DNA of 64,000 nucleotides from Candidatus Praeruminimicrobium purgamenti (GTDB taxonomy: Bacteria > Elusimicrobiota > Endomicrobiia > Endomicrobiales > Endomicrobiaceae). The translations under genes and the position numbers were made by a program. The stretch covers positions 1 through 64,000 of the forward strand of contig JAHDQW010000009.1 of NCBI GenBank assembly GCA_018433585.1, in the 5' to 3' direction. Shown here in pieces: positions 1 to 64,000 of the stretch. Position 1 is the first letter of the stretch. The number at the start of each line of letters is the position of its first letter. The notes beneath the pieces were generated by a model. The model ran no database searches. It had not been told where the DNA came from and saw only the letters and a list, made by a program, of their open reading frames with translations.

Positions 1-1007
1 CCGCTCTTTATCTCTCTTATTCTCTTCCCGTTTACGTTATATATCTTTACGCTGTCTCCGTCGCTTAAATTGTTAAACTTGAATACGTCTCTACCCTGTA
101 CAACTACTCTCTTGGCTGGCCTGTAGTCATTATCGCTTAAATTACTGCTCGTATATATCGCGTAATACCCTGCTTTCGTTATATATGCGCTTATCGTCTT
201 ATTGCTTAAATCTATCGTTATATCGCTGACTTTTTCCCACGTTGCGTTGTCATCGCTCCTCATTAACTCAAACCTCGTAGCGCTTGTCTCTGTCCCGTAA
301 TAAAATGTCGCTCTTGCCGGGGTTGTTAACGCCGGGCTCCACAACGGCGTCACTGAATACAATGCCACCATCTGGCTTCTACCGACTCCTCCGCTATATG
401 ACGGCGCCATGCTCGGCAACGTCAATTCCGTTATCGTTATCGTTTGGTCTGTCGCAAATGTCCCTGACGAAAATACTATCTCCGTATCCCCGTACTGCTG
501 GTTCCCCGATTCAAACTTTACTGTCCCTCCTCCGCTTGCTGTTACTACATTAGAAGAACTGTTTACTATATTTACACTCTGGTATGTGCTGCTCGACGGC
601 CAGTAGAGATAACTTGTATTATTATATGAATCTTTAAATGTTACTTGTATTTGATAATCGACTGCCGTATCTCCAGAATCAAATTTCGGCAACGATATAT
701 AAAATTCTTCTTTATCTTGGATAGCTCCCTTATCTTTCACGGCTATACTTCCCGAATTGCCGTTAATATAATAATTCATCTTTGCCGTAGCCGAAACGTT
801 TCCTCCGAAGTCTACGGAAATTTTTGCTTCTAAAATTCTTTTTACAGAAGAAACTGTTTTTATTTCATTATGTATAATGCTTGAAACAGGAAAAGATATG
901 GCTGCAGATATGATTTTAACTATTTGCTGGCTGCCAAACATATAAACAGGCACTGCCGGCAATGTTAAAAGTCCGATAATTAATGAAATAATTTTTTTTC
1001 TGTTCAT
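1..1007 (-). CDS. Secreted surface protein, 5' part only (runs off left edge)
   Basis: An uninterrupted minus-strand frame opens with ATG at 1005-1007 and stays open for 335 codons to the left edge, so the C-terminus is missing. The N-terminus (MNRKKIISLIIGLL...) is a signal-anchor or signal peptide. The rest is rich in Ser, Thr, Gly and beta-type sequence, as in extracellular proteins. Near the window edge the protein contains VKIYNVNGKRIREIK, which resembles the FlgD-like Ig fold found at the C-terminus of many large secreted proteins. Codon choice changes along the gene: the first 130 or so codons look like the neighbours, whereas the rest uses many ACG, GCG, CCG, TTG and GGG codons. It follows the probable chaperone-like gene by 67 bases and may belong to the same surface-protein cluster. 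Function unknown; adhesin or envelope structural protein is inference. Confidence 0.7.
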   Translation of the reverse strand, partial: MNRKKIISLIIGLLTLPAVPVYMFGSQQIVKIISAAISFPVSSIIHNEIKTVSSVKRILEAKISVDFGGNVSATAKMNYYINGNSGSIAVKDKGAIQDKEEFYISLPKFDSGDTAVDYQIQVTFKDSYNNTSYLYWPSSSTYQSVNIVNSSSNVVTASGGGTVKFESGNQQYGDTEIVFSSGTFATDQTITITELTLPSMAPSYSGGVGRSQMVALYSVTPLWSPALTTPARATFYYGTETSATRFELMRSDDNATWEKVSDITIDLSNKTISAYITKAGYYAIYTSSNLSDNDYRPAKRVVVQGRDVFKFNNLSDGDSVKIYNVNGKRIREIKS

Positions 1008-1017
1008 TTGTTTTTAC

Positions 1018-1045
1018 GTTTAACCGTCTAATATAAGTTTAACCG
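1018..1045 (-). repeat. Pair of 9-bp direct repeats before surface-protein gene
   Basis: The motif CGGTTAAAC (minus strand) occurs at 1018-1026 and 1037-1045, start to start 19 bases apart, in the 67-base gap in front of the partial surface-protein gene. The spacing, near two helical turns, would suit a regulator bound to one face of the DNA. This is only a sequence observation; no regulator is known. Confidence 0.3.
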
Positions 1046-1074
1046 ATTTTAATCAAAAACAACAACTGTTTTTA

Positions 1075-1845
1075 TCATGAAGTAACAACTTCTCCAAGCT
1101 TTGAAACTTTAAACTTAATTTCTTTAATAATTTCTTTGTCAAAAGCTCTTATCTTAAGAACAGCAACATATTTTCCTTTTTTTAAACCGTCTTTTTTAAT
1201 ATCGTTGCTTACAAGAGGTCCTGAAAAATCCCTGCTTTTTTCAGCATAAACGGGAACTGTTTCCGAAATATAAACAGTCCTTATTAATTTTTTCTTTTTT
1301 TTGTCATAAATTTCAATAATTCCGCTCGGTCTGAAATGAACATTTCCGTCGTTTTTCACAATAACTTGATAATTTATGCCGTTTTTTGTACCGATAAAGT
1401 TTAAAGAATCTATTTTAAAGTCTATTTTCTCAGTGCCTCTGACTATAACATAAATCGGGACAGATATTGCAATGGTTACCATCTGCCCTTCCTCCTGCTC
1501 AACGGAAAAATAAACTCTTCCTGAAACTGAACCTTTCATATCGTCAAGAATATTTATTTTATAAGGAACTTCTATTGATTCTCCCGAAGGAATAGGGTAT
1601 TTGTCCTTTTCAAAATGAAGCCATCTGTTTACATCTGTATTCGTATTTCCTGAATATGTGTTCCAATTTTCCAATTTAATTACAACAGTTATTGGTTTAT
1701 CGTAAGTATTTTTTACAACATATTTACCTTCATAAGAAGAATTTGCATCCGTTGTAATATTAACTATTGCAGGATCTACAGACAATCCCGCAAAAGAGAA
1801 ACCGTAAATAAACAATAATCCGATAATAAATATAATTTTTTTCAT
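1075..1845 (-). CDS. Secreted beta-sandwich protein, possible PapD-like periplasmic chaperone
   Basis: The protein begins MKKIIFIIGLLFIYGFSFAG, a standard signal peptide ending near Gly20, which is why this start is preferred to an ATG 12 codons upstream (1881) that would overlap the preceding gene. The mature part opens with LSVDPAIVNITTD and continues as two Ig-like beta-sandwich regions (YVVKNTYDKPITVVIKLENW..., then YQVIVKNDGNVHFRPSG). This is the style of periplasmic pilus chaperones and of DUF916-type surface proteins. No usher gene is visible, so a true chaperone-usher system is not supported. It sits directly after two related secreted proteins and before a large surface protein on the same strand, so a role in their export, folding or anchoring is inferred. 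Confidence 0.65.
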   Translation of the reverse strand: MKKIIFIIGLLFIYGFSFAGLSVDPAIVNITTDANSSYEGKYVVKNTYDKPITVVIKLENWNTYSGNTNTDVNRWLHFEKDKYPIPSGESIEVPYKINILDDMKGSVSGRVYFSVEQEEGQMVTIAISVPIYVIVRGTEKIDFKIDSLNFIGTKNGINYQVIVKNDGNVHFRPSGIIEIYDKKKKKLIRTVYISETVPVYAEKSRDFSGPLVSNDIKKDGLKKGKYVAVLKIRAFDKEIIKEIKFKVSKLGEVVTS

Positions 1846-1873
1846 AAAATAAATTTCAACCCGCCAATGTTTT

Positions 1874-3112
1874 TTATTCATAAGACAAAATTACTTTAAT
1901 ATTAGCGTTGTAAGTCAATCCTCCTATGGCATTTGCACAATTTGCGCCCAAATACACCTTCGGATAAATCGGATTATTCATCCCACCGAAATCGCCGCTT
2001 ACGGAAATATGGTACCCTCTGCTGTCCCAAAGCAAACTATAATCAGTTGCATCTCCTTTAGCAGAATCTGTTATATAAAACCATGGATAGTACCAAGGAT
2101 CAGTTGCCGATTTGCCGCCGTCATATAAAGCATAATTAGGAGACCCGCTATAAGCTATTACCAAAGTATCGCCAGATGCATTTGGCAATAAATTCTTTGA
2201 AACGCGCCAACACATTTGCAACACTTTTGTACCGCTTGCCGTATCAACCAAACCGTCTTTGCTTACAGCACCGTTATCAGTATATATTCTTACATTCCAA
2301 TTATCCGTCTCAAGAATATCTAGACTTAATTCTAAATATTGTTCTGCAGCAACCCAATTTTTACGGAAAGAAGAAGCATTCCAGGTTACAGAAGATGTTG
2401 CCAAATTATCGGAAATATTTTTTATTGTTACGTTAAATTCTCCTATAGAAGACCTTTTTAAGACTATAGAGTCCAAATCAAAAGTAGCCGTAGCAAAAGT
2501 CGTATTAAAAAGAAAAGGATTTTTTATATTAGTTAAATTCACAGAAGGCAAACTGCTTAAATTAATAGTACATTTTTGCCATGTATGGCTGCTGTTATTT
2601 ATACCTAGAGAACTCAATTTAACAGTTCTATCTGCACTATCAGTTACCCCGACTTTTATATCGCTTACATCGCCGGTTTTTGGTCTGATATAAAATTCCA
2701 ACGTTGAAAAAGCGCTTATATCTCTTGTAGTAACAGTATTTCCTGTTCCTGTAACAAAAGTAAAACAAAAGCCGGACCAACCTACAGATGCGCTAGAAAC
2801 AGAACAACTGTAATAGTTATTTCCTTCTTTTGCATCAGAACCTGATACAGTGTTTACTACAGGCAACGGATATAAATCTCCGTTCCAAACATTATAAACA
2901 ATATTGTCATCAACGGTTCCTGCATTTTGAGTTGCGCCGTTAAAATTTTCTGAAAATAAACCATAGACGTGTTTATCAGTTAAATTGTTTGCAAATAAAT
3001 TATTTGTAAACAACATAACAAATAAACACACGAATAAAAAATATGCCAGCCTTTGTATTTTTTTCACTTGTAGATATTCGCCTGTTGCCGGCAAATTAAA
3101 ATTTGCCGACAT
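1874..3112 (-). CDS. Secreted protein with carbohydrate-binding-like N-terminal half
   Basis: The protein has 412 residues with a hydrophobic signal segment at about residues 22-41 (LAYFLFVCLFVMLFTNNLFA). A GTG start at 3067 would give a tidier signal peptide (VKKIQRLAYF...); neither start has a strong ribosome site. Residues 70-230 look like a jelly-roll ligand-binding module (FSTLEFYIRPK, TWQKCTINLSSLP, FDLDSIVLKR), as seen in carbohydrate-binding domains. The C-terminal 190 residues resemble the product of the gene just upstream: a shared pattern AxxxxWN...AxQY...V.IYxDN and a matching end, IKVILSYE against ILVLTFQE. The gap to that gene is 14 bases, so the two are probably co-transcribed. 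Function unknown; an envelope protein is likely. Confidence 0.7.
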   Translation of the reverse strand: MSANFNLPATGEYLQVKKIQRLAYFLFVCLFVMLFTNNLFANNLTDKHVYGLFSENFNGATQNAGTVDDNIVYNVWNGDLYPLPVVNTVSGSDAKEGNNYYSCSVSSASVGWSGFCFTFVTGTGNTVTTRDISAFSTLEFYIRPKTGDVSDIKVGVTDSADRTVKLSSLGINNSSHTWQKCTINLSSLPSVNLTNIKNPFLFNTTFATATFDLDSIVLKRSSIGEFNVTIKNISDNLATSSVTWNASSFRKNWVAAEQYLELSLDILETDNWNVRIYTDNGAVSKDGLVDTASGTKVLQMCWRVSKNLLPNASGDTLVIAYSGSPNYALYDGGKSATDPWYYPWFYITDSAKGDATDYSLLWDSRGYHISVSGDFGGMNNPIYPKVYLGANCANAIGGLTYNANIKVILSYE

Positions 3113-3126
3113 GCATTAATTATTAA

Positions 3127-3870
3127 CTATTCCTGAAATGTAAGAACTAAGATTTGTTCTGTTTTGTATGTATCTCCGCCCTGAACATCTTTAAATCCTG
3201 CGCCGAAATACATATATGCTGTATCTCCTGTTACCCCTGTCAAAGCATAAGTTCCGGTTTCACCCGTTACTCCGCCAACAAACCCGTTAATATTTGCAAT
3301 TGTTGTATATGCAACATTAAGGTTGCTTGTTGAACCGTCTGATTTTAAATCAGATTTATCGGTAAGATAACGAGCAGTTGAAGCTCCTGTATTATACTCG
3401 TAAGAACTTGGCAACTTTGTAGCGGACATAGTGTAGCTTAAAGGAATATATCCTCTGCTTTCTCCTCCGCCTGAACCTTTTCTTACCAAACCGCTGAAAG
3501 CTTTAGTACCGTCTTGATTAGTTCTCGGATTAGTTGCTACATAATCAGTTGAATTACTTTTGTTATCCTGATAGATATAAATTGCACCGGTTGTCTTTGT
3601 TACAGATGCAACCATGACTGCATACTGCTGGGCAGTCTTCCATGTTTCAGTACCTGAATTTAAAGTAACTGCACTTGGATTCCAAGCTATTGCTGTTGCG
3701 GTTGAGTCATCGGCCAAATTCTTCAAGTTGAAGCTTATATAGACCTCTCCGGAACTGGCAAAGTCTGCGGATGCGTTGATTGTTTTTACCGTATCAGTCG
3801 ATGCATATACTGCGCTTCCAAACATAACTACACAAGCCAATACCACCAATAAAGATAAAATCTTCTTCAT
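3127..3870 (-). CDS. Small secreted surface protein (paralogue of next gene's C-terminal domain)
   Basis: The product has 247 residues with a clear signal peptide (MKKILSLLVVLACVVMFGSA, cleavage after VYA). The rest is Thr/Ser/Gly-rich with a regular alternation typical of beta-strands, and it ends ILVLTFQE. The start is fixed by a strong ribosome site, GGGGGAG, six to twelve bases before the ATG. It is the first gene after a good promoter and heads a minus-strand cluster of secreted proteins. The similarity to the C-terminal half of the following gene suggests duplication of one domain. An abundant outer-surface or fibre subunit is possible, but I do not recognise a named family. Confidence 0.75.
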   Translation of the reverse strand: MKKILSLLVVLACVVMFGSAVYASTDTVKTINASADFASSGEVYISFNLKNLADDSTATAIAWNPSAVTLNSGTETWKTAQQYAVMVASVTKTTGAIYIYQDNKSNSTDYVATNPRTNQDGTKAFSGLVRKGSGGGESRGYIPLSYTMSATKLPSSYEYNTGASTARYLTDKSDLKSDGSTSNLNVAYTTIANINGFVGGVTGETGTYALTGVTGDTAYMYFGAGFKDVQGGDTYKTEQILVLTFQE

Positions 3871-3895
3871 TTCTCCCCCTTTTTTTTATTTCTTT

Positions 3896-3925
3896 TATGT
3901 TATTAAAATAACATATCATTGTCAA
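3896..3925 (-). promoter_or_regulatory. Sigma-70-type promoter with overlapping 20-bp palindrome
   Basis: On the minus strand TTGACA (3920-3925) is followed after exactly 17 bases by TAACAT (3897-3902), about 25 bases upstream of the secreted-protein start. A perfect inverted repeat spans 3896-3915, with half-sites TATGTTATTA and TAATAACATA mirrored around 3905/3906. It covers the -10 hexamer and most of the spacer. A repressor bound there would block the promoter, so this is a candidate operator. AT-rich palindromes can arise by chance, which limits confidence in the operator more than in the promoter. Confidence 0.6.
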
Positions 3926-4047
3926 CCTTTTTTATTTTTATTTTGTAAATTTTTTGTAAAATGTACATTTTAACTATTTATTTTATATAATAACAAAATT
4001 ATAATTTTTGATGTTTTTTAATCTTTATATAATACGGGAGAAAAAGT

Positions 4048-5574
4048 ATGATTTTGATTTTAGATTTCGGATCACAATACACTCAATTGATAGCAAGACG
4101 AATAAGAGAAGCAAATGTCTATTGTGAAATTTTTCCGGGAACAAAAGACATAAAAGAAATACAAAATATTAATAATATTGAAGCCGTTATTTTATCAGGC
4201 GGACCTGCCAGCGTATATGAAAAAAATGCCCCTTATCCTTGTGATGAAATTTGGGAAATGAACGTTCCTATATTAGGAATATGCTACGGCGTGCATCTCA
4301 TAGCTCAACAATTCGGAGGCAAAGTAAAACCTTCTAAGAACAGAGAATACGGATTTGCCGATATATCTGTAGAAAAGGACAATATTCTTTTTTCAGGTTT
4401 GGAAAACAAAATGCCCGTATGGATGAGCCACGGCGACAAATTGACAAAAATGCCTAAAGGTTTTGTAAACATTGCAAGTTCAAAAAACTGCACAGCCGCT
4501 TCTATTGTAAATACAGAAAAAAATATTTACGGAGTACAGTTTCACCCGGAAGTACAACATTCTCCTTTCGGTAAAAAAATATTGGACAATTTCTTATTTA
4601 AAGTGTGCAAAGTAAAAAAAGACTGGACAATGAAGTCTTACATAAAAGATGAAATCGCCAGAATAAAAAAACAAGTCGGAAACGGCAAAGTTTTGTGCGC
4701 CTTGTCAGGCGGAGTAGATTCTTCAGTAGCAGCTATAATGCTCCACAAAGCAATAGGTAAAAAATTATTCTGCGTATATGTCGACCACGGACTTCAAAAA
4801 CTCGGAGAAACTGAAAGAGTAAGAAAAGTTTTCGGCAAAAAATTCGGAAAAAATTTAATCATATGCGATTCAAAAAAATTATTTTTAACAAAATTGAAAG
4901 GAGTAACAGATCCTGAGCAAAAAAGAAAAATAATAGGTCATACTTTTATAGAAGTATTTGAGAAGGAAGCAAAGAAATTAAAGGGAATTGATTTTCTGTT
5001 ACAAGGCACCATATATCCTGATGTCATTGAAAGCGCAAAGATAGGGACAGGCGTTACAATAAAAAGCCATCACAATGTCGGCGGGCTTCCTGAAAAAATG
5101 AAAATGAAACTTGTTGAACCTTTAAAATCTTTATTCAAAGACGAAGTAAGAACTTTAGGAAGAGAACTCGGCATCCCTGATGAAATTATAGACAGACAAC
5201 CTTTTCCGGGTCCGGGACTTGCAGTAAGAACCCTCGGAGAAATAACCGAAGAAAAGCTCAGAATAGTAAAAGAAGCCGATGCAATCGTTGATGAAGAAAT
5301 AAGAAAAGCGGGGCTCTATGAAAAAATATGGCAGTCTTTTGCAGTTATACTTCCGGTAAAAACAGTAGGAGTTATGGGAGACAAAAGAACATACGAGCAT
5401 GTTATAGTTGTAAGAGCCGTAAATTCAGAAGACGCCATGACTGCTGACTGGGTAAAATTACCGTATGAATTATTAGGTTCTATTTCAAGCAGAATTATAA
5501 ATGAAGTAAGAGGCGCAAACAGAGTCGTTTATGATATATCTCAAAAACCGCCTTCGACAATTGAGTGGGAATAA
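4048..5574 (+). CDS. guaA: GMP synthase (glutamine-hydrolysing)
   Basis: This enzyme converts XMP to GMP with ATP and glutamine in cytoplasmic purine synthesis. The 508-residue length is normal. The N-terminal class I glutamine amidotransferase has its nucleophile Cys79 in GICYG and the partners His166 and Glu168 in VQFHPE. The ATP-pyrophosphatase domain has the P-loop SGGVDSS at 220-226. The C-terminus carries the dimerisation/XMP-binding signature and ends PPSTIEWE. The start follows GGGAG by nine bases. A TATAAT at 4028-4033 lies too close to the start for a long leader, so no purine riboswitch is present. The gene stands alone, diverging from the surface-protein cluster and ending in a terminator. 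Confidence 0.97.
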
Positions 5575-5586
5575 GAAAATATTTTA

Positions 5587-5624
5587 CAAAAAAACATCCA
5601 CCGATAAGAGTGGATGTTTTTTTT
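5587..5624. terminator. Bidirectional intrinsic terminator between guaA and lspA
   Basis: A perfect 8-bp stem, ACATCCAC (5594-5601) and GTGGATGT (5610-5617), encloses an 8-base loop. It is followed by a T run on the plus strand and preceded by an A run, so it can stop transcription from guaA and also from the opposing lspA operon, whose last stop codon is at 5640. Confidence 0.9.
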
Positions 5625-5639
5625 ATTTTTAAGATATAA

Positions 5640-6125
5640 TTATTTTTTACCGCATTGGCAGTCAACGCATTTGCTGCCGTTGAACAATATTGAAAAAAGG
5701 AAAAGAGTTACACCTATACAAACACAAGAATCGGCAACGTTAAAAGAAGGCCATCTGTAAACATCTTTAAAACCGATATCTATAAAATCGACTACCGCCC
5801 CCCTAAAAACTCTGTCTGTTAAATTACCTATTCCGCCGGCAATAATAAGCAGTAAAGAGTGAAACTGAAGAGCAGAAAATTCATCCTTATGCTTTTTTAT
5901 AAAATATATTATTACTGCAACAACAAAAGCCGTAAGTATTGTAAAAAATATATTTCTTCCCTGAAACATACTGAACGCAACTCCGGAATTTGAAACGTGA
6001 ACTATACTAAAAAAATCATTTATTTTGACAAACGAATTATACGCAATATTTTTTATGACCAAGAACTTAGTTAATTGGTCTAATAAAACATAAAATATAA
6101 TAAGTAAAAAATATTTCTTCCCCAT
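5640..6125 (-). CDS. lspA: Lipoprotein signal peptidase (signal peptidase II)
   Basis: LspA is an inner-membrane aspartyl protease that removes the signal peptide of prolipoproteins after Lgt has added the lipid; lgt lies further along the same strand. The protein has 161 residues and four hydrophobic segments. The family signatures are intact: GGIGNLTDR at 97-105, the first catalytic Asp (Asp113) in VVDF and the second (Asp132) in FNVADS. The C-terminus carries an unusual short Cys-rich tail, KCVDCQCGKK. The start codon overlaps the ileS stop by one base (TAATG), so it is translationally coupled to ileS, a common bacterial pairing. Confidence 0.95.
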   Translation of the reverse strand: MGKKYFLLIIFYVLLDQLTKFLVIKNIAYNSFVKINDFFSIVHVSNSGVAFSMFQGRNIFFTILTAFVVAVIIYFIKKHKDEFSALQFHSLLLIIAGGIGNLTDRVFRGAVVDFIDIGFKDVYRWPSFNVADSCVCIGVTLFLFSILFNGSKCVDCQCGKK

Positions 6126-8914
6126 TATTTAACCGCTTCACTGCATCTAGGACATAAACCGTCTTCATTAATACCGTCTATGTGTCTCCAGCATCTTTCG
6201 CATTTTCCGAATTTTGATTTTCCGGCAACTACGGCTATCTCGTCATTTTTAGATGAAGATTCAAAAGAAATATCCCAACTGCCGAAAACAATATTTATCA
6301 AAGCTTTATCTTTTAAAACAGCATCATATTCTGATCCGTATTTTATAATAAGACTTGCTTCAAGATTAGAACCTATTATCTTTTGTTGCCTTAATTTTTC
6401 ATATTCAATTAAAACCTGTTGTTTTACTTTGACCAATGCTTCCCATTTTTTCAAAACTTCTGTATCAAGTCTGTATTTTAAGTTTTCCTTAGGAAAATCA
6501 GCTAAAGTTACAAACTCAGGCAAACCTGATTTGATTTTTATTATTTCTTTCCAGCCTTCCTGCATCGTAAATGATAAAATAGGAGACATTAACTGTAACA
6601 ATGTCTTTGTTATTTCCAACATTGCCGACTGCGCGCTTCTCCTGTCTCTGCTGTTAAGTTTATCGCAATACATTATGTCTTTCAATGAATCAAGATAAAA
6701 ACCGCTTAAAAAAACAGTACAGAAATTATTTACGGTATTTACAATCTTATGGAATTCATAATTTTCATATCCGGAAGAAGCCTGATTAACAACATCATTC
6801 AGACAATATAATGCATATTTATCAATCTCATTCATATCGTCATATTTGACAATATCTTTTTCCGTCATGTCATTTATATTACCAAGCATAAATCTTACTG
6901 TATTTCTTATTTTTCTGTAAGAATCGGTATGTCCTTTGATAATTTCATCGGACAATCTGACATCTTCGCGGTAATCACATGAAGCAACCCAAAGCCTTAA
7001 AACATCGGCACCGTATTTGTTAATAATCTGCTGAGGATCAAGTCCGTTATTTAAAGATTTTGACATCTTTCTGCCTTCGCCGTCTACAAGGAATCCGTGG
7101 GTTAAAACAGTTTTATAAGGTGCTTTATTCTTTAAAGCAACTGCCGGAAGCAATGATGTTTGAAACCAGCCTCTGTGCTGATCGCTGCCTTCCAGATACA
7201 TATCCGCAGGAAATTCCAAACTGTCATAGTTCCCGCTGGACAAAACAGCTTCGGAAGAAACGCCCGAATCAAACCAAACGTCCAATATATCTTCTTCTTT
7301 TTTAAAATCCGCTTTACCGCATGAAGGACATTTTAAATCAAATCCTTGTAAAAGTTCTTCAGCTGTTTTCTCAAACCAAACATCTGCTCCTTTTTCTTTG
7401 AAAAGATCGGCAATTTTATCTATTATTTTTTTATCAACAACAGCTTCTCCGCATTCCTTGCAGTAAAATATCGGAAGAGGCACTCCCCACAGCCTTTGTC
7501 TGCTCAAACACCAGTCAGGTCTGCTTTCTATCATTGAAGTTATTCTGTTTTCGCCGTATTTTGGAATCCATGAAACATTTTTAATTTCATCAAGAAGTCT
7601 GTTCCTTAAATTATTTAAATCAACTCCCATAAACCATTGAGGAGTTGCTCTGAAAATGACAGGTTTCTTACATCTCCAACAATGAGGATAAGAGTGGCTT
7701 ATACTTAAACTAGCCAAAACTTTGCCTTCAGCTTTTAATTTTTCAATTATCAAAGGATTTGCTTTAAAAACATTTATTCCTTCAAATTCAGGAACCTGGT
7801 TTGTAAATTGACCTCTGTCATTTAAAGGAGAAATTATTTCCAGTTTATAAGCCAAACCGGCCTGATAATCTTCCTGTCCGTGGCCTGGAGCAATATGAAC
7901 AATACCGGTTCCGTCTTCCATGCTTACAAAATCGGCAAGAATACCCAAAGAAGCTCTGTCTACTATAGGATTTTTACATTTTATGTATTCCAAATCACTG
8001 CCGGAAAACTCATCTTTTATTTGAAAAGAAGATGCATTTATTTTTGACTTTACGTTTTCCGCTAAATCTTTTGCAACTATTAATTTTTCAATCTTGTTAT
8101 CTATTAAAAATTCACAAGCAGCATATTTTGCAACAGGTGAAAAAGCAAGAGCAACGTTAGAAGGCAAAGTCCAAGGAGTCGTCGTCCATATCAAAACAGA
8201 ATAATCTTTTAATACCGGTTTATTTTTTAAAGCGTCGCAAAGTTCAATAACCGCAAACTTTACAAAAATCGAGTCTGAGCTGTGATCGGCGTATTCTACC
8301 TCGGCATCAGCAAGAGCAGTTTCGCATGAAGCACACCAATAAACAGGTTTTTTCTTCCTAAACAAATACCCTTTTTCCGCCAATTCTCCAAAAACTTTTA
8401 CTATTGAAGCTTCATATCTTGGATCCAAAGTTAAATATGGATTTTCCCAATCGGCAAAAATTCCGCATCTTTTAAACTCTTCTCTTTGTATAGAAACAAA
8501 TTTTTTGGCAAATTCACTTGCCTGTTTTCTGAAAACAAGTCTGTCAACTTTATTTTTGTCTGTTTTTAATTCTTTTAAGCACTGTGTTTCGATAGGAAGT
8601 CCGTGACAATCCCACCCCGGAGTGAAAGGAGTATCAAATCCTTTCATATTTTTATATTTAACTATAAAATCTTTCAATATTTTATTTAATGTATGTCCCG
8701 TATGCAAATGACCGTTTGCATATGGAGGTCCGTCATGAAGAATAAATTTTTCTTTTCCTTTATTCTTTTCTCTCATCTTTTTGTATATATCACTATCCTG
8801 CCAATCTTTAATAAAAGACGGTTCTCTTTGTGCAAGGTTTGCTTTCATCTGAAAATCTGTTTTCGGGAGATTAACAGTCTTTGAATAATCTTTTTTTTCG
8901 TTTTCCGTTTCCAT
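6125..8914 (-). CDS. ileS: Isoleucyl-tRNA synthetase
   Basis: This cytoplasmic class I synthetase charges tRNA-Ile. The 929-residue length matches bacterial enzymes. The HIGH-type motif is HTGH at 71-74 within PYANGHLHTGH, and KMSKS is at about residues 616-620. The large CP1 editing domain lies between them. The C-terminal zinc site is complete, with Cys905, Cys908, Cys921 and Cys924 (CERC...CPRC), which marks the bacterial-type enzyme. It is embedded between mtnA (3-base gap) and lspA (1-base overlap) in one operon. Confidence 0.97.
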   Translation of the reverse strand: METENEKKDYSKTVNLPKTDFQMKANLAQREPSFIKDWQDSDIYKKMREKNKGKEKFILHDGPPYANGHLHTGHTLNKILKDFIVKYKNMKGFDTPFTPGWDCHGLPIETQCLKELKTDKNKVDRLVFRKQASEFAKKFVSIQREEFKRCGIFADWENPYLTLDPRYEASIVKVFGELAEKGYLFRKKKPVYWCASCETALADAEVEYADHSSDSIFVKFAVIELCDALKNKPVLKDYSVLIWTTTPWTLPSNVALAFSPVAKYAACEFLIDNKIEKLIVAKDLAENVKSKINASSFQIKDEFSGSDLEYIKCKNPIVDRASLGILADFVSMEDGTGIVHIAPGHGQEDYQAGLAYKLEIISPLNDRGQFTNQVPEFEGINVFKANPLIIEKLKAEGKVLASLSISHSYPHCWRCKKPVIFRATPQWFMGVDLNNLRNRLLDEIKNVSWIPKYGENRITSMIESRPDWCLSRQRLWGVPLPIFYCKECGEAVVDKKIIDKIADLFKEKGADVWFEKTAEELLQGFDLKCPSCGKADFKKEEDILDVWFDSGVSSEAVLSSGNYDSLEFPADMYLEGSDQHRGWFQTSLLPAVALKNKAPYKTVLTHGFLVDGEGRKMSKSLNNGLDPQQIINKYGADVLRLWVASCDYREDVRLSDEIIKGHTDSYRKIRNTVRFMLGNINDMTEKDIVKYDDMNEIDKYALYCLNDVVNQASSGYENYEFHKIVNTVNNFCTVFLSGFYLDSLKDIMYCDKLNSRDRRSAQSAMLEITKTLLQLMSPILSFTMQEGWKEIIKIKSGLPEFVTLADFPKENLKYRLDTEVLKKWEALVKVKQQVLIEYEKLRQQKIIGSNLEASLIIKYGSEYDAVLKDKALINIVFGSWDISFESSSKNDEIAVVAGKSKFGKCERCWRHIDGINEDGLCPRCSEAVK

Positions 8915-8917
8915 TTT

Positions 8918-9961
8918 TTATTTAACCTTCTTTAAAATTGATATTTTATTCGGTTTATATACGCCTTTTTCAGTTATTATCATGGTTATGTTGCTTGCCG
9001 GCGTTATATCAAAACCGGGATATCTGACCTGGGTATCTTTAGGAGCTATGCTTCTACCGTTTATTTTTAAAACCTCATCTGCGGAACGTTCTTCTATTTT
9101 TATTTTTATGCCGTATAAAGTCGCAAAATCAACTGTAGAACTTGGAGCAACTACATAAAAAGGAATTTTATGATATTTAGCCAAAATAGACAATGAATAT
9201 GTTCCTACTTTATTTGCTACATCTCCGTTCATGGCAATTCTGTCAGCCCCTACTATAACAGCATCAACTTTTTCAGTTTTCATCATGTACCCGGCCATAT
9301 TATCCGTTATAAGCGTATACGGAATTTTTTCCTGTTGTAATTCCCAAGCAGTAAGCCTTGCACCTTGCAAGTATGGCCTCGTTTCATCAACAAAAACATT
9401 TTTTATTTTACCGTTTTTATATGCTGTTCTTATCATACCCAAAGCTGTACCGTATCCGGCCGTAGCCAACGCTCCTGCATTACAATGCGTAATGACAACA
9501 GAATCTTTTTTTAACAGTCTTGCGCCGAACTCGGACATCTTCATGTTTGTTAAAATATCTTCGTTATAGATATCTGTAGCAGATTCATATAAAATGGATA
9601 TATAATTTTCCGGATTAAGCTTTAATGACTGTTCTACAACCTTCATCATCTTTTCGACTGCCCATTTTAAATTCACAGCAGTAGGTCTTGAACTTATCAA
9701 ATCATTGGCGGCTTTTTTCATGAAAACAAGTTTTGCAGACGAAGAAAGGCCGGCAGACTTTATACCGGCCAAAAGCATACCATATGCAGCGGCGACTCCT
9801 ATGGCAGGAGCGCCTCTCACAATCATAACTTTTATTGCATTTATAACATCTTTATAATTTTTACATTCTTTATATGTAACTTTGTAAGGCAATTCAAGCT
9901 GATTTAATAACAAAAGAACATTATCTTTCCAAAATAAAGTTTCAGGTATCTTTTTCACCAT
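8918..9961 (-). CDS. mtnA: Methylthioribose-1-phosphate isomerase
   Basis: The protein belongs to the eIF-2B alpha-like isomerase family. It would convert 5-methylthioribose-1-phosphate to methylthioribulose-1-phosphate in methionine salvage. Catalytic Cys160 (in THCNAG) and Asp240 (in VGADRI) fall at the same numbers as in the Bacillus enzyme, and RGAPAIGVAAAYG and the DETRP stretch are present. No other salvage genes are nearby, so a related sugar-phosphate isomerase role cannot be excluded. It is the gene immediately upstream of ileS in the same transcription unit. Confidence 0.92.
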   Translation of the reverse strand: MVKKIPETLFWKDNVLLLLNQLELPYKVTYKECKNYKDVINAIKVMIVRGAPAIGVAAAYGMLLAGIKSAGLSSSAKLVFMKKAANDLISSRPTAVNLKWAVEKMMKVVEQSLKLNPENYISILYESATDIYNEDILTNMKMSEFGARLLKKDSVVITHCNAGALATAGYGTALGMIRTAYKNGKIKNVFVDETRPYLQGARLTAWELQQEKIPYTLITDNMAGYMMKTEKVDAVIVGADRIAMNGDVANKVGTYSLSILAKYHKIPFYVVAPSSTVDFATLYGIKIKIEERSADEVLKINGRSIAPKDTQVRYPGFDITPASNITMIITEKGVYKPNKISILKKVK

Positions 9962-9980
9962 GACTCAAACTCTTCAAATT

Positions 9981-10244
9981 TTAAGGTATCGTATCTAATA
10001 CTTCTTCCAACTCTTCTTCTGTTCTTCCTGTAATTTCTATTGTTTTTTCTCTGCCTCTCTCTCCTTTTCTTAAGAGTACATGAGATCTATTAACATCAAA
10101 AAAATCTGATAAATAATCACATAATTCTTCATTTGCTTTACCTTCGACAGCAGGAGCAACTATTTTCACTCTCAAAATTGAACCAATTCTGCTGACGACA
10201 TCATTTCTCTTTGAATTTGGAATTACTCTAACTTTAATAATCAT
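9981..10244 (-). CDS. yggU: DUF167 / YggU family protein
   Basis: This small 87-residue basic protein has the YggU hallmarks: KVRVIPNSKRNDVV at the N-terminus and VKIVAPAVEGKANEELCDYLSDFF in the middle. The family is widespread, often next to yggS and proC as here, but has no assigned reaction. The gene lies between proC and mtnA with short gaps of 28 and 19 bases. Confidence 0.88.
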   Translation of the reverse strand: MIIKVRVIPNSKRNDVVSRIGSILRVKIVAPAVEGKANEELCDYLSDFFDVNRSHVLLRKGERGREKTIEITGRTEEELEEVLDTIP

Positions 10245-10272
10245 CTTTCTACCTCTCTGCTGACATTTATAT

Positions 10273-11091
10273 CTAAAGTTCTTCTGCTCTCTGTTTTGCT
10301 TTTGTTAAAGCCGAAGAAACTATTTCTGAAAAATTGCTGTTCATAAACTCTTCCATTGCTTTTTCTGTTGTGCCGCCGGGAGAAGTTACATTTTTTCTTA
10401 AAACAGCATCATCCAAACCGCTTTCTATCAACATTTTCCCTGAACCGTATATAGTTTGATAAACAAGTTCTTTTGCTATATCTCCAGGTATTCCAAGATT
10501 TTCGGCAACATTCCTCATAACTTCTGAAAAATAAAATACATATGCAGGTCCTGAACCAGAAACCGCCGTAATGGCATTCATAAGTTTTTCTTCTACGCAA
10601 ACAACTCTTCCTATCACTGAAAACATATCTGCTATATCAGTTATATTTTCTTTTGTCGCGTTTGCTCCGCCGCATACAGCTATCGCACCCTTCCCTACAA
10701 GTGCCGGCGTATTAGGCATTACCCTTATTACAACGGATTTCTTTGAAAGTTTTTTTTCTACAAAATCCGTAGAAATACCGGCAGCTATTGTAACTATCAA
10801 CTTTGCTTTTGATATCTCTTTTGCATACTCATCTAATACAAAATTAAACTGCTGAGGCTTTATTGCCAAAAAAACTATATCTGCATTTTCTAAAGCTTTT
10901 AATTTGTCATGCTGAACTGCAACAGCATATTTTTGAGATATAACCTGAAGCCTTTCCTGCGAAATGTCATTACATATAATATTTGATCTGTTAATAATGT
11001 CGTACTTTACAAATCCGGATATTATAGCTTCAGCCATATTTCCTGAACCTATAAAAGCAACTTTTTTATCGTAAAACTTTTTACTTATCAT
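10273..11091 (-). CDS. proC: Pyrroline-5-carboxylate reductase
   Basis: ProC reduces pyrroline-5-carboxylate to proline with NAD(P)H. The Rossmann motif FIGSGNMAEAI is at the N-terminus, and the C-terminal dimer domain has the family signature VTSPGGTTEKAMEEF. The start at 11091 is chosen because GGGGAGAGG stands four bases before it; an ATG five codons upstream (11106) lies before that ribosome site. The chosen start overlaps the end of yggS by 11 bases, giving a coupled yggS-proC-yggU order that is common in bacteria. Expected size 272 residues. Confidence 0.94.
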   Translation of the reverse strand: MISKKFYDKKVAFIGSGNMAEAIISGFVKYDIINRSNIICNDISQERLQVISQKYAVAVQHDKLKALENADIVFLAIKPQQFNFVLDEYAKEISKAKLIVTIAAGISTDFVEKKLSKKSVVIRVMPNTPALVGKGAIAVCGGANATKENITDIADMFSVIGRVVCVEEKLMNAITAVSGSGPAYVFYFSEVMRNVAENLGIPGDIAKELVYQTIYGSGKMLIESGLDDAVLRKNVTSPGGTTEKAMEEFMNSNFSEIVSSALTKAKQRAEEL

Positions 11092-11773
11092 AATTCCTCT
11101 CCCCAAATATCGCAGAACCTATTCTGACCATATTTGAACCTTCCTGTATAGCCACTTCAAAATCAGACGACATACCCATTGATAATATTTTAAAACTTTC
11201 ATCTCCGGATTTTTGTTTCAAATCATTAAAAACAGAATATGCCAGCTTAAAATAAGGGCGAACATCTTCTTTATTTTCAAAATACGGAGCTATTGTCATG
11301 ATGCCGGAAATTGAAATATTTTTACACTTCTCAGAACAATATCTGTATATTTCATATACTTTATCATTCGTTACGCCAAACTTTGATTCTTCTTGAGAAA
11401 CCTTTAATTCAATTAAACATTTTTGAAGTTTGCCTGTATCTTTTGCATACTTGTTTATACTATCAGCCAAATTTATGCTGTCAAGTGATTGAATTAAATC
11501 AAAATTCTGAACTGCTTTTTTTGCTTTATTCGACTGCAAATGACCTATAAAATGTTTATTTATACCGTCTAATTTATTAGAAAGAACATCAAATTTCGGT
11601 AAAGCTTCCTGAATTTTGCTTTCAGCAATATCTTTTACGCCGTTTTTTACCGCTTCTTCTGCCTCTTCAGCGGAAAAAGTTTTAGTCACGGCAACTAAAG
11701 TAACATTACCGCCTTTTGCCGCCTCTGCAATTCTTTTCTTTATATTATCAATATTTTTAATTATAATATTCAC
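11081..11773 (-). CDS. yggS: YggS family PLP homeostasis protein
   Basis: YggS/PROSC proteins bind pyridoxal phosphate without known catalysis and help keep vitamin B6 and amino-acid pools balanced. The 230-residue alanine-racemase-like barrel has the PLP lysine at Lys31 (VAVTKTF), the IGHLQSNK stretch and the phosphate-binding end MGMSSDF...VRIGSAIFGERNY. The usual FGENYVQE motif is degenerate here (IAESKIQE), a small oddity. It is the first gene of the yggS-proC-yggU-mtnA-ileS-lspA run. Confidence 0.93.
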   Translation of the reverse strand: MNIIIKNIDNIKKRIAEAAKGGNVTLVAVTKTFSAEEAEEAVKNGVKDIAESKIQEALPKFDVLSNKLDGINKHFIGHLQSNKAKKAVQNFDLIQSLDSINLADSINKYAKDTGKLQKCLIELKVSQEESKFGVTNDKVYEIYRYCSEKCKNISISGIMTIAPYFENKEDVRPYFKLAYSVFNDLKQKSGDESFKILSMGMSSDFEVAIQEGSNMVRIGSAIFGERNYDK

Positions 11774-11839
11774 AATTTATTATATATTATAGCATATTTC
11801 CAAATTGATGTAACACTTAAACTGCTATGCAATATATAT

Positions 11840-11866
11840 AAAAGGCACATTTAACATATGCCTTTT
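11840..11866 (-). terminator. Intrinsic terminator after SIR2-like gene
   Basis: AAAAGGCA (11840-11847) and TGCCTTTT (11859-11866) form an 8-bp stem with an 11-base loop, flanked by A and T runs. It lies just beyond the stop of the SIR2-like gene on the minus strand and would separate that unit from yggS. Confidence 0.75.
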
Positions 11867-11904
11867 TATAATAATATTCAAAATTTTTTATATTTATTGT
11901 CTTG

Positions 11905-13125
11905 TTATGAAACTTCAAAATACTTTAAAGCAAATTCTTTAAAACTGCACTCATATTTTTCGATATTATCAAAATAAACGCCAAATTTACTAAAAACGTC
12001 TCTTCCTTTTTGCAGATGCTGGAAATATTCCTCTATTTCCTGTATATTTGAGCATTGTCCGTTATGGCAGCTTTTGATTTGTTGCAGTATGTCATTATGT
12101 TTGTTCATATATTTATTAATATTAACGACTGATACTCTCGGGAGTCTGTTATTCTTAACCGATTTTGCTTTTCTGAAATTATATATTCTGGAAAGGAGAT
12201 ATGAAAAATATCTGTCTGCTTCCGGCAAAGAATATCCTATAAAACACCAATGATCGGCTTCCTGCAGTATAGTCTCTGCTTTATTCCATATTTGCATTAT
12301 ATATTTATTTTCGTATATTCTGTTATTGGTAGGATGGACAATGTACGGTTCAATTGAAGACAAACCGCAGTTATAACATTTGCAACCGTTTACAAGCTCT
12401 AAAGGTTTACCCTGCTTTGATATCTTAGAGAATACTTTCCCGCATGATTTACAAAATAACCAATTTATAGAACCGTGAGGTCTGAGTAAATCAATTTTTC
12501 TTTTCCTTGGCCTGTGAAACCAATTTTCCTGTTCGTAATTGCCCAATTCTATCCCGAAATCTACATCGTAACTTTTATCCTCGTCTTCATCATACATAGA
12601 TAATAAAACTCTGTCCAAACAAATATCATAATTAAAAGTTATAAAAGAAAGATTTACGTTATTTTGATTTTTACAGCCTTCATATATTTTCCTTCCGATT
12701 ATTGTGTAAGGACTTTGCGATTTTCTATTAAAAATACTGTGTTCTTTTAGAGTTGCGTCGGTTAAAGTAGCAAACATTATGCCTTCAAGAAGAGTATCAT
12801 AATATTTCTTTACTTTTTCAGTCTGGATGTTTCCTATATTTTGATTTTTTGTTATTGCTGTTTCAAGAATATTAAAAATACCTTCCAAAGTGATATCTTC
12901 TATTGCCTTATTGCCAGTAAATATAGTTTTTAAAAGCTTCTTGATTTCGTTCGAAACTTTTTTATATTCTTTCTTATGAAGACCTTTTTGATTTTTAAAT
13001 GCGAATTCACTTTTAAGTATATTTTTTAATATTTCATCCTGTATCGGAAGGTTATCGTCTTTACTTGCCCCCGCGCCCATTATAAAAACATATTTTTCAG
13101 CCGGATTGAGTTTAAATTTATTCAT
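11905..13125 (-). CDS. SIR2-like domain protein with inserted zinc ribbon
   Basis: The N-terminal Rossmann motif MGAGASKDDNLP (GAGAS at 17-21), the TFNYD stretch (Asn165, Asp167) and PHGSINW (His217) identify the SIR2-like NAD-binding fold. In this branch the fold mostly hydrolyses NAD+ rather than deacetylating proteins. A zinc-ribbon insert follows, with CKSC at 225-228 and Cys248/250/253, then GYSLPEAD at 297-304. Many such proteins are antiphage effectors, but no partner (ThsB, HerA, Argonaute) is adjacent. The start codon directly abuts the rng stop (TAAATG), so it is translated from the rng message. Function unknown; NADase or a housekeeping deacylase are both open. Confidence 0.8.
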   Translation of the reverse strand: MNKFKLNPAEKYVFIMGAGASKDDNLPIQDEILKNILKSEFAFKNQKGLHKKEYKKVSNEIKKLLKTIFTGNKAIEDITLEGIFNILETAITKNQNIGNIQTEKVKKYYDTLLEGIMFATLTDATLKEHSIFNRKSQSPYTIIGRKIYEGCKNQNNVNLSFITFNYDICLDRVLLSMYDEDEDKSYDVDFGIELGNYEQENWFHRPRKRKIDLLRPHGSINWLFCKSCGKVFSKISKQGKPLELVNGCKCYNCGLSSIEPYIVHPTNNRIYENKYIMQIWNKAETILQEADHWCFIGYSLPEADRYFSYLLSRIYNFRKAKSVKNNRLPRVSVVNINKYMNKHNDILQQIKSCHNGQCSNIQEIEEYFQHLQKGRDVFSKFGVYFDNIEKYECSFKEFALKYFEVS

Positions 13126-14559
13126 TTATTGTTCTAAAATAATATTATAATCTTCTCTGTCAACTGCATCCGTAGGAATGATTTCAATATCTTTATTGAA
13201 AAGTTCGTTTAACCTGTCTTTCCTTTCTGTAAAATATTTCGCAACTTCAGGGCAGAGTTTTATCTTTATTTTACCGTGATATTTTTCTATCCCCATTTGT
13301 TCTATTTCCTGACAAACATTAATAAATATAGATTCTTTTGACAACACAAGCCCAAGCCCGTGACATGTAGGGCATGTATCTCCTAATAAAGAAAACAATG
13401 ATTCTCTTTTTCTTTCCCTTGTCATTTCAATAAGACCAAGCCTAGTAATAGGCCATATCTTTATTTTTGCCTTATCGCCTTTAACGGCATTTCTTAATTG
13501 TTCCAAAACTTTTTTTCTGTTTTTTTCTTTTTTCATATCTATAAAATCTATAACGATGATTCCGCCGATATTCCTTAATCTCAACTGCCTGGCTATCTCA
13601 TCGGCAGCTTCTATATTTGTCATTGTAACCACTTCTTCCTGAGTATTATTGTTCCCGGTAAATTTACCGCTGTTAACATCTATGGCGCACAACGATTCCG
13701 CTTCCTGAATAATTAAATAACCGCCGGAAGGAAGTCTGGCTTTGTTCGATCTTAATCTTTTTATCTCTTCTTCTATTCCATATGCTTTAAAGACAGGCTG
13801 TTTGCCGTCATATAACAAAATTCTGTTTTCAAGCTCAGGCGAAACTGTTCTGACAAATTCAACTACGTCTTTCAATTCTTTCTGATTATCTATATACATC
13901 AAACTTACATCTTCAGTAAAATGATCTCTTACGGTTTGAAAAACAACGCCCAAATCTTTATGAACAACGCTTCCGACTTTTGAGTTTGCAAATCTGTTGA
14001 TTATAGATCCCCATAATCTGGACAAATATTTTATTTCTTTTTCTATTTCTTCTTCGGTCGCATCTTCGGCTTCAGTTCTTACAATAATTCCGCCTGCCAA
14101 ATTTGTTTTTAGATTTTTTACTATATTTTTTAACCTTGAGTATTCTTCTTTATCTTCTATTTGTTTTGATACGCCTATATTATTGCTGAAAGGCATATAT
14201 ACAAGCAACCTTCCGGGAAGGGAAATATCCATCGTAACTTTAGGACCTTTTGTACTTATAGGTTCTTTGTAAACCTGAACCATTATCTCCTGTCCTACTT
14301 TGAGCATATTTTCTATATTATGTTCATTTTTTAATGCAACAATATCATCCATTGATAAATAAGCGCTTTTCCCAAACCCTATATCAATAAAAGCCGACGA
14401 AAGACCTGAAACGATATTCTGGACTTTCCCTTTATATATATTGTTCAGTATCTTTTCCGATTCTCTTCTCTCAATAAAAATATCTGAAAGTTTAGAATTG
14501 TCTAAGACCGCAACTCTTGTTTCTTCATAAGTTCTGTTTACTATTATTTCTTTACTCAT
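13126..14559 (-). CDS. rng: Ribonuclease E/G family endoribonuclease
   Basis: This family cuts single-stranded RNA in rRNA maturation and mRNA decay. The 477-residue length fits RNase G, without the long RNase E tail. An S1 domain covers about residues 38-100. The catalytic aspartates are in CAIDVNSG (about residue 292) and VIDFIDM (about 337). The zinc-link is CPTCHG at about 394-399. The neighbouring radical SAM gene with a DUF2344 domain is a typical partner of rng in several phyla. Confidence 0.94.
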   Translation of the reverse strand: MSKEIIVNRTYEETRVAVLDNSKLSDIFIERRESEKILNNIYKGKVQNIVSGLSSAFIDIGFGKSAYLSMDDIVALKNEHNIENMLKVGQEIMVQVYKEPISTKGPKVTMDISLPGRLLVYMPFSNNIGVSKQIEDKEEYSRLKNIVKNLKTNLAGGIIVRTEAEDATEEEIEKEIKYLSRLWGSIINRFANSKVGSVVHKDLGVVFQTVRDHFTEDVSLMYIDNQKELKDVVEFVRTVSPELENRILLYDGKQPVFKAYGIEEEIKRLRSNKARLPSGGYLIIQEAESLCAIDVNSGKFTGNNNTQEEVVTMTNIEAADEIARQLRLRNIGGIIVIDFIDMKKEKNRKKVLEQLRNAVKGDKAKIKIWPITRLGLIEMTRERKRESLFSLLGDTCPTCHGLGLVLSKESIFINVCQEIEQMGIEKYHGKIKIKLCPEVAKYFTERKDRLNELFNKDIEIIPTDAVDREDYNIILEQ

Positions 14560-14573
14560 TTATTATTTTAACC

Positions 14574-15776
14574 TTATATAATTCTGTTATTTTTTAAAAA
14601 GCTGTACATACTTTTTGCCAATTTATATATCCTGAAATCTGTATTTTCATCCGGACTGACTTTATTACTGAAAAAGAATGTGTTATGAGAACCTTTTATA
14701 AGATTATCGCTTATAACTTTATTTACCTCAACTTCAACGGGATATGTTGTAAATATCAATTTAACATTCTCATTATTGCATATCTGCACAATTTTAGCTA
14801 TATCATATAAAATCCATTTATCTATAACCTGAACCTTTTTTTCATAGTTAGGCGTATTAATCGTCGTTATTGCCGAAACTTCATCTGAAACATTAGGTAT
14901 GCAAAAATTCAAAGCTCTTGAAAAATACAAAACCTCAGCCGTTATCTCTCCTTTATACATCATAAATAAAAGAATAAGACCTTTATAACATAGATTATTT
15001 TTATTAAAAGGTTCAACCAGAATGCCGTCTTCAAAAGCCTTAAGAGCATTTATTTCGGCATTTTCTTTTTGTTCTATCAAATAAAGAGAGCCTAAAGCGT
15101 AATACAACATGCTTTGACTCGGTTTTTTATCTAAAATTGATTTTAAAAAACTCTTTGCTTTATCAAATTCTTTAGCTCTTATTAAGCTCCATGCATGCCT
15201 GTAAACTTCAACTGAAGACAAAATATTATTGTCTATCGAAAAATCTTTTCTAAGCACCTGAAAATCAGGAATGACTTTTGGATGGAAATCACTTTTCCCT
15301 CCGTTGACTATCTGCTTATAAGCAACATCCAGCGCTTTATTGCCTTTATCTTTATCTATTCCGTATATTCCTGACATTTCTTTACTTACCTGTTGCAAAG
15401 TTTTCGGAATAGGAATTATTTTTGCTTTATCTTTGTCTCTGTCCTGAATATAAGTAGAAAAACCGTAAAGGTTATGGTAATTTGCCTCACCAATCATCAA
15501 AATAACGGCTTTCGGCAGTTTTTTTTGATTGAATATCTCCAAAAACTCAAAACATTCCGTTGTATTAATATCGAATCTGGAAATTTTTTGGATTTTTATC
15601 TTATCTTTGCCGTAGTCTTCATCTATAAACTTTTGTATCAAATCAACGTATTTGGCGTCAAAGGAATTTGTCAGATGGATATTGTCGCTGATGTATAATA
15701 TATTTGCATCTGCGCCATAAACAAACGAGCAAAAAATAACACAAACAAAACCTGTTAATAAAATTTTAAATTTCAT
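14574..15776 (-). CDS. Secreted TPR protein with SGNH-like ends
   Basis: A signal peptide (MKFKILLTGFVCVIFCSFVYG) is followed by NILYISDN and a GEANYH segment, then TPR-like helices at about residues 180-260 (YYALGSLYLIEQKEN...ALKAFEDGI). The end (LIFTTYPVEV...FRIYKLAKSMYSFL) resembles the last helix of SGNH/GDSL hydrolases. I see no convincing catalytic Ser, so hydrolase activity is doubtful. The start overlaps the radical SAM gene by 11 bases and rng follows after 14 bases. Substrate unknown. Confidence 0.6.
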   Translation of the reverse strand: MKFKILLTGFVCVIFCSFVYGADANILYISDNIHLTNSFDAKYVDLIQKFIDEDYGKDKIKIQKISRFDINTTECFEFLEIFNQKKLPKAVILMIGEANYHNLYGFSTYIQDRDKDKAKIIPIPKTLQQVSKEMSGIYGIDKDKGNKALDVAYKQIVNGGKSDFHPKVIPDFQVLRKDFSIDNNILSSVEVYRHAWSLIRAKEFDKAKSFLKSILDKKPSQSMLYYALGSLYLIEQKENAEINALKAFEDGILVEPFNKNNLCYKGLILLFMMYKGEITAEVLYFSRALNFCIPNVSDEVSAITTINTPNYEKKVQVIDKWILYDIAKIVQICNNENVKLIFTTYPVEVEVNKVISDNLIKGSHNTFFFSNKVSPDENTDFRIYKLAKSMYSFLKNNRII

Positions 15777-18219
15777 ATATTGTTCCGTTACCTTCTATAA
15801 ACAGATTATTTCTTTTAGTATACAAAATTTTGACTTCATTTTCCCGTAAATTTAATAAACGCTCAAGTATTTTGTCAAGCTTTAAATTTTTACCGTCGAA
15901 AAACCTTAACATTATTTTTATCGTATCATCATCAATTTTCTTTATTTCAATTATTAATTCTTTTGCATCAATTACAGTCTGTTTGTCTTTTTTTATTTTT
16001 GAAATTAATATTTTATCCTGATTTAAAAAATCATCTATTTGCTTCTGCGTTAAATTTACGCCTTTTATTATGTATTCAGCAACATTTACAAGTCTGTCTA
16101 TTGCAGGAAATCTTAAAGGCATATATTTTACACCGCTAAGTTCGTATCCTTCAGGCAAAACTTCTTTAAAAACTTCATAAATCCTGTTTATATCAGTTTT
16201 TTCAGTCAAGTATAAATCTGCGTATTCACAGTTACTTTCATATCCTACTGAAATTGCAGGGCCAAAAGAAGCTTTAATCTGCGGACTGAAGCCGTTTGTA
16301 TATGCGACAGGCAGTCCCGTCCTTTTTATTGCTCTTCTCATAAAATCAATTTGTTCCAGATGAGAAAGATACTTAACATATCCTTTCCTGGAAAATTTTA
16401 AAAGAATTCTGTTTGTGACATTTGAAACAAACTGCTGTGGCTGAGAATAATTTTCGGGTAATTTACCAAAATCTTTTATATTATTATAGCTGATATCGCC
16501 GGTTTCCGAAATACCTTCTATAAAATCTTTATGCAATTGTTCTTTTGAAACTCCTAAATTTATATGTTCCCACGGCAGAATCTCTTCTGTTTGCCTTTGT
16601 CTGTATACATAAAAATCCAAAGACAATCCTGACTCTTTTATTGTTTCAATCCAAGTCTCAAAATTAAATTTATCAGACCACTGGTCAAATCTTAAGCCTT
16701 TTCTCCATGCATTATATATAACTGAAGAAATTCTCCTGTCACCTCTTGCCAAGAAAGCCTCTATAATACTCGCCCTGTAATTATGAGCCCTTATATCAGC
16801 CGGCAAAATATCTCTCAAATGGTTAACAGTATTTTTTATATATTCTGCGCCAAACATCGGCTGCCATTGAAATGCAGTATGCGCTTTAGGAACAAATGGT
16901 GATACAGTAATGCTGAAATTTAATTTTTTAGCATTCGCTTTTATTTTATCTATAAGCGTTTTTATTGCAGCAATATCTTCAGACGTTTCAGTAGGAAGTC
17001 CTATCATAAAATAAAGTTTTATTGTTTTCCATCCCATTTGATGCGCCGTAAGAAGAGTATCCATAATATCAACTTCAGATAAATATTTTCCTATAACATT
17101 TCTAAGCCTGTCAGAACCTGCTTCAGGAGCAAAAGTAATTGTAGGTTTTTTACTTCTGTTGATATACTCGGCAACTTTTAATGAAAACTTATTGCATCTC
17201 ATTGAAGGAAGCGAAATGGTTAAATTCTGCTTATAATATTTTTTATTTGTTTCCAGCAATAATTCTTCCAAATCTTTATAATCAGTACATGAAAGAGATG
17301 AAAATGCAACATCTTCATATCCAGTATTTTTTATTCCTTCATCAACAAGCTTCATAACAGTGTCAACATTTCTTGTTCTCCAAGGTCTGTAATATTTTGA
17401 TGCCTGGCAAAATCTGCATCTGCCTATACAGCCTCTGGCTACTTCAATATTAAGTCTGTTATGAACGGTTTCGACAAAAGGAACTATTTTTTTTCTGTGA
17501 AAAAATGCTTTATCCAAATTGACTGTTGTTTTTGTAATTGTAGCGGAAACATTTGTACGGTTTGGAGTTACAGACATGACGGTTCCGTCATTATTATAGG
17601 CAACATCAAAAAATGAAGGAATATAAACGCCCTCTATTTTTGATAAATGCAATAAAACATTTTCCCTTGATATTTTGTTTTTTTTACATTCTTTATAAAC
17701 TTCTAAAATTTTTATTAAAGATTCTTCTCCGTCACCTATCAAAAATAAATCAAAAAAATCAGCAAAAGGTTCAGGATTCGCCATTGCAGGACCGCCGCCT
17801 ATTATAAAAGGGGCATTTTCCCCCCTCTCTCTTGAAAAGACAGGAATACCTGATAAAGAGAGCATATTTACAATATTTGTCCCGACAAGCTCGCATTGTA
17901 AACTGAAACCGACTATATCAAAATTTTTCAACGGAGTTTTTGATTCAAGAGAGAATAATTCTTTTTTTTCTTTTATAAGAATCTCTTCCAAATCTGTATC
18001 CGGAGCAAAAGCTCTTTCGCATCTTGCAGTTTTCTTTTCATTAACCATATGATATAAAATTTCTATACCGAGATTCGAAGCTCCTACCTCATAAATATCG
18101 GGGAAACATAAACACAAAGATATTTCGTTATCCATATCCGGTTTATGAGAATTAATTTCATGGTTTATATATCTTGCAGGTCTTTGTACTAACGGCAGTA
18201 TTTTATCCAATTCACTCAT
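15766..18219 (-). CDS. B12-binding-type radical SAM protein fused to DUF2344
   Basis: The 817-residue protein joins two parts that are separate genes in many bacteria: a TIGR03960-type radical SAM protein and a TIGR03936/DUF2344 domain. The iron-sulphur cysteines are Cys264, Cys268 and Cys271 in RGCIGRCRFCQ. An N-terminal region (about 30-170) looks like a degenerate cobalamin-binding fold, with DIVGFSLQCEL and IIGGGPAMANPE. The DUF2344 part starts near residue 610 (LKFSRKGYVKYLSHLEQIDF). The reaction is unknown; association with rng suggests an RNA- or ribosome-related role, which is inference. Confidence 0.9.
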   Translation of the reverse strand: MSELDKILPLVQRPARYINHEINSHKPDMDNEISLCLCFPDIYEVGASNLGIEILYHMVNEKKTARCERAFAPDTDLEEILIKEKKELFSLESKTPLKNFDIVGFSLQCELVGTNIVNMLSLSGIPVFSRERGENAPFIIGGGPAMANPEPFADFFDLFLIGDGEESLIKILEVYKECKKNKISRENVLLHLSKIEGVYIPSFFDVAYNNDGTVMSVTPNRTNVSATITKTTVNLDKAFFHRKKIVPFVETVHNRLNIEVARGCIGRCRFCQASKYYRPWRTRNVDTVMKLVDEGIKNTGYEDVAFSSLSCTDYKDLEELLLETNKKYYKQNLTISLPSMRCNKFSLKVAEYINRSKKPTITFAPEAGSDRLRNVIGKYLSEVDIMDTLLTAHQMGWKTIKLYFMIGLPTETSEDIAAIKTLIDKIKANAKKLNFSITVSPFVPKAHTAFQWQPMFGAEYIKNTVNHLRDILPADIRAHNYRASIIEAFLARGDRRISSVIYNAWRKGLRFDQWSDKFNFETWIETIKESGLSLDFYVYRQRQTEEILPWEHINLGVSKEQLHKDFIEGISETGDISYNNIKDFGKLPENYSQPQQFVSNVTNRILLKFSRKGYVKYLSHLEQIDFMRRAIKRTGLPVAYTNGFSPQIKASFGPAISVGYESNCEYADLYLTEKTDINRIYEVFKEVLPEGYELSGVKYMPLRFPAIDRLVNVAEYIIKGVNLTQKQIDDFLNQDKILISKIKKDKQTVIDAKELIIEIKKIDDDTIKIMLRFFDGKNLKLDKILERLLNLRENEVKILYTKRNNLFIEGNGTIYEI

Positions 18220-19894
18220 TTATATTCTCTTTGTTATCTGTTTTTGTATGCAAAAAATTAATTTTCCTTTTATATTCTCCATTATCTTTATCAAACTCCA
18301 ATAGCCCCATGTAAAGATTTGCCGCCTTCAAATACTCTCCGTTGATTTCATACATTTTAGCAAGATTTTTTGAATAATCAATATTATAAGGAAGCAAATC
18401 ATACGCTTTTTGAGCATATTCTGTAGCCTTTGAAAAATCTTTTTTACGATAATATAATTCGCTGAGAGCTCTGTAAATTATTTCGTTACTGCCTTTGATG
18501 TTATCCAACACCTGTAAATATAATTTTTCCGCTTCATCGATATCGTTTTCCATAAATAATATATCCGCCAAAGCTATCAAATATCTGTATGAGAATTTAT
18601 AATTAAGCGCTTTTCGAATCAAATTTTCTGCTTTATCCGTCTGACCGATTTTCATATATATTTTTGCAAGACCGGCGCATGCCGCATGATATTCCGGAGC
18701 ATCTACATAAGCATTGACCCAAAAAACATCGGAATTTTTATATTTATCAGCCTGCATATATGATGAATAAGAAAACGTTGCAAACAAAACAAAAAAAAGA
18801 ACATATAAATATTTTTTTGACACAGGATATTTATCAACAAAAAATTTTACAAACTTTGAAACCAAAAGAATTATCGCCAATGACGGCAGAATAAACCTAT
18901 GCGGCAAGAAGACATTTTCAAACTGCAAAAAAGTTGGAAGCAGACAAACAATAAACCATGTTAAAGAAAATATTATAATTTTTTTATCTATAATTTTTTT
19001 AAATATTAAAACAGCCAAAAATACCAAAACAACTGCATTTATTAAGACAGTTACTATATCTGCCCGAACGTTATATAACATTACCGGAATATAATCGGCT
19101 ATAACGAATTTACCGATATATGTCGCAGTAATATTCAAGATATTCAAAATATACTCATGACAATTTGTCAAATATTTTAAAATACAAAAATTAACTACGG
19201 ATATTTTTCTTAAAACGAAATATATAAACAAAACAGGCACAAAAATAACGATATTGGCTGCAAAACTTTTTTTTGTAATTTTATAATTAAAAACGTATGC
19301 AAAAAGAACATATACCGGCAGCAATATCAGCGCTGTTTCTTTAGTGAACAAAGCCACAGTAAAAAACAAGGAATAAAAAAAGAGGTACCGTATTTTATTT
19401 TGTTCCAAAAAATTTATAAAATTTATGAATGAAAGCATTATAAAAACGACAAGCAAAGTGTCGTTCCTTGCCGGAACCCAGACTACACATGAAGCAAATA
19501 TCGGATGAACCGCAGTTAAAAGACATACAAATTTTAATATAGTCCTGTCAATATTAAGTTTTAATAAAAAAAGATAAAACAGATAAATACTCAAAATAAA
19601 TAATATTATATTTGTAAAATGATAAATTTTAGGATCTGCTCTGAGTATCATGGCATCTATTGCAAAAGAAATGTTCAGAACAGGTCTGTAATATAAATAT
19701 TGGTCAGAATAATAACATGACGTAATAAAAAATTTAGGGACATTATGTATATTGGAGATATAATTAATATTACTTGTTATCAATATATCATCATCAAGAT
19801 CTACAAAGTTAAAAAAAATGCTTTTACCGTAAACAGCAAATACAGACACTGTCAGAAATATCAAAAAAATAATTTCTTTTTTTAAAATTTTCAT
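18212..19894 (-). CDS. GT-C/TMTC-like membrane protein with C-terminal TPRs
   Basis: The first 380 residues contain about ten hydrophobic helices. A first periplasmic loop carries NFVDLDDDILI and PVLNISFAIDAM, as in dolichol-phosphate- or undecaprenyl-sugar-dependent glycosyltransferases (GT39/TMTC, DUF1736 type). The last 150 residues are tandem tetratricopeptide repeats (AGLAKIYMKIGQTDKAENLIRKAL, then two more units). It would attach sugars to proteins or lipids at the outer face of the inner membrane, with the TPRs in the periplasm. It overlaps the radical SAM gene by eight bases. Family assignment is good; substrate is unknown. Confidence 0.78.
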   Translation of the reverse strand: MKILKKEIIFLIFLTVSVFAVYGKSIFFNFVDLDDDILITSNINYISNIHNVPKFFITSCYYSDQYLYYRPVLNISFAIDAMILRADPKIYHFTNIILFILSIYLFYLFLLKLNIDRTILKFVCLLTAVHPIFASCVVWVPARNDTLLVVFIMLSFINFINFLEQNKIRYLFFYSLFFTVALFTKETALILLPVYVLFAYVFNYKITKKSFAANIVIFVPVLFIYFVLRKISVVNFCILKYLTNCHEYILNILNITATYIGKFVIADYIPVMLYNVRADIVTVLINAVVLVFLAVLIFKKIIDKKIIIFSLTWFIVCLLPTFLQFENVFLPHRFILPSLAIILLVSKFVKFFVDKYPVSKKYLYVLFFVLFATFSYSSYMQADKYKNSDVFWVNAYVDAPEYHAACAGLAKIYMKIGQTDKAENLIRKALNYKFSYRYLIALADILFMENDIDEAEKLYLQVLDNIKGSNEIIYRALSELYYRKKDFSKATEYAQKAYDLLPYNIDYSKNLAKMYEINGEYLKAANLYMGLLEFDKDNGEYKRKINFLHTKTDNKENINE

Positions 19895-19899
19895 TATTT

Positions 19900-20793
19900 T
19901 TATAGCTTAATATTTTTAAATAAATCTTTCATATCATTAGGCATATCGGCAACAAACTCCATCATTTTTCCTTTAACAGGATGTGTAAAAGTTATTCTGT
20001 AAGAATGCAGCATCTGTCTCGTAAATTGTACATTGTTTAATTTTTCACACCCTCCGTAATCAATGTCACCGACAACAGGATGACCTATATATTTCATATG
20101 GCTTCTTATTTGATGAGTTCTTCCTGTTATGATATGCACTTCCAAAAGAGATACATCTCTGGTTCTTGATAAAACTTTAAATTCAGTAATAGCCATCTTT
20201 TTGGCAAGAGGCCCGACTTCTATTATTTTTCTGTTTTTCATAGATCTACCCAAAGGAGCCTCTATTCTTCCTTTTTCCTCTACTACTGTCCCGCACACTG
20301 CGGTTACATATATTTTCTTTACAGCCCTTTTCTGAAATTGTTTAGACAGAGAAACTTTTGACTTTTCATTTTTAGCAAAAATTATGGCCCCTGTAGTATC
20401 TTTATCAAGTCTGTGTACCATAAAAGGGTTGCATTTACCTTTAAAATGCCATAGCAATGCATTTAAAAGAGTTCCGTTTTCATGTCCGTAAGAAGGATGA
20501 ACGACTAAGTCTGCCTGTTTATTAATGATTATAATATCATCATCTTCATATATAATATTCAGAGGAATTTTCTCAGGTTTTAATAAAGCAGGCGCTGTTT
20601 CATCAAGAATATATGAAATTTTATCATTGTTTTTAACCTTATAACTTGGTAAAACATGGTTGCCGTTTACCAATAACTTTCCTTCTTTTATCATTTTTTG
20701 AAAATAAGTCCTCGAATATTCCTGATGCTGTTTATTCATAAAACAGTCTAATCTTTCTTCACTGACAGAATCGCAAATTATGCTATTTTTCAT
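19900..20793 (-). CDS. rluD: RluD-type pseudouridine synthase
   Basis: This enzyme turns uridines of 23S rRNA (helix 69 in RluD) into pseudouridine. The start at 20793 follows GGAG by six bases; an ATG 11 codons upstream lacks such a site. An N-terminal S4 RNA-binding domain is followed by the catalytic motif HRLDKDTTG (Asp130 from this start) and GRTHQIRSHMKYIGHPV. The 297-residue size is typical. It overlaps the end of lgt by 11 bases. RluD against RluC-type specificity cannot be fixed by eye. Confidence 0.92.
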   Translation of the reverse strand: MKNSIICDSVSEERLDCFMNKQHQEYSRTYFQKMIKEGKLLVNGNHVLPSYKVKNNDKISYILDETAPALLKPEKIPLNIIYEDDDIIIINKQADLVVHPSYGHENGTLLNALLWHFKGKCNPFMVHRLDKDTTGAIIFAKNEKSKVSLSKQFQKRAVKKIYVTAVCGTVVEEKGRIEAPLGRSMKNRKIIEVGPLAKKMAITEFKVLSRTRDVSLLEVHIITGRTHQIRSHMKYIGHPVVGDIDYGGCEKLNNVQFTRQMLHSYRITFTHPVKGKMMEFVADMPNDMKDLFKNIKL

Positions 20794-21511
20794 TTTTTGC
20801 TCCGTAATTAATAAAAAGCCATACAAAACTTATCGTAAATATCGCAAATGATATAATCTGCGCTATAGAGAATCCTACAATAAACAAACCTCTGTCATCC
20901 CCTCTGAAAAACTCAACAAAAAATCTCAAAACAGAATACATACACAAATAGAAGATAAAAACAGCTCCTTTTCTGTGTTCTTTTTTATTGATGTTGTGTA
21001 AAATAAAAAATATAGCCAAATTACCCAAAGATTCATAAAGCTGCGTAGGATGCCTGTGATTTACAGACAAGAAGAAATCACATTCTCTTCCGTAACAACA
21101 TCCTGCAAAAAAACAGCCTATTCTTCCAAAAGTATGTCCCAAAGCTAAAGCAGGAGAGGCTATATCGGCAAGCTTTCTTATATCTATTTTTTTATTTTTA
21201 CAATAAAAAAAAGAAAATAATAACACTGCTAAAAAACCTCCGTAAAAAACAAGCCCTCCCTCCCATATTTTTATACTATCAAAAGGATGAGTTACAAAAA
21301 AATCAAGATTCGTAAAAACATATAAGAGCCTTGCTCCTGCAATTCCGAATAATATAAGGTAAAATAAAAAATCATACAATTGTTGCTTTTTAATCGGAAC
21401 ATCCGAAGAACGGCTTACCATATACTTCATACCTGCAAAAAAACCTACAGCCACTAACAGACCATAGCTGTAAACTGTAAAATTCCCTATAGTAAATAAC
21501 ACTGGATGCAT
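20783..21511 (-). CDS. lgt: Prolipoprotein diacylglyceryl transferase
   Basis: Lgt moves diacylglycerol from phosphatidylglycerol to the lipobox cysteine of prolipoproteins at the inner membrane, the step before LspA. The 242-residue protein has about seven membrane helices. The family landmarks are YSYGLLVAVGFFAG, WEGGLVFYGG, the GHTFGRIGCFFAGCCYG signature region and HPTQLYES. The Cys-rich variant of the signature (GRIGCF instead of GRIGNF) is seen in several phyla. The shared strand with rluD and downstream glycosyltransferases suggests an envelope-biogenesis unit. Confidence 0.94.
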   Translation of the reverse strand: MHPVLFTIGNFTVYSYGLLVAVGFFAGMKYMVSRSSDVPIKKQQLYDFLFYLILFGIAGARLLYVFTNLDFFVTHPFDSIKIWEGGLVFYGGFLAVLLFSFFYCKNKKIDIRKLADIASPALALGHTFGRIGCFFAGCCYGRECDFFLSVNHRHPTQLYESLGNLAIFFILHNINKKEHRKGAVFIFYLCMYSVLRFFVEFFRGDDRGLFIVGFSIAQIISFAIFTISFVWLFINYGAKNEK

Positions 21512-21526
21512 ATAAACTCCGCTGTT

Positions 21527-22291
21527 TTATCGATTTTGATTATTTGTCTTTGCCTTTATTAATTGCCAAAGTTTAACATATTTTATAAAACTGTAATACA
21601 TACCGAGCGCTGCCCATATAAAACCTTCTATGCCGTCTAAAAAACCCATACGGAGCGCATATCTTTTAACAAATTCTATTACAGGTCTGAAAAATAAATC
21701 TGTAATATAAAATTTTTTATTATTTTCATACATTTTTACTGCGCCAAGAGTAGTATACTTGTCAAATTTAATAAAATAATTATCCAGAGTCTGGCATGTA
21801 TAATGGTAAAACAAATTATTCATATATCCAAGCCGGCCTTCTACGGACAATTCTTCATGAATTATGCCGCCGACATATTTTGACAAGCTCTTTTTAGCCA
21901 GCCTTAAGCGCGCTTCTCTCCCGAGTCCCGCATGTTTCATCTGTTTCTTTAAAAAGAAATTAGCTCTTACTAAATAAAAACCGTCATATTCAGTACGGTC
22001 AAGTGTATTTTTAATTTCATTTTTTAATTGTTCCGATAAAACTTCATCTGCATCTAAATGTAATACCCATTCATTTGATGCCAAAGATAACGCATAATTT
22101 TTTTGATTTGAAAAAGAATCAAAATTTCTTTGAAAAACCTTTGCTCCGAAATTTTGCGCTATTTTAACCGTATTGTCGTCGGAACCGCTGTCAACTACAA
22201 TAATTTCATCAACTAAATCTCTTACGCTTTCCAAAGATTCGGGTAAGTTTTTTTCTTCGTTTTTGGTAATCATTACCAGAGATATTTTCAT
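21527..22291 (-). CDS. Family 2 glycosyltransferase, WaaE/KdtX type
   Basis: The N-terminus (SLVMITKNEEKNLPESLES) and the metal-binding HLDADEVL motif mark a GT-A family 2 enzyme. The overall pattern, with VVDSGSDDNTVKIAQNFGAKVF and SNQKNYALSLA, matches the WaaE/KdtX subfamily that adds glucose to the lipopolysaccharide core. A C-terminal amphipathic or membrane-associated segment follows. This is a sign of a lipopolysaccharide-bearing outer membrane. It lies four bases from the next glycosyltransferase gene. Confidence 0.85.
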   Translation of the reverse strand: MKISLVMITKNEEKNLPESLESVRDLVDEIIVVDSGSDDNTVKIAQNFGAKVFQRNFDSFSNQKNYALSLASNEWVLHLDADEVLSEQLKNEIKNTLDRTEYDGFYLVRANFFLKKQMKHAGLGREARLRLAKKSLSKYVGGIIHEELSVEGRLGYMNNLFYHYTCQTLDNYFIKFDKYTTLGAVKMYENNKKFYITDLFFRPVIEFVKRYALRMGFLDGIEGFIWAALGMYYSFIKYVKLWQLIKAKTNNQNR

Positions 22292-22295
22292 TTAT

Positions 22296-23102
22296 TTAAC
22301 TTTTTACAACCATATTAATAATAAAATTTTCAAATTTATTTCTGTTTTTCTTAAAATATTTAATTAACGATTCATTATATATTTTCTTTTTATCAAAAGA
22401 CATTTTATCGTCACACCCTAATCCGCCGTAATGATATACCCTGGAATCAGGCAAATAACAAATTTTTTTACCTGATAATTTCAACTGTCTGAACAAATCT
22501 GTTTCTTCCAAATAAAAAAAATATCTTTCATCAAAACATCCGACATTTTGCATATATTTTTTATTTATTAAAAAACAGGCTCCTCTCAGAGAGTTTACAG
22601 AATAACACTTTTTAAAAGAATAAAATTTTTCTTTTACAGATACATATAACTTCACAAACGGTTTAAATATTTCAGTATATAATGTGGCTTCAGGGTATGC
22701 CGATTTTTGTATTGTACCGTTTTTTCTTATCAATCTCGGACCTACAACCGCAATTTTTTCATCGCGTTTTATTGCATCATACAGTTTTGATACTGCATCA
22801 TATTCAATTTCAGTGTCCGTATTTATATATAAAATATATTCATTTTCAGACATTTTAAAACCTTGATTTGCGGCCTTTGCAAATCCTAAATTATCTGTAT
22901 TTTTAATTATTTTGATATTCGGATACAGTTTTACTGCCTCATCTATAGAACCGTCTGAACTCCCGTTATCTACTATTATCCACTGAGCATTTTGTGATGA
23001 TGCAATTTTGTCTTTTTCATTCAAACTTTTTAAACAATTAAATAAAACTGATTTTGAATTTCTTGTAACAAGCACAATTGAAATTTTTGGAATCGACCCC
23101 AT
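22296..23102 (-). CDS. Family 2 glycosyltransferase (rhamnosyltransferase-like)
   Basis: The protein has the GT2 start ISIVLVTRNSKSVLFNCLKSL and the WIVDNGSSDGS sequence, then YINTDTEIE (DxD-type) and the conserved FDERYFFYLEETDLFRQL stretch typical of WbbL-like rhamnosyltransferases. It has 268 residues and no membrane helices. It probably builds surface polysaccharide or O-antigen repeats with the adjacent nucleotide-sugar genes. The precise sugar is not predictable. Confidence 0.85.
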   Translation of the reverse strand: MGSIPKISIVLVTRNSKSVLFNCLKSLNEKDKIASSQNAQWIIVDNGSSDGSIDEAVKLYPNIKIIKNTDNLGFAKAANQGFKMSENEYILYINTDTEIEYDAVSKLYDAIKRDEKIAVVGPRLIRKNGTIQKSAYPEATLYTEIFKPFVKLYVSVKEKFYSFKKCYSVNSLRGACFLINKKYMQNVGCFDERYFFYLEETDLFRQLKLSGKKICYLPDSRVYHYGGLGCDDKMSFDKKKIYNESLIKYFKKNRNKFENFIINMVVKS

Positions 23103-23104
23103 AA

Positions 23105-24412
23105 TTAAATCCTTATAATTTTCTGTGATTTCAAAGATTTCGTTGCATTTCTTGTGTCAAAAACAAGTTTTGATTTTTTAACGACATCTGAATAATTTAT
23201 ATTGGTATGGTCTGTTAATATTACAACAGCATCATATTTCGAAATATCCGATAAATTTTTTTCTGATTTAAATTTGTTATTGCCGATTGAAACATGTTCA
23301 ATATAAGGATCAAAATAAGATATTTTTGCCATTTTATTAATTAACAGTGAAATTACGTCAAGAGCAGGAGATTCTCTTAAATCGGCAACATCTTTTTTAT
23401 AAGCAACACCCAAAACCAATATTTTTGAATTCTTTATTGATTTAGCTTTATTATTAAGAGCATCCGCTAATTTTGTCACAACATATTCCGGCATTTTAGA
23501 ATTTATTTCTCCGGCAAGTTCAATAAACCTTGAATAAAAATTCAATGTTTTCAGCTTCCAAGACAAATAATGAGGATCTAAAGGTATGCAATGTCCGCCT
23601 ATTCCCGGACCCGGCGTAAATTTCATAAAACCAAAAGGCTTTGTCGCGGAAGCATCTATAACTTCCCAGACATTAAGATTAAGCCTGTCACACATTAAAG
23701 CCACTTCATTTACAAGCCCTATATTTACCGCTCTGAAAGTATTCTCAAGCAATTTCACCATTTCTGCCGCTTCAGTTGACGAAACACGATGAACATTTGT
23801 AAAAGAACCGTACACAGCAGAAGCCAAATCCGTACATTTTTCGCAAAGACCGCCTACGACTTTTGTTGTATTAACGATTGTAAATTTTTTATTTGAAGGA
23901 TCTATTCTTTCAGGGCTGAAAGCCAAAAAGAAGTCTTTACAACTCTTCATTCCTGTACTTTCAAGCATCGGCAAAACTAATTCTTTAGTAGTTCCCGGAT
24001 AGGTAGTCGACTCAAGTATAACTAAATGCCCTCTTTTTAAATTATCTTTTATTTTTTCGGCAGCAGAAACGATATATGAAACATCAGGATCTTTCGATTT
24101 CCTCAAAGGAGTTGGCACACAAATAATAACAACGTCAACTTTTGATATTGCCTTAAAATCAACAGTTGCAGTCAATTTTTTATTTTTAACAAGATTTTCT
24201 ATATCTTCCGAAGTTATATCGCCTATATAAGATCTGCATTTCTTTATACTCTCAACTTTTTTAGCATCAACTTCTAAGCCTGTAACGCTAAAACCTTTTT
24301 TTGCCAATTCGACAGCTAAAGGAAGCCCGACATATCCCAAACCGATAATACCAATTTCTGCCTTTCTAGAATTTATTTTTTCTAAAAGCTGTAGATACAT
24401 TTGAAACTCCAT
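23105..24412 (-). CDS. UDP-sugar 6-dehydrogenase (WbpA/TviB type)
   Basis: This enzyme oxidises the C6 hydroxyl of a UDP-hexose or UDP-HexNAc to the uronic acid in two NAD-dependent steps. It has the NAD-binding GIIGLGYVGLPLA, the substrate region CVPTP and ESTTYPGTT, and catalytic Cys275 in GGHCIP. The 435-residue length and the SPERIDP motif point to the UDP-N-acetylglucosamine/mannosamine branch. The epimerase gene directly upstream would act on the same product, as in Vi antigen and B-band O-antigen clusters. Confidence 0.88.
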   Translation of the reverse strand: MEFQMYLQLLEKINSRKAEIGIIGLGYVGLPLAVELAKKGFSVTGLEVDAKKVESIKKCRSYIGDITSEDIENLVKNKKLTATVDFKAISKVDVVIICVPTPLRKSKDPDVSYIVSAAEKIKDNLKRGHLVILESTTYPGTTKELVLPMLESTGMKSCKDFFLAFSPERIDPSNKKFTIVNTTKVVGGLCEKCTDLASAVYGSFTNVHRVSSTEAAEMVKLLENTFRAVNIGLVNEVALMCDRLNLNVWEVIDASATKPFGFMKFTPGPGIGGHCIPLDPHYLSWKLKTLNFYSRFIELAGEINSKMPEYVVTKLADALNNKAKSIKNSKILVLGVAYKKDVADLRESPALDVISLLINKMAKISYFDPYIEHVSIGNNKFKSEKNLSDISKYDAVVILTDHTNINYSDVVKKSKLVFDTRNATKSLKSQKIIRI

Positions 24413-25378
24413 TTATAATTTAATATTTTTAAACCAAGATTTGTTTTCTAAATACCATTCTACCGTATTTTTTATGCCTTTTTCCAAAGGAATCTTAGGT
24501 TCCCAATTTAATATTTTTTTTGCTTTTGAAATATCCGCCCAAGTAGCGACTATATCTGCTTTGTGAAACGGTTTTCTGTCAATTTCAGCCTTTTTGCCTA
24601 AATGTTTTTCTATTAATTTTATTACATATTTTAATTCGTACGGATTATTTCCTCCGCCTAAATTCATTATTTCAAACCCAACTTTTTTAAGGGCCTTTAT
24701 TGTTCCCTTGGCAATGTCATCGACATAAGTAAAATCCCTGCTTTGAGAACCGTCTCCAAAAAGTTCGATAGGAGTTCCTTCGTCTATCCATTTAATAAAA
24801 CGAATTATACTCATATCGGGTCTTCCGGCAGGACCGTAAACGGTAAAATATCTTACAACACTTATGTCTATTCCATAAAGATAATGATATGAGTAGCACA
24901 TGGCTTCAGCGCCTTTTTTAGAAGCCGCATAAGGAGATATTGGGGTATTAACGGCTAAGGCTTCAGTAAACGGCATTTTCTGTCCAGCATACAATGACGA
25001 TGTTGAAGCAATAACAAATTTATTGATTTTGTATTTTCTGCACATTTCCAACAGATTTAAGGTCCCCATTGTATTTGTTGAAACATAAACAAAAGGATTT
25101 TCCATACTGTATCTTACACCTGCTCTGGCAGCAAGATTAATAACAGAAGAAACTTTATATTTTGAAAATATCTTATCCAAAGTTTTAATATCTTCAATAT
25201 CCGCTTTAAAAAATTTAAAATTAGGATATTTTTTCAATTGTTTTAATCTGTATTCTTTGATTCTTACATCATAATAATCATTAATGTTATCAATTCCTAT
25301 AACATTTTTACCTGACTTCAACAAAATATCGGCAACTTTATTTGCAATAAAACCTGCAACTCCGGTAAGTACAATCAT
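24413..25378 (-). CDS. NAD-dependent nucleotide-sugar epimerase
   Basis: This is an extended short-chain dehydrogenase of the UDP-glucuronate/UDP-GlcNAcA 4-epimerase type. Its Rossmann motif is GVAGFIA, with Ala in place of the last Gly; the rest fits (IDNINDYYDVRIKEYRL, NLAARAGVRYS). The catalytic Tyr150/Lys154 pair is in SPYAASKKGAEA. The stop abuts the dehydrogenase start with no gap, indicating co-translation. Its ribosome site is GAGG, eight bases before ATG. The pair should supply an acidic sugar to the local glycosyltransferases. Confidence 0.88.
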   Translation of the reverse strand: MIVLTGVAGFIANKVADILLKSGKNVIGIDNINDYYDVRIKEYRLKQLKKYPNFKFFKADIEDIKTLDKIFSKYKVSSVINLAARAGVRYSMENPFVYVSTNTMGTLNLLEMCRKYKINKFVIASTSSLYAGQKMPFTEALAVNTPISPYAASKKGAEAMCYSYHYLYGIDISVVRYFTVYGPAGRPDMSIIRFIKWIDEGTPIELFGDGSQSRDFTYVDDIAKGTIKALKKVGFEIMNLGGGNNPYELKYVIKLIEKHLGKKAEIDRKPFHKADIVATWADISKAKKILNWEPKIPLEKGIKNTVEWYLENKSWFKNIKL

Positions 25379-25490
25379 TATATTACCTCACTAAACAAAT
25401 AATTAAATAGATAATACTATATTTTACAATCTTTTTTTTTATTATTAAAGGGATTTCAATATCAAACAAAAAAATATACTTCATCAAAAG

Positions 25491-26462
25491 TTAAACTATA
25501 TTTTTCAACAATCTAAAAAATTTAAAACCGTAAAAATTAAATTTTTTAAATACATATATCATAAAATTTAATTTAATTATATTTATAATATCAACATTTT
25601 TTAACTCAATTTTTAAATAATTTAAGTGATTTATTATTGTTTGAACTAATTCTTTTTGTTTTTCAATGGAAATATTTTTACTTAATTTACCAATTTTGTA
25701 TAAAAATAGATGAATATAGAAGTTATGTATTTCCTCTTTGCAAAAATTCCTTTTAATTAAATCATTTGTTAACATTATAACATTATAAAAGGCATCTATA
25801 TTTATTTTTTCACTATTAGATGTAAGGCTTTGCACTTGTTTCCTATAAAAATATACTTCATCTTTAATAAATGTAATATTTTTAGAATATAAATATGCCA
25901 TTGCAGAAAAAGGACAATCTTCAGAAATTCTTGATTCATAAAAATATATATCATTATCTTTTAAAAGGGATGCTTTATATAATTTAGCCCAAACAAAAGC
26001 ACCAGCATATCCTTTAGATAATCTTTCCATATCACTATTTTCATTGATTATATGTATTTTACGGATTCTTGCAGATTCATAAGTATTTGCTTTGTTATAA
26101 TAAAATTTATAACTAGCTCTTACAATATCTGATTTTTCACTAGAAGCTTCATATAATTTTTCTAAACAATCATCAGAAATCCAATCGTCAGAATCCACAA
26201 ATGTTATATATTCACTATTTGCATATCTCAAGCCTGTATTTCTCGCTCCAGATAAGCCTTTATTATTTTGTGATATAATTATTATTCTATTATCTTTTGA
26301 TTCATAGTCTTTTAAGATTTGAAACGAATTGTCTGTTGAACCATCATTGATACATATACACTCAAAATTTTCAAATGTCTGATTAATAATACTATCCAAA
26401 CATTGTCTTAAATATTTTGCTGTATTATATACAGGTATTATTATTGATATTTTTTTTGTCAT
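25491..26462 (-). CDS. Family 2 glycosyltransferase, very AT-rich
   Basis: The product starts MTKKISIIIPVYNTAKYLRQC and continues NDGSTDNS and TFVDSDDWIS, the classic EpsJ-like GT2 pattern. The start at 26462 is taken two bases after the preceding stop; an upstream ATG eight codons earlier overlaps that gene. Base composition is far more AT-rich than the neighbours (8 G+C in 60 bases at 25501-25560). This suggests recent acquisition, as is common in polysaccharide loci. The target sugar is unknown. Confidence 0.86.
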   Translation of the reverse strand: MTKKISIIIPVYNTAKYLRQCLDSIINQTFENFECICINDGSTDNSFQILKDYESKDNRIIIISQNNKGLSGARNTGLRYANSEYITFVDSDDWISDDCLEKLYEASSEKSDIVRASYKFYYNKANTYESARIRKIHIINENSDMERLSKGYAGAFVWAKLYKASLLKDNDIYFYESRISEDCPFSAMAYLYSKNITFIKDEVYFYRKQVQSLTSNSEKINIDAFYNVIMLTNDLIKRNFCKEEIHNFYIHLFLYKIGKLSKNISIEKQKELVQTIINHLNYLKIELKNVDIINIIKLNFMIYVFKKFNFYGFKFFRLLKNIV

Positions 26463-26464
26463 AT

Positions 26465-27325
26465 TTATTCTTTCATTATATAACACAATGAATAGTATGG
26501 TGGCATATTGTTATGTGGTAAAGAATTACCTGAATCATTAGTTGTCCATGTATTATTAAACTCAAAAGAAGATCCTGAACTACCAACAGTATTAGCAATA
26601 TTACTAGAGCCATTTTCACTATTATTTTGTACAGCTATAGTATGACTATGACTAGGCATTTCACTAATAGTCAAAGTATGTTCTGCCTCCCCTCCTGTAG
26701 TTCCAACTGAATAAGAATTACCGGCACCTAATACGAATCTATCTGTTAAATTCGGCGTTCCATTTGTCCCGTCACATAAAACCCATCCGCTTGGAATTTT
26801 ATCAATTGCTCCTGACCAAATAATAATAGCTCCTTTTGGAACCATATAATATTCTGTAGAAGAAACTACTGCCTTTGGACCGTCACTACTATTTACAGTA
26901 AAGTTCTTATCACTGCCTATAGTCACTGAAAATTCAGAACCGTTTTCAATTATTATGTTCTCTGCAGTATTTGAATGCAATGCATAAGGTACTGCCGTTA
27001 ATTTTTCTCTGGGTTCTAATTTCTTACCATCAATCTCAATTTCTAAATAATAATCTTTACCTCTCCAGTCAACTAAAGAGATATCAGGACTTAATGTATA
27101 TGAAAAGATACCGCTTGATACAATTACAGATTTGCTGCCGGATTCCCATTTTGCAGTTCCGCCTGTCAAAGTATCATAAATTTTAAAGTTAATATTTCTT
27201 GTACCGTTTACCTCAACTCGATATTCTTTAATTTTTCCGTTATATCGTATTTCATTCGGAACATCAGCATATGCAAAGCTTACCGCTGACAGTAAAAAAA
27301 TAAAAATGAAAACTTTTTTACACAT
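26465..27325 (-). CDS. Secreted protein with phage tail-collar-like C-terminal domain
   Basis: A signal peptide (MCKKVFIFIFLLSAVSFAYA) precedes a beta-rich module (NEIRYNGKIKEYRV...TLTGGTAKWESG...SSGIFSYTL...EPREKLTAVPYALHS) found in bacterial surface proteins. The last 120 residues form a tail-collar / microcystin-dependent-protein-like domain: GWVLCDGTNGTPNLTDRF, then GGEAEHTLTISEMPSHSH and PPYYSLCYIMK. The prophage collar protein at 44407-45132 has an almost parallel C-terminus. The gene lies between the metallophosphoesterase and a glycosyltransferase gene. A cell-surface sugar-binding or fibre-tip role is inferred. Confidence 0.78.
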   Translation of the reverse strand: MCKKVFIFIFLLSAVSFAYADVPNEIRYNGKIKEYRVEVNGTRNINFKIYDTLTGGTAKWESGSKSVIVSSGIFSYTLSPDISLVDWRGKDYYLEIEIDGKKLEPREKLTAVPYALHSNTAENIIIENGSEFSVTIGSDKNFTVNSSDGPKAVVSSTEYYMVPKGAIIIWSGAIDKIPSGWVLCDGTNGTPNLTDRFVLGAGNSYSVGTTGGEAEHTLTISEMPSHSHTIAVQNNSENGSSNIANTVGSSGSSFEFNNTWTTNDSGNSLPHNNMPPYYSLCYIMKE

Positions 27326-27336
27326 AAAAATCCCTT

Positions 27337-28065
27337 TTAAAAACTTGAAAAATTTTTTATATTTGAAATTACTTCTATTTTATCATTTACGATATTTACG
27401 ATATGAAAACCATAAACATTAACTACCAGCGTATCATCTATTTTTGAAATTTGATCATTCATTTGACCTTCATAATGCACATGTCCGTGAAACCAAATTA
27501 AAGGCTTAAATTTTTTTAAAAATCTCCTGAAACTTTTAAAACCTCTGTGGCATAAGTCCTCTTTATCATGAATTCCTGCTATAGGAGCATGCGAAACAAC
27601 TATTATTTTTTTCTTTTTGCGGCGTAAAACAAAATCAAGCATATTTTGAATTCTTATTTTCTTTTCAACCCTCTTAACAACAGCAGTCATCTCTTTTTCT
27701 GAAAATTGGAATTTCCCAGGATTATATTTCATTGAGCCTTCAAAACCTACCAAGATGTAATCCCCGTATATTTCCAACCTTGAATGAAGATTAACGCCTC
27801 CCAGTACAAAATGCTCGTCTTTCCCGTATACTTTTGTTACCAATTTATCTAAATAATGTTTATTTTCATATCTGTTTAAAAGAGGATGATTTCCTTCCAC
27901 AAAGAAAAATTCTTTTTGCAAACTGTCTACAAGAAACTCCAAGTAATTCTTGGCTAAATCTCCACAGGAAATTATAAAATCCAAATCTTTAAAAGCGGCA
28001 GATTTTTTCAATATAAAATCTTGAAGTTTTGTATCTTCTTTATCTGAAACGGCAAGAATTTTCAT
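27337..28065 (-). CDS. Calcineurin-like metallophosphoesterase
   Basis: The metal-binding motifs run in the right order: VSDKED (the usual DxH is here DKE), CGDLAKNY, VEGNHP, VVSHAP and HGHVHYE. At 242 residues it is a single-domain cytoplasmic phosphohydrolase of unknown substrate, such as a cyclic nucleotide or nucleotide phosphodiesterase. The missing first histidine occurs in a subfamily, so activity is still likely. The collar-domain gene follows after 11 bases. Confidence 0.85.
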   Translation of the reverse strand: MKILAVSDKEDTKLQDFILKKSAAFKDLDFIISCGDLAKNYLEFLVDSLQKEFFFVEGNHPLLNRYENKHYLDKLVTKVYGKDEHFVLGGVNLHSRLEIYGDYILVGFEGSMKYNPGKFQFSEKEMTAVVKRVEKKIRIQNMLDFVLRRKKKKIIVVSHAPIAGIHDKEDLCHRGFKSFRRFLKKFKPLIWFHGHVHYEGQMNDQISKIDDTLVVNVYGFHIVNIVNDKIEVISNIKNFSSF

Positions 28066-28093
28066 AATAAATACCGCAATAAATTAATATAGA

Positions 28094-28945
28094 TTATTTC
28101 ACAAGATTTTTGACAATATCAGTAAACACTGACGGAATAATATCAAAAAACTTCTTATCTTTATATTTCTCTATAAAATCATGAGCCGTAAAATCAAAGC
28201 CGACGTCATGCCCTGCCTGCTGGCTCAAGAAATATTTATGTTTTTGTATCCAAACATATAAATCCGTATATGTCCTGTTCGAAAATTTTGAAAGAATTTT
28301 TTCTTGTTCTATCAACATAACTGCCGGTAAAAATCTCTTTGCATACCATGTATAAGATGCAAACATCATGGATCTCTTTAAAAGTTCTCCGTCATTATAG
28401 TTCTGTTTAAAATCAATTATTTCCTGATGAAGTTTTGTGTAACTTTTTAATTCAGTAACTTTTAAAGGTCTTATTAAAATATCATTATTTAACAAAGTAC
28501 TTTTTTCAAAAGCATATTCTTCAATTTTTATAAGAAATTTTTTAGTTACCTCAGTATCAAAGGAATACTGTTTGTCTTTTGAAAGTTCAAACGGAAACCT
28601 GACCTCTAAAATCTCTGCATCAATATATTTTGCTTTGAACTCATTTTTTGCAACAGCGACTCTATGGTGACCGTCTATTATAAAATAGCTGTCCAAAATC
28701 TGATATACCTGTATAGGAGGCAGATTAACTCCCTGTTCCATCAATGATTTCATATATTCATATCTGGAACTGCCGTCATATCTTTTAGGCAGCAACGACT
28801 CTGAAAAGTCAAAATATCTGCCTAAACTTCCTACTATATGATCTATAGCTATCGCCTGTATTCCTTTATTTTTTAAGGTATACGTAGGAAAATTTTTTTC
28901 TATTGATGCAAAATCAACTAAAACATTTTTTTTCTTACTTGCCAT
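28094..28945 (-). CDS. ParB/sulfiredoxin-fold domain protein
   Basis: Residues 20-120 contain a ParB-N-like domain with its core motif IIDGHHRVAVAKNEF preceded by LPPIQVYQILDSYF. The helical C-terminal half (YTKLHQEIIDF, MFASYTWYAKRFLPA) has no recognised fold. The gene is not beside parA or any partition site, and no helix-turn-helix is obvious. It is therefore more likely one of the stand-alone ParB-like enzymes (NTP-binding or kinase-like) than a chromosome partition protein. The ribosome site is GGGG, five bases before ATG. Confidence 0.75.
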   Translation of the reverse strand: MASKKKNVLVDFASIEKNFPTYTLKNKGIQAIAIDHIVGSLGRYFDFSESLLPKRYDGSSRYEYMKSLMEQGVNLPPIQVYQILDSYFIIDGHHRVAVAKNEFKAKYIDAEILEVRFPFELSKDKQYSFDTEVTKKFLIKIEEYAFEKSTLLNNDILIRPLKVTELKSYTKLHQEIIDFKQNYNDGELLKRSMMFASYTWYAKRFLPAVMLIEQEKILSKFSNRTYTDLYVWIQKHKYFLSQQAGHDVGFDFTAHDFIEKYKDKKFFDIIPSVFTDIVKNLVK

Positions 28946-28967
28946 TTTCCCCTGCCAAAAAAAAATA

Positions 28968-29053
28968 TGGGTAGAGAGGGAATTGAACCCTCACGGCTCT
29001 TGCGAGCCTCAGGATTTTAAGTCCTGTGCGTCTGCCAGTTCCGCCATCCACCC
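28968..29053 (-). tRNA. tRNA-Leu (anticodon UAA)
   Basis: The minus strand gives a full type II cloverleaf: acceptor GGGTGGA pairing with TCTACCC (one G-U), D arm GGCGGAACTGGCAGACGC, anticodon loop CTTAAAA with TAA, a long variable arm GGCTCGCAAGAGCC, and T arm GAGGGTTCAATTCCCTC. The discriminator is A; CCA is not encoded. A TATAAT at 29063-29068 lies nine bases upstream. A T run follows at once and may end the transcript. Confidence 0.96.
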
Positions 29054-29205
29054 ATACTAAATATTATAAATAACACTAACATTTATATAATGAATTCTAC
29101 AAAATTATTTTTATTTATGCAACATCAATATTCGTCAACAAATTAAATATTTTGAAGCAATAGGAATCATTGCCTTAGGATAAATAAATATATATTATAT
29201 TATTC

Positions 29206-29643
29206 ATGAATAATTTAATTATTTCAGATTGCAGAGAACAAAATCTTGAAAGAATATATGAACTGGAAATAAACAATTCTTATAATCCATGGACTAAAAA
29301 AATGTTTATGGATGAATTTGCAAACAAATCTTCATTTTTTAAAATTGCAAATTTTCAAAACAATATAATAGGTTTTATCATATACCGCATAAATATTGAC
29401 GAAGCAGAAATAATGAATTTAGTAATTGATGCCCATTGCAGAAACAATGGATTCGGAGAAAAGCTGTTACTATATGCAGTTGAAGATATCAAACTTTTGT
29501 GTGCTAATAAAATTTTTTTAGAAGTCAGGGACAGCAATAAAGCCGCAATAAAGCTTTATACAAAAAATGGATTTAAAAAATATAATATAAGAAAAAATTA
29601 TTATACTGTCGAAGACGCCTTATTAATGAAAAAAATTTTATGA
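29206..29643 (+). CDS. rimI: Ribosomal-protein-alanine acetyltransferase-like GNAT
   Basis: The product is a 145-residue GNAT-fold N-acetyltransferase with the RimI pattern: NSYNPWTKKMFMDEF near the N-terminus, the acetyl-CoA loop RNNGFGEKLL, and IFLEVRDSNKAAIKLYTKNGF. RimI acetylates the N-terminal alanine of ribosomal protein S18. Other small GNAT enzymes share these features, so the exact substrate is probable rather than certain. It overlaps the next gene by four bases (ATGA). Confidence 0.85.
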   Translation: MNNLIISDCREQNLERIYELEINNSYNPWTKKMFMDEFANKSSFFKIANFQNNIIGFIIYRINIDEAEIMNLVIDAHCRNNGFGEKLLLYAVEDIKLLCANKIFLEVRDSNKAAIKLYTKNGFKKYNIRKNYYTVEDALLMKKIL

Positions 29644-30995
29644 ATGTAAAAAAAATTTTTAAAATACTGACCGAACAATGGTCAATACTTATACCTGCAG
29701 CAGCTTTATTTACGTTGGCTGTCATAAATTCTTTCATGTACATAGGATTATTGGAAGACGGTCACCACCATTTTTGGAAAGCTTTAATAACAGACAATAT
29801 ATTTCTCGGACATGAAGGAATTTCTCACTTCCCTTATAATTCAAGATATTTTCCTACGCTCCTAAGCCACTTATCCGTAGGCATATCTGTATCTTTAGGA
29901 ATCATTTCAATCAAAAATCTATTATTTATATTTACATTTGTATCTTATATTTCCCCGGTTATTTTTTTAACAATTATTTATCTGAATATACCTAAAGACA
30001 AGAAATTTATTTTTGAATTAATATTGTTGTCATTTTTAATATGTTTAATATATATGGTTTACCAAATTTGGACTGAAAATCTTTCGACAGGACTATTTTT
30101 ATGGATTATTTTTATAATTTATTATTATACGGACTTTAATAATATGTCGAAGATTAACATAATATCTCTTTTATTATTTTCAATAATGCTTATCAGCAGT
30201 CATCCTATGGTTGTAATTTTTATACCATTATTATTATTTTTAGGAATAAGCAAATACATAAAAACTCCAAAAATAAAATTATTTAATAAAATTATAATTA
30301 TACTGAGTTTCATTGCTTTGTTTTGCGCTTGTTTATTTAACATTTATTTCATAATCCATCCTATTTTCCCTTTCAAAGACTACATGTCTTTTACAATATT
30401 TAAAAATACAGATTTTATTTTTTTTCTTATATCAATATTTATGATTTTGTATCTGTCTTTTTCAAAAAATGAAAAAACAAAATGTTACAACTGCACAATA
30501 GCATTTTTCATATTATGTTTTCTTTTGTTCAATATTTTAACCTTTAACGTTAAAACGCATATCGGTTTTACTTACAGAATTTTAGGATTTTACTCACCGC
30601 TGTTTTTTATCTTATTAATACTGGTGTACGCTAAACTGAATTTGTCTTTAAAAATAATTAATATAAAAATACTCAATATGGTTCTTTGTATCGTAATACT
30701 GACAAACTCATTATATTACGGAAAGGCTTGGATGAAATATATAAATAATCTTGAGCAATATATCGTTAAAAGCGAAAAAACAGATATTACTGAAATTATT
30801 CAATATCATATTTATCATCAATATTCTCTGCCTTTCATTTTAATTTTTATACCGTCGCTGTCAAATAATAACAATTTGAAAAATTTTCTTCCCGCCAATT
30901 TTTTTAAAGAAAGTATAAATGAAATTGTTGAAAATAAAAAAACTTTAAAAAAGTTTAACATAGATATTGATAATATAGTTAAATATGATAAATAA
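29640..30995 (+). CDS. Polytopic membrane protein, GT-C-like
   Basis: This 451-residue protein has about ten to twelve hydrophobic helices and a first extracytoplasmic loop with LLEDGHHHFWKALITDNIFLGHEGISHFP. That loop layout recalls GT-C glycosyltransferases but lacks a clear catalytic motif. Base composition is very AT-rich. It starts inside the end of rimI and is followed by a secreted TPR protein. Function unknown. Confidence 0.65.
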   Translation: MNVKKIFKILTEQWSILIPAAALFTLAVINSFMYIGLLEDGHHHFWKALITDNIFLGHEGISHFPYNSRYFPTLLSHLSVGISVSLGIISIKNLLFIFTFVSYISPVIFLTIIYLNIPKDKKFIFELILLSFLICLIYMVYQIWTENLSTGLFLWIIFIIYYYTDFNNMSKINIISLLLFSIMLISSHPMVVIFIPLLLFLGISKYIKTPKIKLFNKIIIILSFIALFCACLFNIYFIIHPIFPFKDYMSFTIFKNTDFIFFLISIFMILYLSFSKNEKTKCYNCTIAFFILCFLLFNILTFNVKTHIGFTYRILGFYSPLFFILLILVYAKLNLSLKIINIKILNMVLCIVILTNSLYYGKAWMKYINNLEQYIVKSEKTDITEIIQYHIYHQYSLPFILIFIPSLSNNNNLKNFLPANFFKESINEIVENKKTLKKFNIDIDNIVKYDK

Positions 30996-31056
30996 TTTGC
31001 AGATTTTTACGCAAATAAATGTTATAATAAAAAAACATTATAAACGAGTGCATATT

Positions 31057-33231
31057 ATGAAAAAAACAACAATTGTTTTATTTGCTTTTCTTTTTATTTT
31101 AAATACAAATATATGTTATGCAAATTATGACGGATACAGGTCATATCTTAGAGGGTTGATTGCTTTAAAAAACGGCAATATTAATTTAGCTACGGAAGAA
31201 TACTCTAAAGTTCTTTCTTTTGATAAAAATGCCGTTTCAGTATATAAAGAGCTTGCAAATATTTACTGGCAGATGGGAAACGGTAAAAAAGCTTTGGAAA
31301 TGGCAAAAGCTCTTGAAGAACTTGACGGAGAAAACATAAAGACAAATACATTCCTTGGCACATTTTACTTATCTGCAAATGAAATGAATCTCGCAAAACA
31401 AACTTGGGAAAAAATATTAAAACTTGATCCGAAAAATGAAACAGCAACGGTATATCTTGCAGCATATTATTATTCTGACAACAAATTACAGGAATCTGCA
31501 GATTATTGGAACAAATTTTTACAACAACAGCCGGAATCATCTGAAGGTTATTTCCAATTGGGTCTTGTTCAGGAAAAACTCGGATTATTCACAGAAGCGC
31601 TTGAATCTTACAAAAAAGTAAATGAATTAAAACCTGAAGCCAGAGAAGCTTATCTTGCAAGGGCAAGAATATATGAGAATAAAAAAGAGTTTAACCTCGC
31701 CGTTAAAGAATATGAGAAATATATCGAGGTTTTCCCTGATAACATCTCAATTCTTTTATATTTGGGAAAATGTTACTTTGAAGAAAAAAGATATTCGGAT
31801 GCCGAAAATGTCTTAATTAAGGCAAAAAAGATTGCCCCTAATAATATTACTCTTCATTATATTCTCGGAATGGTTTATGAAAAGCAAGCAAACATTAATA
31901 AAGCAATAGACACTTTCGAATATATCTCAAAAAATGAACCTACATCCCCTGCCTTTGCAAGATTAGGATACTATTATGCTTTAAAACAAAATTTTAAAAA
32001 AGCAGAATTCTATATTAACAAAGCAATAGAATTGGAACCGTTTAATCATGAATTTTATTATATTTCAGGATTAAATTATATTGATATGGGCAATTATGAA
32101 AAAGCGAAAATATCTCTTGAAAAATCTTTAACATATAAATCTGATTTTTCTGATGCAAAATTTTATTTGGCAATGGTAAATGATAAACTAAACAATTTCA
32201 ATGCGACAGAAACGCTTCTTAAAGAAATATTGGTTTCACAACCCGATAATGTTAGAGTGCTTAATTATCTTGGGTACAGTTATGCAGAAAAAAACATTAA
32301 ATTGGATGAAGCTGAAAAAATGCTTAAACGCGTAATTGAAATATCTCCTAACGATCCCGCTTTTTTGGATTCTCTTGCATGGATGTATTACAGAACAGCA
32401 AAATACCAGGAAGCCGAAAAGTATATTTTTATGGCAATAAATACCGAACCTATATTGCTTGATTCAACACTATATGAACACCTTGGTGACATAAGCATTG
32501 AATTAAATAAATTACAGCAGGCATGGCTTGCTTACGCTATTTCCAGCGACATAGGCTCTGATACTTCAAAAAAGAAATTAAAAATTATTGAAAAGAAAAT
32601 ATCCCAAAAAGATATAAATGAAGCAACTATTGAAAGAGCGTTACATAATTTCAAAAGGATAATTGCCTTAAAAGCAGGATATAAACTTAAAATAAAAACT
32701 CCTAAAGTGAAAACAAATTCATTTGTGTCTGTATTACACGGGAACAAATTCGGATTAAAAGTTTCTTTTGCACAAAAGTTTTCAATGCCTGCTTTCAGTA
32801 TATTTTTAAAAAACGGCACAATGCAGTTTACGCCTCAAGCAATAAAAGATATTATTCCTGACAACGTGTTATCTATGCTTGATTTTGTAAATTTTGTTTT
32901 ATCAAAAGATTTTGAGAAAATGCTTTATTCGTCACAAATAACACAAAAAGGAAATACAGTAACATATTCAAACAACGACTATTTAATAAAAATTAACAAA
33001 AAAGACGGAACTTTTGAAGAACTCTCAAAAAAAGGATTGCTGCAGATGAAAATATCTTCATATAAGAAATTTAATAAAATATCTAAAATTCCTTCAAAAA
33101 TGGTTTTTAATTCAAAAATTGACGATTTTAGCTGCATCATAAAACTTAATTCCGAGTCTTTTCCCGTACAAAGTGATTTTAATATAAAGGATACTGCACC
33201 AGATGATAATAAAAGCACCGGCCAAGATTAA
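31057..33231 (+). CDS. Secreted tetratricopeptide-repeat protein
   Basis: The start MKKTTIVLFAFLFILNTNICYA gives a clean signal peptide; an ATG 24 codons upstream would bury it. After cleavage there are at least a dozen tandem TPR units (for example AYLARARIYENKKEFNLAVKEYEKYIEVFP and NYLGYSYAEKNIKLDEAEKMLKRVIEISP). A C-terminal 200-residue beta-rich region resembles the outer-membrane lipoprotein LolB-like DUF4292 layout (KMVFNSKIDDFSCIIKLNSESFP). No lipobox is present. It probably scaffolds envelope complexes. The end overlaps ispE by 29 bases. Confidence 0.8.
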   Translation: MKKTTIVLFAFLFILNTNICYANYDGYRSYLRGLIALKNGNINLATEEYSKVLSFDKNAVSVYKELANIYWQMGNGKKALEMAKALEELDGENIKTNTFLGTFYLSANEMNLAKQTWEKILKLDPKNETATVYLAAYYYSDNKLQESADYWNKFLQQQPESSEGYFQLGLVQEKLGLFTEALESYKKVNELKPEAREAYLARARIYENKKEFNLAVKEYEKYIEVFPDNISILLYLGKCYFEEKRYSDAENVLIKAKKIAPNNITLHYILGMVYEKQANINKAIDTFEYISKNEPTSPAFARLGYYYALKQNFKKAEFYINKAIELEPFNHEFYYISGLNYIDMGNYEKAKISLEKSLTYKSDFSDAKFYLAMVNDKLNNFNATETLLKEILVSQPDNVRVLNYLGYSYAEKNIKLDEAEKMLKRVIEISPNDPAFLDSLAWMYYRTAKYQEAEKYIFMAINTEPILLDSTLYEHLGDISIELNKLQQAWLAYAISSDIGSDTSKKKLKIIEKKISQKDINEATIERALHNFKRIIALKAGYKLKIKTPKVKTNSFVSVLHGNKFGLKVSFAQKFSMPAFSIFLKNGTMQFTPQAIKDIIPDNVLSMLDFVNFVLSKDFEKMLYSSQITQKGNTVTYSNNDYLIKINKKDGTFEELSKKGLLQMKISSYKKFNKISKIPSKMVFNSKIDDFSCIIKLNSESFPVQSDFNIKDTAPDDNKSTGQD

Positions 33232-34078
33232 TTTATATCTGGAAATTATAAATAAAAGAGAAGACGGATATCACAATCTTGAGTCAATAATGCATACTGT
33301 TTCTTTATGCGATACTCTTGAATTTGAACTTTCTGATAATATTGAATTGTTTTGCAGCGATAAAGATCTTCCGACAGACAAAACAAATCTTGTTTATAAA
33401 ACTGCTGCAAAACTTAAAGAAAAATACAATATAAAAAAAGGAATTAAAATTAATTTAACAAAAAATATTCCTATGGGAGCAGGTCTCGGAGGAGGTTCTT
33501 CTGATGCGGCGGCAACAATCACTGCCCTAAATAAAATTTGGAAAATAAATGCTCCAAAAGAAGAATTGGAACAATTTGCGGCGACAATAGGAGCTGACGT
33601 ACCGTTTTTTTTAACCGGAGGAACGGCTAAAATTTCAGGCATAGGAAATATAGTCGAAAAAATTCACTGTACCAACAAATATTTTTTTATATTAGTTAAA
33701 CCTTCATTCGGTGTTTCAACCGTATATGCTTATTCTAAGATAAAATTTCCGTTGACAAATCAACGTAAAATTAATAAAATTACTCAGGTTTTGAAAAATA
33801 ATGCTTTCTCTAAAGAAGATTTTAGAAATCTTGTTTTTAACAGGTTTGAAGAATTTGTTTTTGATGAATATCAAGAAATATCAACTATCAAAAATATCCT
33901 TCAAAATTTGGGGTGTGTTAGCTTAATGTCAGGTTCTGGTGCTACTGTATTTGGTTTAGTTGCAAATCAAGAAGAATTAAATTCTGTATTTGATAAACTG
34001 CAGCAATACAATTGGAATATATGGGCTGTAAGCTCATTTGAAGTGTATAACAACAGTGTGCATTTGGAGGTACAGTAA
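33203..34078 (+). CDS. ispE: 4-diphosphocytidyl-2-C-methyl-D-erythritol kinase
   Basis: IspE phosphorylates CDP-methylerythritol in the non-mevalonate isoprenoid pathway. It is a GHMP kinase of normal size (291 residues) starting MIIKAPAKINLYLEI. It has the ATP loop PMGAGLGGGSSDAAA at 90-104, the catalytic Asp in ATIGADVPFFL (about 131) and the C-terminal GSGATVFGL. The start lies inside the upstream TPR gene, so translation is coupled. SpoVG follows one base after its stop, the usual ispE-spoVG order. Confidence 0.96.
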   Translation: MIIKAPAKINLYLEIINKREDGYHNLESIMHTVSLCDTLEFELSDNIELFCSDKDLPTDKTNLVYKTAAKLKEKYNIKKGIKINLTKNIPMGAGLGGGSSDAAATITALNKIWKINAPKEELEQFAATIGADVPFFLTGGTAKISGIGNIVEKIHCTNKYFFILVKPSFGVSTVYAYSKIKFPLTNQRKINKITQVLKNNAFSKEDFRNLVFNRFEEFVFDEYQEISTIKNILQNLGCVSLMSGSGATVFGLVANQEELNSVFDKLQQYNWNIWAVSSFEVYNNSVHLEVQ

Positions 34079-34079
34079 G

Positions 34080-34361
34080 ATGACAATAACAGAGGTTAGA
34101 GTTTTCCCAAAAAGTGAAGAAAAGTTGAAAGCTTATGCTGCAGTTACTTTTGACAATGTTTTTGTTGTACACAATCTGAGAATTGTTAAAGGCGAGAAAG
34201 GATTAATGGTTTGTATGCCTTCAAAAAAGAAAAATGACGGCACGTTTAAAGATATCGCTCATCCTATAACAAATGAATTCAGAAGCGAGTTGGAAAAAAT
34301 TGTTTTAGCTGCTTATGAGAAGAAATTAGCTGAAGCTCCTCAAGAACAGCAATCTATATAA
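34080..34361 (+). CDS. spoVG: SpoVG family DNA/RNA-binding regulator
   Basis: This 94-residue protein begins MTITEVRVFPKSEEKLKAYA and contains FVVHNLRIVKGEKGLMVCMPSKK, the core of the SpoVG family. These small proteins bind nucleic acid and modulate transcription or translation of varied targets in many non-sporulating bacteria. The start is set by GGAGG nine bases upstream and one base after the ispE stop; an in-frame ATG 14 codons earlier lies within ispE. Confidence 0.95.
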   Translation: MTITEVRVFPKSEEKLKAYAAVTFDNVFVVHNLRIVKGEKGLMVCMPSKKKNDGTFKDIAHPITNEFRSELEKIVLAAYEKKLAEAPQEQQSI

Positions 34362-34369
34362 GTTTTAGT

Positions 34370-34440
34370 TCCGAGATAGTGTAATGGTAGCACAAGGGAA
34401 TTTGGATCCCTTCGTCTAGGTTCGAATCCTAGTCTCGGAG
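34370..34440 (+). tRNA. tRNA-Gln (anticodon UUG), probable prophage integration site
   Basis: The cloverleaf is complete: acceptor TCCGAGA/TCTCGGA, D arm GTGTAATGGTAGCAC, anticodon stem AGGGA/TCCCT with loop ATTTGGA (TTG), T arm TAGGTTCGAATCCTA, discriminator G. CCA is not encoded. Prophage sequence begins on its 3' side with no further host gene, the usual arrangement when an integrase uses a tRNA 3' end as attB. Confidence 0.95.
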
Positions 34441-34463
34441 TACTACGAATAAAATCACAAAAC

Positions 34464-34520
34464 GCTTGATAATTAAAGATTATTTACAATCTACTGAATT
34501 ATCAAGCATTTTTTATTTAT
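34464..34520 (+). terminator. Hairpin and T-rich tract after tRNA-Gln
   Basis: A perfect 11-bp stem, GCTTGATAATT (34464-34474) with AATTATCAAGC (34497-34507), encloses 22 bases and is followed by ATTTTTTATTTATTTTATTT. It could end the spoVG/tRNA-Gln transcript. It may belong to the phage half of the attachment junction. Confidence 0.65.
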
Positions 34521-34550
34521 TTTATTTAAGCGTATTTAAGGCTATTTAAG
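34521..34550 (+). repeat. Three tandem 10-bp repeats near left prophage end
   Basis: The units TTTATTTAAG, CGTATTTAAG and GCTATTTAAG follow each other without gaps, sharing the core TATTTAAG (first unit differs by one base). The exact 10-base phase puts all cores on one face of the helix. Their place between the tRNA and the last phage gene suits arm-type sites for an integrase or excisionase, which is inference. Confidence 0.6.
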
Positions 34551-34558
34551 TATCAAAA

Positions 34559-34586
34559 CGACCAAAAAGGCATTTTTTGCGACCAA
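34559..34586 (+). repeat. Pair of CGACCAA repeats, 21 bases apart
   Basis: CGACCAA occurs at 34559-34565 and 34580-34586, a spacing of two helical turns, immediately before the stop codon of the last phage gene (34588). Together with the 10-bp repeats they make this 80-base gap look like a protein-binding attachment region. Confidence 0.45.
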
Positions 34587-34587
34587 G

Positions 34588-37500
34588 CTATTTTTTATAT
34601 TTTTCTAAATATTTTTTACCGGCTTGTGTCTGCCGCGTCCCGAAAGCTAAAGCTCTGGCAACTTCCGGTATATTTGATGTATCTAATCTGTATAAAAATC
34701 TGCCTTTGCCGGACCGTACAACGCCGTTATTGTTTATTGCTTGTATTCCGCCCCAAGTTTTACTGATTTGTCCGCCGGCAGGAACAATCCTTGCTCCTAT
34801 ACCTTTTAACGCTTTTAAAGCCTCGTCTCTGTCATTTTCTGTGCCTGCTATATACAACAATAAATTATATCCGCCTTTAAAAAATGGCGATCCGCCAAAA
34901 CGAACTGTACCTAATCCTGGAACGCTATTTAACAAATAATTTTTTAATACTTCAAAAAAATTCTCATCTTTGTCATCGTCTTCCATTTTTAGATTATTTG
35001 GCAAGCCCGCCGCGTCATATATACTGCTTAATATTGCAGTCATTGCAATATACATTATTATTCTGCCGAAAGCTTTGCCTCTGCTGTTAGCTTTTATGGC
35101 TCCTAAACCTTCTTTTGTATATTCTTGTTTTGACTGCTCGGCTTTAATTATTCCTTTAATCATATCTTGTTTAAGCTGCGACCATTCGTTGTATACAAAG
35201 GTATTAAATTGATTTAAACCTACTTTTATCTTGCCTCTGTTAATTGGCGGGCGGTCAACTAAATTGCCGCTTGACTGTGTTCTTTCGGCGACATCGTCGC
35301 CGTATCTTATAGCGTCTTTTTCGTTTAGACCCATATATTTGGCTTGTTCATATCCTGCAATAAATGCTGTGCCAACTTGCAAATGATCTAAAAATGAAAT
35401 CAAGAAAGAAGCTGTTTCTGATATTCTTTTATGAGTATATCCTAATAATTTTGAGCCAAGCAGTCTATCAGATATCATGGCAGGTTCGTAGCTGCGCCCT
35501 GCGCCGATTCTTGAATTATTTTTATAAAAAAGACGACCGGAAGGCGTTAACATACGCAATGCGCCTTTAATTGCAAATACATTTGTTTCGGCGACAGTAT
35601 TCCTTGAAGACAAGAACTGCGTAATTGCCGTGCTTAAATTTCCACCGATAGAACCTGCAGAAAATAGTTTATTCGTTTCGTTTAAAATCGTTGCAGTGGT
35701 TTGAAATTCTTTGTCAATCAATTCACGCTTTCCTGATAACGAATTAATATAATTTGTAAAATATTTATACGCATTTGGCATTTGCATTGCAAACAAACTA
35801 AATTTTTGAGGTTTATTCCCTTCGTATTCCCCGACCGTTTCAACTTTGTACTCAAGTATATCTCTGCCGTTTTTGATTGGTCTTGTAAAATGTATATTTT
35901 TAAGGACCGGCTCTAAATATGTAAAATAAGATTTTTTAGCGTCCTTAATAGTTTTGTATCCCAATCTTGGTTTGGCAAACTTAAAAAACGGGCTGTTTGG
36001 TTTTGTATACATTGATATAGACAACATCGACGCCGGCACGTCTGTAAGGTTATTACCGATATATTGCAATATCTCGTCAACGGCGTTAAGTTCCATTAAA
36101 TGCGTTATATAATTCGTTCTTTTGTGTACTAAATCTTTTCCGATTGCCGCCCTTTCTTTGTTTAATCTGTCTATATAATCGTCATACTTAATTCTTAGCC
36201 ATTTTCCAACTCTTTGGATAGTATCAAAATTTGGCTTGCCGTTTAACTTCTCACGGAGCCTATGTCCGTACAACTTATCAAATTGCTCTTGCGTAACGAT
36301 TCTTGTAATTCCGAAATTTTCCTGATCATTTTTTATTACTTTTAAAACATCATCGTAAGGCAATGTCTTTGACACTAAATCATCAATATAATCAAATAAA
36401 TCTTGTCTTTCTTTTGCGGTGTTTTCTTTGAATATTTTGTCAATTTGTTCGCTCGTTAATGGTGTATGCTCAACATAATTAAATATGTCTTGTAAAGTTT
36501 GCTTATCTAACCCTCTAAACATTTTTTCTGCTTCGGCTTTTTGTTGCTTCAATTCCATGTTAAAATTTTTATCGGCTTCTTGTATAGGTAATAAAAACTT
36601 TTCTTTAAAAATACCAAAGCGTTTACCGTCAACAACTTCGCAGGCTCTTGTCGGCGCCAATGTTGATAGTTGTCCTGCTTGTCTTGTCGATAAATCAGTT
36701 AGTTTGTTGTCTCTTAATGCGTCTAAAATATCGGTTGGCATATTACGGGTTTGTTTAACAAGCGTATATCTTCCGCCATTCATATTAAAATCGTTACTGT
36801 GCCATTTTTTAGGCGGCTGCTGTTGTGTTTGTGAAGCGTCTTTTGTAAAAGGTTCTAAAATATCGGCTTGTTTTTTTTGTTGGATAGGCTCAATCAAATC
36901 AATAATTTTTCTGCTGTCGTCTTTGATATTTTTTACAAATCTTTCAAACTGTCCTTGTGTAACAATTCTTGTAATACCGAAATTATCTCTGTCTTCCTTG
37001 GACGCTTTTATAATTTCATCATAAGATAAACCTTTTTTAATTTGATTATCAATATAGTCAAATAATTCTTTTTTCTCTTCGGTAGTATTGTCGGCAAGCA
37101 TATCATTAATTTCATCTTGCGACAGTTCTTTTATGCCGTTAGGTATTTTAGTTTTATCTTCCATTCTGTATTTTTTTGATTTTTCAAACAATTCTACTTG
37201 TAAACTTCCGTTGTCGGTTGGAGGCAATAAATCCCTTTCGGAGCTTTTTTTTGCCCGTAGTAAATCTTTTCTTTTTGGTTTTGATATTTTTTGGTTTTCT
37301 TTTGGTTCGTCATATAAATCCTCTCTTTCGTTTGTATTATAATTCTTTTTTTTATTGAAATCAAGAATTTCTTTACGAACTTTTTTTATTAAATACGATG
37401 TTTCGATATAGTCTCTGGTTTTTGCTGCGTATTCTAAATCAGCCATATATTCGTTTGCTAAATCAAACATATCAGATACATTTATTTCGCCTTCATCCAT

Positions 37501-40500
37501 TTTGTCTAAATCATTATATTTGCCAAAAATTGATTCTAGCTTTTTTTGTATTTCGTTAGTAGTTTTAACTTCTATTAAATCTTTAGCATTTATATTAAAT
37601 ATAGGATTTGTTTTGTCGGCTTTAGGATATTTTTCTTTAAACTTTCTTTCAAAAACAGGCTCATAAGTTTCCTTTTTGACTTGTGAAGCCTCTTCTGCTA
37701 TTTTTCGCGCTTTACCTTGCAATATGTCGCCATAAAGTTCTTTTACTAAATCATAATTGCCGAAAAAGTTTTGAATTCTTAAAAGTATTCTGTCAAAAAA
37801 CAATTTTATTTTTCCCGTTAAACCCTCACGGCTTTTAGCGTATTGGATAAAGTTTTCGGCGATTGTTTCCTCGATATCTGCATATTTTCTTGATGTGCTG
37901 TTTTGTGTAAAATAAGCAAATATTGCTTTTCTTTCGCTGTTTGTTGCAAATAAGTTCAAATATTTATGTACGGCTTCGTGATAATAAGTATCTTTATAAT
38001 CAGCTCTACCGTTCATAATCGCTATCATTCCGTTATAATATTGACCTAAAGCTTCTTTGCCGCTTTCTGTTAAAATTTGGTCAAAAATTTCAATATTTTC
38101 ATCGCCAAACAATTTTTGATTAAGCGCCTTTATGTCGTCAATATTTTGCTCTGACAACCTAAAAGGCTTGACATTTATATTTTTTTGTATTACATTATTA
38201 TTGCTCTCTTGGAAACCCGGGCTTTGTAATCCTGGCAACTTCCTAAGAGAGCTTTTATTTTCGTCTAAATCATAAAATAGATTCCCTTTTCTATCTTCGG
38301 CAATACTGATAAAAATTTCATAAGGTTCATTTTTCAAAACAACTTTATTTTTAAAATAATGGAATTTTATAATATTGTCTTTTCTGTTTTTATAAATATT
38401 TTGGGACCTTACATATTCGGCAGTTTCTATTATTTTTAGTAATTTAGGCACAATCAATAATTTTCTTTCGTCGGCACTGTATGTTTTATATCTTTGTCTT
38501 GATTTTTTTGTAATTCTTATATTTTTATAATTACCGTTATCCACGCTTTTGTTTTGCAAATTGTTTTTATAAAAATCTATTGCATTTTTTCTTAATTCTT
38601 CAATATTGTTATAATTACCAATTTGTTCGATGTCGTTCTGGTTTATTTCAATAGGTTCATTTGTTCTATATTTCGTTTGATAATTCTTGTTTGCGCTTCT
38701 GTATATGTCGCCGAAATAAGACCATAAATCGCCATTATAGCCATGTTCCTGCAAAATCTGTTCAGCTTCGTCATACTTCATTGCGATATCTTTTCTTGAA
38801 GCGTCTTTTGTAAAAAATTTCTGTTTTATTACAGGCGGCAGATTCTTATATTCGCCGTACATTGCATGATTTGGCTCCGGAGCAAAAATTTTAGTTATCC
38901 CCATATCTTTGACGCTGTCTGTCATATATGAAAGTTTTGTTTTTTTAGTTCCGTACATATCTTTCTTTTGCAGCTGTTCAAAAGAGTTTTGCGCGGCTTC
39001 GTATGCGTTTTCTGCTTCGTATCTGATCTGATTTACTTTCCTTTCAATAAGATTTACTTTGTCAGGCGTACTTGTTTCTATCTTGTTTTTAATTCTTTCA
39101 AGCCAGTTTAAATTGTCAGCTGATATACCGCTTGTGAAATTAGCGGTTAAATCTTTTATATCTTCTTTCAAATTTATTTTTTTATTAGCGGCTCTTTTGT
39201 TAAGTTCTTCCGTCGCTTGATTTCGTAGAAAATTCCACGATAAAATTTCGTTGCTTGAAAGTTTTGATTTATTGTCAGATTCGGCGTCTTTATTTATATT
39301 TAAAAAATTATCAATATAATCAATTTCTTTTAAAAGCTGTTCGTCTGTTTTATTCTCAAGTTCTGTTCCTGTATCAATAACTTGAGATTGTTCTGTAAGC
39401 GGCTGCTGTTGTGGTGCCGCAGGCGGCAGATTTTGCTCTCTTAATGTTTCCGTGTTCGGTATTTGTAATTCTCTTTTATTTATATCTGTTATTTGTTGTG
39501 CAGGCTGCACAGGCGTAATATTTTGCTGTGGCTGTACTTTCGGTTTGCCGACATTAGCGGTTAATCCGCCTACAATACCGCCGCTTCCTGCCCCGCCGAT
39601 GAAAGAATCAATAAGACCGGTAGTTAAATCTCTTGCTTTATCATAGCCGAATTTAGCGACTAAGTTTTGACTGAACTGTTGAGCAGTTTCAGTCATACCT
39701 TCACTTGTCATACCCTCAAGAATACTTTTAAATACAGATTGTCCTTTACCGCCGCCGATAAACTTCTCAAGCGGCAGATATTCAAGTCCTGTCGTGCTTA
39801 TTAGGTTTGCTGTGGCTGTTAATACTGCTTTTCTCGAAGCGTCTTCGTCATTATAGCCTTGCACCCTTAAAGCGTCTTTTGCTTCTTGAAAATTCGTTTC
39901 TAAAGCGCTTAGTCCTAAAGCGCTTGCAAGCGCCGACCCTTTTGTTCCTAAGTTCAAACCTTTTTGAGCTATTGCTCCGGTTCCTACGCCGGCAAGCAAA
40001 CTAGGCAATGCCTGTGCTATTGTTATACCGCCGCGCAACATTGAAGGATTTTCTTTCCATGAACCGCCTGTAATTCTTTCGTCGGACGGTACATATTTAT
40101 CACTTACGCCTTTTAAAAAGTCGCTTGTTTTTCTGCTGACAGCGGCAAGACCTTTATAATATGTTTTTAAAAAGTCGTTTGTTTTATTAAGAATTGGCAT
40201 TTTATCGACAAATATAGGCGCTGTATTAGCTAAATATTCGCCGAATTCGCCTGCGCCTGCACCCATTGCTAAAGCTCCCTGAATTGGCGCCTTGCCTAAT
40301 TCCACAAGACTGTTTACATCTTCGGCGCCTGCAGGTTTAAGAGGTACTTTTTGCATACCTTTTTGTATTAGTCCGCCTGCCAGCGGGTCCGTTATAGTTT
40401 TGGTAATAATATCTAATGCCGTATTAGTTTCTTTCTTTGGTATTTCAATATTGTTGTCTGTTAAATATTTGTCAGGGTCAAAAGTTTTGCCGTTTTCAAC

Positions 40501-40614
40501 AACATTAATATTGTTTTTAGCCATGTATTCATCAGGGTTAAATTGAGATGACGTTTCTTTTGTAGGCTCAACCATAAGCTTATTTTTTGCTATATATTCA
40601 TCGGGATTAAACAT
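34588..40614 (-). CDS. Giant polyvalent ejection protein with zinc-protease motif
   Basis: This 2008-residue protein is the last gene of the structural operon, where podoviruses keep ejection proteins. It starts with three short repeats of the form F(N/D)PD(E/K)Y. Hydrophobic Gly/Ala-rich stretches (about 75-130, 190-260 and 335-355) could insert in membranes. A segment near 695-790 (ITKKSRQRYKTYS...FHYFKNKVVLKNEPYEIFI) resembles the LPD3-like domains of polyvalent proteins. HEAVH at 879-883 with Glu920 in ETIAEN forms a gluzincin-type site. A 65-residue unit ending FGITRIVTQxQF occurs twice (about 1163-1228 and 1387-1451). The C-terminal region (LDHLQVGTAF...AERTQSSGNLVDRPPI) is typical of phage polyvalent proteins. 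It probably enters the host with DNA. Confidence 0.8.
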   Translation of the reverse strand: MFNPDEYIAKNKLMVEPTKETSSQFNPDEYMAKNNINVVENGKTFDPDKYLTDNNIEIPKKETNTALDIITKTITDPLAGGLIQKGMQKVPLKPAGAEDVNSLVELGKAPIQGALAMGAGAGEFGEYLANTAPIFVDKMPILNKTNDFLKTYYKGLAAVSRKTSDFLKGVSDKYVPSDERITGGSWKENPSMLRGGITIAQALPSLLAGVGTGAIAQKGLNLGTKGSALASALGLSALETNFQEAKDALRVQGYNDEDASRKAVLTATANLISTTGLEYLPLEKFIGGGKGQSVFKSILEGMTSEGMTETAQQFSQNLVAKFGYDKARDLTTGLIDSFIGGAGSGGIVGGLTANVGKPKVQPQQNITPVQPAQQITDINKRELQIPNTETLREQNLPPAAPQQQPLTEQSQVIDTGTELENKTDEQLLKEIDYIDNFLNINKDAESDNKSKLSSNEILSWNFLRNQATEELNKRAANKKINLKEDIKDLTANFTSGISADNLNWLERIKNKIETSTPDKVNLIERKVNQIRYEAENAYEAAQNSFEQLQKKDMYGTKKTKLSYMTDSVKDMGITKIFAPEPNHAMYGEYKNLPPVIKQKFFTKDASRKDIAMKYDEAEQILQEHGYNGDLWSYFGDIYRSANKNYQTKYRTNEPIEINQNDIEQIGNYNNIEELRKNAIDFYKNNLQNKSVDNGNYKNIRITKKSRQRYKTYSADERKLLIVPKLLKIIETAEYVRSQNIYKNRKDNIIKFHYFKNKVVLKNEPYEIFISIAEDRKGNLFYDLDENKSSLRKLPGLQSPGFQESNNNVIQKNINVKPFRLSEQNIDDIKALNQKLFGDENIEIFDQILTESGKEALGQYYNGMIAIMNGRADYKDTYYHEAVHKYLNLFATNSERKAIFAYFTQNSTSRKYADIEETIAENFIQYAKSREGLTGKIKLFFDRILLRIQNFFGNYDLVKELYGDILQGKARKIAEEASQVKKETYEPVFERKFKEKYPKADKTNPIFNINAKDLIEVKTTNEIQKKLESIFGKYNDLDKMDEGEINVSDMFDLANEYMADLEYAAKTRDYIETSYLIKKVRKEILDFNKKKNYNTNEREDLYDEPKENQKISKPKRKDLLRAKKSSERDLLPPTDNGSLQVELFEKSKKYRMEDKTKIPNGIKELSQDEINDMLADNTTEEKKELFDYIDNQIKKGLSYDEIIKASKEDRDNFGITRIVTQGQFERFVKNIKDDSRKIIDLIEPIQQKKQADILEPFTKDASQTQQQPPKKWHSNDFNMNGGRYTLVKQTRNMPTDILDALRDNKLTDLSTRQAGQLSTLAPTRACEVVDGKRFGIFKEKFLLPIQEADKNFNMELKQQKAEAEKMFRGLDKQTLQDIFNYVEHTPLTSEQIDKIFKENTAKERQDLFDYIDDLVSKTLPYDDVLKVIKNDQENFGITRIVTQEQFDKLYGHRLREKLNGKPNFDTIQRVGKWLRIKYDDYIDRLNKERAAIGKDLVHKRTNYITHLMELNAVDEILQYIGNNLTDVPASMLSISMYTKPNSPFFKFAKPRLGYKTIKDAKKSYFTYLEPVLKNIHFTRPIKNGRDILEYKVETVGEYEGNKPQKFSLFAMQMPNAYKYFTNYINSLSGKRELIDKEFQTTATILNETNKLFSAGSIGGNLSTAITQFLSSRNTVAETNVFAIKGALRMLTPSGRLFYKNNSRIGAGRSYEPAMISDRLLGSKLLGYTHKRISETASFLISFLDHLQVGTAFIAGYEQAKYMGLNEKDAIRYGDDVAERTQSSGNLVDRPPINRGKIKVGLNQFNTFVYNEWSQLKQDMIKGIIKAEQSKQEYTKEGLGAIKANSRGKAFGRIIMYIAMTAILSSIYDAAGLPNNLKMEDDDKDENFFEVLKNYLLNSVPGLGTVRFGGSPFFKGGYNLLLYIAGTENDRDEALKALKGIGARIVPAGGQISKTWGGIQAINNNGVVRSGKGRFLYRLDTSNIPEVARALAFGTRQTQAGKKYLEKYKK

Positions 40615-40626
40615 CGTTTAACTCCT

Positions 40627-41622
40627 CTATTGTTGATATTTTGTTAAAAGATTTTTTTTAATTATTGCAGCTTTAGGATTGTTTGGATTTGCGTTGACCC
40701 ATTGCCATGCTTGAGCGTCTTCGTCATTCATTATTAAATTAATATCGCCGCCTTTGTACCAAGGCTTATCGATAACTACATTTTGATATTTAGGCACTAC
40801 AATTTCATCAAGAGTTCTTAAACCGGCTCTGTAATCACTTAGCCCCTGCTGTAATTCATCTAGTTGTTTTTTTGCTATCTCTATATCGCCGGCGGTTGCA
40901 GTTCCGTTGACGTTATTTATTGTTTTTTGCAGATTTTGTTGTTGCATTAATAGTGTTCTAAATTTTTGTTTATTTTCTTCGCCTTTTCTCTTTTCTTCGG
41001 CTTTGTCTGCGGCGGCCTGCTTTTTGTCTTCTGCTGCCTGCGATTTATATGTATCATAATAATTTGCCTGTGAATTTTTCAGTTTGGCTTCTGCCTGCTT
41101 TAGGGCAATATCTGCCGCAGATGTTCTGTCTCCGTACTTAATAGTAGGGCCTGTCATAGACATACTTATTTCGCTTGGCAATAAATTGCTTGCGTTTGCG
41201 GCAACATCAGCAAGTCTGTTTACTTTTTCCTGCCTGTTTGTATCAAAAATATTACGGTTATTATTGCCGTTAATTTGATTAAGGTACTTTGAAATCATAT
41301 CGTTATTACTGTTTTTAGCCAAATCGACAAGAAACGAGTTTCCTGTATCAACAGGGAACCCGGTCTGCTGCTGCGCCTGCTGCATTAAAGCATTTTGATA
41401 TTTTTGTTCATTTGCAAGTTTCTGCATTTCTATAAGTTTCGCTAAATTATTAATATCAGCTGTTGCATACTGCCGCTCCAATAACTGTTTTTCTTTTTGG
41501 TCCTGCATACCTTTTTGTATTCCGCCCATAGCGGCAAGTATAGCGCTTGTTACAGGGTTATTTTGTCTCTTATAATCTGCGTTTGCTCTTGCTATATTAT
41601 ATAATTCTTGTAAACCTGCCAT
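40627..41622 (-). CDS. Helical phage virion protein, probable ejection component
   Basis: The 331-residue product is Gln/Ala/Lys-rich with long predicted coiled coils (AEAKLKNSQANYYDTYKSQAAEDKKQAAADKAEEKRK). It lacks a signal peptide. A strong GGGGGG ribosome site precedes the ATG. Its place between the small Ala/Ser-rich protein and the giant polyvalent protein matches the internal-protein block of P22-like and T7-like phages. No family is recognised. Confidence 0.6.
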   Translation of the reverse strand: MAGLQELYNIARANADYKRQNNPVTSAILAAMGGIQKGMQDQKEKQLLERQYATADINNLAKLIEMQKLANEQKYQNALMQQAQQQTGFPVDTGNSFLVDLAKNSNNDMISKYLNQINGNNNRNIFDTNRQEKVNRLADVAANASNLLPSEISMSMTGPTIKYGDRTSAADIALKQAEAKLKNSQANYYDTYKSQAAEDKKQAAADKAEEKRKGEENKQKFRTLLMQQQNLQKTINNVNGTATAGDIEIAKKQLDELQQGLSDYRAGLRTLDEIVVPKYQNVVIDKPWYKGGDINLIMNDEDAQAWQWVNANPNNPKAAIIKKNLLTKYQQ

Positions 41623-41635
41623 TTTTTTGCCCCCC

Positions 41636-42517
41636 TTAATTCCAAAGTCCTAATTTATTTGTTCCGTATATGTTATTTAAAAGGCTTGAGGTTGCCGATG
41701 ATGTTCCTGATGTTCCCGAAGCTGACTTATTATAAAGAGCGTTTGCGCCTAACGCAATACCGCTGTTGATAACATCTACCCACGGATTTGTTGACGGTAC
41801 TGATACGCTTTGTCCGCCTTGTGAACCTAAAACAGAGTTATAAGCGCTTAGCCTATTTTGGGTATTTTGGTTTGTATAATTGCTTCCGGCATTGATATTA
41901 TTCAAAGCATACCCTTGTTTCTGTCCTTGTAGCGTTACAAGGTTTCCTAAAGCACTCATTTTTTTATTTGCATTATCTTCGTATAATGACGCTAATGTAT
42001 TGTTTAAATTGTTTGTATAATTAGTATTTAAGTCGCTCAATGCCCTGTTTCTCGATGTTGAAAAAAACTTGCCGCTTGCACCTAAAGAAGCGTTTAGATT
42101 ACTCGAAGCGTCGGCAAGTTCTTTCAATGCAGAATTTTTATAATTGGCGTAATAACCTTTTGAGTTATAAGGGTCATATTCGCCGGCTAATACTTTCTGA
42201 TATTCGCTTTCTGCCTGCTTGTATAAAGTTGGGTCTGTTTGTAACAATTTAAGCAAAGAGCTTTCAGTCAAGTTTTGTATCTGACTTTTTCCGCCTGTTC
42301 CAAAATAGCCGTTATTTGCATAACCAAGCAAAGCGTCAAGGCTTGCCGACTGTTCAGGCGTAAGAGATGACGAAGCTGTTTCGCTTCCGCCGCCGAATAA
42401 ACTGCTTAATCCGCCTGCAACAGCACTGCCTACAATCATACCTGTAACAGGGTCAATAATACTGAAAAACATCGGTCTTAAAAATATCCCCAGCAAATAG
42501 CGTAAAAATCTTGACAT
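41636..42517 (-). CDS. Phage DNA-transfer/ejection-like protein
   Basis: The N-terminus (IDPVTGMIVGSAVAGGLSSLFGGGS) is a Gly/Ala-rich hydrophobic region. The rest is Asn/Ser/Leu-rich helical sequence (LNASLGASGKFFSTSRNRALSDLNTNYTNNLNNTLASLY). This layout is common in podovirus ejection proteins such as P22 gp7-like proteins. GAGAGG lies before the start. Neighbours are a small protein and the coiled-coil virion protein. Assignment rests on layout, not on a motif. Confidence 0.6.
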   Translation of the reverse strand: MSRFLRYLLGIFLRPMFFSIIDPVTGMIVGSAVAGGLSSLFGGGSETASSSLTPEQSASLDALLGYANNGYFGTGGKSQIQNLTESSLLKLLQTDPTLYKQAESEYQKVLAGEYDPYNSKGYYANYKNSALKELADASSNLNASLGASGKFFSTSRNRALSDLNTNYTNNLNNTLASLYEDNANKKMSALGNLVTLQGQKQGYALNNINAGSNYTNQNTQNRLSAYNSVLGSQGGQSVSVPSTNPWVDVINSGIALGANALYNKSASGTSGTSSATSSLLNNIYGTNKLGLWN

Positions 42518-42533
42518 TGTACACCTCTCTTAT

Positions 42534-42863
42534 TTAAAAAATTAATATTTTGTAGTTCCCGACGACAGTACCTTTTACGTTTAAGCTTGTTGTTGTATGA
42601 GTTGTCATATATACTATACCGCCGCAAGAGCCTATCATTATTAACCCTTCAGGCTCTCTTTTCAGTTTATGCGTCAAACTGACAGGCTCGTCAACATTTG
42701 TAATTTCAACGCTTATAGTTTGGCTGTCAAAATTATCTTTAAATGACAAACTTCCGTTAACAACGTCTTTAATCTTTTTAAAAACATTATTAAGCGCATA
42801 AATCAACTCGTTGTCTTCTTTGGTTTGCGGTTTTGGCAAAACCGTATCTTTAATTACAGCCAT
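42534..42863 (-). CDS. Small phage virion-associated protein
   Basis: A 109-residue soluble protein (MAVIKDTVLPKPQTKEDNEL...) with an N-terminal helix and a beta-rich end (VSLTHKLKREPEGLIMIGSCGGIVYMTTHTT). Its start overlaps the stop of the tail-hub-like gene by one base, and it lies in the tail/ejection block. The pattern recalls small podovirus tail-associated proteins that form trimeric caps, but I cannot name it. Confidence 0.55.
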   Translation of the reverse strand: MAVIKDTVLPKPQTKEDNELIYALNNVFKKIKDVVNGSLSFKDNFDSQTISVEITNVDEPVSLTHKLKREPEGLIMIGSCGGIVYMTTHTTTSLNVKGTVVGNYKILIF

Positions 42864-44404
42864 TATTTTATTTCCTCTCTTCCTAAAACTTCAATTTGAA
42901 ATTGTTTAAGCGCCCACTTTTCGCCTTTTGACGAATTTGAAAATTTAAAACGGATAGTGTCGGACACATAATCAAAATAAAATACTTTTGGGCTTGTAGG
43001 CTTTGGGAACTCCGGGTCAAGTTTAATCGTTTGTCCGCTTTCCCATGTCAGACCTTTATCAAGACTGCAATTTAAAGTTAAGCTGTCGCCTTTAGCCCAC
43101 ACCGTGAGTTTGATCCAGCGTGCCAGTTTTGCACTGTCTGTATAATAATCTCTTGTCTCAAAAACTGTAGGAATTACACTGTCAACATCATCGTTAACAG
43201 TACTGTCAATTATTGTTGTTTTCCCGTCTACACGCCCGAAAACAACCTTTTTATGCAAAGCTAACAATTTAAGATTGTCAAAAGGAAAATTTGCGTCATT
43301 CATAGGAATGTTAATATCTTGTATCATTACAGAGTTATCAGATGTGAAATATCCTGCACAGTTTACCCCGATACGCTGATCTTTAAAAATAGTTCCCAAA
43401 ACATAATTGTATTTATATACTGTATAAGGGCCTTCGTCATTGCCTAACGGAATACCTACCCAATATTCGTCGCTTTCAGGTACCACTATTGACCAACAAC
43501 GATGATATTTTTCAGGATTAAGCGACGCCCTTATGTCTTCCTGCATTGGCGAATCAACGAGCGGGGCAGATGTGCCGTTAAACAATCTTAATCCGTCTTT
43601 CGCAAGAAAAATCTGTACGCCGGTATTAAGCGTCCTTATTGTATTATGACAGCAAGTTCCTACGCCGGTTGCCGTCTTTTCAAAAGAAAATACATCAGAC
43701 GACGAAACTAATGCACCTAAATATATTGATTTTTCCTTGTGGACTGCAAGATACTGGCCGAAAGTTCCTATTCCTGTTATCTCTTCGTCGTTGTTTTCGT
43801 CAATCAACATTTGTCCGCCGGCGTTTCCGTCAGCCCATTCTTCGATATTTCCCGTATCGCTCCACAATATTTGGTTGCCTAGCCAGGTTACGCCGTTGTT
43901 TATATTTGCCAAAATCAAATATGCGCCGAAAGCACATACATATTTTGCTTTGTTTGTCGTTCCGCCCAAATCTTTAATTTTTGCGGCGGCGGTATCATAT
44001 ACTTTAATTGCGTCTATCCCGTTTGTAAAAACCAATACAGGTAATCCGTCAATATCAAACGCAACGGCATAACTTATTACATTATCTACAGAACCCGTTA
44101 AATCCGTGTCGCCTGTTACGTCTATCCATACTTTTGAATTACTGTTATATCTTTGTACTTTTTTACGGCCGATACGCAGCAAATAATTAACTTCTTCTCT
44201 TTTAAATTCACAAACTGCCATTATTTCTTTGTCTGCGGCCGCAATATCTGCGTCCTGAAACAACTTAGTGCCGTAAATCTTTTGGACGATATTTCGCACA
44301 ACTTGCATATTTAACACTTCCGGTATTGTACCGGAAGAGATAAACTCTGCAGGAGCAGATGTATTTAAACCTTTATTTGGCAATACTTCCATTAAATAAG
44401 CCAT
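42863..44404 (-). CDS. Tail hub/stabilisation protein, P22 gp10-like
   Basis: This 513-residue protein is a run of beta-strands with repeated W, D and G motifs suggesting a beta-propeller (YVCAFGAYLILANINNGVTWLGNQILWSD, FGQYLAVHKEKSIYLGA, IFLAKDGLRLFNG). This pattern and the ordering (adaptor, collar, hub, ejection proteins) match the packaged-DNA stabilisation or tail hub protein of P22-like phages (gp10, 472 residues). It would cap the portal and bind the needle or fibres. Confidence 0.68.
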   Translation of the reverse strand: MAYLMEVLPNKGLNTSAPAEFISSGTIPEVLNMQVVRNIVQKIYGTKLFQDADIAAADKEIMAVCEFKREEVNYLLRIGRKKVQRYNSNSKVWIDVTGDTDLTGSVDNVISYAVAFDIDGLPVLVFTNGIDAIKVYDTAAAKIKDLGGTTNKAKYVCAFGAYLILANINNGVTWLGNQILWSDTGNIEEWADGNAGGQMLIDENNDEEITGIGTFGQYLAVHKEKSIYLGALVSSSDVFSFEKTATGVGTCCHNTIRTLNTGVQIFLAKDGLRLFNGTSAPLVDSPMQEDIRASLNPEKYHRCWSIVVPESDEYWVGIPLGNDEGPYTVYKYNYVLGTIFKDQRIGVNCAGYFTSDNSVMIQDINIPMNDANFPFDNLKLLALHKKVVFGRVDGKTTIIDSTVNDDVDSVIPTVFETRDYYTDSAKLARWIKLTVWAKGDSLTLNCSLDKGLTWESGQTIKLDPEFPKPTSPKVFYFDYVSDTIRFKFSNSSKGEKWALKQFQIEVLGREEIK

Positions 44405-44406
44405 AT

Positions 44407-45132
44407 TTAATATCCTTTAAACATTATGAAAGCTAAAGCATAATACGGCGGTAAATTGTTATGTGCTGTATCGGCTCCGGTATCTTCAATAGATTGCACA
44501 CCTTGCCAGGTTATCCCGTAATTTGCTTCTGATGCATTATAATCGCCGCCGCCTCTTCCGCCGCCGCCGCCGCCGTCTCTTCTGAAAAATCTGTGTGTAT
44601 GTTTTGGCATTTCAGCTATTGTCAAAGTATGTTCAGCTTCGCCGCCTTCGGACGCTATGTCATAGTCGTTTCCTGCACCGATTATAAATTTATCCCGTAA
44701 ATCAGGCGTGTCATTTGTTCCGTCGCAAAGTACCCAACCTTTTTTGTTAGCTTCTAGCTCTTCTAATGTTCCTGACCACATAGCAATCATTCCTTCCATA
44801 TCGTCCATACATAATAATTTCCGTTTCTTTCCTTCGGTATTTTTAAAAATAACGCATTCAGTTTCGTCTTCGTCGTCATCTCTGTCATTAGCTTTAGCGT
44901 ATAAAACAATGCTGTTTGTATCAGGCAACAAATCGTCATCAGCCAATAACAGCGATACTTTTATATGCTTTCCAAAATCTGCAACGTCGCCTGTTGCGTC
45001 CATTTTGTGGTCAACGCCAAATATTTCACGCACGGAAACTTTTAATTTTCTGATATAATTGTCAACCGTCGAAACGTTTTCTGTGCCTTTAGGTACTGTT
45101 TCATCCCACCCGTAAGTCAATACTAATCCCAT
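44407..45132 (-). CDS. Phage tail-collar domain protein
   Basis: The first half binds the virion (VDNYIRKLKVSVREIFGVDHKMD is a common fibre-base motif). The second half is a tail-collar domain: GWVLCDGTNDTPDLRDKFIIGAG, GGEAEHTLTIAEMPKHTH, and the end HNNLPPYYALAFIM. A glycine-rich loop (RRDGGGGGGRGGGDYN) sits in the variable insertion. Such domains form short fibre tips. The secreted host protein at 26465-27325 shares this domain, one of the more striking links between phage and host here. Confidence 0.85.
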   Translation of the reverse strand: MGLVLTYGWDETVPKGTENVSTVDNYIRKLKVSVREIFGVDHKMDATGDVADFGKHIKVSLLLADDDLLPDTNSIVLYAKANDRDDDEDETECVIFKNTEGKKRKLLCMDDMEGMIAMWSGTLEELEANKKGWVLCDGTNDTPDLRDKFIIGAGNDYDIASEGGEAEHTLTIAEMPKHTHRFFRRDGGGGGGRGGGDYNASEANYGITWQGVQSIEDTGADTAHNNLPPYYALAFIMFKGY

Positions 45133-45143
45133 GATATTTGCTC

Positions 45144-45785
45144 CTATAAATCGTTATATTCGACAAATTGCACGCTGTCGCTTTTTGCTTTATTATTGGA
45201 TTCGGCTTTTTCAAAAAATTTGACATAAAGCCCTTGATAATTTACTGCAGTTTCAAAATCTTGTAGATCTGCCAAAACTCTGAACAATACGCCATATTTA
45301 AGCGTTTCTCTGTATTGGTCGCTCAACGGTATATAATCGCTTTGACGGGTTAATGTATCGGTTAAAAAAGTTCCGCAGCAAACCGTATAATCGTACGTAA
45401 TTTTGTCCGGTATCGGATAAATAAACAGTTTGTTGCCAAATACGCAATAATGCGACGGTACGCCTGTAATATTGTTATCCTGTGGGTTTGGCAAGAGATT
45501 ATCCCATTCCTGCTTGGATATTTTTTTCAACGGAGCAAACGAGCTTTTACTCTCATCGGCAATCGTTACATTAGTTATAAATCCCGAAAAATTTACAGGA
45601 AGACCAAAACAGTATTGCCCGAGTTCTTCTATTCCTTTTGTTATCTGCTCGTTTTTGAATTCTTCAAAAGGAGAATTCATAATCATATCGTTAATCGTGT
45701 CTTTTAACGCTTCGAAAATTTCTGCTTCTTTGTCTGTTCTTTTAAGAGCTTTCAGTATGTATTGATAAAATTCTTCGCCGTTCAT
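45144..45785 (-). CDS. Head-to-tail adaptor protein
   Basis: The 213-residue protein is helical at its start (FYQYILKALKRTDKEAEIFEALKDTINDM). It then has the adaptor-type central motif GVPSHYCVFGNKLFIYPIPDKITYDYTVCCG, followed by ETLKYGVLFRVLADLQDFETAVNYQGLY. This combination is seen in portal-adaptor proteins of short-tailed phages, which join portal and tail. Its position upstream of the collar and hub genes agrees. Confidence 0.68.
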   Translation of the reverse strand: MNGEEFYQYILKALKRTDKEAEIFEALKDTINDMIMNSPFEEFKNEQITKGIEELGQYCFGLPVNFSGFITNVTIADESKSSFAPLKKISKQEWDNLLPNPQDNNITGVPSHYCVFGNKLFIYPIPDKITYDYTVCCGTFLTDTLTRQSDYIPLSDQYRETLKYGVLFRVLADLQDFETAVNYQGLYVKFFEKAESNNKAKSDSVQFVEYNDL

Positions 45786-45794
45786 AATATCCCC

Positions 45795-46349
45795 CTATAA
45801 ATAAACATTTAAAGATAAACTTAATATATCTTTACCTACGGCAATACCTATACTTGTGTTATCGAACATCGGCAAAAAATCTGTCGTGCGGCGGTCAATC
45901 ATTGCGTACGGTTTCAATTCCTGCGATACGCCGGCTGATAATCCCCACCTATTCCAGTAAATCAAGCGAAAAGCTAATCCGCCTTTTATTCCGTCGTCAT
46001 AAAATACGTCTATATTAGGCTTTATGCAAAACCCTTTTGTTTTAACATCGACAACGATGTTATCGTCATTATCAACAGTTATCTCAGCTCCGCTTTCTAT
46101 CGGCACATACTTGATTTGTGTAATGACTTTCTGTTCGGCGGTTTTGTATTTCCAGACAATTTTTTCTTTTGATACACTTGCAGACATTTTGATTTGTTCT
46201 GTAAGTTCTCCGTTAGTCGTCTTAAGCTCGTTTATAGACATTGTCAATTTGTCTATAGTTTTTGCCTGCGTATAGTTTTTTATCCTGAAATAAACAAAAA
46301 CAAAAAGAGTTAAAATCGCAAGAAAAACTATTAATATGTTTTTAAACAT
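45795..46349 (-). CDS. Membrane-anchored lysis-cassette protein, possible spanin
   Basis: One N-terminal membrane helix (ILIVFLAILTLFVFVYFRI) is followed by a coiled coil (IDKLTMSINELKTTNGELTEQIKMS) and a beta-rich end (GLAFRLIYWNRWGLSAGVSQELKPYAMIDRR). It follows the holin-like gene with an 8-base overlap. The layout suits an inner-membrane spanin, with the terminal beta-part perhaps contacting the outer membrane. No separate outer spanin is seen, so a one-protein spanin is a possibility. Sequence family unknown. Confidence 0.55.
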   Translation of the reverse strand: MFKNILIVFLAILTLFVFVYFRIKNYTQAKTIDKLTMSINELKTTNGELTEQIKMSASVSKEKIVWKYKTAEQKVITQIKYVPIESGAEITVDNDDNIVVDVKTKGFCIKPNIDVFYDDGIKGGLAFRLIYWNRWGLSAGVSQELKPYAMIDRRTTDFLPMFDNTSIGIAVGKDILSLSLNVYL

Positions 46350-46701
46350 TTTTTTGCTCCGTAAAATCTACACCCGTTTTATTTTTGAACAAAGCAAACA
46401 AAATCTTTTTAATTCCGTTAAAATTTATGTAAACAAACTGAATAAGCCCGAGCATATCAAGGCTTGCAGCTGTCAGCCAGGCAGAAAAAGTATTGTCTAT
46501 ATACTTTGCTAATATCAACGCTATAAAATAGCCGCTAAAAACCGAAAACAACAGCATAACAGCTTGTATCAATATATTGTTCCATTCTCTCTTCTGTATG
46601 CTTTCTTTTACTTTCTTTTCAAACTGCATTGCAAAAACAAAACCGAAAGATAATGCAGTCATCAATATCGCCGTTAACAACAAAACTGTTTTTAATTCCA
46701 T
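46342..46701 (-). CDS. Holin-like membrane protein
   Basis: The start at 46701 has AGGAG nine bases upstream; an ATG ten codons earlier falls inside the lysozyme gene before this site. The 119-residue product has three hydrophobic helices (TVLLLTAILMTALSFGFVFAM, ILIQAVMLLFSVFSGYFIAL and a weaker third) and a basic Lys-rich tail. It directly follows the endolysin gene with a 10-base overlap, the classic lysis-cassette order. Confidence 0.68.
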   Translation of the reverse strand: MELKTVLLLTAILMTALSFGFVFAMQFEKKVKESIQKREWNNILIQAVMLLFSVFSGYFIALILAKYIDNTFSAWLTAASLDMLGLIQFVYINFNGIKKILFALFKNKTGVDFTEQKNV

Positions 46702-47228
46702 TTTTTTAAGCTCCTGTATAAATTGATACATTCGTTTGCGTAAGACATATCTGTCCCGTACTTAATTTTGCCGTCAACAAGGCTTTTAAAATAGACGATA
46801 TAATCTTTTCTATTAAGATAAGCCTTACAATAATTTGTTTTGATAAAATCGCAATAATACTTAATTGCTTCATCGAGTTTATTCCAATCTCTGAATGTCT
46901 GTTTAAGCGTTATTATCCACGCTTTACCGTTTATTGATTTGTTGATTCTGTCAATTTGGGCAGAATACTTAGATTTAAGCCTGATAATAGCCTGCTGTGC
47001 TGTTTCGTTATTAATTATTTTTTCCTGCTCTTTAGTAGATACAACAACCGTCAGACCGTCCCATTTTGTCTTCAAAGGAGTTTTTAAGCCAAAATAATTA
47101 TTTTGTCCTATAACTTTTGAGAAACCTGCCGTCTCATACCAAGCATGCGTTAATATAATCAAAGGATCATATCCGTTGATTTCTGCTTGCTTTTTTGCTT
47201 CATTAAAAAATTCCTGTTTGTCTGCCAT
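46692..47228 (-). CDS. Endolysin, FlgJ-type glucosaminidase (GH73-like)
   Basis: The 178-residue protein cuts peptidoglycan glycan strands. The family landmarks are YDPLIILTHAWYETAGFSK (Glu32 as probable catalytic acid) and GQNNYFGLK, with the C-terminal YCDFIKTNYCKAYL common in FlgJ/AcmA-like enzymes. No signal peptide is present, so it depends on a holin. It is flanked by two membrane-protein genes within a lysis block. Confidence 0.85.
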   Translation of the reverse strand: MADKQEFFNEAKKQAEINGYDPLIILTHAWYETAGFSKVIGQNNYFGLKTPLKTKWDGLTVVVSTKEQEKIINNETAQQAIIRLKSKYSAQIDRINKSINGKAWIITLKQTFRDWNKLDEAIKYYCDFIKTNYCKAYLNRKDYIVYFKSLVDGKIKYGTDMSYANECINLYRSLKKWN

Positions 47229-47231
47229 TTT

Positions 47232-47558
47232 TTACCTTCTTGATAACAAGTTTTTAATTTGTTCCATTGATTTGCTTTGTTCTGCCATAAATAATTTAAG
47301 CATGTCAGTATTACCTTTAATGTATGACAGATCTGTCCGCACGTCATTTATGCTTTGTTCATGTTGGCTTAGGACATTATTGATTTCGACAAGTTTTTTA
47401 TCGTAGTCTTCAAAACGTTTGTTAAAGCTAAAATTTGCAGCCTGCACTTGCTCCGGAGCAAAATATACTTTGAAAATCTGTCCGCCTACGGTAAAAAAAG
47501 CAATTATTACGCCAAGCCATATACTGATTGTTTTAATGCTGAATCTTGCATTTTTCAT
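47232..47558 (-). CDS. Short membrane/coiled-coil protein at start of lysis cassette
   Basis: A single membrane helix (ISIWLGVIIAFFTVGGQIFKVYF) is followed by a long coiled coil (YDKKLVEINNVLSQHEQSINDVRTDLSYI). The topology is the reverse of XhlA (helix at the end), so I do not name it. The stop of the receptor-binding gene and the start of this one overlap by one base. A role in holin timing or membrane anchoring is inferred from location. Confidence 0.55.
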   Translation of the reverse strand: MKNARFSIKTISIWLGVIIAFFTVGGQIFKVYFAPEQVQAANFSFNKRFEDYDKKLVEINNVLSQHEQSINDVRTDLSYIKGNTDMLKLFMAEQSKSMEQIKNLLSRR

Positions 47559-50203
47559 TATGCTACCTCAAAAATCTGCATTATGCCGTTTTCGACCTCA
47601 ATTTTGTACGATTTTGAAGCAACTACCGAATTACTTCCGATAAATTTTTGTCCGCCTGGATACGAAAAGGTTGTAAAACTTGCTGATGTTGCAAAATATA
47701 TTGTTGATTTATATTGAGATGTATTAATACTGTTGATTGTTAAGCTGTCTAATGCCGTTGCAAAATAATAATCTGTATTTTTTATAACATCTATTGCAGG
47801 CGTTGTTGATGAACTGTCTGAAATCTGCGGACGCTTATCAAAACAACCGATAGAAGTAGTTAAGGCGGTACCGGCAGTTACATCAGGGTCTATTGGTGCA
47901 TAACAACTAATAGCCTTACAATTTACAGTATCTCCATTGAATCCACCACCTGCTTCTACAGCAGTACACCCAATAGCACTACAATTATTTACTACATCGC
48001 CAAATGTACCACTTTTATAAATACCACCTGCTATTTTTATAGAGGAACAATACTCTGCTATACAATTATATATTTCACCACCATTTACAGCAGCAAAACC
48101 TCCACCACCGTAAACATTGCAACCACTTCCAGTATAGACACAATTGATAGCCCTACAGTTATATGCTTTTCCACCACTGGTAATCGCAGCTCCACCACCT
48201 GCATTCGCACTACATTCGCAATTCTCAAAAACAGAATTTGCTATAATACCATTACCATTAACTTCAATAGCTCCTCCATAATCCAAACTATCAAAACAAT
48301 TCAAAAAGTAACAATTATTGTATAACACTGTATGATCTGCCCTTGATTTAGGTGCATTTGTTATTACACAGTTAACGATTGTGCCTCCAGGTGCACAATC
48401 CTTGATTGCGAATTTATAGATAACTACATTGTTTATATATGTTGAATTTATTCCAACATTTGCACCAGTAAAAATAGTAGCAAATGAATTGAAGGTTGTA
48501 GTTCCACCAGCACCTCTAATATTATCAGTGGTTTTAACTCTGCACTGTTCCTTTTCGAATCCTCTTCCAGTAAAACCGCCAAATATTGGTTTTACTCTCT
48601 CATATGCAAGAGTTAATGTTTCACTAAATGTATATGTACCATATAGCAAAAAGGCTGCTGTATTATCTGCCATATCATTATAATTGGACTGCGTGAACGC
48701 TTTGGCATTTTCCCAAGAGCTGCCGTCTTGCATTCCCGAACCTGCAGGCGAAAAATACATTATGTTTTCAAAAGCTTTTACGTTTGTTTCTTCTATCGCA
48801 AAAAATTTGTTGTCGGAAGTTGACGACGGAACGGACATTGTACTCTGCCAAATAGTCGGATGTCCTCTGTCTTCAATATTTCCGCTTGCAATGTCAGTAG
48901 CAATATCAACTGATGTGTAATTATTTTTAACATAATATTTATTAATTGTTTCGCCGGAAATATAAATAAACTCTTCGCCGGCAAGATAATCATGAGCAGC
49001 TGCATATTCTTTGGCTGTTGTATTATTGACTTGCAGATTACCCTCGAGCAGACAATAAACAAACCTTATTTTTTCATTATCGAGATTTGTGTCGATAATA
49101 TTTTTTGTATTATTAATTCCCCACATAAAAACTATTGTGTATCTTAAATCTATTTCAGGGTTTTTGTTTGAAGCGACGGCAATAAATTTATTATTAATCA
49201 AACTTGAATCTGTCGCAATATCGTTCTTAACTACGGCATTTGTACGCAATATCTCAACTCTTGAATTGTCGTCAGTAACGGAAATTACAGTTATTGATAG
49301 ATTAGGCGTCTTAGCCTCATAAGCTTCGGCTTCGGCTTGAAAAATACAATAGCGGAATTTTATTTCAGAGTTTGTCAAAGAAAATATATTTTTACTTTCA
49401 ACGCACGAAAAATTAAACTCACAACGGGCAAAGGTCAGAGTTGCGTCTGTAAGAACAAACAATGCGCTTGCAGTTGAGTTATCTATCTTTTTCACATCGA
49501 AAGAACAATTATCAAATATTAAATCTGCGCCTTCCGTTAAAGTAAACGCTTTAGACAACAGAGCGTCTTCTATACAGCCAAGAATTAAACCGTTTTTAAA
49601 TGTTATATTTTTATTAATGTTTATATTCTGATCTAAACAAATTGCTCTGCCGTTTAAGTCAATTATCGACATATTACCGTGATCAGTAATAAGCTCAGAC
49701 ATTAACAGAGTATATCCGTCAAATATATAAGTATTGTTATTTAAAGGCTGTATGCCGTACTCTTCTACTTTTTTATCGCCGACGATTTGCACTCCTGAAA
49801 ATTTCGGCAAGTTTTCTAAGTCAGGGTAAGAATATTTGCCGTCTTTACCTTTTAAGCTGTCAAGCCAATTTTGTTCTGTTCCGACGAAACCGTTGGCAAG
49901 CGCAACTTCATAGGCGCTTTTCCCTTCTTTTGTCCAAATGCTACCATTCCAAGTTTCGAAATTTTGGATTGTTGAATTATAACCTCTTGAACCGACTTCA
50001 ATCTCTGCCGTTTTAGGGCGTGTTGATGTTGTCCAGAACCCCGTAACTAACAGCCATTTTTTATTTTTAGTAAAAAATTCGAGAGTTGAAAAAGTAGTAT
50101 TAAAACCATAAAGACCGACAATAGGATTTGTTGGTCTTGTATCTTCCGTCCATTCTGTAAGCTGTTGTTTTTTTGCGACTTTATCAGTATATTGTTCTGT
50201 CAT
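47558..50203 (-). CDS. Tailspike/receptor-binding protein with beta-helix
   Basis: The 881-residue protein carries the tail-fibre linker SAYEVALANGFVGTEQNWLDSLKGKDG-like stretch near residues 97-121, a landmark of phage fibres. Then come repeated beta-helix rungs: NLSITVISVTDDNSRVEIL and, from about 600, GGAI/GGG and FENCEC/NCRAINC turns like those of polymorphic outer-membrane proteins. The rung region (DNA about 47900-48690) uses GGT and GGA for Gly almost exclusively, unlike the rest, which uses GGC. That indicates a swapped module. It probably binds or cleaves a surface polysaccharide; no hydrolase residues are recognised. Confidence 0.78.
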   Translation of the reverse strand: MTEQYTDKVAKKQQLTEWTEDTRPTNPIVGLYGFNTTFSTLEFFTKNKKWLLVTGFWTTSTRPKTAEIEVGSRGYNSTIQNFETWNGSIWTKEGKSAYEVALANGFVGTEQNWLDSLKGKDGKYSYPDLENLPKFSGVQIVGDKKVEEYGIQPLNNNTYIFDGYTLLMSELITDHGNMSIIDLNGRAICLDQNININKNITFKNGLILGCIEDALLSKAFTLTEGADLIFDNCSFDVKKIDNSTASALFVLTDATLTFARCEFNFSCVESKNIFSLTNSEIKFRYCIFQAEAEAYEAKTPNLSITVISVTDDNSRVEILRTNAVVKNDIATDSSLINNKFIAVASNKNPEIDLRYTIVFMWGINNTKNIIDTNLDNEKIRFVYCLLEGNLQVNNTTAKEYAAAHDYLAGEEFIYISGETINKYYVKNNYTSVDIATDIASGNIEDRGHPTIWQSTMSVPSSTSDNKFFAIEETNVKAFENIMYFSPAGSGMQDGSSWENAKAFTQSNYNDMADNTAAFLLYGTYTFSETLTLAYERVKPIFGGFTGRGFEKEQCRVKTTDNIRGAGGTTTFNSFATIFTGANVGINSTYINNVVIYKFAIKDCAPGGTIVNCVITNAPKSRADHTVLYNNCYFLNCFDSLDYGGAIEVNGNGIIANSVFENCECSANAGGGAAITSGGKAYNCRAINCVYTGSGCNVYGGGGFAAVNGGEIYNCIAEYCSSIKIAGGIYKSGTFGDVVNNCSAIGCTAVEAGGGFNGDTVNCKAISCYAPIDPDVTAGTALTTSIGCFDKRPQISDSSSTTPAIDVIKNTDYYFATALDSLTINSINTSQYKSTIYFATSASFTTFSYPGGQKFIGSNSVVASKSYKIEVENGIMQIFEVA

Positions 50204-50227
50204 AATATTCCTCTAAAATTATTATCG

Positions 50228-50257
50228 CATGAGGCAGACTTTTACATCTGCCTCATG
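50228..50257 (-). terminator. Perfect 11-bp hairpin after the capsid gene
   Basis: CATGAGGCAGA (50228-50238) pairs exactly with TCTGCCTCATG (50247-50257) around an 8-base loop in the gap between capsid stop and the receptor-binding gene. On the minus strand it is followed by CGATAATAATTTT, an imperfect T tract. It may attenuate transcription, giving much more capsid than spike, or protect the 3' end. Confidence 0.7.
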
Positions 50258-50269
50258 TTTAAAAAATCA

Positions 50270-51676
50270 CTATTCTGCAATAGTGTATGATTCTGACATA
50301 ATTTCAGAGTTAGAGAACCCTGATTTGACTGCCATTGCTTTAATTGTTTTTGCTGCCGTCAAAGCAATAGGTGCTGAATATACTGAACTTCCAAACGTCG
50401 GAGCGCTGCCGTCAAGCGTATACAGAATTACTGCGCCTGATGTCGCGCATGCAAGCGTTACAGTATCTCCGCTTGTAACTTCGCCGCTTGTAGGGGTAGC
50501 TGTAGGTTTTGCACACTGCAAACCTGCCGGAGTATCTTCCGTGAATGTAGGCTCATTTACTGCGGTATCAAGCACTATTGTAGCAAAATCTTTCCCGTCA
50601 AATACTGATTTTGCTACTCCGCCCATAATTGCAGCAGCAGTACCTGTCTTGTTGCCGTAATCAAAAGTTTCTTCCACCCACGCATTTAAATCACTGTTGT
50701 CGGTTCTTGCATAACAGCCAGCCTGCCTGCCGACAAATATAGCTCTTGCAATAGCAACTTTAGCCTGTGCAGCTGCTCCTGCAATTCCTTCAAAGTTTGC
50801 ATATGTTACATCGCCTGGTTTCAAATATGGAGTAAATTCGTGAGATACAACTACTACGCCGTCCCACTCAAAACTGTCTGCTCCGGCGAATATAGGATTG
50901 CTGTCGCCTCTATTCTGTGCGTCTTTCCATGCGGTATAAATTTTTGGATTTTTAACCAATTCCGCAAACTGCCACGGATGCACAAACATAAAATACATAT
51001 CTTTGCCGTTGTATTTAATCGGCTTTATTTTAGGTTTAGACATTTTGGCTTTTGCTTTTATTGCTGTTATCATAGCAGGAGTTATCACGTCGTAAGTTTC
51101 AAGTGCAGACAATGAAACGCCAGGGCGTGCATTATAATATCTGTCGCCTTTACCTGCTGTGAGTTCTGCTAAAGTATGTAGTACCGGAGTATTGCTCCAT
51201 GCATACCTGGCTGAATATACTACGCCGTTAACATCTTTCAAAGCTGCTTGCCCTACGCTTGCCAATTTCAAGAATATCTGCCTTTCCAAAAATTCTGTAA
51301 GCCAAGTTTTAAGCAGTTCTTTCGAGCTGCTTCTTGTTTTAAACATTGATTTTTGGTCATCAAGTCTTCCCGTGGTTCTTACGGCATTTCTGACTTGATC
51401 TATCAGTATTTCAAAATCTTTTGTTACGACAGCTTCTTCATTATCCTCAAGCTTGCTGTCGCCTACTACGCCGTCGCCTTTCAAATTGTAAACCAATCCG
51501 AATATTACCTTTTCGCCTGGCTGTTTTTTTAAATCGTCTTGGGTTTGTATGATATTATTAATATCGGGTCCCATTAATTTGTTTTTTACAAAAAACAGAT
51601 CTGCCATTGCTTCCGCGTACATCTCTTTTGCCCATATTGTAGGGCGTAATTTGCTGTTGCTTGCTGTATCCGCCAT
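50270..51676 (-). CDS. Major capsid protein, N4-gp56 type, with Ig-like C-terminus
   Basis: The 468-residue protein opens with RPTIWAKEMYAEAMADLFFVKNKLMG, then VIFGLVYNLKGDGVVGDSKLEDNEEA and AVRTTGRLDDQKSMF, the N4-gp56 family pattern. Residues from about 375 form a separate domain of the chitobiase/beta-hexosaminidase C-terminal type (CAKPTATPTSGEVTSGDTV, ILYTLDGSAPTFGSSVYSAPI), which should stick out from the shell. The gene follows the scaffold and is preceded by GAGAGGA. It should be the most abundant phage product. Confidence 0.88.
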   Translation of the reverse strand: MADTASNSKLRPTIWAKEMYAEAMADLFFVKNKLMGPDINNIIQTQDDLKKQPGEKVIFGLVYNLKGDGVVGDSKLEDNEEAVVTKDFEILIDQVRNAVRTTGRLDDQKSMFKTRSSSKELLKTWLTEFLERQIFLKLASVGQAALKDVNGVVYSARYAWSNTPVLHTLAELTAGKGDRYYNARPGVSLSALETYDVITPAMITAIKAKAKMSKPKIKPIKYNGKDMYFMFVHPWQFAELVKNPKIYTAWKDAQNRGDSNPIFAGADSFEWDGVVVVSHEFTPYLKPGDVTYANFEGIAGAAAQAKVAIARAIFVGRQAGCYARTDNSDLNAWVEETFDYGNKTGTAAAIMGGVAKSVFDGKDFATIVLDTAVNEPTFTEDTPAGLQCAKPTATPTSGEVTSGDTVTLACATSGAVILYTLDGSAPTFGSSVYSAPIALTAAKTIKAMAVKSGFSNSEIMSESYTIAE

Positions 51677-51704
51677 ATATTTATCCTCTCTTTTTTATAT
51701 TTTT

Positions 51705-52925
51705 TTAGCAGTTCCTGAGAATTCTATCCCTTACATCTTTTGGGACCTTTGCGTACTCTTCGCTGCTCATTGACTGTAAATCTTCAGCGGTTAGCTGACT
51801 CAATGGTATTTTTACTGTTCCTGAACCTGTTACGGCTGCAGAAGATTTGGCTTTGTTTGAATTCGCAATGATTTTCGCGATTTTTGCTTTACCTACTGTT
51901 TCTGTGCCTTTAGTGGTATCGGGCGGTACAGATATTAATTGCCCGAGTTCATAGGCGACTTCTGCCGCCGTTCTGCCGAATTCATCAACGCCGCCTTTGG
52001 CAAGTATTGTTGAAAATTCTACAGACAATCTTTTTGCCTGTAATATTGTTTTTCTGTCGGAGCCGAATGTTTCCTCGAGTTCTAATTCGCCCATAACAGA
52101 TTGATTTTGGTCTTTGCTCATAGCATTATTAACCATTGTGATTATTTTTTTACTGTTGATTAAAACATCGTCAAAATCTTCGTGCGACGCTCTGAATTCC
52201 TCTTCTTGCTGTGCAAGAGTTGCGACGGTTGCTTCTGCTTGTCTTCTTATTGCTTCCTGATTTTCAGGCGTTTGCACTGTGGCAGGCGGCTGATCAGGAT
52301 TATTTTCTATAGGCTGTTTTTGTGCAGCTGCTTTTCTTGCTGCTATTTTTGCCTTCATTTCGGAAACAGTCAAAACATCGTCATCGTCCATATCTCCGAA
52401 TATATCATCATCTTGATCTTGCTGTTGCTTAGCTACAGGTTTCGGCTGCTCTTTAAACGTTCTAAGTTGTTCTTCAAGCCTTGCTTTTTCAGCTTCAAGT
52501 TCTTTCGCTCTGCTTTCGGCAGCTTGACGCTGTTTTATATTCTTTTTCATGCGGAAATATAAAGCTTTGGAGTTGGCGTCATATCCCTTTAGAACTTCCT
52601 TTTCTTCATCGAGGGATAGTTCCATATCAACAACGTTTTTAATTTCCTGCCTTTTTTCTAAATCTATTGTCGCAGGCTGTTGCAGTGCCGGCGTCTTTTT
52701 TGCAGCAGGCGGAGTTGACGGATTTTTGTCATCTACTTTAATAACGGTTTTGTCTTCCTTCTCTGCAATCAGCCCGTGTTTCTTAGCCATTTCCTGTTCT
52801 TCGGGCGACAAATCGTTTTCTTGTCCGTCTTGCGGCTGCGTTTCTTCTTCTTTTACGGCAACCTCAACAGTTTCTTCTTGCGGCTGTGTTTCTTCTTCTT
52901 TTTCAGATTTTTTTAATGGTGGCAT
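51705..52925 (-). CDS. Scaffolding protein
   Basis: The 406-residue protein is highly charged and acidic at its N-terminus (EEETQPQEETVEVAVKEEE). It has a central coiled coil (RQAAESRAKELEAEKARLEEQLRTF), an Asp-rich stretch (DQDDDIFGDMDDDDVLTV) and no hydrophobic core. With its place between portal and capsid genes, these are the marks of a head-assembly scaffold that guides capsid assembly and then leaves. Confidence 0.82.
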   Translation of the reverse strand: MPPLKKSEKEEETQPQEETVEVAVKEEETQPQDGQENDLSPEEQEMAKKHGLIAEKEDKTVIKVDDKNPSTPPAAKKTPALQQPATIDLEKRQEIKNVVDMELSLDEEKEVLKGYDANSKALYFRMKKNIKQRQAAESRAKELEAEKARLEEQLRTFKEQPKPVAKQQQDQDDDIFGDMDDDDVLTVSEMKAKIAARKAAAQKQPIENNPDQPPATVQTPENQEAIRRQAEATVATLAQQEEEFRASHEDFDDVLINSKKIITMVNNAMSKDQNQSVMGELELEETFGSDRKTILQAKRLSVEFSTILAKGGVDEFGRTAAEVAYELGQLISVPPDTTKGTETVGKAKIAKIIANSNKAKSSAAVTGSGTVKIPLSQLTAEDLQSMSSEEYAKVPKDVRDRILRNC

Positions 52926-52948
52926 TTCCTTACTCCTTTCTGATTTAT

Positions 52949-54892
52949 TTATTGTTGTGGCTGTTGCGCCTGCTGTGCTTGCAGGATTGCAGCCTTTATT
53001 TTTTCTCTCGTCGCCTTTGGCAACATACTCTCGTCAATTAATACTTCTTGCGGGATAGGCATACCGTTTTTAGCCAAATCTACAAGCGTGGTATAATTAG
53101 CGAGCTTGATTGTGTCTGATTGCGGCGTTTCTGATAATGAAACGTCAAATTTTTGCAGTTCGTCAGGATTAAAAATCTCTTCCATTAACGCGGAAAATGT
53201 TTTCTCGTCAATTATCGTCTGTCCGAAATTGTTCTGAATTCCGAAATTGTCGACTAAAAACTGTTTGCCTAAAACTTTTTTTGCTTCTTCAATATCAAAA
53301 ACTTCTTTGAGTTGCGATGTTAAGAATCGCCCTAAAATTTGTTTTGAAAAAGCAAAATTATCAAATATCTTTTGCACCATAACTAAGCCCTGCTTTTGAC
53401 GCAAAGCAATAGCTCTGCCGCTTGCTTGGCTTTCGTTCATCGCAAGCAAGTCGGTATTTATACCGGACACCTCTTTGATGTCCTGCGCATTTTCCTTTGC
53501 CAATATTTCGTGAGCTGACGACAATTGTGTAGGCTCAATTTTAGTAGGTTTGTCTTTCCCTGGTTTGTATTTTAAAATGACGCCTGGCGATGAGCCAAAC
53601 TCTCTATAAACATTTTCGTCTGTAACAGCCCCTTCTTGCATCATCCACCCACTGTTGGCTGATGAATTAATATGATGTAAAGACTGCGTTCTACGCTTGT
53701 TTAACTCGAAATTTAAGTCCTTAACATCTCTTACTATGCCTTTAACGGCGAAATGCTGTTTACCGTTCTTAGGTATTTTGATAGGCGTCTTGAATGCAAA
53801 GTCAGGAATGATTGGATAGCTTTTCCAGTTAGGATAACACCAACATCTTTCGTCTTTGATGAAAGTATCCTCTCCAAGCAGTACAGTCGTCCATATTTCA
53901 GAAGTAAATCTTTTTATAATCTTTATTGTGTCGCTTTCGTATTTTTTCTTTTTTTGTTTTTTATCAAACAAACTTAAATATTCCGTGCTTTCAGCGCCGA
54001 ACTTTTCAAGCATTTCGTTTTTGTATCTCGAAGACAATATAGTCTGTAAATGTTCTTCCGCCGCCGCTTCGCTGTCAAAAGGAGTTATTACCGTTGAAAC
54101 CGTGTCAATTACATAATACTTTGCTACAGATTTTTTATAGTGGTATTCAACAACATCATACAGTCTTTTTGTTGCGCCGCTTGCGCCGTCAGAATTGTCT
54201 TTATTTTTATATTGGTCTGTGTTATTTTTTGCAGATTCCGTTTGATAGCCTTGTTCAAGCATATTAATTGTGCCGTTTTCGCAATTATCAATTATTGCTT
54301 CTTGTTCCGGAAACAACTCCTTAACTTGCGCTTTTGAAAGCCCTGCGGTAATTTCAATCACGTATTTTGCGTCTGATAAATCAAGTTCGCAGCTGTCAGG
54401 GTCAACAAATACTGTAAACGGACTTGCAAGCTTTAGCTTCAAGTTCCCGTTAACTAAATCCTCTGTATAGTCGATATAAGGCTTTAAATAACTTACACCG
54501 GTCGATAGTTTAAGTTCAAATCCGTCGCTTAGTTTTCTGTCTGCATTTGACCGCTTAACTATGTTTTTTAAAAGACGCGATACGATTTCAGCCTTAACGC
54601 TGTCTTCGTCGCCTTCAGGCAGTACGGCAAAGTCTGTTCTGTTTTGTACTTCAAGTCCGCCTAAAAGTCTTATATTAGGAATTATTTTATTGATGACAAG
54701 CTGTTTAATTCCGCGTTTGTTTAACTTTGCTTTTGCGTCTTCGTCTACCATATCGCCTAAAGAGGTCTGTAAATCATTTAACGCTTCTTTACCCCACTTT
54801 TCCCAATAGGAAAAAGCATACTTAAAGTCGGTTATAACTTTAGAACATTTGTCTTTATTGTCGTTTCTGTCGTCAATTAATTCTACAGCCAT
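52949..54892 (-). CDS. Portal protein, P22 type
   Basis: The 647-residue protein forms the dodecameric DNA gate. Residues 60-180 match P22-like portals: VINKIIPNIRLLGGLEVQNRTDFAVLPEG, SRLLKNIVKRSNADRKLSDGFE and TGVSYLKPYID. A KDERCWCYPNWKSYPIIPDFAF stretch and a Gln-rich end (AQQAQQPQQ) follow. P22's portal is 725 residues, so this one is somewhat shorter, lacking part of the barrel. Terminase genes are just upstream and scaffold just downstream. Confidence 0.9.
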   Translation of the reverse strand: MAVELIDDRNDNKDKCSKVITDFKYAFSYWEKWGKEALNDLQTSLGDMVDEDAKAKLNKRGIKQLVINKIIPNIRLLGGLEVQNRTDFAVLPEGDEDSVKAEIVSRLLKNIVKRSNADRKLSDGFELKLSTGVSYLKPYIDYTEDLVNGNLKLKLASPFTVFVDPDSCELDLSDAKYVIEITAGLSKAQVKELFPEQEAIIDNCENGTINMLEQGYQTESAKNNTDQYKNKDNSDGASGATKRLYDVVEYHYKKSVAKYYVIDTVSTVITPFDSEAAAEEHLQTILSSRYKNEMLEKFGAESTEYLSLFDKKQKKKKYESDTIKIIKRFTSEIWTTVLLGEDTFIKDERCWCYPNWKSYPIIPDFAFKTPIKIPKNGKQHFAVKGIVRDVKDLNFELNKRRTQSLHHINSSANSGWMMQEGAVTDENVYREFGSSPGVILKYKPGKDKPTKIEPTQLSSAHEILAKENAQDIKEVSGINTDLLAMNESQASGRAIALRQKQGLVMVQKIFDNFAFSKQILGRFLTSQLKEVFDIEEAKKVLGKQFLVDNFGIQNNFGQTIIDEKTFSALMEEIFNPDELQKFDVSLSETPQSDTIKLANYTTLVDLAKNGMPIPQEVLIDESMLPKATREKIKAAILQAQQAQQPQQ

Positions 54893-54907
54893 ATATAACC
54901 CTCTTTT

Positions 54908-56308
54908 TTAACAAGTTTCAGCGTCGAATCTGTACGGATTGTCCCAAGGACTTTTTACTTGATAATCTCTTACAGATTTTTTATGTATATTTTCTGTATG
55001 TATATCTTCCGGTCTTATCGTTACGGCAAACATTCTTAACGCGTCTGCGCCGTGAGAAGACCAATCATGTAAAGGTTGGTCTGAAAAAATTTTCCTTTCT
55101 TCGTCCCACGCGCGGCGATAATTTTTAAGAACATTAAGACCTTTTTTGCACTTTTCTTTGTCAAACCACAATTTCGGGAATATATCCCTTACAGCGTCTA
55201 TACCGTCGGCAATTCTTAGATTTGGGGCGAGTTCGAATTCCCAACCTAACTCCATTGCAGTATCAAGCCTTGATTTACCGTTTGTCAGTTCCCTTTGTTT
55301 AATATCGTGAGGCGCTATATTACGGCCGTAAACATACGGTTTCTTTTTTAAAAGCGGAATTACTTCGCTTAATCCTTTGCCTACAAACTCCTCATAATCA
55401 ATAACGTGTACTTCTGCGCCGACGAACTGTAAAAACCATACAGGCATAGTATCAGCTACGCCTAAATCCCAAACGGTATGTACCGGCAAATTTGGTATAT
55501 GACTTACTACGCCTACCCTGCCTGCAGCATACGCGTCAGAGATTTGTTTTGCGTAATAAGCGCCCGAAATAGGCACCGTATAATCGACGTGGTACTCTTG
55601 ACGGAACAATGCGTCATTACCGTATTTGAACAGTATTTGCTGTCTTGTCCTCTCAAGAACATCCATGTCAATAGCGTGAGTATCGTTTACGCCTTGTTGT
55701 ATTACAAACCAATGCTTAGGGGCCGTAAGAGCATATTGATGTAAGTCATATGCGTGATTCTCTCCTCTAGGCGTATATATAAACAACGCCCAGCCGCCGT
55801 TTTCGTCTAATATCGGCATAAAGTAATCCCAAGCGTAAGGGTTCATCAAACTGAATTCCGAAAAGATTATGCCGATAGGGTTAGTTCCCATAACGCTGTC
55901 AATCTTATCTGCGCCAATAATCTGTATCATCGAACCGCACTTGAGTTCTATTCTCATTTCGGTTTCGTTTATTTGATACTGATTTTTTCTGCGCTTGATT
56001 ATTTTTTTAGGTATATATTCGTCAAGAAACTTTTTACCTTCTTTGTTTCGTCCGTTCCACAGAACCTTTTTACCTTGTGCATACGTTGGAAAGCAGTAAA
56101 AATAGGTTCCTATACGCTCGTGAGCCTTTTTAACCATTAAATTAAGCCCGTTGACATCTTTACCCCAACGGCGATGACATACGCATATACCACGCAAATA
56201 ACCCTCATCAAACCGCTCAAATAGCGGCTCTTGATAAGTACGAGGCGTAAAGTTATAAGGCAATATAATTTCAGACGCCTTTGTGATATCTATTTTTTTA
56301 TTTTGCAT
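54908..56308 (-). CDS. Terminase large subunit
   Basis: The 466-residue ATPase/nuclease packages DNA. A Walker A-like CHRRWGKD is at 44-51 and Walker B with its glutamate at IGIIFSE (145-151). The RNase H-like nuclease has VWDLGVADT (Asp281, Asp286), and a late Asp in HGADALRMF (about 432). The length and motifs agree with headful or cos terminases of podoviruses. The small-subunit gene overlaps its start by 11 bases. Confidence 0.92.
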   Translation of the reverse strand: MQNKKIDITKASEIILPYNFTPRTYQEPLFERFDEGYLRGICVCHRRWGKDVNGLNLMVKKAHERIGTYFYCFPTYAQGKKVLWNGRNKEGKKFLDEYIPKKIIKRRKNQYQINETEMRIELKCGSMIQIIGADKIDSVMGTNPIGIIFSEFSLMNPYAWDYFMPILDENGGWALFIYTPRGENHAYDLHQYALTAPKHWFVIQQGVNDTHAIDMDVLERTRQQILFKYGNDALFRQEYHVDYTVPISGAYYAKQISDAYAAGRVGVVSHIPNLPVHTVWDLGVADTMPVWFLQFVGAEVHVIDYEEFVGKGLSEVIPLLKKKPYVYGRNIAPHDIKQRELTNGKSRLDTAMELGWEFELAPNLRIADGIDAVRDIFPKLWFDKEKCKKGLNVLKNYRRAWDEERKIFSDQPLHDWSSHGADALRMFAVTIRPEDIHTENIHKKSVRDYQVKSPWDNPYRFDAETC

Positions 56309-56852
56309 TTTTTTTCTTTTTTGAAAAATTAATTGTTTTAATTACAACACCGTTAATATCATCTTCGTCGCCAAACACTGCGTCGCGCATATCTGTGTTG
56401 TTAATCGCATAAAACTTTGCAAATTGTGAGTTATAATTATTTCGTAGGGCATTCGTACATAAAAATTCTTTTTGCAATTCTTTGCACATCTCAAAAGTGT
56501 CGGAAAATTCCTTAGAGTTTTTAACCCACTCGTAAAACGTGTCTCTGTTAATGCCTACGGAAAGACAAAACCCGACGACAGTCGGCATATCGTTCGCGCA
56601 ATCGTATTCAATTTCATTGCCTTGAGCGTCAATTTTGGTAGATTTTGTATAAGGCTTGACATCAAAGTAATTAATCAGCTTAGTACACATATCCTGCGTG
56701 TACTTCGTCGGTCTGCCTACGCGGACAATCTGTATCACGCCGTTAACTTCTTGGCGCTGCCCGATAAAAGCAGAATCATCAAACAAAAGTTTTTCAAACC
56801 TTTCGTCTTTTGTGATATTGGTTTTTGTTTTTACTTTTTTTGTCTGAACCAT
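56298..56852 (-). CDS. Terminase small subunit
   Basis: The 184-residue protein has a helix-turn-helix region (CTKLINYFDV...DMPTVVGFCLSVGINRDTFYEWVKNSKEF) matching small terminase subunits that recognise the packaging site. The upstream GGATTTTTATG ribosome site can pair with TCC 20 bases earlier (hairpin arms at 56853-56860 and 56881-56888), so initiation may be tempered by RNA structure. The large-subunit gene overlaps the end by 11 bases. Confidence 0.84.
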   Translation of the reverse strand: MVQTKKVKTKTNITKDERFEKLLFDDSAFIGQRQEVNGVIQIVRVGRPTKYTQDMCTKLINYFDVKPYTKSTKIDAQGNEIEYDCANDMPTVVGFCLSVGINRDTFYEWVKNSKEFSDTFEMCKELQKEFLCTNALRNNYNSQFAKFYAINNTDMRDAVFGDEDDINGVVIKTINFSKKKKNAK

Positions 56853-56937
56853 AAAAATCCTTTTTTGCCTTTCACTTATAGGATTTTTTCCAGACGAAAA
56901 CGGCGTTTTTCTTTATTTATCAATACTTTTCGTGCTT

Positions 56938-56980
56938 AAAAGCGGTATGTCAAAGCGGTATGAAATTAAAAGCGGTTTTG
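56938..56980 (+). repeat. Three GCGGT repeats before the terminase genes
   Basis: AAAGCGGTATG occurs at 56939-56949 and 56952-56962, and the related AAAGCGGTTTTG follows at 56969. They lie just upstream of the small-subunit gene in the only sizeable non-coding gap of the late region. A packaging (pac/cos) site or a late-gene operator are both possible. Confidence 0.45.
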
Positions 56981-57253
56981 AATTGATTTTAATGTTTTGT
57001 AAATGAAATGTTCGGTTAAACCGGTACGGCGGCGGATAAGGCGTCTACCCCACCCAAGCTTGTAATGACAGAATAAAATAAGCCTTTCGTTTTTACAAAA
57101 TTTATCAAGTCCTATACTGTCCTTTGTCCTCTCAAATTCAAGATATTCTTTTAAAATATCATTGTTTTTAAACAAGACAGTAGCGTCCTGATATTTGTAT
57201 TTTATCGGCAGCTTATTTATTTTTTTTTGTTTTTTAAGATATTTACTTACCAT
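56966..57253 (-). CDS. Small basic helix-turn-helix protein
   Basis: The 95-residue Lys/Arg-rich protein ends with LILFCHYKLGWGRRLIRRRTGLTEHFIYKTLKSIQNRF, which reads like a sigma- or transposase-type helix-turn-helix. It overlaps the end of the replication gene by seven bases and precedes the terminases. A late-gene activator would fit this position, but no named family is recognised. Confidence 0.6.
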   Translation of the reverse strand: MVSKYLKKQKKINKLPIKYKYQDATVLFKNNDILKEYLEFERTKDSIGLDKFCKNERLILFCHYKLGWGRRLIRRRTGLTEHFIYKTLKSIQNRF

Positions 57254-58470
57254 TTTTTTGATTTTAAGACGACAATTAAATTTTTTAACTGTTCAAGCCA
57301 AAGGGTTTTATATTCGCTCACATGCGCTAAAGCGTTTAAATTTCCGTACTGTTTTTTTAAATCGGCAAGCATAACGTCAAACTTTACCGTCAACAAATCT
57401 TTCTCGACAGGCTTTTTCAAAATCGTTTCCGCCCGTTTTTGCACTGTTTTTTTACGCTTAATATTTTCAGCCACAAGCGCATTAATCGACGACGAGAACA
57501 CGCCTATTTCGGGTTTTCCGTACTGCCAAAGCGTCTGATCGTCCACCCACTCAAAAAAAATATTTATAATTTCTCTTGCTTTGTCTTCGCCAATGTCGCC
57601 CGACAGTTTAGAAAAAATCATCATATCTTTGCCGAAATTGTGCTTGTATGGGCTGCTGTATTTATCGCTAAAAACTTTATCCCAATAGCCGCAAATACGC
57701 TGCGTAGCGTTTGGAGAATCGAGCAAACTTCGTTTCTCTTTTTTCGGTTTCGTTTTTTGCGGTTGGTTAAAAAAGTCGTTTCCATTACTTTCGTTAGAAA
57801 GTAATAAGTCTTTTTCTTTATTACTGTTATCTTTATATATGTCAGACTTTTTTGATGTTTTTTCACTTTTTGCTTGTGGATAACTTGTACTTTTATATAT
57901 ATTATTATCCTGTTTTTCTTCTCTTATTGATTGTGAATAATTATTATCAATTTGGATAATTTCATTATCATTTTGGATAACTTTATTATCATTTTGGATA
58001 ATTTCCTTACTTTTTTCTTCTTTAATACTTTTTTCATTATTTGCATTGATTTTTGTATCGGTTTTAATGTTTTCTTGCAAATTATCAATTTTGATAATCG
58101 GATTATCATTTTGGATAATTTTCGCCGCTTTTTTTATACTTTTTAACTGCCATTTTTTAGCGTCTTTGTTGAAACCGTAAACGGTGCCGAACCTTGTTTT
58201 TTCACGTATTATAATTGCTTGATCCGCAAGTCTTTTTAAGCACCGCAACACGTTTGTTTTTGCAATTCCTGTCTCTTCTATAAATTTATCCAAAGATATT
58301 ATTGTCCGCCGGCGGCCGTAGCCGTATGTCATACGGAATATTAACATTAACATCTGAAAACTTTGTCCGGACAAATTTGTATTTGCCAGGTTAGTTAAAA
58401 TTTCATTTGCAATTTTTGTGTAGCCGTTTTCTAGTTGAGGAGTATCCTCGTCTTGTAGTATTTCATCCAT
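57247..58470 (-). CDS. Phage replication initiator, O-protein type
   Basis: The N-terminal 100 residues match the phage replication protein O domain (PQLENGYTKIANEIL, SGQSFQMLMLIFRMTYGYGRR, ISLDKFIEETGI), a winged helix that binds the origin. A long low-complexity linker follows, with repeated IIQNDN units translated from DNA iterons. A C-terminal region (GYWDKVFSDKYSSPYKHNFGKDMMIFSKL) would contact the helicase. The DnaB gene lies two genes upstream, as in P22 (gp18 with gp12). The start has AAGGA 10 bases before ATG. Confidence 0.85.
   Translation of the reverse strand: MDEILQDEDTPQLENGYTKIANEILTNLANTNLSGQSFQMLMLIFRMTYGYGRRRTIISLDKFIEETGIAKTNVLRCLKRLADQAIIIREKTRFGTVYGFNKDAKKWQLKSIKKAAKIIQNDNPIIKIDNLQENIKTDTKINANNEKSIKEEKSKEIIQNDNKVIQNDNEIIQIDNNYSQSIREEKQDNNIYKSTSYPQAKSEKTSKKSDIYKDNSNKEKDLLLSNESNGNDFFNQPQKTKPKKEKRSLLDSPNATQRICGYWDKVFSDKYSSPYKHNFGKDMMIFSKLSGDIGEDKAREIINIFFEWVDDQTLWQYGKPEIGVFSSSINALVAENIKRKKTVQKRAETILKKPVEKDLLTVKFDVMLADLKKQYGNLNALAHVSEYKTLWLEQLKNLIVVLKSKKW
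57875..58119. other. Candidate phage replication origin inside the initiator gene
   Basis: Five 18-bp iterons, each a dyad ATTATC-N6-GATAAT, lie within the linker-coding part of the O-type gene, as in lambda. Two DnaA-box matches on the minus strand stand beside them: TTATCCACA (57875-57883, exact consensus) and TTATTCACA (57932-57940, two bases from the first iteron). Between the third and fourth iteron is an 80-base T-rich stretch that could melt. This combination is more than codon bias would give; see findings. Confidence 0.7.
57943..58119. repeat. Five 18-bp dyad iterons
   Basis: Units start at 57943, 57964, 57985, 58081 and 58102. Within each group the spacing is exactly 21 bases. Four have perfect ATTATC and GATAAT arms; the second ends GATAAC. 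The N6 is ATTTTG in three, AATTTG and AATTTT in the others. They encode repeats in the protein, but the conserved palindrome is a DNA feature. Confidence 0.85.
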
Positions 58471-58473
58471 ACA

Positions 58474-58836
58474 TTAGTCCTTTTGACAGCCTTTATATTG
58501 TTTCTGTTCTTCATTTCTTTTTATTAATTCTCCCATAGCAATAATAATTCCTTCGGGAGATTTTTGTTCTGTTTGCAGACATGCTTGACCGTAAATTGAA
58601 ACTTGTCTCTGAAATTCTAGCCATTCCTCTTGTTCGGCCATATAATCAAGCATATTTTTTAAAAATGGCATTGCTAAAAATAAATTTATTGTTAAACAAC
58701 AAACATTAAAGATATTAAAATCTTTCAATAGTTCTTTATAAAAAAAGAAACATCCAACAACCCAACCCGAAGTAATGGCGATTACACACATAATAAAAAC
58801 AATAACCATACTGCCTAAATTTGCTTTGTATCTCAT
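58474..58836 (-). CDS. Two-helix membrane protein between replication genes
   Basis: The 120-residue protein has two hydrophobic helices (MVIVFIMCVIAITSGWVVGCFFF and FNVCCLTINLFLAMPFL) and a charged soluble tail (MAEQEEWLEFQRQVSIYGQ). Its start is 11 bases from the dnaB stop and its stop three bases before the initiator start, so it is part of the same message. I do not recognise it; membrane attachment of replication or superinfection exclusion are guesses. Confidence 0.6.
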   Translation of the reverse strand: MRYKANLGSMVIVFIMCVIAITSGWVVGCFFFYKELLKDFNIFNVCCLTINLFLAMPFLKNMLDYMAEQEEWLEFQRQVSIYGQACLQTEQKSPEGIIIAMGELIKRNEEQKQYKGCQKD

Positions 58837-58847
58837 AGTTTTACCTC

Positions 58848-60191
58848 TTAATCTTTATCAAAAAATCTTGAAATTTCTTTTTTGAAAATCATAGGAACTT
58901 CGCAGGTTATCCCGTTCCTGTTTTTCTCGATTATTAACGTTGCGTCATTTTGTATAGCTTCATTGCTTTTATCGTAATATCCGTCTCTATGCACAAAAAC
59001 AACAACATCAGCGTCCTGCTCGATTGCTCCTGAATCTCTTAAGTCTGAAAGTCTTGGTTTATTGTTTTTTCTCCCTCTGTCTTCCGTTTGTCTGTTAAGC
59101 TGCGATAACGCAATAACAGGAATGTTCAAATCTCTTGCCAAACCTTTCAAATTTCGTGAAATTTCGCTCACTTCAAGCGCTCTGCTGTCTCTTTGTCTGT
59201 TGGAAGACAATAACTGCAGATAATCAATAATAATAAGTTTTAAGTCAATTCCCTGCGTTTTCAATTTGTTAAAAAGTTTCCTGCTCTCGATTCGGCAGTC
59301 AAAAACAGTCATATCTGACCTGTCATCAATAAATAAATTAATATCATTAAGTTTATTCATTGTTTGCGTTATTGATCCGAACTGTTGTTCAGCAATGTAC
59401 CCGCTTGCAATTTTTCGGCTGTTAATTTGAGACAAATTTGAAACAAACTTATTCATAAGCGATTCTTTGTTCATTTCGAGCGAGAAAATAGCGGCTGCAG
59501 ACGTTCTGTCGTCTTTGGCTACATTAAGCCCGATATTTAGCGCAAAGGTTGTTTTTCCCATGGACGGACGACCGGCAATTATAATTAATTCGCCTTTTGC
59601 AAGGCCGCCGAGCCTTTTATCAAAATTATCAAACCCGGTTCTCAAATTCGGTATATCTTTTTTATCAGCGACAAGCCTTTCAATGTTTTTCATTGTCGGC
59701 ACAATCATATCTTTAACGGCGACAAATCCGCCTTTTATTCCGCTTATAGCAACATCGGCAACAGACTTTTGCGCAAAATCTAAAATTGTTTTTGCGTCAT
59801 CGGCTCCGTCAAGTATCTTTTTATGGACCGTAGAACTAACGGTCAATAAATTTCGCAGCAATGCCTTTTCTTTTACTATATTTGCGTGAAATATTACATT
59901 GGCGGTTGTATCTATCGAATCTATCATTTGCGTTAATACAAGTCCTTTGCCTTTGCTTTCAAAATCCTTATCGCTTTGCATTTTTTCGGCAACAGAAATT
60001 ATATCTATCGGCAAATTGTTAATATATAAGTCTTTGCAAACTGTAAAGATTTTGGCGTGCAAATCAATATAAAAATCGTCGGAGCTTAATATAGTTAATA
60101 CGTCGCCGATATCGTTTTTTTCTATCATCATCGCAGCTAACACTGCCTTTTCGGCGTCTATATTTTGCGGCTGCAAATTTTTTTCAGTCAT
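58848..60191 (-). CDS. Replicative DNA helicase, DnaB family
   Basis: The 447-residue hexameric helicase has an N-terminal DnaB domain (NIDAEKAVLAAMMIEKN) and a RecA-type ATPase with Walker A GRPSMGKTT at 207-215, Walker B IIIDYLQLLS and the DnaB signature SDLRDSGAIEQDADVV. P22 likewise carries its own helicase (gp12), removing the need for host loader recruitment. No DnaC-like loader is seen. Confidence 0.94.
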   Translation of the reverse strand: MTEKNLQPQNIDAEKAVLAAMMIEKNDIGDVLTILSSDDFYIDLHAKIFTVCKDLYINNLPIDIISVAEKMQSDKDFESKGKGLVLTQMIDSIDTTANVIFHANIVKEKALLRNLLTVSSTVHKKILDGADDAKTILDFAQKSVADVAISGIKGGFVAVKDMIVPTMKNIERLVADKKDIPNLRTGFDNFDKRLGGLAKGELIIIAGRPSMGKTTFALNIGLNVAKDDRTSAAAIFSLEMNKESLMNKFVSNLSQINSRKIASGYIAEQQFGSITQTMNKLNDINLFIDDRSDMTVFDCRIESRKLFNKLKTQGIDLKLIIIDYLQLLSSNRQRDSRALEVSEISRNLKGLARDLNIPVIALSQLNRQTEDRGRKNNKPRLSDLRDSGAIEQDADVVVFVHRDGYYDKSNEAIQNDATLIIEKNRNGITCEVPMIFKKEISRFFDKD

Positions 60192-60193
60192 TA

Positions 60194-60292
60194 TTATTTT
60201 CCGCCTTTGTACATTAAAATCAAAATATATACCGTAATTATTGCTGCGTATATCGCAAATTCGAGAATAATCTGTAATTTTTTATTTTTCAT
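60194..60292 (-). CDS. 32-residue single-helix membrane microprotein
   Basis: The frame ATG at 60290-60292 to TAA at 60194-60196 encodes MKNKKLQIILEFAIYAAIITVYILILMYKGGK. It has basic ends around one membrane helix. It overlaps the radical SAM gene's end by 11 bases and has GGCGG seven bases before ATG. The dnaB start is two bases beyond its stop, so it fills the gap exactly. Function unknown. Confidence 0.55.
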   Translation of the reverse strand: MKNKKLQIILEFAIYAAIITVYILILMYKGGK

Positions 60293-60995
60293 TTTTCAAC
60301 CGCCTTTTTAATTCCCGATTCATTGCTTTAAAAAACGAATCTTTAAATTTCAACACTTTTTTCCATTCGGCATATATTTCAGGTAAATTCTTATATAAAT
60401 CAATTACAAATTTTTCTTCCGATATTTTAGGATTGAGTTTATAATTGGTTAAGCAGCCAATCCATATTCCTTTGTAATTTGACTTCCCGATATAAGTTAA
60501 ATATATATATATCAGAGATGATATATTCAATAAAGGTTCAAGCGATATGCTAAAATTAAAATGTGGACATATATAATCAATAGCCGCGTATCTTTCTATG
60601 TATGTAGGCGCATTTGGCTCAAAATAATTATTGTAAAAAATAGTCAATGTAATTCTAAATTCTAGATTTATTTTTTTAGGGTTATTTGCAAATCGCTCAA
60701 CAAATCGTATAGCTACATAACGATTCATTTTAGAAACAATAAGAATTTTATTGTCGTATTCAAGAAGTTTTTCTATTGTATCGGCAACTTTATCAAAATT
60801 ATGAACTGTTATATCGTGCATTGTCGGAAACATTATCACGCCGTTATATTTCTTTATTACTGGTTCCTTTGGCTGAAATTTAAAGCGTTTATTTAATTTA
60901 CGAGCATAACAGTATCTACAACCATATTCGCACGTATATTGCAAATTAAGCGAATGTTGCGCCCATTCCTGAACACCGGTCTTTTTATTTTTCAT
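60282..60995 (-). CDS. Phage-encoded radical SAM-like protein
   Basis: CEYGCRYCYAR at Cys22, Cys26 and Cys29 is the CxxxCxxC iron-sulphur motif of radical SAM enzymes. What follows (GVIMFPTMHDITVHNF, LEYDNKILIVSKMNRYVAIRFVERF, FNFSISLEPLL) resembles DUF5131/SplB-like enzymes, shortened to 237 residues. The gene is in the early region among DNA-modification and nucleotide genes. A nucleobase modification or repair of photoproducts is possible. Substrate unknown. Confidence 0.75.
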   Translation of the reverse strand: MKNKKTGVQEWAQHSLNLQYTCEYGCRYCYARKLNKRFKFQPKEPVIKKYNGVIMFPTMHDITVHNFDKVADTIEKLLEYDNKILIVSKMNRYVAIRFVERFANNPKKINLEFRITLTIFYNNYFEPNAPTYIERYAAIDYICPHFNFSISLEPLLNISSLIYIYLTYIGKSNYKGIWIGCLTNYKLNPKISEEKFVIDLYKNLPEIYAEWKKVLKFKDSFFKAMNRELKRRLKNEK

Positions 60996-60997
60996 TT

Positions 60998-61195
60998 TTA
61001 CCTTCCAATCTTATTTTTTTGTTCAAAATAATCACAAACTATATTATTTATTCTGTCAAAAAAATCGGCTTTTAAGCATAGAGTTAACGCTTCTTTTTCT
61101 CTACCTTCGGGCAAGTCTGAAATTGTTTTTTTCTCTAATTCCTTTGCTGTTGTTATTTCTGTTTTTATTTTTTCTATAAAATCTTTATTATTCAT
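60998..61195 (-). CDS. Small helical phage protein
   Basis: This 65-residue charged protein (MNNKDFIEKIKTEITTAKELEKKTISDLP...) is nearly all helix. It overlaps the nuclease-like gene by four bases (ATGA) and leaves two bases to the radical SAM gene, which supports real translation. No family is recognised. Confidence 0.55.
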   Translation of the reverse strand: MNNKDFIEKIKTEITTAKELEKKTISDLPEGREKEALTLCLKADFFDRINNIVCDYFEQKNKIGR

Positions 61196-61797
61196 TTTAA
61201 ATCCTCTGAATTAAAATACATTTTTCTATGGTCGGGTCTTTCTTTATAAATCACTACAGAACCGCCAAAATGTTGTTGAATCTCTTCTATATTTTCCTTT
61301 CTTCCGCCAGTTCTCCCGATTGAATGTCTAATAGCTGATACTACTAATCCCCATGTAGGCGGCATAGGTTCCAATCGTGGGGAATCTTTTTTAAAAATAA
61401 AGGTAATATTAGAGTCTCCGTACTCGTCAATTATTATCTGTTTTTCAATATCTATTTCTATTAACCCGGCATATAAAGGTATTTCTTTAACATCTAGTAA
61501 TCCTATAGGCGTAACATAGAAAAAATAATGCGAAAATAGCCTAGCGAAGTCTTGTTTATTTGGTTGTTTTAGTTCTTTTAAAAAATCTTGACGTGAAACT
61601 TTAATTTCGTAAGTTGTAACTATTGGATTGTTTTCAATTGATATAGAAAATAAATCTGCGCGTCTCCGACTATTATTCCCAAATCCACAATGGTAAGGCA
61701 TTTCGGTTGCAAAAAGATGTTGAATATTAAACCTACGCGTAATATCGCGTATACATAACCTCTGGTACAATTCTTTTGTTTTTTCCTTATCGTTCAT
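61192..61797 (-). CDS. MmcB-like PD-(D/E)XK domain protein
   Basis: The 201-residue protein has RRRADLFSISIENNPIVTTYEIKVSRQDFLKELKQPNK. The spacing of Asp and ExK (YEIKVS) is that of PD-(D/E)XK folds such as MmcB or VRR-like enzymes, which act on DNA ends or repair sites. The rest (HYFFYVTPIGLLDVKEIPLYAGLIEI) continues the fold. Its role may be in recombination or host-DNA turnover. Both ends overlap neighbours. Confidence 0.72.
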   Translation of the reverse strand: MNDKEKTKELYQRLCIRDITRRFNIQHLFATEMPYHCGFGNNSRRRADLFSISIENNPIVTTYEIKVSRQDFLKELKQPNKQDFARLFSHYFFYVTPIGLLDVKEIPLYAGLIEIDIEKQIIIDEYGDSNITFIFKKDSPRLEPMPPTWGLVVSAIRHSIGRTGGRKENIEEIQQHFGGSVVIYKERPDHRKMYFNSEDLK

Positions 61798-61930
61798 TTT
61801 TGCCTTCTGATTTTATTTTTTTCTCAAAATTTATGACAAAATCTTGATAGCCACAATTGCGGCATTTTAATCTTTCATTTTGTTTTGTCAAATCTATTAT
61901 CCTTTTACTCCCACATTTAGGACATTTCAT
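61787..61930 (-). CDS. 47-residue zinc-ribbon microprotein
   Basis: The product MKCPKCGSKRIIDL...LKCRNCGYQDFVINF has two CxxC pairs, a rubredoxin-like zinc ribbon. It starts inside the end of the Zn-ribbon/MazG gene (4-base overlap) and its end overlaps the next start by 11 bases. Its first residues mirror those of its neighbour (CPKCGS). It could be a DNA- or RNA-binding adapter. Confidence 0.72.
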   Translation of the reverse strand: MKCPKCGSKRIIDLTKQNERLKCRNCGYQDFVINFEKKIKSEGKNER

Positions 61931-62385
61931 TTTTTACCTCCCAAATCAATATACATAGCAAAGCCGACGGCTAAAATTTGTATAAGTTCTTTTTGGATAT
62001 TTTCTATACCGCCTAATTTGCGTTTTTCTTCGCCGTTATTAAACATGGTCTCATTTACAGCCTGTGCCATTTCTCCGAATTCTTCTGCCATTATAGACTG
62101 CCAAACTTCGGGATTATGACTTTGAGGACCGTATTTTTGGTCTTGTCTATTTCTTTCTTCCAAAATCAAATATAAAACATTTAGATTTTTAACAAGATTA
62201 ATTGATTCTTGTAAATTAATAATATCTTTAACGTTATTGTTTTTTATATGCTCTATATCCTTTTCGTTAGCTTTTATAAAAGTAGTTACTTTTCCGCAAC
62301 AAATACATCTTCCCGTTGCTTGATAGATAACATTATTGTCGTCGAAATAAATATTAGCGCTTCCGCACTTAGGACATCTTCTCAT
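61927..62385 (-). CDS. Zinc ribbon fused to MazG-like NTP pyrophosphohydrolase
   Basis: The 152-residue protein opens with a zinc ribbon (RRCPKCGSANIYF...GRCICCGK), then an all-alpha MazG-like domain with IMAEEFGEMAQAVNE and KELIQILAVGFAMY. Such enzymes split dNTPs or alarmones such as ppGpp, and in phages they help hold the host in a growth state. The added zinc finger is uncommon. Overlaps with the next gene (ATGA) tie them together. Confidence 0.8.
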   Translation of the reverse strand: MRRCPKCGSANIYFDDNNVIYQATGRCICCGKVTTFIKANEKDIEHIKNNNVKDIINLQESINLVKNLNVLYLILEERNRQDQKYGPQSHNPEVWQSIMAEEFGEMAQAVNETMFNNGEEKRKLGGIENIQKELIQILAVGFAMYIDLGGKK

Positions 62386-62654
62386 ATTTCACACTCCTTT
62401 AATAATTTTATAATACTGGTATGAAAAAAAATTTTATTCATCTTACGACAAATTTTTTTTATTTTTGAGCAATAGCGATAACAATATCGTCTAATTCTTT
62501 TTTTATTTAAGAAATAAAACTTTTTACTGTTTTTTATTGACTTTTTAATTTTCTTTTTAAGGTTATGAAAAAAAATAAGGCGATTGATTGCACAGTCTGC
62601 TTGTTTTTCCAGTTGATCCATTAAATCGTAATTTTCAATATAAGTGGCAAACAT
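62382..62654 (-). CDS. Basic Cys-containing small phage protein
   Basis: The 90-residue protein is very basic (KKKIKKSIKNSKKF, KKRIRRYCYRYCSKIKKICRKMNK). Its stop region overlaps the following start by four bases. It lies between the tRNA-like gene and the MazG gene. Nucleic-acid binding is plausible from charge alone; no family is recognised. Confidence 0.5.
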   Translation of the reverse strand: MFATYIENYDLMDQLEKQADCAINRLIFFHNLKKKIKKSIKNSKKFYFLNKKRIRRYCYRYCSKIKKICRKMNKIFFHTSIIKLLKECEI

Positions 62655-62676
62655 TTTTAAACCTCTCTTTTTTTTA

Positions 62677-62837
62677 TGAGCCGGGCAGGATTTGAACCTG
62701 CAACAGATGATTGATTAGAACATTTGCTTTTTCGTTATATAATCCTGATTCTTGAGAAATTAGAGATAATCAATCTCCTTTTTATTCTCACTTCTTGGAT
62801 TAGCAATAACGGCGTCTACCATTTCCGCCACCGGCTC
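62677..62837 (-). tRNA. tRNA-like gene with enlarged anticodon arm
   Basis: The minus strand has perfect acceptor arms (GAGCCGG / CCGGCTC, discriminator A), a Leu-like D arm (GGCGGAAATGGTAGACGC) and a T arm (GCAGG-TTCAAAT-CCTGC). The total is 161 bases, about 70 more than a type II tRNA. Where the anticodon arm should be there is a long interrupted hairpin: CGTTAT/ATAACG, TAATCC/GGATTA, TGAGAA/TTCTCA, GAGAT/ATCTC. Dropping 62 bases after TTGCTA leaves a normal stem CGTTA/TAACG with loop TTGCTAA (GCU), which disagrees with the Leu-like body. It may be intron-bearing, inactive, or a decoy. Confidence 0.72.
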
Positions 62838-62842
62838 ATTTT

Positions 62843-62995
62843 TTAATTGACATTCAATTTAGACAGCTCGTATCTTTTTTCAATTTCAGTTATATAATCA
62901 TTCAATGTTTTATATCCGATAGACCATAGATATATCGGCAATACTATTTTGTAAACTTTATCTTTTACCCAATCTATCAAGGTTAATTCTTTCAT
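62843..62995 (-). CDS. 50-residue phage protein
   Basis: The reading frame MKELTLIDWVKDKVYKIVLP...YELSKLNVN has a very strong ribosome site (GAGGGGG, six bases before ATG) that lies across the stop of the upstream methyltransferase gene. It ends six bases before the tRNA-like gene. No family is recognised. Confidence 0.55.
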   Translation of the reverse strand: MKELTLIDWVKDKVYKIVLPIYLWSIGYKTLNDYITEIEKRYELSKLNVN

Positions 62996-62999
62996 TTTT

Positions 63000-63347
63000 T
63001 TACCCCCTCATCGGCATAATTACATATTTATTTTCGTTATCTTCGACTATTATATGTCCTGGTAAATCGTATCTTAACCACATAGTCCTGCAGTAAGGTT
63101 CTTTGACTGGCTTCAATAACAAAGGGTTTGAATCGCAATTTAATATATATGCAGCTCTTTTATGTTGAGGAAATATTTTGTATGCTGACTTAAATAGACT
63201 ATACGGATTAATTTTTGCAAATTCGGGTAAATGATTGTCTCCCCAAACAGGATCCGTAATAATACTATCTACAGCCTCTATTTCAGGCATAATTTTACGA
63301 CAATCTCCGCAATATATAGTGATATTTTCAAATCTTTCAATTTGCAT
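63000..63347 (-). CDS. Short DNA methyltransferase-like protein, probably truncated
   Basis: The N-terminus ITIYCGDCRKIMPEIEAVDSIITDPVWGDN has the AdoMet-enzyme catalytic motif in the form DPVW (32-35). The middle (AAYILNCDSNPLLLKPVKEPYCRTMWLRYDLPG) matches phage amino-methyltransferases that are normally about twice as long. The frame ends at 115 residues with no continuation visible in the next gene. It is either a decayed or a minimal enzyme. It overlaps the Dam-type gene by 11 bases. Confidence 0.68.
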   Translation of the reverse strand: MQIERFENITIYCGDCRKIMPEIEAVDSIITDPVWGDNHLPEFAKINPYSLFKSAYKIFPQHKRAAYILNCDSNPLLLKPVKEPYCRTMWLRYDLPGHIIVEDNENKYVIMPMRG

Positions 63348-63771
63348 TTTGTTTGTCCTTAAAAATACATATCATACTGTCGTGCATGCCGCATTTATTA
63401 AATACTTTTTCTCCGTAAGTGTTTATGCCTTCAAATTTTACTCTTCCTCTTAAAAATCGTATTTCACAATTTGGTAAGATAATCTCATGAAATATTTTTG
63501 TTGACGTAGAAACCGGCAATAACATCACTATAATTTTTCCTTTTTTGAATTCTTCAAAAGCTTTTAAAATAAAAGCTTCTTTAAGTTTGCGGCTATACGG
63601 CGGATTGACAAAATTACACCCCCCCCACTCAATCTTTAAACCATCCCATTGCGTCAAATCGTGTTTAAGTGGGCAAGGGTCAAAATTAAATTTAAACTCG
63701 GCGGCAAGTTGTTCATACAGACTATCAGGAGTTTTCCAATCATCATTATTTCCTAAATTTCTGTTTTTCAT
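63337..63771 (-). CDS. Phage DNA N6-adenine methyltransferase, Dam type
   Basis: The 144-residue protein fits the phage Dam family: DDWKTPDSLYEQLAAEF, FNFDPCP (31-34), CNFVNPPYS (NPPY at 56-59) and VMLLPVSTSTKIFHEIILP, then EIRFLRGRVKFEG. It methylates adenine in DNA, probably to hide phage DNA from restriction enzymes. The start overlaps the TM micro-ORF stop (TAATG). Confidence 0.9.
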   Translation of the reverse strand: MKNRNLGNNDDWKTPDSLYEQLAAEFKFNFDPCPLKHDLTQWDGLKIEWGGCNFVNPPYSRKLKEAFILKAFEEFKKGKIIVMLLPVSTSTKIFHEIILPNCEIRFLRGRVKFEGINTYGEKVFNKCGMHDSMICIFKDKQNAN

Positions 63772-63845
63772 TACTTATACCTCGATAAAAAATATACTCC
63801 GCCAAACCAAAAAACCAAAAATAAAATTATTAATATATATTGCAT
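63771..63845 (-). CDS. 24-residue membrane micro-ORF
   Basis: MQYILIILFLVFWFGGVYFLSRYK is a single membrane helix with a basic end. Both its start and stop join neighbours through TAATG, so ribosomes could move through three frames without release. Conservation in related phages is needed to prove it is real. Confidence 0.5.
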   Translation of the reverse strand: MQYILIILFLVFWFGGVYFLSRYK

Positions 63846-63958
63846 TACTTATTTTTCCTGCTCTTAATTTTTGCCGCAACCGCAGACATAACAGACAAGT
63901 CAGTCCAAAAACATTTTTCTGCTTTATCTTGCAATGATTCTTCGTTTTTGGCGTACAT
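63845..63958 (-). CDS. 37-residue phage protein
   Basis: MYAKNEESLQDKAEKCFWTDLSVMSAVAAKIKSRKNK is a small helical protein. The start is set by GAGG seven bases upstream; an in-frame ATG four codons earlier (63970) lacks a ribosome site. Its stop overlaps the next start in TAATG. No family is known. Confidence 0.5.
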   Translation of the reverse strand: MYAKNEESLQDKAEKCFWTDLSVMSAVAAKIKSRKNK

Positions 63959-63966
63959 ATAAGTCC

Positions 63967-64000
63967 TCATTTTTTCTGTTTTTCAAGCTTTTGCAGTTCG
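63967..64000 (-). CDS. C-terminal end of an upstream gene (cut by right edge)
   Basis: The last 33 bases read ELQKLEKQKK and stop (TGA), a Lys/Gln coiled-coil end. The stop lies within the ribosome site region of the next gene, fitting the tight packing of this operon. Only 10 codons are visible, so the gene's identity is unknown. Confidence 0.4.
   Translation of the reverse strand, partial: ELQKLEKQKK

Follow-up and report, generated by a model that had tools for sequence, protein, structure and literature searches.

A candidate lambda-type replication origin inside the O-type initiator gene of an Elusimicrobia prophage, with host-like DnaA boxes beside its iterons

O-type origins and the layout of the prophage locus

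The placement of a replication origin inside the initiator gene is a well-known design, and only the arrangement of DnaA boxes described below is a potentially new aspect. Lambdoid Stx phages carry a P-type partner of the O initiator. In phage lambda, dyad iterons of about 18 bp with an A-rich centre lie in the linker-coding part of O, and an A+T-rich region of 40 bp comes after these O-binding repeats (PMC5043065). In vitro, DnaA protects two DnaA-box-like sites that lie downstream of pO (PMC3985674), and it stimulates pR (PMC7466680). The Stx phages P27 and 933W have more than four iterons in O, six being the number in Stx phages, and the outer iterons are needed for the origin to function (PMC7466680). 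In the Bacillota and Halomonas phages Mimir87, Spoks, SDFMU_Pfc and YPHTV-1, a Rep_O initiator adjoins a phage-coded replicative helicase. Outside the phages, RK2 oriV and the P1 iteron plasmids combine iterons, an AT-rich element and DnaA boxes (PMC4980987); plasmid iterons are direct repeats bound by monomeric Rep proteins (PMC5043065), whereas the repeats studied here are palindromes in a gene of the O family.

The window, a stretch of 64,000 nucleotides, contains the early region of an apparently intact prophage whose predicted genes include a repressor, a DnaB-family helicase, a terminase and a portal. Beyond the window, at contig positions 69783-69797, a second copy of the left attachment repeat follows closely on the gene for a tyrosine integrase (68622-69770), so the prophage comprises about 35.4 kb and runs past the window end. 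The initiator gene lies within the early region, and the helicase gene is situated upstream of it in the same orientation:

34427-34441, plus strand, left attachment repeat, 15-bp TCCTAGTCTCGGAGT at the 3' end of a tRNA-Gln (34369-34441)
57247-58470, minus strand, O-type replication initiator gene, product of 407 amino acids with Phage_rep_O (PF04492)
58848-60191, minus strand, phage-encoded DnaB-family replicative helicase (PF03796, E=7e-91; PF00772, E=3.2e-27)

The Phage_rep_O domain (PF04492) was found at residues 12-107 of the initiator with an E-value of 2.6e-21, above the cut-off, and the PHROG matches were DnaD-like or O-like. The protein consists of this N-terminal winged-helix DNA-binding domain, a predicted disordered linker (residues 115-251) and a helical C-terminal domain. 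The structure prediction reached a mean pLDDT of 43, so that its secondary structure alone is usable, and the disorder of the linker comes from this low-confidence model (pLDDT about 25). A PDB sequence search with the initiator yielded no O structure and only weak-score winged helices of the MarR/SlyA type. Searches in which the initiator or the helicase served as the single query protein returned no relatives, nor did a search for the exact iteron pair among viral contigs.

The closest relatives in our survey were the prophages L023, L025 and L027 of rumen Elusimicrobia, the last from a sheep-rumen genome within the host family. Their initiator is 37% identical over its whole length, and a helicase gene adjoins it as well (verified in L002, which is the L027 locus). 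Among the early-region ORFs scanned in our prophage, no helicase loader of the P or DnaC type was detected, and a DnaB-family helicase is encoded instead. A loader gene beside O, as in a lambda O/P module in the narrow sense, was thus not seen in these ORFs. The phage helicase likely replaces lambda P together with the host DnaB, and the absent loader gene is compatible with self-loading of the helicase or the use of a host factor.

The initiator gene contains five 18-bp palindromes of the form ATTATC-N6-GATAAT (starts at 57943, 57964, 57985, 58081 and 58102), and an AT-rich segment follows them in gene direction:

58102-58119, minus strand, iteron 1 (first in gene direction), ATTATCCAAAATGATAAT, coding for IIQNDN
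58081-58098, minus strand, iteron 2, ATTATCAAAATTGATAAT, coding for IIKIDN
57985-58002, minus strand, iteron 3, ATTATCCAAAATGATAAT, coding for IIQNDN
57964-57981, minus strand, iteron 4, GTTATCCAAAATGATAAT, one arm mismatch, coding for VIQNDN
57943-57960, minus strand, iteron 5, ATTATCCAAATTGATAAT, coding for IIQIDN
57888-57947, no strand, putative DNA unwinding element, lowest stability of any 60 bp in the origin region

The count, the 3+2 grouping and the exact 21-bp period within each group agreed with the preliminary description, except that the copy at 57964 ends in GATAAC and has a mismatch in one arm. The starts of the two groups are 96 bp apart, leaving a gap of 78 bp. Sites of the relaxed form [AG]TTATC-N6-GATAA[CT] were confined to these five in 120 kb of contig. 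The array lies about 350 bp inside the gene and encodes residues 118-176, which places it in the linker-coding part, as had been proposed.

The segment 57888-57947 ranks at the 99.2 percentile of instability in the window. Because these AT-rich 60 bp lie 3' of the array, as in the lambda layout, the locus has the polarity of lambda. A T-rich stretch between the iteron groups, noted earlier, is indeed present (58003-58080), but the least stable segment lies elsewhere; the gap is less likely to serve as the unwinding element than 57888-57947, and the element likely lies on the 3' side of the group of three iterons, flanked by the two DnaA boxes. The GC skew, proposed earlier as a check, showed no reversal at the site, though in the integrated state of a prophage none would be expected.

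The Phage_rep_O domain, dyad iterons in the linker, maintenance of the repeats at the DNA level (see below) and a 3' AT-rich region are all shared with lambda and bear out the earlier proposal of a lambda-style origin inside an O-type gene. The site is most probably the intragenic, lambda-type lytic replication origin of the approximately 35-kb Elusimicrobia prophage, with a probability of about 0.88 in our estimate. It differs from lambda in its arms (ATTATC/GATAAT instead of CCCTC/GAGGG), in having five copies arranged 3+2, in encoding its own DnaB helicase in place of P, and in consensus host DnaA boxes that bracket the AT-rich stretch. DnaA sites near the origin have also been reported for lambda (PMC3985674). 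With the Stx phages it has in common more than four iterons in O; their host is E. coli, however, and no consensus boxes beside the iterons are reported in the accessible part of PMC7466680.

Several other genes of the prophage were recorded. The window encodes a Dam-type DNA adenine methyltransferase (63337-63771), followed by a short ORF that matches DNA methyltransferases (63000-63347). The product of contig positions 64576-65304 weakly matches the Acb2/Tad1 hairpin domain (E=3e-4) and may have an anti-defence role; beside the O gene in L003 lies a gene for a protein of similar appearance. Contig positions 66979-67800 encode an HTH_3 repressor-like protein whose C-terminal part (residues 172-252) weakly matches Phage_rep_O (Pfam E=0.008; hhalign probability 82%). 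It may be a repressor and could then rival the initiator in binding the iterons.

Selection on the iterons and comparison with other O genes

The entire initiator gene was recoded synonymously in 20,000 trials with the phage's own codon usage and an unchanged protein. The recoded genes contained a mean of 0.16 iterons, and five were reached in none of the trials. A complete palindrome requires ATC as the second isoleucine codon of each iteron. This codon was used in all five iterons, but at only one of the 29 isoleucine positions outside them (p=2e-5), and the same bias was seen in L027 (4/4 in iterons versus 6/29 outside, p=0.005); both p-values overstate the strength of the bias, as copies in one array may share ancestry and are not independent.

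In L023, L025 and L027, which are about 94-99% identical at the DNA level, all four iterons are kept, with the same ATTATC-N6-GATAAT form, linker location and reading frame. Among the 24 differing positions in the 266 bases of the linker, two fall within the 72 iteron bases, one of them central and the other at the outermost base of an arm. Conservation beyond coding needs, the comparison suggested in the preliminary description, was thus observed: the arms are kept and third codon positions track the palindrome. The opposite pattern, arms that vary while the encoded amino acids are retained, was not found in the relatives, many of which have copies in different frames.

A survey of 101 Rep_O ORFs, grouped into lineages at 60% identity, revealed significant palindromic arrays of 3-7 copies in 57 of them, and the annotated iterons of lambda were recovered as positive control. 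Copies were read in two or more frames in 34 of these 57 genes, and 30 of the 34 iteron-bearing lineages had at least one multi-frame member. In L003, for example, the iterons encode LSRVI in one frame and IITGDN in another. In 29 of the 34 lineages, the AT content was higher in the 3' flank than in the 5' flank (p=4e-6). Iteron spacing in the wider family is typically 19-24 bp, but the closest relatives are irregularly spaced (93, 48 and 78 bp), and the 21-bp phasing was rejected as a conserved feature because of the irregular spacing in L027.

Among the O genes surveyed, another Elusimicrobia O gene (L004 and L009) has iterons of the sequence TTCTCAAAACGAGAA, which have the central CTCAAAACGAG in common with lambda, although the hosts belong to different phyla. 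A further O gene (L005 and L013) contains asymmetric direct repeats, ATGACAACCA, instead of palindromes, and these are read in two frames (MTT and NDNQ). No significant iteron array was detected within the O genes of Mimir87, Spoks, SDFMU_Pfc and YPHTV-1 (L029, L030, L031 and L145) or of the IMG/VR relatives L067-L084, and the origin of this group may therefore be located outside the O gene.

Two explanations other than an origin were weighed. The repeats might be protein motifs (IIQNDN) in the linker, for instance helicase-binding peptides, and the palindromes their by-product. All copies here and in L027 do share a single reading frame and encode similar peptides, so some protein-level constraint on IIxxDN is possible in this branch. 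As an account of the repeats themselves, the protein motif was rejected on the recoding, codon and reading-frame tests and is very improbable: none of the 20,000 recodings reproduced the array, the ATC bias recurs in both lineages, and most relatives read similar repeats in two or three frames, among them L003, L004, L021, Gifsy-2 and lambda. The recoding result, the codon bias, the arms kept in the relatives and the multi-frame copies argue that the iterons are selected as DNA and not as protein. The array might instead be an operator, used by the initiator to repress the operon that encodes it. Sets of palindromes can serve as operators when a winged-helix protein binds them. However, the iterons lie about 350 bp inside the gene, which is no promoter position, and their placement and AT-rich polarity are common to the proven origin of lambda and dozens of relatives, which makes an operator in place of an origin hardly probable.

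DnaA boxes beside the array

Two putative DnaA boxes bracket the AT-rich stretch:

57874-57886, minus strand, putative extended DnaA box, AAGTTATCCACAA, with the core TTATCCACA at 57875-57883
57932-57940, minus strand, putative DnaA box, TTATTCACA

Both had been reported earlier at 68 and 3 bases from the first iteron (57943). Their presence was verified, but the value of 68 was counted from start to start, and the gaps amount to 59 bp for the TTATCCACA box and 2 bp for the TTATTCACA box. The host box is likewise TTATCCACA, with three copies within 76 bp just upstream of the host dnaA. Pattern searches of the 1.86-Mb host genome counted 66 occurrences of TTATNCACA and exactly three of the 13-mer AAGTTATCCACAA, two of them beside dnaA and one at 57874-57886. 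At least two TTATNCACA boxes arose in 0.7% of the synonymous recodings, and the 13-mer box together with a second box in 0.08%. If exposed to host DnaA, the boxes are probably bound by it.

What such binding would do is less certain. Host DnaA at both boxes and the phage initiator on the iterons could open the DNA together, perhaps coupling phage replication to host DnaA. This is consistent with the identity of the core box to the host box, the distribution of the 13-mer, the rarity of the box pair among the recodings and the position of the least stable segment between the boxes, which thus adjoin the AT-rich element as in a plasmid-type DnaA origin; in iteron plasmids, DnaA boxes are used jointly with iterons and an AT-rich element (PMC4980987). 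The arrangement is not conserved in related origins, however: L023, L025 and L027 had no TTATNCACA within about 3 kb of their iterons, and a box near the array was found in just one other of the 57 iteron-bearing O genes. DnaA boxes as a family trait were rejected for lack of enrichment in these genes. As the match was moreover recognised post hoc in one genome, joint opening by both initiators is possible but rather unlikely. Alternatively, the origin is real but DnaA plays no part in it, and the DnaA-like sequences either arose by chance as by-products or are half or decayed iterons to which the phage initiator binds; the chances of this are about even. The iteron halves read TTATCCAAA, one base off TTATCCACA, and AAGTTATCCAAAA, read across iteron 4 and its flank, has a single mismatch to the extended box, so that box 1 could be a half-iteron. 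When the part of the window occupied by the prophage was scored with the iteron matrix, box 1 also came within the 13 best positions, and the relatives without boxes agree with this explanation. Against it, box 1 is the full 13-mer of the host dnaA locus, including the CA that sets it apart from the iterons, and box 2 scored poorly with the iteron matrix.

The combination of phage and host initiators envisaged in the preliminary description is therefore suggested by this one genome, while its boxes are neither conserved in the closest relatives nor a trait of the family. The contrast that had been drawn with lambda was overstated: the DnaA-protected sites downstream of pO (PMC3985674) and the stimulation of pR (PMC7466680) provide a precedent for a DnaA link near an O-type origin. 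Overall, a contribution of DnaA to replication at this site seems improbable, though far from negligible. Tentatively, lambda-type O iterons may here be joined to a plasmid-type pair of DnaA boxes that brackets the unwinding element; host DnaA would then cooperate with the initiator, and prophage replication may thereby be linked to the cell cycle of the host, the box having apparently been recruited in this lineage only.

Proposed initiation and significance

For the lambda-type origin, the following course of initiation is proposed by analogy. After induction, the N-terminal winged-helix domain of the O-type initiator would bind the five iterons in the gene that encodes it, probably with one dimer on each palindrome, and neighbouring dimers would build up an O-some-like complex. 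The AT-rich stretch at 57888-57947 would melt, aided by early transcription through it, and the C-terminal part of the initiator would recruit the phage's own DnaB helicase, which is encoded just upstream.

With this locus, the lambda plan of placing the origin within the initiator gene reaches the prophages of the Elusimicrobia, a little-studied host group. Evidence that such repeats are kept as DNA was obtained from sequence only, as most relatives read the same iteron in different frames, and by this property O-type origins may be located automatically in uncharacterised phages. Should the DnaA boxes work, the prophage would represent a natural case of one origin shared by phage and host initiators.

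Follow-up and report, generated by a model that had tools for sequence, protein, structure and literature searches.

RNAs that resemble tRNA but are anticodon-less form a known kind, with tmRNA and the Y RNAs as its examples. tmRNA possesses a tag ORF and a partner, SmpB. The bacterial Y RNAs (YrlA), reportedly described by Chen et al. in 2014, are said to be non-coding RNAs with a tRNA-mimicking module that has no decoding role, and to include representatives in phages. In the engineered tRNA scaffolds used for RNA production a structured insert replaces the anticodon arm. The tRNA-like upper half of tmRNA is without an anticodon arm and is charged by AlaRS, which ignores the anticodon (PMC3985003), and putative tRNA introns have been reported from Lak phages (PMC6784885). 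For leucine, E. coli LeuRS needs A73, A15-U48, G18G19, A20a and contacts between the D and T loops, and a tRNA-Leu truncated of both its anticodon and variable arms is still charged (reviewed in PMC9976931).

Judged from its sequence, the element described here is a member of a common, almost wholly unannotated, leucine-specific class of phage RNAs. This leucine-type class is undescribed in the literature found, appearing neither in Rfam nor in searches of published open-access papers, an absence that is not proof of novelty. It shares with the Y RNAs a tRNA-mimicking module without decoding, but its 5' end pairs with its 3' end as a tRNA acceptor stem; it has the layout of the engineered scaffolds but is natural, phage-encoded and leucine-specific. 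Class II tRNA-Leu has the same D-arm, T-arm, A73 and A15-U48, and in many members a variable-arm helix lies at the normal place, whereas the class is without an anticodon arm and separates D-arm from T-loop by 50-115 nt in place of about 30-42. The tRNA-like domain of tmRNA likewise has an acceptor stem and a T-arm, the latter separated from the D-loop by a large inserted domain (PMC3985003); unlike it, the class has Leu rather than Ala identity, retains a D-stem and is mostly 100-165 nt long (up to 217). The Lak megaphage tRNA introns, and the insertions at position 28/29 considered below, likewise make for elongated phage tRNA genes, overlooked or mislabelled by standard tools (PMC6784885), but their excision gives a normal arm and none is obtained for the Leu-like class or for the element itself. 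With rather more confidence than doubt, we read this phage early-operon element as an anticodon-less, non-decoding tRNA-Leu mimic that is probably leucylated and most likely acts as a counter-defence or regulatory decoy.

The element and its prophage

The window, that is the whole stretch of 64,000 nucleotides analysed (G000:C6:1-64000), comes from a bacterial genome of 1.86 Mb. A prophage of about 35 kb starts at a tRNA-Gln(TTG) gene (34369-34441, plus strand), which forms attL; its other end is at C6:69783-69797, a 15-bp repeat of the 3' end of this tRNA gene just past the integrase gene (C6:68622-69770). Next to attL lies a gene (34588-40614, minus strand) for a phage polyvalent protein of 2008 aa that contains an LPD3 domain. 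The element itself (62677-62837, minus strand; 161 nt) belongs to a co-directional early-gene block that also encodes a Dam-type DNA methyltransferase (63337-63771, minus strand; Pfam PF05869, E 9e-19). Directly upstream, a 50-aa ORF (62846-62998, minus strand) ends about 8 nt before the element, and a 90-aa ORF (62382-62654, minus strand) starts 22 nt downstream, neither with a Pfam or PHROG match. Its position between close co-directional ORFs suggests that the RNA is released from the operon transcript, most likely being cut from a long precursor.

The preliminary description had recognised here a Leu-type tRNA-like phage gene with a long structured hairpin in place of the anticodon arm, and two of the checks it proposed bear this out. 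Infernal (Rfam cmscan) calls tRNA (RF00005) on the minus strand across all 161 nt with the full model (32.9 bits, gathering threshold 29, E 0.0011), and the 161-base RNA folds with a z-score of -4.6, none of 200 shuffles being as good. Default ARAGORN gives no tRNA call at the element. Read from its 5' end at 62837 to the discriminator A (A73) at 62677, the element consists of GAGCCGG, TG, GCGGAAATGGTAGACGC, an interior of 110 nt, GCAGGTTCAAATCCTGC, CCGGCTC and A, the interior after GCGGAAATGGTAGACGC running CGTTATTGCTAATCC...GGATTATATAACG, then AAAAAGCAAATGTTCTAATCAATCATCTGTT, then GCAGGTTCAAATCCTGC. The acceptor, D and T arms are intact as had been claimed: the two acceptor strands (GAGCCGG, 62831-62837; CCGGCTC, 62678-62684) pair 7/7, the T-arm (62685-62701) has a loop TTCAAAT on a stem GCAGG/CCTGC paired 5/5, and the D-arm (62812-62828), with A14, A15, G18G19 and A20a, is of the Leu type found in the tRNA-Leu genes of the host. 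All four stems previously assigned to the place of the anticodon arm exist as well (CGTTAT/ATAACG, AATCC/GGATT, TGAGAA/TTCTCA, GGAGAT/ATCTCT), within an interrupted hairpin of 79 nt (62733-62811; MFE -20.1 kcal/mol) that on its own scores z -3.7, with 2 of 1000 shuffles as good, as against -1.5 to +0.6 for four neighbouring 110-nt stretches taken as controls. The claim that a variable arm can form stands only as a possibility: the 31-nt variable region (62702-62732), whose last nucleotide at 62702 is U48, allows a candidate arm AGCA.AUG/CAU.UGUU, but this contains an A.C mismatch and has a z-score of only -1.8. By ARAGORN, Rfam and folding alike the element has no contiguous anticodon arm with a 7-nt loop. 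The sequence keeps the acceptor stem, D-arm, T-arm and elbow pairs of a predicted L-shaped upper half but has lost or exchanged the anticodon arm. The tmRNA covariance models of Rfam give no match to the element at E<=1, and by this criterion tmRNA identity was rejected.

The interior of the element is a singleton. No close relatives were returned by a DNA search of 99 related genomes, by blastn against phages or by an exact pattern in viral contigs, and in a pattern scan of 340 genomes of the same phylum the element was the only class member, the second match appearing, on inspection of its matched sequence by eye, to be an ordinary tRNA-Leu with a T-loop that happens to lie behind it. An ordinary tRNA at this locus in related phages, with the extra bases plainly a recent insertion, had been named as a finding that would speak against the proposal; the one related prophage found, G025, has head and packaging genes in common with that of the window, and among its matching phage genes there is no tRNA-like gene, hence no ordinary tRNA, and no recent insertion is visible.

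The host genome holds a full set of Leu tRNAs and a Ser(GCU) tRNA. Elsewhere in it, G000:C7:25518-25602 (L046) is a Ser-body tRNA, with a long variable arm and a GGCCGAG D-arm, that carries the anticodon GAA and is called Phe by ARAGORN; it is possibly a mistranslating or a decayed tRNA. Two tRNA-Ser(GGA) genes lie 2.3 kb apart (G000:C18:51998-52084 and 54350-54436; L035, L047), the second scoring 44.9 as against 60.4 bits in Rfam, and this pair is possibly the mark of an integrated element.

The intron question

An elongated tRNA gene might be an intron-bearing tRNA, the central part being excised to leave a normal tRNA as proposed for the Lak phages, and the preliminary description had noted that removal of 62 nt from the element produces the loop TTGCTAA (GCU). 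The loop can be obtained, but only when nucleotide 26 is dropped and a 31-nt variable arm accepted, and the Ser GCU loop, the only restorable one, is at odds with the Leu D-arm and A73. ARAGORN in intron mode proposes a different 'intron', of 82 nt, again with a Ser(GCU) arm. When all excisions were enumerated in shuffled interiors of the element, some canonical arm was restorable in 27% and a Leu arm in 4.5%; restoration of an arm being at chance level, the GCU loop is no evidence for an intron. Among the Leu-like elements of a first set, 35 of 38 have no restorable arm, and a restorable intron, clear in 2/38 as against 4.75% in shuffles, was rejected for the set. A group I intron was likewise rejected for the element, no Rfam intron family, group I included, matching at E<=1 in 50000-64000.

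The statement that short non-group-I introns are not known in bacterial tRNAs is nevertheless outdated, given the Lak phage reports (PMC6784885) and the insertions of 50-57 nt at 28/29 found here. Among elongated class I tRNAs, 8 of 14 regain a perfect anticodon arm after removal of 50-57 nt, compared with 0.9% of shuffles, the insertion interrupting the 5' strand of that arm's stem at nucleotides 28/29 or 29/30. These cases, the published phage tRNA introns (PMC6784885) and three Leu(UAA)-type insertion cases (L104, L109 and L485, with inserts in stem or loop) lend the intron reading what support it has; the chance-level Ser arm in a Leu body and the prevalence of unrestorable elements in the first set make it quite improbable for the window element. 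The 28/29 tRNA introns are a phenomenon separate from the anticodon-less class and may belong with the Lak phage tRNA introns described as 'enigmatic'. On phage contigs, stem insertions were seen in tRNAs for Asn (L256, L309, L316), Lys (L277), Arg (L294), Cys (L312), Phe (L313) and Ile (L278), and the motifs ACAGCAA and GTTACT(T) recur in phage tRNA insertions. An archaeal bulge-helix-bulge intron did not fit the few class I cases looked at by hand.

A leucine-type class in phages

Viral contigs were scanned for a Leu D-arm followed at a set distance by a T-loop, pairing not being required; the pattern prescribed A15, G18G19 and A20a but left U48 and A73 free. All class counts given here are lower bounds, and the D-arm and T-loop sequences in them are partly imposed by the pattern. 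The tRNA-Leu-like molecules among the matches listed are mostly 100-165 nt long. With a gap of 84-114 nt there were at least 106 distinct matches, 39 of them overlapping ordinary tRNAs and 67 being single molecules; among these at least 67 listed molecules a 7/7 acceptor occurs in 50, a 5/5 T-stem in 61, U48 in 57 and A73 in 46. With a gap of 52-82 nt, 109 of the matches listed (at least 110) were single molecules, and 92 of these (at least 109 listed) have a 7/7 acceptor, 105 U48 and 81 A73. Control scans built in the same way yielded 1 single molecule among 52 matches listed for a Ser D-arm, as against 67 for Leu, and 33 among 114 matches listed for a class I D-arm, 19 of them with a 7/7 acceptor. 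Altogether at least 141 distinct elements are without an anticodon arm, whether contiguous or restorable, with U48 in 138/141 and A73 in 111/141 (absent in 21%); ARAGORN makes no call among these at least 141 elements listed, which shows that a class of phage RNA genes escapes tRNA finders. Bacterial genomes seldom carry such elements: 84,980 species genomes gave at least 7 single molecules with a 7/7 acceptor.

The window element has every feature by which the class is recognised, namely the Leu D-arm, 7/7 acceptor, T-arm, U48, A73 and an enlarged interior without an anticodon arm. Its layout of a long hairpin with a weak variable arm recurs in a few members (e.g. L070, L119, L143), and an anticodon-like helix after the D-arm is weakly enriched in the class (18% as against 10.5%), which implies that this layout is not general. 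The variable arm is sometimes kept or enlarged: a perfect helix that stops exactly 2 nt short of the T-arm, where class II tRNAs such as tRNA-Leu have their variable arm, is a class feature enriched only around that register and not universal, and the window element has an imperfect helix there, with the A.C mismatch. Flanking ORFs are on the same strand as the elements in 434 cases and on the opposite strand in 52, and ordinary tRNAs, where present nearby, are on the same rather than the opposite strand by 173 to 2. No recurrent gene family was found beside the elements, and hence no partner is suggested. At five loci (L114, L161, L497, L523, L539) two or three different anticodon-less elements occur together, in L114 alongside ordinary tRNA genes.

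Within eleven groups of related elements the acceptor helix shows 12 double-compensatory, 5 tolerated and 0 broken cells, acceptor pairing having been a selection criterion for these groups, and the helix at the variable-arm position shows 10 double-compensatory, 4 tolerated and 3 broken cells. Related pairs have interiors 76-100% identical, mostly at least 83%, and in most of them both 200-nt flanks are at random level; since interiors are kept while flanks are unrelated, the elements are kept as units and probably also move as units. The preliminary description had allowed for a corrupted tRNA, that is, a tRNA-Leu gene broken by an insertion, with selection lost, or else an assembly error. 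The singleton status of the window element and its imperfect variable arm would suit such decay, but its acceptor (7/7), T-stem (5/5) and elbow nucleotides are all intact and its hairpin reaches z -3.7; for the class, the compensatory changes in acceptor and variable arm and the conservation of elements across unrelated contexts render corruption unlikely, and for the window element we consider it very improbable.

Members in cultured phages, reached by BLAST starting from the first matches, are carried by phiJL-1, ATCC 8014-B2, R24.2, Lpa804, LP65, Iacchus, WC29P3 and zrk29-2, with hosts among Lactobacillus, Weissella and Tenericutes (zrk29-2 being a Tenericutes phage); the element lies at 36563-36670 in Lactobacillus phage phiJL-1 and at 10270-10396 in Weissella phage WC29P3. 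Many of these elements have the acceptor GTGCTTG/CAAGCAC in common, with unrelated interiors of 55-165 nt. The T-arm of the lactobacillus family has 6 bp (GTAGGG-TGCAAAT-CCCTAC), with the loop TGCAAAT instead of TTC, and lactobacillus elements found by their 3' part also retain the D-loop nucleotides. In Lactobacillus phages P1 and P2 (L582, L583, at about 530-630) the element sits between the genes for the small and large terminase subunits, its acceptor and T-arm identical to those of the lactobacillus elements and its D-arm and interior replaced by the short hairpin TGCCGTTAATTAGTTTGGCA; on the face of its letters, this version is a natural tRNA minihelix. Viral contigs commonly carry members of the class, and classic cultured phages, LP65 and phiJL-1 among them, have it too; in the cultured phages, however, these elements are nowhere annotated as such, the one exception to their lack of annotation being a 'tRNA-OTHER' pseudogene call next to the LP65 element, on the other strand.

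Function of the RNA

The 62 elements with an AGTCAGG acceptor among those listed have exteriors about 95% identical and interiors no more alike than shuffled sequences, and interiors are conserved within subfamilies. Both observations, like the retention of acceptor and T-arm in P1 and P2 with all else exchanged, are what would be expected of a tRNA-scaffolded small RNA, in which the tRNA body serves processing and stability, the variable centre is an antisense or protein-binding payload and leucylation is incidental. A generic scaffold needs neither leucine specificity (67 Leu as against 1 Ser single molecules among the matches listed) nor A15-U48 and A73, however, and on average the folding of the class interiors is only a little better than chance (mean z -0.87), so we regard this reading as unlikely. 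A decoy or regulatory role is more likely than a passive scaffold, and the abundance of Leu elements beside almost no Ser elements agrees with an RNA for which leucine identity is important.

In the decoy mechanism that we propose, RNase P and 3'-end enzymes would cut the RNA from the operon transcript, CCA would be added, and the host LeuRS would charge the product with leucine, the anticodon arm not being needed; the window element retains the E. coli LeuRS determinants A73, A15-U48, G18G19 and A20a. The charged RNA could then present a stable tRNA 'top' to some elbow- or acceptor-binding factor of the host or the phage, the central domain being the specific part of the decoy. As such an RNA cannot decode, it would act outside translation. 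Among the roles suggested in the preliminary description, that of an RNA with its own function gains support as one alternative; with no anticodon loop to offer, the element is less likely to be a decoy for anticodon nucleases, and it may be one for a binder of the tRNA elbow or acceptor. We put forward only tentatively, as somewhat short of probable, the wider proposal that phages of very different bacteria encode leucine-identity anticodon-less mimics that would be charged and never decode, either as a leucyl counterpart of the tmRNA top or as decoys for tRNA-sensing host factors. The 6-bp T-stem and TGCAAAT loop of the lactobacillus elements, and the lack of a D-arm in P1 and P2, are a poor fit to LeuRS recognition for those members. 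If charged, these RNAs would give phages a leucyl-RNA pool barred from normal translation and raise the new question of phage manipulation of tRNA enzymes or of tRNA-based defence; the class is directly testable with lactobacillus phages.

By the TROVE criterion these elements are not Y RNAs: the Ro60/TROVE domain (PF05731) is missing from the host genome, and among 30 element-bearing records 28 also lack it, the other two being a jumbo phage and a Nostoc genome. The 341-kb jumbo phage contig with element L078 encodes a TROVE/Ro60-like protein at G357:C1:311318-312007. A further contig (L100) carries a permuted tmRNA gene (3650-3884; RF04321, 55.9 bits) about 30 nt upstream of its anticodon-less element (3915-4063).
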